From the NCBI GenBank assembly GCA_913061365.1, contig CAJXUT010000011.1, positions 1 to 32,882 of the forward strand: a DNA stretch of 32,882 bases, in the 5' to 3' direction. The translations under genes were made by a program, and so were the position numbers. The stretch comes from an uncultured Colwellia sp. (GTDB lineage Bacteria > Pseudomonadota > Gammaproteobacteria > Enterobacterales > Alteromonadaceae). The stretch's first letter is position 1; every line of letters begins with the position of its first letter. Shown here one piece after another: positions 1-32,882 of this stretch. The notes beneath the pieces are model-generated. The model ran no database searches. It was not told the origin of the DNA and saw only the letters and a program-made list of their open reading frames with translations.

Positions 1-38
1 CTACGTCTCGTGGGCTCGGAGATGTGTATAAGAGACAG
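1..38. other. Nextera i7 sequencing adapter (artefact)
   Basis: Bases 5-38 match the Illumina Nextera read-2 adapter, ending in the 19-bp Tn5 mosaic end (AGATGTGTATAAGAGACAG, 20-38). The four bases before it (CTAC) are the reverse complement of the start of the index seen at the other end of the window. This is library DNA, not genome; genomic sequence starts at about base 39. The adapter sequence is recalled from general knowledge. Confidence 0.97.
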
Positions 39-54
39 CATATAGTCTATTAGT

Positions 55-85
55 AAAAGCCTCGCATTGCGGGGCTTTTTATTGT
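55..85 (+). terminator. Rho-independent terminator, probably for a rightward gene left of the window
   Basis: Bases 59-65 (GCCTCGC) pair with 69-75 (GCGGGGC) across an ATT loop, giving a 7-bp GC-rich stem with one U-G wobble, followed by five T's at 76-80. Four A's precede the stem, so it could work in both directions. On the minus strand the wobble becomes an A-C mismatch, so the plus direction is favoured. No plus-strand gene lies between the adapter and the hairpin, so the gene it ends would be outside this contig. It may also stop the leftward decarboxylase operon, which ends at 146. Confidence 0.75.
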
Positions 86-145
86 CCAAGATTCAGCTTT
101 ATAAGATTACTTGTCAGTACTAAGACGGTAGAACTCAGAACAGTG

Positions 146-1378
146 CTAAAGTAATATTTCTAAAACACTTGGCTGACTTAAAAAGTCTTTTGGACTAGCA
201 GAAGCGCCATAGGCACCAGATTGATATACCACAACAAAATCACCCTCCACAGCCATAGGTAACAATACCTCTTGGGCTAGAATATCCAATGGAGTACATA
301 AGGGGCCAACAATATTAACTATTTGCTGATTGCTGACTGGAGATGCCTGTAATCTATTACCTATAGTGACAGGATAATTTTTTCGAATAATTTGGCCAAA
401 ATTTCCTGAATTTGATAGATGGTGATGTAGTCCCCCATCACATACTAAATATGTTTTATCGCGAGAGATCTTTTTATCTGTTATTTTTGTGACGTATATG
501 CCAGATTCTCCTACAATATAGCGGCCGAGCTCTAAAATTAGATCAATTGATTCTAAATTAGTCGCTTGTTCAAGCAGAATTGACAGGTTTTTACAAATTG
601 CATTTATATTTAGTCTGGTATCTCCTGGAAAATATGGGATACCAAATCCTCCACCAATATTAATATACTGAATGTTAATAGGCGTTAGTTCGATAAGCTT
701 CTGAATTAATTCAAATGTTTTATTATGCATTTCAATAATAGCATCATGGCTTAAGCTTTGAGAGCCAGCAAAAATATGGAATCCTCTGAAATTAATTGTC
801 TCATAATTTAAATGCTTAAGTATGTTTGGCAGTCGCTCTTCATCTATACCAAATGGTTTAGAGCCTCCAGACATCTTCATACCTGAAGCTTTTAACTCAA
901 AAATAGGATTTACTCTAATTGCAATATTAGCTTTAATCTTAAGGCTTTTACTAAAGTGTATTATTTTCTTAATTTCATTTTCAGATTCAACATGCAGAGT
1001 AATACCAGCAATGATAGAAGCTTGAATATCATCACTTGTTTTACCGGGTCCAGCAAAGCTTATTTCCTCTGGTTCGATACCTGTTTGTAGAGCAAGAAGC
1101 ATTTCATTTTTTGAAGCAACATCAAACCCAGAAACTAAAGGTTTAATAAAATGAACAATAGCCGGAAGAGGATTTGCTTTAATTGCATAATGTAGCTTTA
1201 TCTGGCTTGGTAATTTTTGATTTAGTTGGTTGATGGTGTGTTGTATAACTTGTTTATCATAGGCATAGTAAGGTGTTCTACCGACAAGTAATTCTATTTG
1301 AGAAAGTGATTTTCCTCCGATTATTAGCTGATTATCTTGTTGTTGAAATTGATCCATAACAGTATGTTCTTTATTCAT
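146..1378 (-). CDS. Pyridoxal-dependent decarboxylase, exosortase A system-associated
   Basis: This 410-aa protein is a fold-III PLP decarboxylase of the diaminopimelate/ornithine decarboxylase type. Visible landmarks are HYAIKANP (63-70) with the PLP lysine at K67, H201 in HIFAGSQ, the glycine-rich phosphate loop GGGFG (242-246), ELGRY (283-287), and GPLCTPLD (358-365) with C361 as the probable catalytic cysteine. The family that accompanies exosortase A loci is recognised from the combination with the adjoining AMP ligase, PrsT and GNAT acyltransferase. The substrate is unknown; decarboxylation of an amino acid, possibly carrier-bound, to an amine is the inference. It is the last gene of the leftward operon, 6 bp after the ligase stop. 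The Shine-Dalgarno is weak, and a second in-frame ATG seven codons in is possible. Plain lysA is unlikely given the neighbours. Confidence 0.87.
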   Translation of the reverse strand: MNKEHTVMDQFQQQDNQLIIGGKSLSQIELLVGRTPYYAYDKQVIQHTINQLNQKLPSQIKLHYAIKANPLPAIVHFIKPLVSGFDVASKNEMLLALQTGIEPEEISFAGPGKTSDDIQASIIAGITLHVESENEIKKIIHFSKSLKIKANIAIRVNPIFELKASGMKMSGGSKPFGIDEERLPNILKHLNYETINFRGFHIFAGSQSLSHDAIIEMHNKTFELIQKLIELTPINIQYINIGGGFGIPYFPGDTRLNINAICKNLSILLEQATNLESIDLILELGRYIVGESGIYVTKITDKKISRDKTYLVCDGGLHHHLSNSGNFGQIIRKNYPVTIGNRLQASPVSNQQIVNIVGPLCTPLDILAQEVLLPMAVEGDFVVVYQSGAYGASASPKDFLSQPSVLEILL

Positions 1379-1384
1379 TATAAT

Positions 1385-2971
1385 TCATTCCATTATATAA
1401 TTAGCGTAACTTTGCTTAAGAAGATTTCTATCTACCTTACCGTTTGAATTATAGGGCATGTCTTTTACTATAATTATTTTTTTGGGGTACATGTAAGTAG
1501 GTAAACATTTTTGACAATGCACCTGAATGGAGTGTATTGTGTTTAACTCATCACCCAGGGTATCTGAATTTACAATGGCTAAAATAGCTTGTCCCAATGA
1601 GCTATGCGGTACACCGATAACGGCACAATCTAAAACTGCACTATGTTGAAATAAAGCTTCTTCTACCTCAAGGGGACTTAATCGATAGCCAGAAGACTTA
1701 ATCATATCATCGTGTCTGGCAACAAAGTAAATATATCCATCATTGTCTTTTTTAACATAATCTCCTGACCATACAGCTAGTTCTGTTGGTATTATTTCTG
1801 TTGGTTTTTTTGGGGCATTTTTGAAGTGCTTTGCTGTTTCTATTGGCTTATTCCAATAACCTAAACTAACTAAAGGACCCTTGTGAACTAGTTCACCAAT
1901 TTCACCTGATTTACATTCTGTACCATCACTTTTTAAAACTAAGACTTCAGCATTGGGAATAGCCTTGCCAATAGAACCAACTTTTTTGTCTATTTCGCTA
2001 GGGTGTAAATAGGTTGAGCGAAAAGCTTCGGTTAGCCCATACATTAAGTATGGATCTGCGAGAGGCATAATTTTTCTGAGTTTAGCTAAAGTATCTGATG
2101 TCATTGCTCCACCGGAGTTCGTGAAGTATCTAATAGAGTTACTAGCTTCTTTAGGCCACTTGATATTACAAAGTTTAGCCCATAAGGTTGGCACTGCTGC
2201 AAGCCCAGTTACATTATGTTTAGTAATAGCTTTGGGAATATCAGAAGCTAAAAGGTAATCAAATAAAATACAATTTGCTCCAACTAAAAAGCTTGTTGTT
2301 AACTGACTAAGACCGTAATCAAAACTCAATGGTAATAGAGCCATAATGTTATCTTCGCGGGAATTGTGCAAGTATTTGGCAACTGACTTAGCTCCTTCTA
2401 CTAGGTTACGGTGAGAAAGTACAACTCCTTTAGGTTTTCCTGTTGAGCCAGAAGTATATAAGATAGCTGCAATATCATTTCCTGTTCCTTTGGCTACCCC
2501 TTTGCCTTTTGATTGAGTAGATAAGAAGCTCGACCATGATAAAATTAAAGTTTTATTAAATGTCGAGTCTTCAACTCCGTCTACAACAATAATATGTGTT
2601 AAACTCATAGGTAATTTAGCGCTATGTGTAATAGCTAATAAACGAGCGCTATTGGTGATGAGTATTTTAATACTACAATCTTCAATGATGTGTGTGACTT
2701 GCGGTGACTTTAAAACAGGGTTTACTGGTACAAAAACTCCTCCAGCCTGGCTTATGCCAATGAAAGAGCTAACAGCTTCAAATGTTTTAGGTAAATAGAT
2801 GCCGACACGATCAAACTGCTCTATATTTAAAGCTTTTAAACTGTTTGTGATAGATGATGCATTTTTTTGCAGCTCTTGGTAGCTTAACTTGTGATCTTTA
2901 AGAGTTAAAGCAATTGAATTAGGATAATTTACAGAGCTATATTGGATGAGATCATGAAATAAAACGGGCAT
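1385..2971 (-). CDS. AMP-forming acyl-CoA ligase, exosortase A system-associated
   Basis: This 528-aa adenylate-forming enzyme of the ANL superfamily activates a carboxylate as an acyl-AMP and transfers it to CoA or a carrier-protein thiol. Landmarks in order are the P-loop-like LYTSGSTGKPKG (171-182), YGLTEAFRS (311-319), the GDY aspartate (402-405), the hinge region ARHDDMIKSSGYR (418-430), and the catalytic lysine K512 in NSNGKVDR. All catalytic motifs are present, so the gene looks intact. It is 6 bp upstream of the PLP decarboxylase, the standard pairing in exosortase A accessory clusters. In other genomes an acyl carrier protein often lies next to this pair; none is visible here. The natural substrate is not known. 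The start has only a weak Shine-Dalgarno (TTGG about 9 bp upstream). Confidence 0.87.
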   Translation of the reverse strand: MPVLFHDLIQYSSVNYPNSIALTLKDHKLSYQELQKNASSITNSLKALNIEQFDRVGIYLPKTFEAVSSFIGISQAGGVFVPVNPVLKSPQVTHIIEDCSIKILITNSARLLAITHSAKLPMSLTHIIVVDGVEDSTFNKTLILSWSSFLSTQSKGKGVAKGTGNDIAAILYTSGSTGKPKGVVLSHRNLVEGAKSVAKYLHNSREDNIMALLPLSFDYGLSQLTTSFLVGANCILFDYLLASDIPKAITKHNVTGLAAVPTLWAKLCNIKWPKEASNSIRYFTNSGGAMTSDTLAKLRKIMPLADPYLMYGLTEAFRSTYLHPSEIDKKVGSIGKAIPNAEVLVLKSDGTECKSGEIGELVHKGPLVSLGYWNKPIETAKHFKNAPKKPTEIIPTELAVWSGDYVKKDNDGYIYFVARHDDMIKSSGYRLSPLEVEEALFQHSAVLDCAVIGVPHSSLGQAILAIVNSDTLGDELNTIHSIQVHCQKCLPTYMYPKKIIIVKDMPYNSNGKVDRNLLKQSYANYIME

Positions 2972-3004
2972 ATCATTACCAAAAGATTAAATACAATCAA
3001 CAAC

Positions 3005-3049
3005 TATCTTTATTGCATGGCTTAATTATAAAAGCATGCAATAAAGATA
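3005..3049. repeat. 15-bp perfect inverted repeat between the E1-like and ligase genes
   Basis: TATCTTTATTGCATG (3005-3019) is the exact reverse complement of CATGCAATAAAGATA (3035-3049), separated by a 15-nt AT-rich loop. It lies in the 100-bp gap inside the leftward operon. Neither side has a U-tract, so it is not a classical intrinsic terminator. It could be an mRNA-stabilising or processing hairpin that sets the ratio of the upstream and downstream genes, or a protein-binding site. Confidence 0.85.
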
Positions 3050-3071
3050 ATTAAGTATAAATGGAGCTTAT

Positions 3072-5096
3072 TTATGAGTCTTTTTCATAACGTAACTCAT
3101 TAAGACTTAGTCTAACAGATCTACTTGTAGGTGTAGTACTTCGACCAATTCGCCCCATAAATACTGCACGTTTAACATTTTCTTCTCCAATAAGTTTTTT
3201 AAAGTCTTTATCAATAGCAATAACATTCTTTTTTGTGAATTCTTCAGTGCTAAAATCAATATTATTACGTAAATACTCTGAAAATATTACAGGTGTTTGT
3301 TCTGGTTGAAAACCAAGTTGTAGCTGAGTTGCTTGCAACCAAAAACGTTGAATAGCAGCACCAGCAGCTAAGTAATCATCGAGTGATTTTGGTTCTTCAT
3401 CAGCAACGATAATAAAATGTGCGCAGCTTTTTATGGAGGTTGAAAAATCCAATAATAATTTTGGCGCAATTGTGCCTGCTAGATATTTGTCTAAAAAGCG
3501 AAATCGTGACCAACTTTTTAACGACCACTTCGTTAATGCGATAGTTATTGGGTCGATACCTAATGATTTTGCAGGTAATTTATCTTTACTAAAGGTTGAA
3601 TTACAATTCTTTTCTACGCTAGTGTCTTGACTGATAGGCGTAAACTCCATTATTTTAGAGTGAACATCATAGCCTTCCTTCATACTTAGACGCGTAGTGG
3701 AATTCCCATACATAAATTTAGCTACGGTCCAGCGCTCGGAGAATGATTCTTTCCAGATTACTGAAAAGCCTTCAGGTAAAATATTAGTGAGTTTTTGCTT
3801 CTCAATTGATGAGAGTCTTTTAGTTCCCATACGTTTACGCTGAACGCAACGTGTTTTTATATATGGGAAAAGAGAATGAGGAGGCAAAGCCTCTGTAGCT
3901 GGTGTAAGTGTCAGTGCGAAAGTTGGGTATTTGCTGTACCCCTCATCTTCGGGAGCCTTACCAAATTTATTTATGGTTAGATGAATGTCTAATTGATAAT
4001 TTAATGATTGCGCTGCTATTTTGCAGTTCTCGATGAAGCAACCAAGTGCCAATTTACTCGCATTACCTTGTAAGTCATAAACGACATGATCGCGTGTATC
4101 AAACCCATGTATATTGCAGGTTAAATCACTAAGCACTTCAATACGTTGTGGTTGAATATTATCACCACTAGGGGCCCATTTTGCGTATTCAAAAATTTCC
4201 TCAATAGGCTTTAAATCATCATTGTTTTTTAATTTTGGAGTTGGCGCTAAAACAATTTTTCTAGCTATTTTGAACATAATTCTAGGAAGGAGCCCTCTAT
4301 TACCAAAAGGTCTCCATGTCTTTTTCAACTTGTTACGGTATGCATCAAAATGAAGCCCGTAGGGTGCTGCAAGCACCTCTCCACGGTTAAGTAATATTTT
4401 TAAGGCATAAGTTTCAGCCACACCTGCACATAAACTGACAGCCATTGCTGTAGAAGGCCCTCGTTTTTCAATAAAACTAACTCGACTCTCATCTACTAAA
4501 TAAGGACGTTGTAACATTGCAGGTGATAAGCCTATAAGAAACTGAATCAGTTGATCGTCTTCTGTTTTTTTATCTTCAAAACGAAAATATTCCTCAAAAG
4601 TCATTTTACCAGGCATAAAACAAAGTAACGCACAGCCCATACCTAAAGGAGCTGCGGTAATTATGGGAATGTTTTTTACTCGGCATTTTTCAAAAATTAC
4701 TTTACGTGCGGATAATGCGAAGAAGTCTAGGGCATCAACATACAAATCAATACCTTCTAAAAATTCATCAACGTTATGTTCAAATACTCCTTCTTGAAAG
4801 GAAATTATCTTGGCATCAGGGTTAATATCCTTAGCCATGCGCTCCATTACATCAACTTTTTGCTCACCAAGAGTAGACATAAAAGCACCAGATTGGCGAT
4901 TAAAATTATGTACTTCAAAGTCATCAAAATCAGCAATGTTAAAGTTTTCAACACCTAAACGAGCTAACGTTACTAAATGAATGCCTCCGACTCCACCGGC
5001 ACCAGCAATGGCAACGTTCTTATTTCTTAATATCTGTTGCTCTTCTTCTGTAACCCAGCCAATATTTCGTGAAAAAGCTTTATTGTAATCAAACAT
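3072..5096 (-). CDS. ThiF/E1-like adenylyltransferase fused to a nitroreductase-like domain
   Basis: This 674-aa two-domain protein has an N-terminal E1/ThiF/MoeB-type Rossmann domain with AGAGGVGG (31-38), ADFDDFEVHNFNRQ (55-68), lysine K80 and DALD (121-124). This fold adenylates the C-terminal carboxylate of a protein or peptide. The paired CxxC zinc site of MoeB/ThiF is not visible. From about residue 295 a nitroreductase-like FMN domain begins with APSGDNIQPQR (308-318). It has a long middle segment, a typical late helix at about 573-595 and GRIGRS near 648-653. The architecture resembles the mycobacterial Rv1355c ('MoeY') family. An AAGGA ribosome-binding site lies 8 bp before the ATG. 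It sits 26 bp after the epimerase gene in the same leftward run. Its role in an exosortase-associated polysaccharide operon is unknown; peptide or carrier modification is an inference. Confidence 0.85.
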   Translation of the reverse strand: MFDYNKAFSRNIGWVTEEEQQILRNKNVAIAGAGGVGGIHLVTLARLGVENFNIADFDDFEVHNFNRQSGAFMSTLGEQKVDVMERMAKDINPDAKIISFQEGVFEHNVDEFLEGIDLYVDALDFFALSARKVIFEKCRVKNIPIITAAPLGMGCALLCFMPGKMTFEEYFRFEDKKTEDDQLIQFLIGLSPAMLQRPYLVDESRVSFIEKRGPSTAMAVSLCAGVAETYALKILLNRGEVLAAPYGLHFDAYRNKLKKTWRPFGNRGLLPRIMFKIARKIVLAPTPKLKNNDDLKPIEEIFEYAKWAPSGDNIQPQRIEVLSDLTCNIHGFDTRDHVVYDLQGNASKLALGCFIENCKIAAQSLNYQLDIHLTINKFGKAPEDEGYSKYPTFALTLTPATEALPPHSLFPYIKTRCVQRKRMGTKRLSSIEKQKLTNILPEGFSVIWKESFSERWTVAKFMYGNSTTRLSMKEGYDVHSKIMEFTPISQDTSVEKNCNSTFSKDKLPAKSLGIDPITIALTKWSLKSWSRFRFLDKYLAGTIAPKLLLDFSTSIKSCAHFIIVADEEPKSLDDYLAAGAAIQRFWLQATQLQLGFQPEQTPVIFSEYLRNNIDFSTEEFTKKNVIAIDKDFKKLIGEENVKRAVFMGRIGRSTTPTSRSVRLSLNELRYEKDS

Positions 5097-5122
5097 ATAT
5101 CGTCCTTAGTTAATTATCCTAT

Positions 5123-6127
5123 TTATTGATAAAAATCCTTATACCACTGTACGAAATTTTCCACCCCTTTTTCTACATTCATTGTTGGCTTATATTTAGT
5201 AACAGCAAATAGATCGTCAACATCAGCATATGTTTGATAAACATCGCCAGGTTGCATCGGCATTAAATTCTTATTGGCGGTAACCCCTAGAGATTTCTCT
5301 AAAGACTGAATAAAATTGAGAAGTTTGACTGGATTACCATTACCAACATTAAAAATTTTATAGGGGGCGGAACTTGTTGCTGCGGAACTTTTTTCAACAG
5401 ACCAATTGTTATCCTTTTGGGGAATGATATCTTGAATTCTTAGGATACCTTCGACAATGTCATCGATATAAGTGAAGTCTCTGCGCATATCACCATTATT
5501 ATAAACATCGATAGTTTCACCATTCTCTATTGCTTTGGTAAATTTAAATAATGCCATATCTGGGCGACCCCAAGGGCCATAAACAGTAAAGAACCTAAGT
5601 CCTGTAGTGGGAATATTATACAAATGAGAATAAGTATGTGACATTAACTCATTAGACTTTTTAGTGGCAGCATAAAGCGAGATAGGATGATCTACAGTAT
5701 CAGAGGTAGCAAAGGGAACTTTGCTATTTAACCCATAAACTGAACTTGATGATGCATAGACTAAATGCTGTACATTATTGTGACGACAACCTTCTAATAT
5801 GGTTAAGTGGCCAATTAAATTTGAATCAGCATAGGCCATCGGATTATCTATAGAGTAGCGAACACCTGCTTGCGCGGCTAAATGTATTACTCGCTCGAAT
5901 TTCTCTTTTGAAAATAACTGGGCGATGCTTTCTCGATCAGCTAAATCAAGTTTGATAAAGGTAAATAAAGAGCAATCTTTTAAACAATTTAAGCGCGCTA
6001 ATTTAAGATTTACATCATAATAGTCATTCAGATTGTCAATGCCAATAACCTCATGGCCTTGGTCGCATAATCGCTGTATTACATGAAAACCAATAAAGCC
6101 GGCAGCACCTGTTACTAAAAATTTCAT
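5123..6127 (-). CDS. NAD-dependent UDP-sugar epimerase (UDP-glucuronate 4-epimerase type)
   Basis: This 334-aa short-chain dehydrogenase of the extended type has the NAD-binding motif GAAGFIG (7-13), D31 in DNLNDYYD, the serine cluster ASSSSVYG (125-132), and the catalytic pair Y152/K156 in LYAATKK. The DNLNDYYDVNLK segment is typical of UDP-glucuronate 4-epimerase and CapI/WbpP-type enzymes. Being downstream of ugd, whose product makes UDP-glucuronate, it most likely produces UDP-galacturonate for an exopolysaccharide. Exact substrate specificity (GlcA, GlcNAc or GalNAcA) cannot be decided from sequence alone. AGGA lies about 5 bp before the ATG. Confidence 0.86.
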   Translation of the reverse strand: MKFLVTGAAGFIGFHVIQRLCDQGHEVIGIDNLNDYYDVNLKLARLNCLKDCSLFTFIKLDLADRESIAQLFSKEKFERVIHLAAQAGVRYSIDNPMAYADSNLIGHLTILEGCRHNNVQHLVYASSSSVYGLNSKVPFATSDTVDHPISLYAATKKSNELMSHTYSHLYNIPTTGLRFFTVYGPWGRPDMALFKFTKAIENGETIDVYNNGDMRRDFTYIDDIVEGILRIQDIIPQKDNNWSVEKSSAATSSAPYKIFNVGNGNPVKLLNFIQSLEKSLGVTANKNLMPMQPGDVYQTYADVDDLFAVTKYKPTMNVEKGVENFVQWYKDFYQ

Positions 6128-6272
6128 TTATGTCCTACTATATTTAATTCATTATGTAATCGAAGACTCTTCCAAGCAGGAAGTTAGTTCTGATTCTTAA
6201 TAATAATTTTTCGATGATAGCATTTATTTGCTCATCGCTAATAATTCAATACCACAATGTCGCTCAGTATTA

Positions 6273-7613
6273 TTATTTTTTTTGAATGCTCTCACCACGA
6301 CCAATGCCATAATAAGCGAAACCTTTTTCTTTAAGTAATACAGGATCATACAAGTTACGTCCATCAATGATAACTTTGTGCGCTAATGTTTTGGCTATCA
6401 GTTCAAAATCAGGTGCTCTAAATTGGCTCCATTCAGTACAAATAACTAGAGCATCGGCTCCATTTAATGCCGACTCCTTGGTGCCAACTAATGATAAATC
6501 ATCTCGGTGTCCATATATACGCTGGCATTCTTCCATTGCTTCTGGATCATAGGCTTGTACTTTTGCACCAGCTTGCCATAATGACTCCATTAGTACCATC
6601 GCAGATGCTTCACGCATATCATCTGTTTGTGGTTTAAATGATAAGCCCCAAATGGCGATAGTTTTACCTGCTAATTCACCACTAAAATAATTATGTAAAT
6701 TCTGGTATAGCTTTTGTTTTTGCGCATAATTAACTGATTCAACGGCTTCTAAGAGAGCAGGTTTATAATCAATGCCATGAGCAGTGCGTACTAACGCTTG
6801 TACATCTTTAGGAAAACATGAACCACCATATCCACAGCCAGGGTAAATAAATTGATAGCCAATGCGAGAATCTGAACCGATCCCATGACGTACAGCTTCA
6901 ATATCAGCACCTAAAAGTTCAGCTAAATTAGACATTTCGTTCATGAAGCTTATTTTGGTCGCTAACATACAATTGGCTGCGTATTTAGTTAATTCAGCTG
7001 AACGTACATCCATAAAAATCATACGGTCATGATTACGATTAAATGGTGCGTATAATTCACGCATAGCTGCTTTGGCAGAATCACTTTCGGTGCCTACAAT
7101 TATTCTATCGGGCTTCATGCAATCGCTAACTGCAGCACCTTCTTTTAGAAACTCAGGGTTTGATACAACATTAAACTCTAAATTTAGCACACGTGAAGCA
7201 AGTACTTTGGCAACTTTTGCAGAGACTTTATCTGCAGTTCCAACGGGCACTGTTGATTTGTTGATTATTATTTTAGGAGAGTTCATATGAGTTGCGATAG
7301 TTTCGGCTACAGATAACACATACTTTAAGTCTGCTGAACCATCTTCATCGGGAGGAGTACCTACTGCAATGAATTGCATGTCACCGTGCTCAACACCTGC
7401 TTTAGCATCAGTCGTGAAGTTCAGTTGACCGCTTTTGTATGTCTCCTCGACTAAAGGTGTTAAACCAGGTTCATAGATGGGAATTATCCCTTTTTTAAGG
7501 TCATCAACTTTTGTTTGGTCAACATCAACACAAACCACATCATGGCCAACTGATGCTAATACTGCTGCCTGTACTAAGCCAACATAACCAATACCAAAAA
7601 CTGTAAGTTTCAT
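6273..7613 (-). CDS. ugd: UDP-glucose 6-dehydrogenase
   Basis: This 446-aa cytosolic enzyme oxidises UDP-glucose to UDP-glucuronate with two NAD+. It shows the N-terminal GxGxxG (GIGYVG, 7-12), the aspartate end of the second strand (VCVDVD), the lysine in ELTKYAAN (K210), and the catalytic cysteine C266 in [10 protein letters not shown]. Length and domain layout are those of the normal family. It is the first gene of the leftward exosortase-associated operon, with AAGG 7 bp before the ATG and a candidate sigma-70 promoter at 7654-7683. The 145-bp gap to the downstream epimerase contains no gene and no clear terminator, so co-transcription is plausible but not shown. Confidence 0.95.
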
Positions 7614-7653
7614 TCTTTACCTTAACCATTTGAACTAAATAATATTATTGGTA

Positions 7654-7683
7654 AATATACACTTTTCGTGGTTTTTTTGCCAA
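7654..7683 (-). promoter_or_regulatory. Candidate sigma-70 promoter of the ugd operon
   Basis: On the minus strand TTGGCA (7678-7683) and TATATT (7654-7659) are separated by 18 bp. Each box matches the consensus at five of six positions. The predicted start would be near 7647, giving a leader of about 33 nt before the ugd ATG. It lies back to back with the manC promoter. Confidence 0.6.
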
Positions 7684-7756
7684 CTTAAAGACAAGTTTAA
7701 CAGCAGTTGAATCATGATAATCACTTTCATTTAATTAGGTTCTGGAATTTATAATA

Positions 7757-7785
7757 TTGTCGAAGCATTTTCTATAGCTTATGAT
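7757..7785 (+). promoter_or_regulatory. Candidate sigma-70 promoter of manC-manB
   Basis: TTGTCG (7757-7762) and TATGAT (7780-7785) are separated by exactly 17 bp. The predicted start near 7792 leaves a leader of about 30 nt before the ATG at 7823. This also argues against an ATG at 7781, which would lie inside the -10 box. Confidence 0.6.
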
Positions 7786-7822
7786 ACTTCTATATACGCT
7801 AAATTCTTTAATGGACCCCCTA

Positions 7823-9268
7823 ATGAACGTTCGTAATCTTATTCCAGTTATCATGTGTGGTGGCAGTGGAACCCGTCTTTGGCCACTTTCTCGTGCGCAA
7901 TTTCCTAAACAGTTTTTACCGTTAGTCAACGATACAAGTATGTTGCAAGACACGTTAGCTCGCTTACCAAAACAGCACCAAGCGCCTGTATTTATTTGTA
8001 ATGAAGATCATCGCTTTTTAGTGGCAGAGCAGATTAAGCAAACCAATAGTCCTCAAACAACTATTTTACTCGAACCAAAAGGACGAAATACAGCGCCAGC
8101 AGTGGCATTAGCGGCTCTTAATGCTCTGATTGATAATGATGACGCCTTGTTATTAGTTTTAGCCGCTGATCATGTTATTAAGGATGTTGAAAAATTCCAT
8201 CAAGCGGTAGATGTGGCAACAACTGCAGCAGCAGAAGGGAAGCTAGTTACTTTTGGTATTGTTCCAACACATGCTGAGACTGGTTATGGTTATATTCAAA
8301 AAGGTTGTCAGACAGAAAAAAATAATGATATTCAGCAAGAAAATGATGTATATCAAGTGGCAAAATTTGTTGAAAAACCGGATGTTAAAACAGCACAAGC
8401 GTATTTAGATTCAGGTGAGTACTTGTGGAATAGCGGTATGTTTCTTTTTAAAGCAAGTCGCTATATAGAAGAATTAGAAAAATTTAGGCCTGATATTTTA
8501 TCTGCTTGCAGAACATCAATGTTGAAAATAGATAAAGACCTTGATTTTACTCGTCCTGACCGAGAATCATTTTTACAATGTGCAGAAGAGTCAATTGATT
8601 ATGCTGTGATGGAAAAAACTGAAGATGCGGTTGTTGTGCCACTTGATGCAGGCTGGAGTGATGTTGGATCATACTCAGCACTTTGGGAGGTTTCTCAGCA
8701 AGATGAACAGCATAATGTTCTTAAAGGTGATGTGATTGCGCATAATACAAGTAACAGCTACATCCATAGTCAAAATAAATTGGTAGCAACACTTGGGGTT
8801 GATAATTTAGTTGTGATTGATACACCTGATGCGGTATTAATTGCTGATAAAAATAAAGTCCAAAATGTTAAAGAAATTGTAAATGATTTGAAGGCTCAGC
8901 AGCGTAGTGAAAGTACAGTTCATCGTGAGGTTTATCGACCGTGGGGGAAATACGATAGCGTTGATACTGGCGAGCGTTTTCAAGTAAAGCGCATCACAGT
9001 AAACCCAGGTGCTAAACTTTCTGTACAAATGCATCATCACAGAGCAGAGCATTGGATTATTGTTTCAGGTACAGCAAAAATAACCCTTGATGAGAAGACC
9101 TTCTTATTGAGTGAGAATCAATCTACATATATTCCTATTGGCGTGGTACATGCGTTAGAAAATCCAGGCAGGCTACCATTAGAAATGATTGAGGTTCAAT
9201 CAGGTAGTTATTTAGGAGAAGATGATATTGTTCGCTTTGAAGATCGTTATGGTAGGGTAGAAAAATGA
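7823..9268 (+). CDS. manC: Mannose-1-phosphate guanylyltransferase / mannose-6-phosphate isomerase
   Basis: This 481-aa bifunctional enzyme makes GDP-mannose from mannose-1-phosphate, and its C-terminal cupin interconverts fructose-6-P and mannose-6-P. The nucleotidyltransferase signature [12 protein letters not shown] (13-24) with FPKQF follows immediately after the start. The type II isomerase cupin occupies about 366-481 with its metal-binding cluster MHHHRAEHW (403-411). The reading frame is open back to 7781, but the start at 7823 (MNVRNLIPV) gives the family's normal N-terminus and lies downstream of the candidate promoter. An ATG at 7811 is also possible, as the Shine-Dalgarno is poor. 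The stop overlaps the manB start by 4 bp (ATGA), indicating translational coupling. Confidence 0.94.
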
Positions 9269-10656
9269 CAGAATTAACATGTTTCAAAGCTTATGACATT
9301 CGTGGAAAGCTTGGTGAAGAGCTAAATACGGATATTGCTTATCGCATTGGCCGTGCTTTTGCACAACATACCAAAGCAACAAAAGTTGTGGTGGGTGGAG
9401 ATGTGCGACTCACAAGTGAGGAGCTGAAATTAGCACTTGCAAAGGGGTTAATGGACGGTGGCTGTAATGTTATAGATCTCGGTTTATGTGGTACTGAGCA
9501 TATATATTTTGCAACTAGCCACTTACATTGTGATGGCGGTATCGTGGTAACTGCGAGTCATAATCCTATTGACTATAACGGGATGAAGCTTGTACGAGAA
9601 AATTCAAAACCTATCAGTGGAGATACGGGGCTTTTTGATATAAAAACATTAGCAGAAGAAAATAATTTTAGTGATGTTAAATGTAAAGGCCAGCTAAGCT
9701 CTTATGACATAACACAGTCATATACAGAACATTTATTAACGTATATTGAAACGAAAAATATCTCTTTATTAGAACGACCATTGAAATTGGTTGTCAATGC
9801 AGGTAACGGCACAGCTGGCCCTGCGTTAGATGCAATTGAATCTACCTTTCAACAGTTAAATGTACCTGTTGAATTTATCAAAGTACATCATAAACCTGAT
9901 GGAAACTTTCCTAATGGAATTCCAAATCCTTTATTGGTTGAGAATCGATCAGCAACACGTGATGCAGTTATTAAGCATAAAGCTGACTTAGGAATAGCAT
10001 GGGATGGCGATTTTGATCGTTGCTTCTTGTTTGATGAACGAGGTGAATTTATTGAAGGCTATTATATTGTTGGCCTGCTAGCTGAGAATTTTTTAGCTAA
10101 AGCAAAGAGTACAGGGACTACGCAACAAAAAATAATTCATGATCCCCGCTTAACCTGGAATACCATTGATATTGTTGAACAAAGTGGTGGTCAAGCTATT
10201 CAAAGTAAAACGGGGCATGCTTTTATTAAAGAACGCATGAGAAATGAAGATGCTATTTATGGTGGTGAAATGAGTGCCCATCACTATTTTCGAGATTTCT
10301 TTTACTGCGATAGCGGTATGATCCCATGGTTATTAATTACAGAGTTAATTTGTCTACGTAAACAGCCCTTATCAAGTTTAGTGGCTGCACGTATTGCAGC
10401 TTATCCCTCTTCTGGTGAAATTAATAACAAGCTGAAAGATCCAAAAGGAGCGATTGCCAGCGTATATGAACATTATCAAGTTGACGCACAAATAATAGAT
10501 GATACAGATGGTGTTAGTATGGAATTTGGCAATTGGCGCTTTAATTTACGTAGTAGTAATACGGAACCTGTCGTTCGCCTTAATGTTGAATCTAAAGGTG
10601 ACACTTCATTGATGCAAACTAAAACGAAAGAATTATTAGCGTTACTATTAAATTAA
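9265..10656 (+). CDS. manB: Phosphomannomutase
   Basis: This 463-aa alpha-D-phosphohexomutase converts mannose-6-phosphate to mannose-1-phosphate, the substrate of the preceding ManC. The phosphoserine loop [13 protein letters not shown] places the catalytic serine at S98. The metal-binding loop is DGDFDR (248-253), the sugar-binding loop [10 protein letters not shown] follows, and the C-terminal phosphate-binding motif RSSNTEP is present. All four active-site loops are therefore intact. The start codon overlaps the manC stop (ATGA) and is preceded by AGGG within manC. The pair provides GDP-mannose for the exopolysaccharide; phosphoglucomutase activity is also common in this family. Confidence 0.93.
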
Positions 10657-10776
10657 AAAACAGCATATGGGCTAGTTGTAAGCATTATTCAAGATTAAAC
10701 TCATAAATACGATTTAAAGTCTTTTGTGCTCAAGAGGGATATTGAGTAATAAAAGATTTCACAACAGGAAAGTTAA

Positions 10777-13536
10777 ATGAAATTTGTTAAATCTATAGTT
10801 TGTGCCAGTGTTATTCTGGCTGTATCTGCTTGTGGAACTGATGAAACATCACAAACACATTTAGTACAAGCCGAGAAGCTTTTAGCAGAAAAGGATCAAT
10901 CATCAGCAGTAATCTCATTAAAAAATGCGATTAAGTTAGATCTGAAAAATGCTAAAGCGAGATTTTTACTCGGGCGAGTATATTTAGCCTCTGGTGATGG
11001 TTATAGCGCTGAAAAGGAGTTGGAGCGCGCTCTAGAGTTAAACTATGATATTAATAAAGTGCTGCCTTTGCTCGCACGAGCGTATATGATCACCGAATCT
11101 GATAACGATATACTTTCACTTTCAAAACAAGCAGAGTTGCTAGTTTCAGCAAGTAAAGCACAGTTTTTAGCTTACAAAACAATTGCAGCTTTACGTTTGG
11201 ATAACGAAGAACTTGCCAATGACACTGTAGAGCAAGTGTTATCAATTTCTGAAGTTGATAGTTATAGCTTGTTGGCTAATGCATATTTAGCTTTTGCTCA
11301 AAAAAACACTGCTCGTGCTGCTGTCTTAGTAGGAAGAATTTTAACGGCAACACCTGATAATACTGATGCGTTAATGCTACAAGGCCAAGTTGCCATCGTA
11401 GATAAAAATTACTCACAAGCTGTTACTAGTTTTGAAAAGTATTTTACACTTCAGCCTCGCTCTAGCAAGGTACAGTTATTTATTGCAGATGCCTTATTGA
11501 AAAATGGACAGCATTTGAAAGCCGAAGCTATTGCAGATAACTTGTTAGTTAAAGTACCTAATCAAGCTTTTTTACAATATATAAAAGCAATGGTTCGCTT
11601 TGAAATGAAAGACTATGAAGCTGCGAGTAATTTTTCTAGTTCATCACTGTCTTCAGGCTTTAGTTCATTTAGTTTAAAACTCGTTGCGGGAGCGAGTGCC
11701 TTTTATTTAAAAAACTATGAGCAATGCCATTTACATTTAAAAGATGTTATTAGCTATTTACCCTCTGACCATGCAGCACGAAGAATGTTTGCAGTTAGTC
11801 AATTACAGCTTGGACTGATTGATGATATAAGTGAAACAATGGGTGACTATGACTCAACTAATGAAGCAGATTCTCAGTTTTTAGCTGCACTAAGTTATGA
11901 GTTACTGGAACGAGGAGCCTATGAAAAAGCACAGGAGCTAGCCAAAAGCATTACCGATGGCTCTGAAAAAAGTACTCAAAAAAATGCGAAACATAGTGCT
12001 AGAGCAGGGATTTTGAAGCTGATGATGAATGATCCATCAGGTATTGAAAATTTAGAATTAGCATTACAACAAAACCCTGAATTAATCTCTGCTGAGCTTG
12101 CATTGGCCTTTGCTTCAATTAAAGCGGGTGATTTAGTTCGAGCTAATGAAATTGCGAATAAATGGCTAAAAGAATACCCTACAAAGGCGGGTGGTTACAA
12201 TTTAAAAGCAACAATTGCATTTGCGCAAAATGAATTAGCGAAAGGAAAGATTGAATTAGAAAAAAGTTTATCTTTGGAGCCTAAAAATGTCTATGCCTTA
12301 ACGGAAATGATAAAGCTTGCTAATTACCAAAAAAACTCATCTAAAGCAAAAGAATTAGCAGAAAAAGCGCTTGCTGCTCATCCTGAAAACCTTAAAGTAT
12401 TAGCATTATATTTCGAATTACATAAAAATAAAGAAGCTTTACAACCACTGATATCAGCACAAAAAAATAATGTATCAGAGATTAAATATGGCCTTTTATT
12501 ATCAGAAGCATTGATTCAATTAAAAGAATATAAGCAGGCGCGTAGTGTATTGGATAATTATCAAATTACCAATACAACACCAAAGCGTTATTGGCAGTTG
12601 ATCTTGGCTATAAATTCGAAACAAAAAAACACTAATGAAGCCCTGTTGATTTTAGAAAAGTGGCGTAAAAACAACCCGTATCATATTGAGCCAGTGCTAT
12701 TATTAGTAAACCATTGGACAGCTAAACGTGTGCCAGGTCGTGCTTTAAATGTATTAAAAAACAGCATGAAACAACATCCTAATAATTTAGTACTTCATTT
12801 AGTGAAAATGCAGGTTTTACTCAATAGCAAGCAATCAAAGGAAGCAAGAAACTCACTAAAAAAATTATCATCATTTGATTTTGATAAAGATATTAAGGCA
12901 GGTATAGAAGGGCGGATTTTGCTATTAGAGGGGAAGTTTTCTGAGGCAGTTCCTAAATTAACACAGCTATACCAAGCTAAGCCTAGTAGTCAGAATGTTA
13001 TTTTTTTGGCTCAAGCACATGAAGGTACAAATCAAAAACAAACCGCCATTAATATACTTGAAAAACATTCACAAAAAAATGGCATACAGCCGAGCGTTAG
13101 CTTAAATCTAGCGAACTTGTATTTATTTAGTGATCAGAAAAAAGCAATAATGGAATATGAAAAGCTTATCAAAATTCAGCCTAATAATATTATTGTATTG
13201 AATAATTTATCTTGGTTATATTTAGAAAATAATTTATCTTCTAAAGCATTAGTACATGCGAAGAAAGCATACTATTTATCACCTGAAGTCGCTGACGTTG
13301 TAGATACCTACGCACAAGTTTTGTTCAAATCGGGTGAGAAAGAACAAGCCTTAGCTAAAGCAGAAGAGGCGTATAAAATATCAAAAATGAAAAATATTGA
13401 TATTGCACTTAACTTTGTCGAAATACTATTAGCAAACAGTGACAAGGCACAGGCAAAGAGTTTATTACGAAAAATTAATGTAGAAACTAAACTGCAAAAA
13501 ATTAAGCACCAGAAGTTAACAGAGCAACTATTATAA
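10777..13536 (+). CDS. prsT: XrtA/PEP-CTERM system TPR-repeat lipoprotein PrsT
   Basis: This 919-aa exported protein has a lipoprotein signal peptide with lipobox VSAC, acylated cysteine C19, and aspartate at +3 after it (CGTD). The rest is an almost continuous array of tetratricopeptide-like helix pairs, for example around residues 25-95, 195-245 and 480-545. Length and layout fit the PrsT family, which is found with exosortase A and is thought to act in envelope assembly or export of the associated exopolysaccharide. A clear AGGA site lies 7-8 bp upstream of the ATG. It follows manB by 120 bp in the same direction, with no terminator seen between them. This gene is the strongest marker that the region belongs to an XrtA system. 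Confidence 0.88.
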   Translation: MKFVKSIVCASVILAVSACGTDETSQTHLVQAEKLLAEKDQSSAVISLKNAIKLDLKNAKARFLLGRVYLASGDGYSAEKELERALELNYDINKVLPLLARAYMITESDNDILSLSKQAELLVSASKAQFLAYKTIAALRLDNEELANDTVEQVLSISEVDSYSLLANAYLAFAQKNTARAAVLVGRILTATPDNTDALMLQGQVAIVDKNYSQAVTSFEKYFTLQPRSSKVQLFIADALLKNGQHLKAEAIADNLLVKVPNQAFLQYIKAMVRFEMKDYEAASNFSSSSLSSGFSSFSLKLVAGASAFYLKNYEQCHLHLKDVISYLPSDHAARRMFAVSQLQLGLIDDISETMGDYDSTNEADSQFLAALSYELLERGAYEKAQELAKSITDGSEKSTQKNAKHSARAGILKLMMNDPSGIENLELALQQNPELISAELALAFASIKAGDLVRANEIANKWLKEYPTKAGGYNLKATIAFAQNELAKGKIELEKSLSLEPKNVYALTEMIKLANYQKNSSKAKELAEKALAAHPENLKVLALYFELHKNKEALQPLISAQKNNVSEIKYGLLLSEALIQLKEYKQARSVLDNYQITNTTPKRYWQLILAINSKQKNTNEALLILEKWRKNNPYHIEPVLLLVNHWTAKRVPGRALNVLKNSMKQHPNNLVLHLVKMQVLLNSKQSKEARNSLKKLSSFDFDKDIKAGIEGRILLLEGKFSEAVPKLTQLYQAKPSSQNVIFLAQAHEGTNQKQTAINILEKHSQKNGIQPSVSLNLANLYLFSDQKKAIMEYEKLIKIQPNNIIVLNNLSWLYLENNLSSKALVHAKKAYYLSPEVADVVDTYAQVLFKSGEKEQALAKAEEAYKISKMKNIDIALNFVEILLANSDKAQAKSLLRKINVETKLQKIKHQKLTEQLL

Positions 13537-13555
13537 AAAGTGTATTAAAATTATG

Positions 13556-13589
13556 CTAGTTGCCCTAAAGTGATAATTAAGGCAATTAG
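13556..13589. terminator. Hairpin between convergent prsT and acyltransferase genes
   Basis: CTAGTTGCC (13556-13564) pairs with GGCAATTAG (13581-13589) with one G-U wobble. The stem extends by TAA/TTA past one mismatch. It overlaps the acyltransferase stop codon and lies 20 bp after the prsT stop. There is no good U-tract on either strand, so it is at best a weak bidirectional terminator or an mRNA 3'-end hairpin. Confidence 0.4.
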
Positions 13590-14404
13590 CTTAGTTCTTT
13601 TAGTTGCTGAGAAATATCATGTTCAATGGCTTTATACAGATTTTTAAAACCAGGTGATAAATTTGATAAAAATATCTCAGGGTTAATATAGTAGGGCGCT
13701 CTTAGGCCGTGATAATCTATTGGCTCGCCAAGTTGTTGAAACTTAATGCCTACAAATTTCATACTACGTGCTAAGCGTGGCTCCATCATTACATAAGCAT
13801 GCCTAACGCCAGTTTCTATTGCCATATTTGCGGCTGCCATATATAAACCTATGGCAATAAAAGGAAAGCAACGTAACTCAACCTCAGAATAATTGCTTTC
13901 CTGAATGACACCTGTTCCAGAGCCTTTAAATTGATCTGTTTTACGTCGTCTAAAATCAGATTTGACAGCTAAGCGAGATATTTCACAAATTTCTTTTCTA
14001 TTAAAGCGGCTAGGGTGAAGTGTTTCGTCGGTGATAGAATCGAGGCAAAACTTTTCAATGGGTAACAGCTGTCCTTCTTCCTCGATTCGAACTACACGCA
14101 CGCAACTAGTATAATTGTTTGAAGGCTTATGTTTAATTAGCGAAAAAATAGATTGTTCATCGAATTCATCTCTTTCTTCTCCGCCTTCCTTTACTTCTTC
14201 AAAGGCAAGTTCTTCACAATAGACATTGTGTCGTATTTTAAAAGCTTCGGCCTTTAAAGCATCATTCACAGCTACTTGCGGCTCTAGGAACTGGGTGAAG
14301 TGTTCTGCGATATTATAAGCTTCATGGCTCACTTTCATCGAGACTATTTTTTTTGTTATATCGCCAATAATGGGAGTATTGAGTAGGCGTTTATTCCAGT
14401 TCAT
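13586..14404 (-). CDS. PEP-CTERM/exosortase system-associated acyltransferase (AHL-synthase-like GNAT)
   Basis: This 272-aa protein has the N-acyltransferase layout shared with LuxI-type autoinducer synthases. The elements are EAFKIRHNVYCEEL (53-66), the acidic loop with FDEQS (81-85), CVRVVR (101-106), and the basic segment EICEISRLAV (138-147) followed by FRRRK (151-155). This is the pattern of the acyltransferase family tied to PEP-CTERM/exosortase systems. The acyl donor and acceptor are unknown; transfer of a fatty acyl group to an amine is the inference, which would fit the PLP decarboxylase in the same locus. GGA lies 6 bp before the ATG. It follows the patatin gene by 131 bp in the same direction and converges on prsT. 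Confidence 0.83.
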   Translation of the reverse strand: MNWNKRLLNTPIIGDITKKIVSMKVSHEAYNIAEHFTQFLEPQVAVNDALKAEAFKIRHNVYCEELAFEEVKEGGEERDEFDEQSIFSLIKHKPSNNYTSCVRVVRIEEEGQLLPIEKFCLDSITDETLHPSRFNRKEICEISRLAVKSDFRRRKTDQFKGSGTGVIQESNYSEVELRCFPFIAIGLYMAAANMAIETGVRHAYVMMEPRLARSMKFVGIKFQQLGEPIDYHGLRAPYYINPEIFLSNLSPGFKNLYKAIEHDISQQLKELS

Positions 14405-14535
14405 TGAGTATCCATTTTATCATCGAGGTGTATATGTAGGTATACAATAGTGACTGACTAGTTACTTTTTTAACAGCAACATCAGCCACATAACTTATTA
14501 ACACCAAAATAGCATAGTTTAGGGTCAATTATAGC

Positions 14536-15402
14536 TTAATTTGTCATATTTTCTTTTGCTCTAAATATTGGCTGACTAATTGGCGACGTATTTGTCTTAA
14601 TCGGAACAATTTCTAATGCAGTTTGGTAACCAATATCAAAGAGTTGTAATTTCTGTTCATCTGTCATACCAAAATCGACACCAGAACACTCCCCTGTATT
14701 TATAACTACAGTATTATGCCAAAAAGCATCGTTAATATATTCACGAGAAATAGTGGTCATAAAGGTGCGAATCAGTAATGTTATGTAATTAACTATGGGA
14801 AAATAAGGATTAGTTTTTGGTTCATCATATTCATACTCACTTCGTAGCCTGAAACACATCACAGGAGTTTCATCTTTGGCCCAGTTTCTATGTAGTGCAT
14901 CTTCAGATAGTATACTGCCATCAACCATGAGATGTTTGCCGAACGGCTTAAAACTAAATACAAGCGGAATAGACATAGAAAAACGTACAGCCTTAGATAC
15001 TCTCATATTGGGTGTATTTTCTTTATTAAAAATTACAGGTTTACCACTTCTTACATCAGTAGCTACAACATGTAATTCCATTTCCATTTGAGAAAATGTT
15101 TTTCCTTGTAGATGATCATCCACCCACTTTTCAAATACATCCCCTGAGCTTAAACCACCGTTACGTATTAGTTTAAATAAAGAGAAACCTGTAAATTGAG
15201 TATAATCAGTGGTGAGGGCTATATCCTTTATATCCTCTATACTAATGCCTGAAGCAAATAAGCTAGCAATAATACTACCGCCCGACACGCCAACAATATT
15301 ATCAAATTGTATTTGAAGCTTGCTCAAAGCTTGTAATACACCAAGATGGGCAGGTAAACGTGTTCCTCCACCAGCGAGTATAGGAACAATCTTTTCAGTC
15401 AT
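14536..15402 (-). CDS. Patatin-like phospholipase family protein
   Basis: This 288-aa patatin-fold lipid acyl hydrolase has the oxyanion glycine loop GGGTR (11-15), the nucleophile elbow GVSGG with S40 (38-42), and the catalytic aspartate D161 in VDGSI. The Ser-Asp dyad is complete. No signal peptide or membrane segment is evident, so it probably acts on the inner face of the membrane or in the cytosol. The start at 15402 is chosen because GGAG lies 7 bp upstream; a longer version from 15423 would place that site inside the coding region. It lies upstream of the exosortase-associated acyltransferase in the same direction, so the two may act on the same lipid pool. That functional link is inference. 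Confidence 0.87.
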   Translation of the reverse strand: MTEKIVPILAGGGTRLPAHLGVLQALSKLQIQFDNIVGVSGGSIIASLFASGISIEDIKDIALTTDYTQFTGFSLFKLIRNGGLSSGDVFEKWVDDHLQGKTFSQMEMELHVVATDVRSGKPVIFNKENTPNMRVSKAVRFSMSIPLVFSFKPFGKHLMVDGSILSEDALHRNWAKDETPVMCFRLRSEYEYDEPKTNPYFPIVNYITLLIRTFMTTISREYINDAFWHNTVVINTGECSGVDFGMTDEQKLQLFDIGYQTALEIVPIKTNTSPISQPIFRAKENMTN

Positions 15403-15447
15403 GTTATTTCTCCGTGGTAACATTTATTATGGCTGATATTTAAAATT

Positions 15448-15478
15448 TTGCTTTAAGATACTTCAAATAAGGTATTAT
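15448..15478 (+). promoter_or_regulatory. Possible promoter of the serine protease gene
   Basis: TTGCTT (15448-15453) and TATTAT (15473-15478) are separated by 19 bp, which is longer than ideal. The -10 box lies about 42 bp before the ATG. Weak candidate only. Confidence 0.35.
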
Positions 15479-15519
15479 ATTTAAAACAGAATGTAGAATA
15501 CAGTAATTGGAAGAAAGCA

Positions 15520-16287
15520 ATGTTAAAAAAAGCATTAATTATATTATCAATTTTTAGTTTGGCGTATATTACTCCTACAAAAGCTGAATTTGTTGACGTC
15601 GTTGCAAAGATAAAACCTTCCGTGGTTGGTATTGGAGTTCATACGCCTACAAGCAGACCTCAAAATATATTACGAGGAACTGGGTTTGTTATTGGTGATG
15701 GCCGATATATCGTCACTAATGCTCATGTATTACCAACCGAACTGGATGATAATTTACTGCAAAAAATGGCTGTATTTGTTGGTTCTGGAAGAAATTCAAA
15801 AGTAAGAAAAGCAAAAATTGTTATTACTTCGAAATTATATGATTTAGCAATATTGAAGATTTCAGGTTCACCTTTACCTGCGATGAGTTTAGCCGACCAA
15901 AAAATCCGTCCTGATGGGAGTTATATTGCGTTTACGGGATTTCCTATAGGTGCTGTGTTAGGTCTTTACCCCGTGACCCATAGAGGCATTATTTCTAGTC
16001 TTACTCCAACCGTTACCCCTGCGCAAACAGCCGGGCAAATTAGCTTAAAAATGTTAAAAAGAATGCGTAATCCTTATTTTGCTTATCAACTTGATGCAAC
16101 TGCATATCCTGGAAATAGTGGTAGCGCTATGTATGATATGAAAACAGGTGAAGTTCTCGGAATTATAAATAAAGTGTTTGTACAAACAACTAAAGAAGCA
16201 GTGATAAGTAACCCTAGTGGTATTACTTATGCTATTCCAGTCAAATATTTACATGAAATATTAAAAGAAAATAATATTAAATTGTAG
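15520..16287 (+). CDS. Exported trypsin-like serine protease (S1 family, no PDZ domain)
   Basis: This 255-aa protein has a Sec signal peptide (KK then a hydrophobic run, probable cleavage after TKA at residue 22). A chymotrypsin-fold protease domain follows, with the complete triad H69 (IVTNAHV), D108 (YDLAIL) and S200 (PGNSGSAM). It resembles the protease half of DegP/HtrA proteins but ends about 50 residues after the serine, so there is no PDZ domain. It probably acts in the periplasm. GGAAG lies about 7 bp before the ATG. It is divergent from the patatin gene at the edge of the exosortase-associated region. A link to processing of exported PEP-CTERM proteins is possible but unproven. Confidence 0.85.
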   Translation: MLKKALIILSIFSLAYITPTKAEFVDVVAKIKPSVVGIGVHTPTSRPQNILRGTGFVIGDGRYIVTNAHVLPTELDDNLLQKMAVFVGSGRNSKVRKAKIVITSKLYDLAILKISGSPLPAMSLADQKIRPDGSYIAFTGFPIGAVLGLYPVTHRGIISSLTPTVTPAQTAGQISLKMLKRMRNPYFAYQLDATAYPGNSGSAMYDMKTGEVLGIINKVFVQTTKEAVISNPSGITYAIPVKYLHEILKENNIKL

Positions 16288-16312
16288 TGAGATAACTCAA
16301 AGCGCTGCTTCT

Positions 16313-17089
16313 TTATTCGCTACTAGCTATTTGAGCTTGATAGTCGTCTTCTACAGAATATAAAGCTGATAGGGAGACAAGTTCGATATTATTTTGTGCT
16401 AATGTTGGTATTAAGCGTATTAAGGCTTTGATGGTTTCAGGATGTGGGTGAGCAATTGCAATTGCAAAATGATGATTTTGAGCCTGCTTAATTAACAATT
16501 GGAATTGTTGATTTATATAATTATCGGTTAGCTGGTTGTCCAAGAAAACATGCCGCCCTTGTACAGGCACACCTAATTTTTGGGCAATAATACTTGCCTT
16601 GGAATACGGACTCGTTTTACTGTCCAAGAATAATAAACCATGTTGTTTAAGAAAGCCCATTGTCCAATACATTGGCTCGGCTAGTTGTGTTAAATGGCTG
16701 CCCATATGATTATTGATACCGATGGCAAAAGGCACTTCAGCTAAAGATTGACTTAAGCTGGCATGAATTTCTACTTTATTCATGCTGCTTGTTAGCGCAC
16801 CAGGACCTAACTTTTTACCATTTTCAGCTTCCATTGGAATATGAAGCAATACTTCTTTTTGGTTAGCGTTGGCTTTCGTTGCTAGCATTTTACCATAAGG
16901 AGTATGGGGCAAAACTGAATAGGTGATAGAGCCGGGAAGTGTTAATACATTTTTATCTGAATATCGATAGCCTATATCGTCAATTACAATTGCAATACGC
17001 GCGGTTTTTTCTTGCGCAGATACTGTAAATAGTAATGAAGTAAACGATAGTATTATTAGAAGGTAGAATTGCGACACGGTTGAAATCAT
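16313..17089 (-). CDS. yibQ: Divergent polysaccharide deacetylase family protein (YibQ-like)
   Basis: This 258-aa exported protein has an N-terminal hydrophobic signal segment (about 8-22, likely cleavage after VSA at 25). A divergent NodB/polysaccharide-deacetylase domain begins at RIAIVIDDIG (31-40), with HIPMEA, GINNHMGS and FLDSKTS segments typical of the family. Its biochemical activity is not established in general. It comes last in the leftward order gpmI, envC, yibQ, the same order as in enterobacteria, which supports a role in cell-envelope or peptidoglycan maintenance. No Shine-Dalgarno is apparent before the ATG. Confidence 0.86.
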   Translation of the reverse strand: MISTVSQFYLLIILSFTSLLFTVSAQEKTARIAIVIDDIGYRYSDKNVLTLPGSITYSVLPHTPYGKMLATKANANQKEVLLHIPMEAENGKKLGPGALTSSMNKVEIHASLSQSLAEVPFAIGINNHMGSHLTQLAEPMYWTMGFLKQHGLLFLDSKTSPYSKASIIAQKLGVPVQGRHVFLDNQLTDNYINQQFQLLIKQAQNHHFAIAIAHPHPETIKALIRLIPTLAQNNIELVSLSALYSVEDDYQAQIASSE

Positions 17090-17230
17090 TTAATTTTGTA
17101 GATGAATATCGAAGCATATCATTTAGTTTACCCACTGTCGTCTTACACTAGCTTATTTTTAGAGGGAGTTGATTTTATATTTATAAGTTAAGTTTTTGTA
17201 TTTTATATAAATAGAGGTTTAAAATAAGGC

Positions 17231-18412
17231 CTATTTACACCAAAGCTTAGGGTTTACAGCTTTGCCTTGATGACGTATTTCAAAATATAGACCAGCTTGC
17301 TCTTGTCCTCCACTTTGTCCAACTAAAGCAATAGGCTCGCCAGTTTCGACTCGATCACCAACAGATTTCAATAATGTTTGATTGTGGGCATATAAGCTCA
17401 TATAGCCGTTACCGTGATCAATGACAATCAATAATCCATAACCTTTTAACCAGTCTGAAAACAAAATTGTACCATTATGGATAGTTTTGACTTGCTTACC
17501 TATTGGCGCGCCAAGTAATACACCTTTCCACTTAAGGTAGCCTTGTTTTGAGCTGCCAAAACTGCGTAAAAGACGTCCTTTTACGGGCCAAGACAATTTG
17601 CGCTTTAATTTACTTAACCCTATTAAATCAATTTCAGCACGAATAAGCGCAGTTAGCTTTTGTAAAGCTGCGGTTAAATTCGCTTCTTCGGCTTTTAATT
17701 TTGCTAATTGTTGTTGACTTGATAACAATTCAGCACTGAGAGACTTCAACGTTTTATGTCGTTTATCTTTATTTTTACTTAGCTGCTTTCGTTGTTGTTG
17801 TTGGCTTACTTTTAATGTTTGTAGTTGCGTTACCTGCTCTTGATGTTGAGTGGTTACTTGCATTAATTGGGTGATTGTTGCTTGAAATTTATCAATTTCT
17901 TTTAAGCGAGCTTTATTTAAATATTGATAATAACTGATGCTACGTTGAACTTTTTCACTTTTCTCTTGGTTTAATACCAGTTTTAAATAGTCGTGTTGTC
18001 CTGTTGAATAAGCTGAACGTAACTGTTGAGCGAGTAAGCGTTCTTGTTTATTTTTTTGCGCTACTAACTGTTGCTTCTCTTTACTTAGTTTGACTATTTT
18101 TTTATTGGTAATATTGAGTTTGCTATTTGTGTCATTAATTGCTTTTGCTGTTTTTGCAATTGCTATGTCATCATTTTTAAGCTGTTGCTCTAATATTTTG
18201 CGGTTTTTACTGGTTGTAAATATAGTTGATTCTTGTTGAGCAATGGCTTGTTGAACATCATTAAGTTTGCGGGTGTTTTGCTGTTTTATTTTTTTATGGT
18301 TACTCGTTTCGGCTGCAGTACTGGGGGCAGCAAAAATTAAGCTGCTTAGAACAATTAAGCAGCTTAATAATTTACCAAGCATCTGCATGGCACTATAAAG
18401 TGAATTTACCAT
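17231..18412 (-). CDS. envC: Murein hydrolase activator EnvC
   Basis: This 393-aa periplasmic protein has a signal peptide (hydrophobic 12-30, probable cleavage near STAA, 31-34), then a long Lys/Gln-rich coiled coil (about 38-255) and a C-terminal LytM/M23 domain (about 285-393). The zinc motif is degenerate: where active M23 peptidases have HxH, this protein has LYFEIR, as expected for an activator of amidases rather than an enzyme. In E. coli EnvC is recruited by FtsEX and activates AmiA/AmiB for daughter-cell separation. It is 44 bp downstream of gpmI in the same direction. The start is uncertain because two more ATGs (residues 9 and 11) precede the hydrophobic core and none has a clear ribosome-binding site. 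Confidence 0.9.
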   Translation of the reverse strand: MVNSLYSAMQMLGKLLSCLIVLSSLIFAAPSTAAETSNHKKIKQQNTRKLNDVQQAIAQQESTIFTTSKNRKILEQQLKNDDIAIAKTAKAINDTNSKLNITNKKIVKLSKEKQQLVAQKNKQERLLAQQLRSAYSTGQHDYLKLVLNQEKSEKVQRSISYYQYLNKARLKEIDKFQATITQLMQVTTQHQEQVTQLQTLKVSQQQQRKQLSKNKDKRHKTLKSLSAELLSSQQQLAKLKAEEANLTAALQKLTALIRAEIDLIGLSKLKRKLSWPVKGRLLRSFGSSKQGYLKWKGVLLGAPIGKQVKTIHNGTILFSDWLKGYGLLIVIDHGNGYMSLYAHNQTLLKSVGDRVETGEPIALVGQSGGQEQAGLYFEIRHQGKAVNPKLWCK

Positions 18413-18456
18413 TGAATTTTGAATCGTTATTTAATAACTCTTCTCAGTGTGCCGTA

Positions 18457-20013
18457 TTAATCTAGTTGCATCAATACCGAACCTGTCATTTCCTCAGGTT
18501 GCTCCATTGCCATCAAATGTAAAAGCGTTGGCGATATATCACTTAAAGCTCCTGTTGCAGCAGGCGTAGCATTTCGACCTACATAGATTAATGGCACAGG
18601 TTCACAGGTATGAGCCGTATGTGCTTGGCCTGATTGTTCATCAAGCATTTGCTCAGCATTACCATGATCGGCGGTAATTAAGCATTCACCACCCACTTTT
18701 TGTAAGGCAGTAACGACACGGCCCATACAAGTATCAACGGCTTCACAGGCTTTTACTGCAGCGTTAAAGTCTCCTGTATGACCAACCATATCGCCGTTAG
18801 GATAATTACACACAATAAAATCATGCTCACCACTTTCAATGGCGCCAACTAATTTGTCAGTGAGTTGTGTTGAATTCATTTCTGGTTGTAGATCATAAGT
18901 GGCAACGTCAGGAGAAGGCACTAAAATACGTTGTTCACCACTAAATGTATCTTCCTGTCCTCCACTAAAGAAAAAAGTTACATGTGCATATTTTTCTGTT
19001 TCTGAGATTCGTAATTGGGTTTTATCATGTTTAGCAAGCCATTCACCCATCACATTATTTAATACGTTAGGTTTAAAAGCGCAATTTGCATCAATATCGG
19101 CAGCATATTGAGTCAACATGACAAAATCGCTGATAGCAGGAATTTTTTTACGAGTAAAACCAGCAAAGTCTTTTTCAGTGAAACAGCGACTAAACTGACG
19201 TGCTCTGTCTGCTCTAAAGTTCATAAATACTAAGGCGTCACCGTCGTTAACTTCAATTGCCTTACCTGTTTTATCTAGAATGGCACTAGCGCTAACAAAT
19301 TCGTCATTTTCATCACGTTCATAGGCACTTTCTAGTGCTGATACCGCATCATTGTATTGATACTTACTTATGCCTGAAACAAGTAAGTCGTATGCTGCTT
19401 CAACACGATCCCAGCGTTGATCTCTATCCATAGCAAAATAACGACCAATAATCGAGGCAACTTGTCCTTCACCGACATTATCATCAAAAAGTTGTGTGAA
19501 TTTTTGTTGTGCTTTTTCTAAAGAGGTTTTTGCACTTCGTGGCGGAGTATCTCGTCCATCTAAAAATGCATGTAAATATATTTTACTAGCACCACGGCTT
19601 TTAGCCATTTCCATCATGGCAAAAATGTGTTCTTCATGGCTGTGCACACCGCCAGGCGAAAGTAAGCCAAAAATATGTACCGCTTTACTCTTGTTTGCTG
19701 CATTGTCTATAGCGCTGCACAATGCAGGGTTATTTGAAAACTCACCATCATCAATGGCTTTAGTTATACGGGTAAAATCTTGATAAACAATTCGACCAGC
19801 ACCTAAATTTACATGGCCAACTTCAGAATTACCCATTTGACCATCTGGCAAGCCTACCGCCATGCCTGATGTTTGAATCAGCATATTGGGATAATCATTT
19901 TTGAGTTTGTCTAATACTGGAGTGTTCGCTGTTTGAATTGCATTAGAATTTGGTTGTTCGCGATAGCCCCAGCCATCTAAAATGACCAAAACGGTTGGTT
20001 TTCTATTTGCCAT
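18457..20013 (-). CDS. gpmI: 2,3-bisphosphoglycerate-independent phosphoglycerate mutase
   Basis: This 518-aa cytosolic glycolytic enzyme interconverts 3- and 2-phosphoglycerate using Mn2+ and a phosphoserine. LDGWGYRE (12-19) supplies D14, [10 protein letters not shown] (58-67) supplies the catalytic serine S63, and the alkaline-phosphatase-type metal site appears in the C-terminal half ([19 protein letters not shown]). Length is normal. It heads the leftward gpmI-envC-yibQ group and diverges from yibN. AAAGG lies about 10 bp before the ATG. Confidence 0.97.
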
Positions 20014-20369
20014 GATTACAATGCCTTTTAATTTTTGCTGAATAAGTTAAATTCAATCAGCTAGATATTAGATTAATTGCTCTTATTGTACACATTTATA
20101 ACCGTTTATTTAAGCAAGAAATAGTGTAAGAACAACTAATATCTATATATTCTCGTTGTGCTTGAATATATGAATTCCATAATGTCAGTGGGGGCTATGG
20201 TTAAGCTAGATATCATTTTAAGGATTTTTTCTTAACGTCAACTGTTTTAGTTCTAAGTGAGGGCAGTATATATACTTGAACTAACATGGGGATATACTCG
20301 CTATTCCAACTCACTTGGGTATAATGTGGCGATTTTACGATTTACTATTTACCGAAAGAGTCACTATCT
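20014..20369. other. 356-bp divergent intergenic region (gpmI // yibN)
   Basis: No gene, tRNA or convincing intrinsic terminator is seen. It must hold promoters for both directions. On the plus strand a perfect -10 box is present at 20320-20325. On the minus strand TATAAA occurs about 80 bp upstream of gpmI, without a good -35. The only short frame noted, 17 codons at about 20182, has no coding support. Confidence 0.6.
20320..20325 (+). promoter_or_regulatory. Perfect -10 box upstream of yibN
   Basis: TATAAT lies 44 bp before the yibN ATG in the gpmI-yibN divergent space. No recognisable -35 hexamer occurs 16-18 bp upstream, so an activator may be needed, or the match may be fortuitous in AT-rich DNA. 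Confidence 0.45.
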
Positions 20370-20798
20370 ATGGAACAATATATTACTTTTTTCAGCAACA
20401 ACGGCATTTTAACTGCTGCTTGGGTTGGCCTTGTCGTTATCATTATTGTGATGTCGATTAAAATTCAAATGTCACCAATTAAACAAATTAGCCCGCAAGA
20501 TTTAACTTTTTTAATGAACAGAGAAGAAGGCGTTGCGCTTGATATTCGTAGTGAAAAAGATTTCAATACGAGTCATATTCTTGATGCTGTAGGTTTAACG
20601 AATGAAAAAATCACTAAAAATGGTTTTACCAGCCTTGAAAAACATAAAGCAAATCCCATCATAGTTGTATGTAGTGCTGGTATTAGTGCCGTAAAAGTTG
20701 CCAATGATTTACATAAGTCGGGTTTTTCTCGTGTTAGTGTATTAAAAGGTGGCATGGGTGCATGGACTAGTGCTGGTTTACCGGTAACGAAAAGGTAA
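20370..20798 (+). CDS. yibN: Membrane-anchored rhodanese-like protein YibN
   Basis: This 142-aa protein has one N-terminal membrane segment (about 13-30) followed by a rhodanese domain containing LDIRSEKDF (58-66) and the active-site loop CSAGIS with C101. The usual arginine at the end of the CxxGxR loop is replaced by serine, so persulfide chemistry may be altered. The C-terminal GGMGAWTSAGLP is typical of single-domain rhodaneses. It is first in the rightward order yibN-grxC-secB-gpsA, conserved with enterobacteria, and 8 bp before grxC. The cytosolic face is the expected location of the domain. Confidence 0.88.
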   Translation: MEQYITFFSNNGILTAAWVGLVVIIIVMSIKIQMSPIKQISPQDLTFLMNREEGVALDIRSEKDFNTSHILDAVGLTNEKITKNGFTSLEKHKANPIIVVCSAGISAVKVANDLHKSGFSRVSVLKGGMGAWTSAGLPVTKR

Positions 20799-20806
20799 CG
20801 TTATAT

Positions 20807-21079
20807 ATGGCTAAAATTGAAATATACACTAAAGCTTACTGCCCATTTTGTACTCGTGCATTAGGGCTGCTAGAGCAGAAAGCAACAGACTTTTCCGAGT
20901 TGTCAGTTGAGCAAATTGGTATTGACAATGATGCGGCATTACGTGAAAAAATGATTGCTCGCAGCAACGGTAGCTATACCGTGCCACAAATATTTATTAA
21001 TGATGTTCATATTGGTGGCTGTGACGATTTAGTCGCATTAGAAATGAATAATAAATTAGATACTTTATTGGCTGAATAA
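20807..21079 (+). CDS. grxC: Glutaredoxin 3
   Basis: This 90-aa protein is a dithiol glutaredoxin. The redox motif CPFC is at residues 12-15, followed by the cis-proline segment YTVPQIFI and the GSH-binding GGCDDL. It reduces protein disulfides and mixed glutathione disulfides in the cytosol. Length is the family norm. It lies 8 bp after yibN, with AAGG 11 bp before the ATG, and is 55 bp upstream of secB, consistent with one operon. Confidence 0.96.
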   Translation: MAKIEIYTKAYCPFCTRALGLLEQKATDFSELSVEQIGIDNDAALREKMIARSNGSYTVPQIFINDVHIGGCDDLVALEMNNKLDTLLAE

Positions 21080-21134
21080 TAAATTAAATATTAGCTGAGA
21101 AAGATTAAACAAATATCAAAGATAGGAAATCCTC

Positions 21135-21644
21135 ATGAGTGATGAAAACCAAAACGAAGTAGCACAAGAAGAACAAGCAGAACCACAATTTGCTATTCAA
21201 CGTATTTATACTAAAGATGTGTCTTTTGAAACACCAAATTCTCCAGCTGTTTTTCAAACAGATTGGAAGCCTGAAATTAAATTAGATATTGATACACGCT
21301 CTAACAAATTGGCAGATAATACTTTTGAAGTTGTTTTAGCTGTAACAGTAACAGCTACTGTTGAAGGACAAACCGCCTTTTTAGCTGAAGTACAGCAAGC
21401 GGGTATTTTTACCATTGGTAACTTACCTGAACCACAATTAGCACATACAATTGGTGCATTCTGCCCAACAACGTTGTTTCCATATGCACGTGAAACTATT
21501 GCTAGCTTGGTTAACCGTGGCTCATTCCCACAATTTAATTTATCACCTGTAAACTTTGAAGCCTTATTTGCTTCATATGTACAGCAACGAAATGCAGAAG
21601 CTCAGGCTCAAGCTAGCGCTCCAGAAAGCACAGAAACTCACTAG
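21135..21644 (+). CDS. secB: Protein-export chaperone SecB
   Basis: This 169-aa acidic cytosolic chaperone works as a tetramer that holds preproteins unfolded and hands them to SecA. The core is recognised by [17 protein letters not shown] near residue 19-35, the beta-rich centre, and [12 protein letters not shown] near 108-119, which is strongly conserved. The Glu/Gln-rich N-terminus and Ala-rich tail are variable extensions. AGGA lies 8 bp before the ATG. It is in the conserved grxC-secB-gpsA order. Confidence 0.97.
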
Positions 21645-21650
21645 TTTGTA

Positions 21651-21670
21651 AGTCGAACATAGGTTCGATT
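21651..21670 (+). repeat. Small hairpin between secB and gpsA
   Basis: AGTCGAAC (21651-21658) pairs with GTTCGATT (21663-21670) around the loop ATAG, with one G-U pair. It is followed by TGTAAG rather than a U-tract. It may modulate read-through between secB and gpsA or be an mRNA processing hairpin. Confidence 0.45.
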
Positions 21671-21702
21671 TGTAAGATAAACATTAAATAGCGAGAATAT
21701 TT

Positions 21703-22719
21703 ATGGCCACTTCTGCCAAAATTACGGTGTTAGGTGCAGGATCTTATGGTACTGCATTAGCAATTTGTTTGGCACGCAATGGTCATAAAACCCTTTTATG
21801 GGGACGAGATACTAACCAGGTTAATGAGATGGTTAGTGCTCGTGAAAATACTAGATATTTAGCCGGTTGTACTTTTCCAGACAGCTTGCATGCAACCAAT
21901 GACTTACGCCAAGCAATACAAGCAAGCGATAATATTTTAGTTGTAGTTCCTAGCCATGCCTTTGGCGACATGCTTAACAAAATAAAAGTCGTGCTTGATG
22001 AGTCTGCTAATCCTAATGTTAAAATAGCTTGGGCAACGAAAGGTTTAGATCCTACTTCTGGTGATTTATTACAAAATGTAGCTAGAAGCATCTTAGGTGA
22101 AAAAATTGCCTTAGCAGTGTTATCTGGTCCAACGTTCGCTAAAGAAATGGCTGCTGGTCTCCCTACTGCAATTTCTTTATCTTCTGCTGATGATGACTTT
22201 GCGACAACACTCTCTGATTTATTACACTGTGAAAAATGTTTTAGAGTTTACCCAAATAAAGACTTTATTGGTGTGCAACTAGGCGGTGCGGTTAAAAATG
22301 TTATAGCGATTGGCGCTGGTATGGCTGATGGTATCGGCTTTGGTGCAAATGCTCGTACAGCTTTAATTACTCGCGGTTTAGCTGAAATGACTCGTTTAGG
22401 CGTTGCCTTAAAGGCTGATCCTGCTACTTTTATGGGGATGGCTGGTTTAGGGGATTTAGTGCTCACTTGTACTGATAATCAATCTCGAAATCGACGATTT
22501 GGTTTAGCATTAGGCAAAGGTGTTTGTGTTGAACAAGCAATGTCTGATATTGGTCAAGTGGTAGAAGGTTACCGTAATACCAAAGAAGTTCATATGCTAG
22601 CACAGCGAATGGAAGTTGAAATGCCTATTGTTGAGCAGGTATATCAAGTACTTTATCAAGGTAAAGAAGCTAAATTAGCAGCCGCTGACTTACTCTCTCG
22701 TGATCAAAAACAAGAATAA
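21703..22719 (+). CDS. gpsA: NAD(P)H-dependent glycerol-3-phosphate dehydrogenase
   Basis: This 338-aa cytosolic enzyme reduces dihydroxyacetone phosphate to sn-glycerol-3-phosphate for phospholipid synthesis. The dinucleotide motif GAGSYG is at 11-16, SGPTFAKE at 141-148, and the catalytic lysine K198 lies in [24 protein letters not shown] follows in the C-terminal substrate domain. All family landmarks and normal length are present. It closes the yibN-grxC-secB-gpsA group. The Shine-Dalgarno is weak (GCGAG). Confidence 0.97.
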
Positions 22720-22861
22720 TTTCTTTATCTTTCCTGTTATTTAACAAAATCCTGCGTTAAAAGCACTCTTTGACTCTCATCAACGAAGTGCATTTCCTTT
22801 GAACTTGAGCTAGTTAACTTTCAAGCTAAATCATAAATAATGACAATTTTACTAGTGAACA

Positions 22862-22912
22862 TTCAACAAACTCTGAATTGAGAGTTTTAGTCTTTATCTT
22901 AAGCTTGTTGAA
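22862..22912 (+). terminator. Probable gpsA terminator (nested hairpin)
   Basis: AAACTCT (22868-22874) and AGAGTTT (22881-22887) form a 7-bp stem with the loop GAATTG, followed by the T-rich TAGTCTTTATCTT. This is enclosed by an outer perfect 8-bp repeat, TTCAACAA (22862-22869) and TTGTTGAA (22905-22912). It lies between convergent gpsA and trmL. The low GC content of the stem limits confidence. Confidence 0.45.
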
Positions 22913-22920
22913 GGTTGCTC

Positions 22921-23385
22921 TTATACGGCATTGACAAAACCTAACTGTCGCCAAGCATCATATACTATTACAGCAGTCGCATTAGATAAATTCATGCTGC
23001 GGCTGTCTTTAAGCATAGGGATACGAATTTTATCTTTATCAGGTATCTGACTTCTTACATCTTCAGGTAAACCACTGGTTTCTGAACCAAATAATAAATA
23101 GTCTCCTTGAGTGAAAGTAACATCACCATAAAAGTTATTAGTTTTAGTGGTAATTGCAAGAATACGCTTTGGTTGCTCTTGTTTAACAAAGGCATCAAAA
23201 TCTTTATGACGAGTTATCGCTGCAAATTCATGGTAATCAAGACCTGCTCTACGTAGCTTTTTATCATCTAAATCAAAGCCAAGAGGTTCTATTAAATGTA
23301 AGCGAAACCCTGAGTTAGCACATAAGCGAATTATATTGCCAGTATTTGGCGGTATTTGCGGTTGAAAAAGCACAACATCTAGCAT
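22921..23385 (-). CDS. trmL: tRNA (cytidine(34)/uridine(34)-2'-O)-methyltransferase TrmL
   Basis: This 154-aa SPOUT-superfamily enzyme methylates the wobble-base ribose of tRNA-Leu isoacceptors using S-adenosylmethionine. The knot motifs are visible: NTGNIIR (14-20), [10 protein letters not shown] (98-107), and IPM followed by SMNLSNA (122-136). It is a minimal-length family member, as expected for TrmL, and distinct from the longer TrmH and RlmB. It converges on gpsA, as in related bacteria, and diverges from fieF. No ribosome-binding site is evident before the ATG. Confidence 0.94.
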
Positions 23386-23395
23386 AATGATAAAT

Positions 23396-23425
23396 TTGAG
23401 TCATAATTGAAATTATTGCTATTAT
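23396..23425 (+). promoter_or_regulatory. Candidate promoter of fieF
   Basis: TTGAGT (23396-23401) and TATTAT (23420-23425) are 18 bp apart. The -10 is preceded by TGC, giving an extended -10 element. The predicted start near 23432 leaves a leader of about 25 nt. Confidence 0.55.
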
Positions 23426-23456
23426 AACGATTAATTCACTCTTAAGCCTTATTTTC

Positions 23457-24395
23457 ATGTCAGAAAAAAAAATTATAAAACAAAAAAATGACGACCTTCA
23501 TAATACTAATTATGCCTATTGGGTAAAACTAGCAGCGATTAGTTCTTCATCTGTTGCATTATTACTTGTAGTGATTAAGTTTTATGCTTGGCTAATAAGT
23601 GACTCAAGTGCAATGTTAGCATCTACTACAGATTCTATTTTAGATTTATTTGCTTCTGTCATGAACATCGTTATTTTGCGTTTTGCATTAGCACCTGCAG
23701 ATAAGGAGCATAAGTTTGGGCATGGTAAAGCCGAGAGCTTAGCCGGTTTAGTTCAGGCAGCCTTTGTACTTGGCTCAGCTCTTTTGCTTATTTTCAATGG
23801 TGTTGAGCGCGTAATCAATCCACAAGTTATTGTACACAGTGAAGTGGCTATTTGGGTGACAATTATTGCAGTGTTATTAACGCTTGCTTTAGTTATTTTA
23901 CAGCGCTTTGTTATCAAAAAAACAGGCTCAGTGGTTATTAATGCTGATGCACTGCATTATCAGTCTGACTTGCTTCTAAATTTGGGAGTATTAGCTGCAA
24001 TTATATTAAGCCAAGGGCTTTGGTTACAAGCTGATGGTGTATTTACTATTGCGGTTGCATTGTATTTGTTATTTGGTGCAGGACAAATTATTTATCAAAG
24101 TGTTTATCAATTAATGGATCATGAGTTGAATGATGACGAGGTTGCTAAAATAACGAATATTATCTTAGCCCATGAACATACATTAGGTTTACATGAGCTT
24201 CGTACTAGACAATCGGGTGCTCAGCGTTTTATTCAATTTCACTTAGAGCTAGATGATAGTTTATCGCTATTACAAGCACACAGTATTGGTGACGAAATAG
24301 AGCATGAAATTTGCCAATCGCTGGCGCCGTGTGAAGTGTTTATTCACCATGATCCAAGCTCAGTTGTACCTGTTAGAGATAAACCTCAAAAGTAG
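23457..24395 (+). CDS. fieF: Cation-efflux pump FieF (CDF family)
   Basis: This 312-aa inner-membrane cation diffusion facilitator exports Zn2+/Fe2+ by proton antiport. Six membrane helices are apparent, followed by a cytosolic domain. The transport metal site is given by D59 and D63 (DSILD) with H167 and D171 (HYQSD), matching the E. coli D-x3-D/H-x3-D arrangement. The cytosolic part contains LRTRQSGAQRFIQFHLE and ends HHDPSSVVP. The N-terminus is about 14 residues longer than in E. coli, and the ATG has no clear Shine-Dalgarno, so a slightly different start is possible. Confidence 0.93.
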   Translation: MSEKKIIKQKNDDLHNTNYAYWVKLAAISSSSVALLLVVIKFYAWLISDSSAMLASTTDSILDLFASVMNIVILRFALAPADKEHKFGHGKAESLAGLVQAAFVLGSALLLIFNGVERVINPQVIVHSEVAIWVTIIAVLLTLALVILQRFVIKKTGSVVINADALHYQSDLLLNLGVLAAIILSQGLWLQADGVFTIAVALYLLFGAGQIIYQSVYQLMDHELNDDEVAKITNIILAHEHTLGLHELRTRQSGAQRFIQFHLELDDSLSLLQAHSIGDEIEHEICQSLAPCEVFIHHDPSSVVPVRDKPQK

Positions 24396-24399
24396 CTCT

Positions 24400-24441
24400 A
24401 CAACATTAGAAAATGTTACCTATTAACCTTTCTAATGTTGT
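24400..24441. repeat. 13-bp perfect inverted repeat between convergent fieF and pldB
   Basis: ACAACATTAGAAA (24400-24412) is the exact reverse complement of TTTCTAATGTTGT (24429-24441), with an inner GTTA/TAAC stem in the 16-nt loop. It starts 5 bp after the fieF stop and covers the pldB stop codon. There is no U-tract. An alternative hairpin, AACATT (24402-24407) with AATGTT (24412-24417), competes for the left arm. It probably forms the 3' ends of the two converging mRNAs. Confidence 0.8.
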
Positions 24442-25490
24442 TCAAACCATTGTATAGCAGTTTGCAGTGCTTGTTCACGGAAAGTATCACTTTCAAAAAA
24501 CAATTCATGATAAGCATTGGCAACTATAATCGGCTTACCATGAGGGCAAGATTGTGGTTGTAACTTATGTAATTGCTGACAAAAATCATCTTGTGCTTGG
24601 TTTTTTATGATCTGATCTTGTCCTGCTTGTAATACTAAGGTTGGCGTTTTAACTTTATCGATATTATTGAATATTTTCTCTAACGCTAGCTGGGATGTAG
24701 TCAACCATTGTACCGATACTCCGCCTAGCTGAATTTCGGGAGTACTTTGATATAGCTGGGTAAATAGCTGATAGCGCACAGAAGAGTGCATTAATTTGTT
24801 TTCGCTAAATGTATGTTGAGTAAATCCTTTATGACCAAGGAAATACCAAGGATGATCATCAAACCACTGATTCAATTGAGCTGATATTGTTAATACTGAT
24901 TTAGCAATAACCTCAGGAACATTTCCACTATTAAAGCCTAACATGGGAGAAGATAGCACAGCTGCTTTTATCTTATCTGGGAAGTCTTGCATATACCTAG
25001 CTGCAATAGCTCCACCCATTGAATGAGCTAATATATAAGGTTTATTACCTTGGCAATGAGGGGTTACAGTATTTTCAATAAAAGTTGCTAGATCATCAAC
25101 ATAGTGTTGAAAATCTTCGACATAACCCTTATGAGAATCTGTTAATAAGCGCTGAGATAAACCCTGACCTCGATGATCAATTAAAAAAACACTATAACCG
25201 TGGTTATATAAATCGTAGCTCAGTTCTTTATATTTAAGGTAACTTTCGCTGCGTCCAGAGGAGATAATTAAACATTTTGCAGGTACAGTTTTATCAATAT
25301 TGATGAAAGTGGCGTAATTGATGCGAACATCATTAACACCACTAAAATGAGAAAAGTAACCTTGCTGCCAAAAGTCAGCAATTTCATTGGCATAACGATT
25401 AACAAGCTGTGATTCAGAGGTGAAATTCTTATTGTCAGCTTTTGTCATAAACCCTACTAGTGCAAAAGTGATTAGCACAAACCTTAGCAT
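24432..25490 (-). CDS. pldB: Alpha/beta hydrolase, PldB-like lysophospholipase
   Basis: This 352-aa serine hydrolase is similar to E. coli lysophospholipase L2. Shared features are SSGRSESYLKYKELSYDL near residue 77-94, IDHRGQGLS (104-112), the nucleophile AHSMGG (S157), a late acidic residue in QAGQDQ, and the histidine in ANAYHELFF. Unlike the E. coli protein it begins with a short hydrophobic run (MLRFVLITFALVGFMTKA) that looks like a signal peptide or anchor, suggesting a periplasmic location. It lies 9 bp downstream of ubiK in the same direction. A TTG at 25493 immediately precedes the chosen ATG at 25490, and no strong ribosome-binding site is visible for either. Confidence 0.84.
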   Translation of the reverse strand: MLRFVLITFALVGFMTKADNKNFTSESQLVNRYANEIADFWQQGYFSHFSGVNDVRINYATFINIDKTVPAKCLIISSGRSESYLKYKELSYDLYNHGYSVFLIDHRGQGLSQRLLTDSHKGYVEDFQHYVDDLATFIENTVTPHCQGNKPYILAHSMGGAIAARYMQDFPDKIKAAVLSSPMLGFNSGNVPEVIAKSVLTISAQLNQWFDDHPWYFLGHKGFTQHTFSENKLMHSSVRYQLFTQLYQSTPEIQLGGVSVQWLTTSQLALEKIFNNIDKVKTPTLVLQAGQDQIIKNQAQDDFCQQLHKLQPQSCPHGKPIIVANAYHELFFESDTFREQALQTAIQWFEQH

Positions 25491-25499
25491 CAATAGTAA

Positions 25500-25751
25500 C
25501 TACTTTTCGACCAGACTTGCTTCTAGTTCGACTAAACGTGCTTCTAATGTTGCTATTTTACTGCGTGTTTTAATCAATACTTGAGTTTGAACATCAAATT
25601 CTTCGCGAGTCACTACATCCAATTGCGATAACTTATGCTGTAATGCCGTTTTGGTTTTATCTTCAAAATCATTAGCCATGTTTTTTAAACTCGGTGGCAG
25701 AGCATCGGTTACTTGTTTAGCTATTTCTTCAATTTTTTTTGCGTTTAACAT
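25500..25751 (-). CDS. ubiK: Ubiquinone biosynthesis accessory factor UbiK (YqiC/BMFP family)
   Basis: This 83-aa protein consists of an amphipathic N-terminal helix (KKIEEIAKQVTDALP) and a C-terminal coiled coil (about 50-80, ending LEARLVELEASL). It is the layout of the BMFP/YqiC family, whose members bind UbiJ and help the soluble Ubi complex make ubiquinone. The frame is open further upstream to 25826, but the ATG at 25751 has AGGA 7 bp before it and gives the normal length. Its partner ubiJ is encoded 4 kb away in this window. It is divergent from rep and followed closely by the PldB-like gene. Confidence 0.9.
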   Translation of the reverse strand: MLNAKKIEEIAKQVTDALPPSLKNMANDFEDKTKTALQHKLSQLDVVTREEFDVQTQVLIKTRSKIATLEARLVELEASLVEK

Positions 25752-25936
25752 GAGTGTTTCCTGAAATTTTACTTGTAAACATTGTAACTGTTTTGTCTTT
25801 GAGTAAAAACAGGTAAAATCAGCCACCGTAAGTTTTTATCAAACTTTCACCATATTTCTCTCATTTTTATAATTGAACTATTAAGTTCAAGCAGAAGAGA
25901 AAGTATCAAATTTACATGTATAAGTGACCCTTTAAA

Positions 25937-27961
25937 ATGAAACTTAACCCCGGACAGAATGAAGCTGTTAAATATGTTAGTGGCCCTTGCCTTGTGCTTG
26001 CTGGTGCTGGTTCGGGCAAAACGGGTGTTATTTGTCAAAAAATTGCTTATCTCATTCAAAAGTGTGACTACAAAGCACGCAATATTGCCGCCGTAACTTT
26101 TACGAATAAAGCCGCACGCGAAATGAAAGAGCGTATTGTCAAAATGCTAGGTAAAGAGTTGACTCGAGGTTTAACTGTTTCAACTTTTCACTCATTAGGC
26201 TTAGATATAGTTCGAAGAGAAATTAATGTTTTAGGGTATAAGCCAGGCTTTACCTTGTTTGACGATCAAGACTCTATGGCATTATTGAAAGAACTCACTA
26301 TGGATGAACTTGATGGCGATAAAGATTTACTGAGTAAATTACAGAGTATGATTTCTAATTGGAAGAATGACTTATTCTTACCTGATGCTGCACTTAAAAC
26401 GGCAGGAGATGCCGATACCCATGAATATGCTGAGTTTTATCAGCGCTATCATCAGCATATGAAAGCCTATAATGCCCTTGATTTTGATGACCTTATTCTT
26501 ATTCCAACGTTGTTGATGAGAAATTATGAAGAAGTTAGATTACGCTGGCAAAAAAAAATTCGCTATCTACTCGTCGATGAATATCAAGATACCAATGCGA
26601 GTCAGTATGAACTAGTTAAACAAATTACTGGAGAGCGAGGTCGTTTAACGGTAGTTGGTGATGATGATCAGTCTATCTATTCTTGGCGTGGTGCAAAACC
26701 AGAAAACTTGGTGTTGCTGGGTAAAGATTTTCCACAATTAAAATTGATAAAACTAGAGCAGAACTACCGCTCAAGTGGTCGTATTTTAAAATGTGCCAAT
26801 ACGCTTATTGCTAACAATCCTCACGTTTACGATAAAGCTTTATTTAGTGAACTCGCTTATGGTGTAGAACTTCGTGTAGTGCAAACAAAGAATGAAGAGG
26901 ATGAAGTCTCGCGCATTATTGGTGAGTTAATTGGGCATCGTTTTATGAACCGCAGTAGTTATAAAGACTATGCGATTTTATATCGAGGTAATCATCAGTC
27001 GCGTCTATTGGAAAAAGCACTGATGACAAACCGGATTCCTTATAAGATTAGTGGTGGAACGTCATTCTTCTCACGTTCAGAAATAAAAGATGTCATGGCT
27101 TACTTACGTGTATTGGTTAATCCAGATGATGATAATGCCTTCTTACGCATTGTTAATGTACCTAAGCGAGAGTTAGGGCCTGCAACACTGGAAAAATTAG
27201 GCAATTATGCCAATATGCGTAAAATCAGTATGTTTGCTGCTAGTTTTGAATTAGGACTAGAACAAACACTGACGGGCCGTGGCTTAATGAAGCTACAGGC
27301 ATTTACGCAATGGTTAGTTGATGTTGCAGATCAAACGGAGCGAGGTGACACTGCAGCAGTACTGCGTTCGATGATTCGTGAAATTAACTATGAAGATTTT
27401 CTTTACGATACATCGCCTAGCGCGAAAGCAGCAGAAATGCGTATGAAAAATGTCACAGAACTCTTTAGCTGGGTGACACAAATGCTAGAGGGTTCTGATG
27501 ATGAAGAGCCGATGAACTTACCGCAAATTGTTACCCGTTTAACTTTACGTGACATGATGGAGCGTAATGAAGAAGAAGATAATAACGATCAGGTGCAATT
27601 AATGACCTTGCATGCTTCAAAAGGTTTGGAGTTCCCTTATGTATTCTTAATTGGCATGGAAGAAGGATTATTACCACATCAAACAAGCATAGATGAAGGC
27701 AGTGTTGAAGAAGAGCGTCGTTTAGCTTATGTAGGTATTACAAGGGCACAACGTGAGTTAATATTCACTTACGCTAGAGAACGTCGTCAATTTGGCGAAG
27801 TATCTCGAACGGAAGCCAGTCGTTTTTTACATGAATTACCCCAAAATGATCTGAACTGGGAATTAGGACAAGTGAAAAAAACTCAAGCACATAAAGAGCA
27901 ATCGAATAAACAAGGCATGGCGAATTTACGGGCACTGTTTAATAAAGACAAAAAGTCTTAG
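25937..27961 (+). CDS. rep: ATP-dependent DNA helicase Rep
   Basis: This 674-aa superfamily 1A 3'-5' helicase assists replication-fork progression and restart. It begins [14 protein letters not shown] like E. coli Rep. Walker A is GAGSGKT with K28 (23-29), motif Ia is [16 protein letters not shown] (51-66), motif II is VDEYQDT (213-219), and motif III is [30 protein letters not shown] and [13 protein letters not shown] (motifs V and VI) lie near the C-terminus. Length and motif spacing match Rep rather than UvrD or PcrA. It is divergent from ubiK and converges on ubiB. No clear Shine-Dalgarno is seen before the ATG. Confidence 0.96.
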
Positions 27962-27992
27962 TACCTCTTCTCGTTATTTCCTATATTCAATA

Positions 27993-28014
27993 TTAGGGTG
28001 TGTATACACCCTAA
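27993..28014. terminator. 9-bp perfect hairpin between convergent rep and ubiB
   Basis: TTAGGGTGT (27993-28001) and ACACCCTAA (28006-28014) pair perfectly around the loop GTAT. It lies in the 67-bp convergent gap, 32 bp after the rep stop and 15 bp after the ubiB stop. There is no U-tract on either side, so it may act as a bidirectional mRNA 3'-end hairpin rather than a classical terminator. Confidence 0.55.
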
Positions 28015-28028
28015 CTAGATAGCGTTAG

Positions 28029-29597
28029 CTAAGCAACTAAGACAATCGTTAAAGCAATCACAGTGCCTGCTACCAGTATACTTGCGATGGTATTTCTGTT
28101 TTGCTGAGATTGCTGTAGCAATAACTTTTGCATTAAGAGGGTTTGTTGTTGCTGATTTTCCTTACCAACTTTTAAATATTCATAAATGAGATCTGGAATT
28201 TCAGGTAATTTTTCATTCCAAAAAGGTAGGTTATCTTTAACTTTACTGAATACGGCTTTAACACCCATTTGCTCTTTAACCCAGTTCTCTAAGAAGGGTT
28301 TAGCGGTTTGCCATAAGTCTAACTGTGGGTAGAGTTGACGCCCTAAGCCTTCAATATAAAGTAAGGTTTTTTGTAGTAGTACTAACTGTGGTTGTACTTC
28401 CATATTAAAGCGGCGGGCGGTGTTAAATAGATTTACTAAAACTTGTCCAAATGAAATTTCAGAAAGAGGTTTATTGAAGATAGGCTCACACACTGTGCGA
28501 ATAGCAAATTCAAATTCATCTACACTGGTAGTAGCAGGAACCCATCCTGAATCAACATGTAATTGTGCTACTTTACGGTAATCTCGATTGAAAAAAGCAA
28601 CAAAGTTTTCAGCTAAGTAACGTTTATCTTCTCTGTTTAACGTACCTACAATTCCACAATCAATGGCAATCCATGTAGGATCTGCTGGGTTTGTTGCGTC
28701 AACAAAAACATTACCTGGGTGCATATCAGCGTGAAAAAAACTATCGCGGAATACTTGTGTGAAAAATACTTCTACACCACGTTCAGCTAATAACTTCATA
28801 TCCACGCCAAGTTGTTCTAAAGTTTCAACCTCAGCAACGCCTATGCCGTAAATACGTTCCATAACGAGTACTTTTTTAGAACTGTATTCACTGTAAATTT
28901 CAGGTACATAAAGTACTTTGTCATACTCACTACCTTGCTCAAAATTACGCTTTAATTGAATAGCATTAGCTGCTTCACGGTTAAGGTTTAATTCATCTAA
29001 AATAGTTTTACGGTATTCGGCAACAACTTCTTTAGGTCTTAAGCGTTTTCCATCAGGTAACCAGCGAGCAACAATACCAGCAAAGCGAGACATTACCCTT
29101 AAGTCAGCCAATATTGTTTCACTAATATTAGGACGTAATATTTTAATAACGACCTGTTTTTCAGTGTCATCTTCTTTTAGTATCGCAGTGTGAACTTGTG
29201 CGATAGAAGCTGAGGCTAACGGCTCTATGTCAAAATCAATAAAGTGCTGCTCGAACGCTTTAACGCCTATGGCATCAATGATTAGTTGCTTAGCTAGTTT
29301 ACCTTCAAAAGGGGTAACTTGATCTTGTAAAAAGGCGAGTTCATCAGCAAAGTCGGGCGGTAATAAATCACGACGAGTAGAAAGCATTTGGCCAAATTTA
29401 ATAAATACGGGGCCAAGTGACTCAATTGCTAACCTAAAGCGCAGAGCTACTTCTTTATCTTTATGTTCGTTTTTTATCCAAAACAAAAGGTGGCGAAGAA
29501 GTTTTACATACCAAGGCAACATTTTTGCTGGCACTATTTCATCTAAGCCATAGTGTAAAAATGTTTTAACAATGCGGTATAGTCGAATGCTACTCAC
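28029..29597 (-). CDS. ubiB: Ubiquinone biosynthesis regulatory protein kinase UbiB
   Basis: This 522-aa membrane-associated atypical kinase/ATPase of the ABC1/ADCK family is needed for ubiquinone synthesis. The family KxGQ motif is KFGQ (67-70), the alanine-rich loop is [11 protein letters not shown] (128-138), and the nucleotide lysine is K152 (VIKIL). [11 protein letters not shown] with the metal-binding IAIDCGIVG follows. The C-terminus is a hydrophobic anchor (about 500-522). Translation starts at GTG, with AAGGA about 11 bp upstream, 24 bp after ubiJ. It is last in ubiE-ubiJ-ubiB; the tatABC genes that follow in E. coli are replaced here by convergent rep. Confidence 0.95.
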
Positions 29598-29621
29598 GTT
29601 ATTGAAGATCCTTGCTATTAA

Positions 29622-30266
29622 TTAAAGGTTGGCTTGTAGGTCAATTAGTTTTGAGATACGTTGTTCAAGTTCATTGACTTGCTGATCAACGTTTGAAACT
29701 TGCTGATTGAAGTGTTCAATTTGACTATGTGTAACCACTAAACGTTTTTCGTGCACTATATATTCGCTGGCATCTGCTTTAATCTGCTGAGTGGCAAATT
29801 GCGCTTTTTGAGCAACGCGTTTACTTAACTGTATTAACTTATGTGTAGGTACATCGCCAATATGATTGGCTAATTCACTTTGCCAATCAATATCTAAATT
29901 TTCGGCTACATTAGCAAATTGTTGGGCTATTTTTGTATCGCCAGTTAAATCGAGTTTGTCTTGTTTGATCAGCTCAGTGATTTGTTGTTCTGCTTTTAAC
30001 TCTTGTAAGGTGCTGATACTTGTTTTTATAGTGCAATCAGAGCGTTCGGTTAATGAAGTCACTACAATTGATATTTTTTTACTACTGTTACAAACGCTGA
30101 AGCTCAGAGGAAAAGTTATCTCTGCTAATTCAAGCGTTAATGTTTTATCTATTAATTTTTCTAGTGATGCAGTAGATGAACTTAACGCTAATGCTTTATT
30201 AATCACTACTTCTAATGTTGATGTGAGTAATTGTGAAATCATTATATTTGATAGTACAGCGGCCAT
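29622..30266 (-). CDS. ubiJ: Ubiquinone biosynthesis accessory factor UbiJ (SCP2 domain)
   Basis: This 214-aa protein has an N-terminal SCP2/sterol-carrier-like lipid-binding domain (about 15-125) and a C-terminal coiled coil (about 165-212, ending NELEQRISKLIDLQ). It is thought to hold the hydrophobic polyprenyl intermediates within the soluble Ubi complex. Sequence conservation is low in this family, so the call rests on the layout and the position between ubiE and ubiB. It begins 5 bp after the ubiE stop. The best ribosome-binding site is within ubiE and distant, so the exact start is uncertain; an ATG eight codons in is possible. Confidence 0.9.
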   Translation of the reverse strand: MAAVLSNIMISQLLTSTLEVVINKALALSSSTASLEKLIDKTLTLELAEITFPLSFSVCNSSKKISIVVTSLTERSDCTIKTSISTLQELKAEQQITELIKQDKLDLTGDTKIAQQFANVAENLDIDWQSELANHIGDVPTHKLIQLSKRVAQKAQFATQQIKADASEYIVHEKRLVVTHSQIEHFNQQVSNVDQQVNELEQRISKLIDLQANL

Positions 30267-30271
30267 AATAA

Positions 30272-31063
30272 TTAAAACTTATAACCTTTATGTAATGCAA
30301 CCACACCACCTGTTAAATTTTTATAGCTGGTTTGTTCGAAGCCGGCATTATCCATCATTACTTTTAATGTTTCTTGATCGGGGTGCATACGAATTGATTC
30401 AGCTAAATACTGATAGCTGTCACCATCTTTGGCAACTAACTCACCCATTTTAGGTAAAATATTAAATGAGTAAAAATCGTATGCTTTATTGAGGACTTCA
30501 TGCTCAGGCTTTGAGAACTCAAGTACCAATAAGCGCCCACCTGGTTTTAATACACGATATATTGAACGTAGTGCCATATCTTTGTCAGTTACATTACGTA
30601 AACCAAAAGCAATAGTAACAATATCAAAAGTGTTATCTTCAAAAGGTAAGTACTGGGCATTCGCTTGTACGTATTCAATATTTTGCACTAAACCTTTATC
30701 GCGTAATTTATCGCGGCCCACATTAAGCATTGAACTGTTAATATCAGCTAATATTACTTTACCTTCTTTGCCAACTAACTGAGAAAATTTTGCAGTTAAA
30801 TCACCAGTGCCACCGGCAAGGTCAAGTACTTTATTACCGGGACGAACACCACTGGCATCAATGGTAAAGCGCTTCCATAATCGATGAACACCAAACGACA
30901 TTAAATCATTCATTACATCATACTGTTTGGCTACAGAATGAAAAACCCCTGCTACCATAGAAACTTTGTCTTCTTTATCAATGGTTTTATAGCCAAAATG
31001 AGTAGTGTTATCTGATAATGATTCTTGCGTATCTGTTGATTGGTTTTGTTCTGATGCTGACAT
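30272..31063 (-). CDS. ubiE: Ubiquinone/menaquinone biosynthesis C-methyltransferase UbiE
   Basis: This 263-aa class I SAM-dependent methyltransferase acts at the C-methylation step of ubiquinone and, where present, menaquinone synthesis. THFGYKTI (21-28) and [20 protein letters not shown] (33-52) are characteristic. The SAM loop is DLAGGTGD (81-88), followed by AFGLRNVTD and [17 protein letters not shown]. The frame remains open to an ATG at 31198, but the start at 31063 gives the normal N-terminus for the family. The extra 45 codons would be poorly conserved and AT-rich. The Shine-Dalgarno at 31063 is weak (AGTGA). It heads the leftward ubiE-ubiJ-ubiB operon. Confidence 0.95.
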
Positions 31064-31112
31064 TTGTATTTCACTGATTTTGTTAATTCTTGATAGTTTA
31101 CTGTATGTGAAG

Positions 31113-31149
31113 TAAATCAACAAATACACGATAGACTTTTGTTGATTTA
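31113..31149. repeat. 12-bp perfect inverted repeat upstream of ubiE
   Basis: TAAATCAACAAA (31113-31124) and TTTGTTGATTTA (31138-31149) are exact reverse complements separated by 13 nt. They lie 50-86 bp upstream of the ubiE ATG. The repeat has no adjacent U-tract. It may be an operator or a hairpin in the ubiE leader. Confidence 0.75.
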
Positions 31150-31297
31150 AAGCAGTTATTCGTATGCTAAATACTGCAGAGTAATAAAAAGAGTTCATAA
31201 AAATGACATGTCTATAGTTCTTACAGGATATTTGAAGTTATTTAATGCAATATCAGCTTAAAAAAGTAGCAATATATTATTTAAATATATTTTATGC

Positions 31298-31326
31298 TTG
31301 CACTCTTAGAGTATATGCTCTACAAT
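31298..31326 (+). promoter_or_regulatory. Strong sigma-70-like promoter with no downstream ORF
   Basis: TTGCAC (31298-31303) and TACAAT (31321-31326) are separated by exactly 17 bp. A short inverted repeat, TAGAG (31307-31311) and CTCTA (31318-31322), lies in the spacer and overlaps the -10 box, a plausible regulator site. The predicted start is about 31333-31335. Confidence 0.65.
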
Positions 31327-31333
31327 TCTTTTT

Positions 31334-31424
31334 GTTCCCTTTATGTGAACGCTTGTTGTAATAATTTAATATTCTAGCTTTCCTCATAGCTAATCGACCG
31401 ATAGTCATTCTATCGGTTTTTTTT
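31334..31424 (+). ncRNA. Candidate small regulatory RNA, about 90 nt
   Basis: The interval runs from the predicted start of a well-formed promoter to the U-tract of a well-formed intrinsic terminator. It has no open reading frame worth calling. The only plus-strand gene upstream, rep, is 3.4 kb away behind the leftward ubi operon, so the terminator has no other evident client. The body contains a small GTTC/GAAC hairpin near its 5' end. An unpaired-looking CTTTCCTCATAGC just before the terminator is complementary to a Shine-Dalgarno core and could serve as a target-pairing seed. It is not recognised as a known family such as Spot 42, RyhB or GcvB. The exact 5' end is estimated. Confidence 0.55.
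31397..31424 (+). terminator. Rho-independent terminator of the candidate small RNA
   Basis: ACCGATAG (31397-31404) pairs perfectly with CTATCGGT (31410-31417) around the loop TCATT, followed directly by an uninterrupted T-run to 31424. There is no A-run on the left side, so it works only on the plus strand and cannot serve the leftward DUF2164 gene. Confidence 0.85.
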
Positions 31425-31514
31425 GTCTTAAATTTAAGTCGGTCTTTTTAAAATCAGTAAATTCTTTTATCACTTCTTTAGAAATCATTCATTAGCTTTA
31501 TAGAAATAAGTAGT

Positions 31515-31757
31515 CTATATGTCTTGCTCTAGTTCACTGATTGCCTCATTAATGTCGTCAATCTTATTGGACAAAATAGTTTGTGCATCATAGAGGCCTT
31601 GATTGTAATAATGCCCTTTTAACTCAGTTGTTAAAAAATCTAAAAAGAATTCAGTCTCAAATTGACCAGCATCACAATCTAATTCTGTAAGTAAGTAGTG
31701 TTGAATTTTTTCAACTAAGCGTGTTTTTTGTTCTATTGATAAGTACTTATCTTTCAT
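31515..31757 (-). CDS. DUF2164 family protein
   Basis: This 80-aa acidic, apparently all-helical protein carries the DUF2164 pattern: an N-terminal LSIEQKTRLVEKIQHYL, a central EFFLDFLTTELKGHYYNQGL, and a C-terminal helix ending in alternating acidic residues. It has no signal peptide, membrane segment or catalytic motif. The function of the family is unknown. It stands alone, divergent from the NIT-domain receptor gene with an 85-bp gap. No clear ribosome-binding site is seen before the ATG. Confidence 0.8.
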   Translation of the reverse strand: MKDKYLSIEQKTRLVEKIQHYLLTELDCDAGQFETEFFLDFLTTELKGHYYNQGLYDAQTILSNKIDDINEAISELEQDI

Positions 31758-31842
31758 AGTAAAGTCAAATAGTGGTTGATTATGTTTTTGCTACTATACT
31801 TTAAAGCGCGAAGTCATTTATAAAATTTTTGAAAGGATGTTT

Positions 31843-32832
31843 ATGAATTTTACTAACCTATCATTTAGAAAGAAAATATTCAGTTTGCTTACTTTACCGA
31901 TGTTAGGCTTTCTATGGTTAAGTATTAACTCTGTTTTTAATAGTATTGCTATTAAAAATGAAATGTCTACTATCGCGCCTTTAACTGAATTATCAGTAGT
32001 TTATAGCGAACTAGTGCATGAGCTACAAAAAGAGCGTGGTATGACTGCGGGGTTTTTAGGGTCTAAAGGTACTAAATTTGCTAATAAGCTACAAACTCAA
32101 AGACAAAACACAAACCAAAAAAGGACGAATCAAGAAAACTTTTGGAGTAAAAGTAATTTTGAGTTGGAGCAAATAAAGCAACTTAATGGCACGATTAATC
32201 AATCTTTACAAAACTTAAAATCAATTCGTCAACAGGTAGATTCGCAATCAATTTCGTTGGGTAAGGCGTTAGCGTATTACACGCAGTTGAATAAACAATT
32301 ATTAAGTGTAGCTGCGTTGAATGCGGGTATCAGTTCAGATGCCTTAATAACCAAAATAACAATTGCTTATTACAACTTTTTACAAGGTAAAGAGCGTGCA
32401 GGCATTGAGCGTGCAGTGTTAAGTAATACCTTTGCAAAAGATAAATTTGGCCAAGGCATGTATGCAAAATTTATTAGATTAGTCAGTGAACAAAATACCT
32501 ACTTTGATAACTTTAATCAGTTCTCTGATGATAAAGGTAAAGAATATTTTGAACAGCAACTAAATCATGCAGCGGTTAAAGAGGTTTTAAATTTAAGAGC
32601 CATCGCGATTAATAATCAAAGTGATTTTAGTACTGATGCAGAATACTGGTTTGCTCAATCAACGGGACGTATTGGGCAGCTGAAAAAAACTGAAAACTAT
32701 TTAAGTAATGAAATTCTGACATTGGTTGATGAGAAAGAAAACGCAGCCTCTCAAGCTATGTTATTGAATATTATTATAAGCTCTTTGTTAATTACGTTAG
32801 CGTTAACTATCAGCTTTTACACTATTAAAGAG
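31843..32832 (+). CDS. NIT-domain transmembrane sensory protein, probably a methyl-accepting chemotaxis protein (3' truncated by contig end)
   Basis: The first 330 codons are present; the frame then runs without a stop into the sequencing adapter at 32833. The protein starts with a membrane segment (about 11-31), followed by a long helical periplasmic region carrying the NIT (nitrate/nitrite-sensing) signature ELVHELQKERGMTAGFLGSKG near 56-76 and ERAGIERAVLSN later. A second membrane segment lies at about 306-326. A HAMP and signalling domain would normally follow. The output domain is not in the window, so a chemoreceptor is most likely, but a histidine kinase or diguanylate cyclase is possible. 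AAAGGA lies 5 bp before the ATG at 31843; an in-frame ATG at 31837 overlaps that site and is less likely. Confidence 0.82.
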
Positions 32833-32882
32833 CTGTCTCTTATACACATCTCCGAGCCCACGAGACGTAGAGGAATCTCGTA
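32833..32882. other. Nextera i7 adapter read-through (artefact)
   Basis: The Tn5 mosaic end (CTGTCTCTTATACACATCT, 32833-32851) continues into the Nextera i7 adapter, then an 8-base index GTAGAGGA, then the start of the flow-cell sequence (ATCTCGTA). It is not genomic. It happens to keep the reading frame of the last gene open. Confidence 0.97.

Follow-up and report, generated by a model that had tools for sequence, protein, structure and literature searches.

A ThiF-flavin fusion gene in a Colwellia exosortase neighbourhood, probably encoding an oxazolone synthetase

The gene at positions 3072-5096 of a contig from an uncultured Colwellia sp. most likely encodes an OxzB/TrzS-type oxazolone synthetase, active in an exosortase-linked pathway of N-acyl amino acids. 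We favour this reading because the domains and the predicted fold match 1ZFN and 2YMV, because the chemistry of TrzS and of TyzABC was shown by experiment (PMC12856293 and PMC10404671, in the sections available), because a TIGR03694 gene is found near the ThiF gene (no more than 10 kb away in 73 of 74 genomes) and the window's copy is the sole N-acyl amino acid synthase-like gene detected in its genome, because the presence of the components is nested (two violations in 147 genomes), and because the trees of the ThiF and the flavin domain both place the window beside the systems of Alteromonas and of genomes G139 and G304. Against it stand the score of 129 bits relative to a cut-off of 476 for the Rv1355c family, the gap of 8.5 kb to the partner gene and a conflict between the trees for genome G287.

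In the proposed pathway the acyltransferase encoded at 13586-14404 would N-acylate an amino acid with a fatty acyl group. By analogy with TrzS, OxzB and TyzB, the ThiF half would then adenylate the free carboxylate with ATP, upon which the amide oxygen could close the ring to a 5-oxazolone (azlactone). The FMN half would finally desaturate the alpha-beta bond with O2 to give an unsaturated oxazolone; alternatively, hydrolysis may yield an N-acyl dehydroamino acid similar to the thalassotalic acids.

The fusion gene and its surroundings

The window, i.e. the whole stretch of 32,882 nucleotides that was analysed, corresponds to one complete contig, and each of its ends carries sequencing-adapter sequence. 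The following features are relevant here:

146-1378, minus strand: PLP decarboxylase, exosortase A-associated (TIGR03099)
1385-2971, minus strand: acyl-CoA ligase (AMP-forming), exosortase A-associated (TIGR03098)
3072-5096, minus strand: fusion of ThiF and an FMN nitroreductase-type domain, 674 amino acids (ORF list and translation)
3093-4226, minus strand: flavin (FDO/nitroreductase-type) domain of the fusion, about residues 291-668 (Rv1355c-family model, structure)
4323-5072, minus strand: ThiF domain of the fusion, residues 9-258 (PF00899)
5123-6127, minus strand: NAD-dependent epimerase/dehydratase (profile matches)
6273-7613, minus strand: nucleotide-sugar dehydrogenase, UGDH (TIGR03026)
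7781-9268, plus strand: mannose-1-phosphate guanylyltransferase/mannose-6-phosphate isomerase (TIGR01479)
9265-10656, plus strand: phosphomannomutase-like (NF011943 scores best, with 745.6 bits, slightly below its cut-off of 801)
10777-13536, plus strand: PrsT, TPR protein of the XrtA/PEP-CTERM system (TIGR02917, 695 bits)
13586-14404, minus strand: exosortase-associated acyltransferase, the OxzA candidate (TIGR03694, 262 bits, cut-off 112)
14536-15423, minus strand: patatin-like protein (PF01734)
15520-16287, plus strand: trypsin-like protease (PF13365), in the same conserved block as the OxzA candidate and the patatin-like gene
16313-17089, minus strand: presumably a divergent polysaccharide deacetylase-like protein, same conserved block (blast to relatives only)

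The minus-strand genes for UGDH, epimerase, fusion, ligase and decarboxylase are consecutive, with gaps of 145, 26, 100 and 6 bases; they may form an operon, judging by gene spacing only. A promoter and terminator scan of the window returned 30 promoter sites, against 30.1 in shuffled sequences. The matches to PrsT, TIGR03098, TIGR03099 and TIGR03694 are all over their cut-offs. No XrtA is present within the window, and in the own genome it is found on contig C189 (303 bits, over cut-off), where the neighbouring genes resemble polysaccharide genes by eye. The same genome contains eight PEP-CTERM matches over cut-off, none of which neighbours the fusion in the window.

A search against Pfam assigned residues 9-258 of the fusion to ThiF (PF00899, E 7.8e-41), and only residues 560-598 to the Nitroreductase family (PF00881, E 5.4e-6, 27.1 bits, cut-off 23.5). 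The flavin half is covered better by two other models, both scoring under their cut-offs: that of the Rv1355c family (NF005901, best stretch residues 291-668, 129 bits) and that of the Acg family (residues 301-603). PRK08223 (NF006077) matched residues 2-282 with 415 bits, over its cut-off of 266, and PRK14851 (NF011424) matched residues 5-662 with 329 bits, under its cut-off of 1170. An AlphaFold2 model based on a 55-sequence alignment had a mean pLDDT of 89.7. In Foldseek, ThiF-like enzymes ranked first for this model (AclA 9egb, ThiF 1zfn, MoeB 1jw9), and the Acg homologue 2ymv appeared at rank 41 (E 6e-11, TM 0.72 by target). The match of the two domains is far beyond chance. On AclA, the top structural match, nothing was found in the literature searched.

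Across an alignment of 55 fusions, that of the window among them, the ThiF residues R10, D58, N66, R67, Q68, K80, D121 and D124 are invariant, and so are W307, P309, S310, G311, D312, N313 and Q315 of the flavin domain (W-x-P-S-G-D-N-x-Q). The conserved ThiF positions, placed via an alignment to TcdA, are taken by us to be the nucleotide site as in ThiF/MoeB. A role as ThiF/MoeB of thiamine or molybdopterin synthesis was rejected: the equivalog cut-offs were not reached, and another ThiF-family gene, at C31, has a stronger PF00899 match. A search of viral contigs for the fusion yielded one partial relative.

The initial annotation had recognised an E1/ThiF-nitroreductase fusion at this position, between the sugar-nucleotide genes and the ligase/decarboxylase pair. 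The open reading frame is exact, on the minus strand, and both Pfam domains are over cut-off, in agreement with the AlphaFold2/Foldseek results; gene order and TIGR models confirm the location, and the three motifs that had been quoted (AGAGGVGG, DFDDFEVHNFNRQ and APSGDNIQPQR) all occur in the translation. Its likening of the protein to Rv1355c is borne out by the match of the family model to the flavin half, though the score stays below the cut-off. As far as the predicted fold and the conserved residues indicate, neither half appears to lack its nucleotide or FMN pocket. The combination of adenylation and flavin chemistry that it had put forward would, by analogy, fit TrzS, which is a ThiF-FDO fusion making oxazolones (PMC12856293, in the part available).

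The acyltransferase partner and related oxazolone systems

The likely partner of the fusion is the TIGR03694 gene at 13586-14404; no other N-acyl amino acid synthase-like gene was detected when the own genome was searched. A family sample was compiled of 147 genomes including that of the window, 74 of which were ThiF-positive (match at E <= 1e-30). With one TIGR03694-type match chosen per genome, this gene was located within 300 bp of the ThiF gene in 56 of the 74, within 5 kb in 71 and within 10 kb in 73. The gap of 8,508 bp in the window is the largest of the 73 same-contig pairs, and the candidate and the fusion belong to separate gene runs with plus-strand genes between them, which weighs against a partnership. 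Fourteen loci with a stand-alone ThiF gene all contained an OxzA-like gene, with a patatin-like gene near it in 13. The window keeps the OxzA/patatin block without the block's usual ThiF gene.

For a second, non-random sample the best 80 were taken from 488 named loci. ORFs of the OxzA type were found within 300 bp in 36 of these, within 2 kb in another 4 and within 10 kb in another 11. The remaining 29, some of which are on short contigs, yielded none; these 29 count against the OxzB reading. The profile used for OxzA was built from the family sequences and missed partners of the FeeM type: among eight of the 29 loci that were inspected, six had a FeeM-family synthase directly upstream (Pfam on 6/6 ORFs), and in the other two (L085 and L127) no synthase was evident at that place. 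It seems that the partner activity is kept while the synthase family changes. A "Rosetta stone" fusion of OxzA and ThiF was not present among the scanned ORFs.

Several characterised systems can be compared. TrzS (Rv1355c) was shown by experiment to cyclise N-acyl tryptophan with ATP and to desaturate it with O2, and was compared to PDB entries 1ZFN and 2YMV (PMC12856293, in the part available). The model of the window fusion likewise combines predicted 1ZFN-like and 2YMV-like folds, but the protein is under the Rv1355c-family cut-off, and the substrate of TrzS is N-acyl tryptophan. The residues tested in TrzS were D217, R540 and Q651. Steps of these kinds are carried out by two individual proteins, TyzB and TyzC, with the chemistry of TyzABC established by experiment, and the OxzB protein from Pseudoalteromonas rubra has been described as a ThiF-FDO fusion (PMC10404671, in the part available). 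When compared by described architecture, the window system resembles that of OxzB in having a ThiF-FDO fusion and an N-acyltransferase partner in a gammaproteobacterium; the partner OxzA is said to have an AHL-synthase/FeeM-like predicted fold (PMC10404671 and PMC12856293, as far as the available text goes). Unlike the case of OxzB, the N-acyltransferase of the window is 8.5 kb off, and the fusion is part of a dehydrogenase-epimerase-ligase-decarboxylase run in an exosortase neighbourhood. The nearest named Pseudoalteromonas relative of the fusion is that of P. luteoviolacea (L121), with 44% identity.

The producers of thalassotalic acid, kyonggic acid and stieleriacine (PMC12479983) contain the same three kinds of gene, as does the TyzB/TyzC system. 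In these systems the ThiF and nitroreductase genes are separate, whereas they are fused in the window; in G139 and G304 they are separate and adjacent. The role of ThiF in the three kinds of producers was called enigmatic (PMC12479983), and that of the oxazolone lipids in biology unresolved in the discussion of PMC12856293, of which a part was available. The ThiF half scores over the cut-off of the "hypothetical protein" family PRK08223/NF006077 and shares up to 88% identity with ThiF proteins that stand alone in relatives; unlike in the window, the flavin half was detected neither fused nor nearby in 53 of the 73 family relatives.

The exosortase link and the history of the flavin half

An exosortase match (E <= 0.001) was present in all 74 ThiF-positive genomes of the family sample, compared to 41 of the 73 ThiF-negative ones (p 2.3e-12; this and the other Fisher tests for exosortase and PEP-CTERM ignore relatedness). 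For XrtA over cut-off the numbers were 45/74 and 36/73 (p 0.19), with the exosortase of the remaining 29 ThiF-positive genomes scoring under the XrtA cut-off. The XrtA-specific contrast thus vanishes at the cut-off, and the tie is therefore to exosortases as a class. For the phylum, 398 evenly sampled genomes were examined, 16 of which were ThiF-positive (over the PRK08223 cut-off); exosortase PF09721 was found in 15 of these and in 66 of the 382 others (p 1.9e-10). The 16 genomes represent seven families, ten of the genomes belonging to the window's own, and G743 is the exception, with no PF09721 match. The exosortase gene was on the ThiF contig in 59 of the 74 family genomes (within 10 kb in 16, within 50 kb in 51) and on another contig in 15. 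The initial annotation had placed the fusion in an exosortase-A-associated operon; of this, the link of its homologues with exosortase loci held in both samples, the specific tie to XrtA did not, and the term operon derives from spacing alone.

The presence of the components across the 147 genomes is nested: exosortase in 115, OxzA in 106, ThiF in 74 and the nitroreductase-type domain in 11, the last number coming from a genome-wide search that misses diverged copies. The order was violated twice, compared to a mean of 49 and a minimum of 36 violations in 2000 shuffles. One of the two violations is an OxzA gene cut by a contig end.

A survey of the loci of 73 relatives, the window being counted separately, covered about 7-9 kb on either side of the ThiF gene where the contig allowed. 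Within this span 6 relatives had the flavin domain as part of a fusion and 14 as an adjacent gene (two of these weak, with 28 and 31 bits); it was undetected in 53. The 12 nucleotide-site positions of ThiF that were examined are identical in all 73 relatives, i.e. in the 53 without the flavin domain and the 20 with it. The same holds for S215 and D251, but not for C223, which shows variation among the 53 as well as among the 20.

In the ThiF tree the window falls in a group of 20 (support 100/93), the other 19 members of which are stand-alone proteins without a flavin domain; three further rows without it are just outside this group. Judged by its ThiF, the genome of the window is close to Colwellia. 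The proteins from Alteromonas, G287, G139 and G304, which do have the flavin domain, form the sister group to these 20. In the tree of the flavin domain the window pairs with Alteromonas L062 (91/80), and both belong to a group with Alteromonas and G139/G304 that is supported at 99/93. The position of G287 differs between the two: the flavin-domain tree puts it with Rheinheimera (93/84), the ThiF tree with G139/G304, and co-inheritance of the two parts is therefore not general. As far as the sequences go, the simplest reading would be that of an old ThiF-flavin pair, the flavin half of which disappeared on more than one occasion but persists in the window. The idea that the flavin half was acquired recently from another source was rejected, since the flavin-domain tree, with the two groupings just given, is compatible with descent.

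PEP-CTERM neighbours and alternative explanations

PEP-CTERM proteins were detected with a rule made for this study, which flagged 93 of 7,075 ORFs and none with shuffled tails; 29 of 30 flagged neighbours matched TIGR02595. Distances were taken between stop-to-stop ORFs. Among the 73 relatives, 46 had a PEP-CTERM ORF within 1.5 kb downstream of ThiF and one had it upstream, and 52 had one within 3.5 kb on either side. Counted in bins of 1 kb from the end of the ThiF unit (including the flavin gene where present), the downstream numbers were 46, 11, 9, 4, 9, 0 and 0, the stretch being present in 72 loci for the first bin and falling to 43; upstream they were 0, 2, 0, 0, 0, 0 and 0. The nearest PEP-CTERM ORF was co-directional with ThiF in 34 of 47 cases, in 28 of which it was within about 210 bp, and the neighbours fall into 11 sequence groups. 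For the best 80 of the 488 named loci, 43 had a PEP-CTERM ORF within 3.5 kb. The downstream bins of these 80 contained 29, 11, 3, 1, 1, 1, 0, 1, 2 and 0 ORFs (stretch present in 71 loci for the first bin, 55 for the ninth and 5 for the last) and the upstream bins 1, 0, 0, 1, 0, 0, 0, 2, 0 and 0; the neighbours represent 18 sequence groups and 19 named genera.

As a control, 30 of the 32 genomes with OxzA and without ThiF were surveyed (G320 and G412 were left out). A PEP-CTERM ORF within 1.5 kb downstream of OxzA was found in 3 of the 30, as compared to 46 of 73 when measured from ThiF (p 7e-7, uncorrected). When both groups were measured alike from OxzA, within 3.5 kb downstream, the contrast was weak (10/30 without ThiF, 41/72 with ThiF, p 0.05).

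Exosortase-linked N-acyl amino acid synthases were reportedly described by Craig in 2011. The link between N-acyl synthases and PEP-CTERM is itself already published: a PEP-CTERM gene was reported in the stieleriacine cluster in 2020 (PMC7293339, in the part available). In the available parts of these two sources the synthesis is tied to PEP-CTERM/exosortase genes, as here; the difference is that neither a ThiF cyclase is singled out nor the pairing with PEP-CTERM counted there. In a Rubrivivax region, UBA/THIF genes are listed together with PEP-CTERM and polysaccharide genes (PMC3684757, in the part available). No count of ThiF/PEP-CTERM pairing was found in the open-access literature searched, which leaves subscription papers, Craig 2011 included, mostly outside. 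The nested presence and the adjacency of ThiF and PEP-CTERM look little described.

Other explanations of the fusion have to be weighed against the oxazolone synthetase. The ThiF half could activate an N-acyl amino acid for transfer to an acceptor, with desaturation as an optional side branch; the donor would be the azlactone or the adenylate, and the acceptor an amine on the cognate PEP-CTERM protein, a polysaccharide or a carrier. We consider this unlikely, although a saturated azlactone serves as an acyl donor and is not itself a stable product, the 12 nucleotide-site positions are kept in all 53 relatives that have no flavin domain in the surveyed stretch, and a PEP-CTERM ORF follows within 1.5 kb so often (46/73, co-directional in 34 of the 47 nearest, against 3/30 without ThiF). 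The flavin gene may lie elsewhere in those genomes, given that the genome-wide search misses diverged copies; the window itself has no PEP-CTERM neighbour, and PEP-CTERM genes also occur near OxzA in the absence of ThiF, as seen in the control. Moreover, 41 of the 115 exosortase-positive genomes have no ThiF match, and ThiF is therefore not needed for sorting as such. ThiF also requires ATP and is presumably cytoplasmic, whereas the exosortase is modelled at the periplasmic face (PMC1569441, in the part available). Alternatively, the fusion, the TIGR03098 ligase and the TIGR03099 decarboxylase might constitute one pathway, leading for instance to an amine-bearing lipid. This, too, has only a small chance of being correct: the three genes run in the same direction, 100 and 6 bp apart, and the ligase and/or decarboxylase were encountered near OxzB in 8 of the best 80 of the 488 loci (Rheinheimera, Halioglobus and others; read by hand, two more loci with oversized ligase-like ORFs not being counted) and in 7 of the 73 family loci, but most of the ThiF/OxzB loci examined have neither, and both are by name general genes of exosortase clusters.

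It is rather improbable that the fusion is a passenger, i.e. a cassette for an oxazolone antibiotic or signal placed by chance among polysaccharide genes. Its patchy distribution (no match at E <= 1e-30 in 4/4 other genomes of the genus) and the lack of a preference for XrtA proper over its absence would agree with that, but not the co-occurrence with exosortases (p 2e-12 in the family and 2e-10 in the phylum, uncorrected for relatedness) or the recurrent adjacency of PEP-CTERM genes. E1-like and flavin domains also occur together in the pathway of the thiazole/oxazole-modified microcins, and the initial annotation had considered azole formation on a peptide. Modification of a ribosomal peptide in that manner is highly improbable here: no match to YcaO (PF02624) was obtained in the whole genome, which is 90% complete, extending what had been noted for the window, and 5 of 14 control genomes did match; the accompanying gene encodes an N-acyltransferase; and the characterised proteins of the same domain order are, in the sources available, oxazolone-lipid synthetases. 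Chemistry of the RiPP/TOMM type was consequently rejected.

Modification of a PEP-CTERM protein is kept as the boldest reading, because a PEP-CTERM gene is so often the next gene in the relatives. As a long shot, the N-acyltransferase-ThiF pair may be the core of an exosortase-linked lipidation device. ThiF would convert the N-acyl amino acid to an activated azlactone or adenylate for attachment to a dedicated surface partner, with the adjacent PEP-CTERM protein as the most likely target, or else a co-made polysaccharide; the flavin half, which often went undetected, would divert the intermediate to a free, stable oxazolone. If true, this device would be a chemical tether for exosortase-sorted proteins, for which the moiety left on the protein is named only "some new moiety" (PMC11980579, in the part available). 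In the samples of Pseudomonadota the putative ThiF of oxazolone lipids and the exosortase meet: genomes with this ThiF are almost always exosortase-positive, and very often the next gene after ThiF encodes a PEP-CTERM protein, these proteins coming from different sequence groups. These gene pairs of ordinary marine bacteria thus offer cases in which the lipid may target the sorted protein, work by way of it or simply accompany it. In a methanotroph, disruption of an exosortase-type N-acyl amino acid synthase led to the loss of a polysaccharide band (PMC11072679, in the part available).

Distribution of ThiF and exosortase type

In the loci L142-L155 and L178-L229, ThiF commonly stands alone close to the exosortase-associated acyltransferase OxzA (TIGR03694), and no flavin half was detected. 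This is the usual arrangement in the family, seen in 53 of 73 relatives. The family of this stand-alone ThiF, PRK08223, is annotated as 'hypothetical protein'. In the genus of the window, four genomes (G310, G350, G381 and G407) each contain an exosortase and a TIGR03694 gene, with no ThiF match at E <= 1e-30 in any of them, which indicates that the cyclase, as ThiF is viewed by analogy, is patchy within the genus.

The exosortases of 29 of the 74 ThiF-positive genomes in the family sample score 145-187 bits, under the exosortase A (XrtA) cut-off of 208, and are often encoded close to ThiF. They are a distinct exosortase type.

Genes neighbouring ThiF and OxzA

The next gene downstream of ThiF or of the ThiF-flavin fusion (OxzB) very often encodes a PEP-CTERM protein (loci L062-L161 and L178-L229), and these neighbours are drawn from many sequence groups. 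Among the 30 surveyed loci that have OxzA without ThiF, a PEP-CTERM ORF starts ~1.7-2.1 kb after OxzA in seven:

L248, L252, L255, L257, L260, L262, L264

This spacing suggests that a further gene lies between OxzA and the PEP-CTERM ORF in these seven loci.

In the Colwellia-type relatives a block is conserved alongside OxzA:

window 14536-17089, genes for a patatin-like protein, a trypsin-like protease and a deacetylase-like protein

In two loci the gene immediately after OxzB or ThiF is RND/MMPL-like, as named by eye, and is a candidate lipid exporter:

L005 3453-4952, RND/MMPL-like exporter gene
L016 2530-3831, RND/MMPL-like exporter gene

Contig ends

Untrimmed Nextera-type sequencing adapter occupies both ends of the window's contig (1-38 and 32833-32882) and lengthens its terminal ORF (31837..32880). 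At the end of contig C189 (L236) of the same genome lies an unusual ORF, which may be the same adapter artefact.
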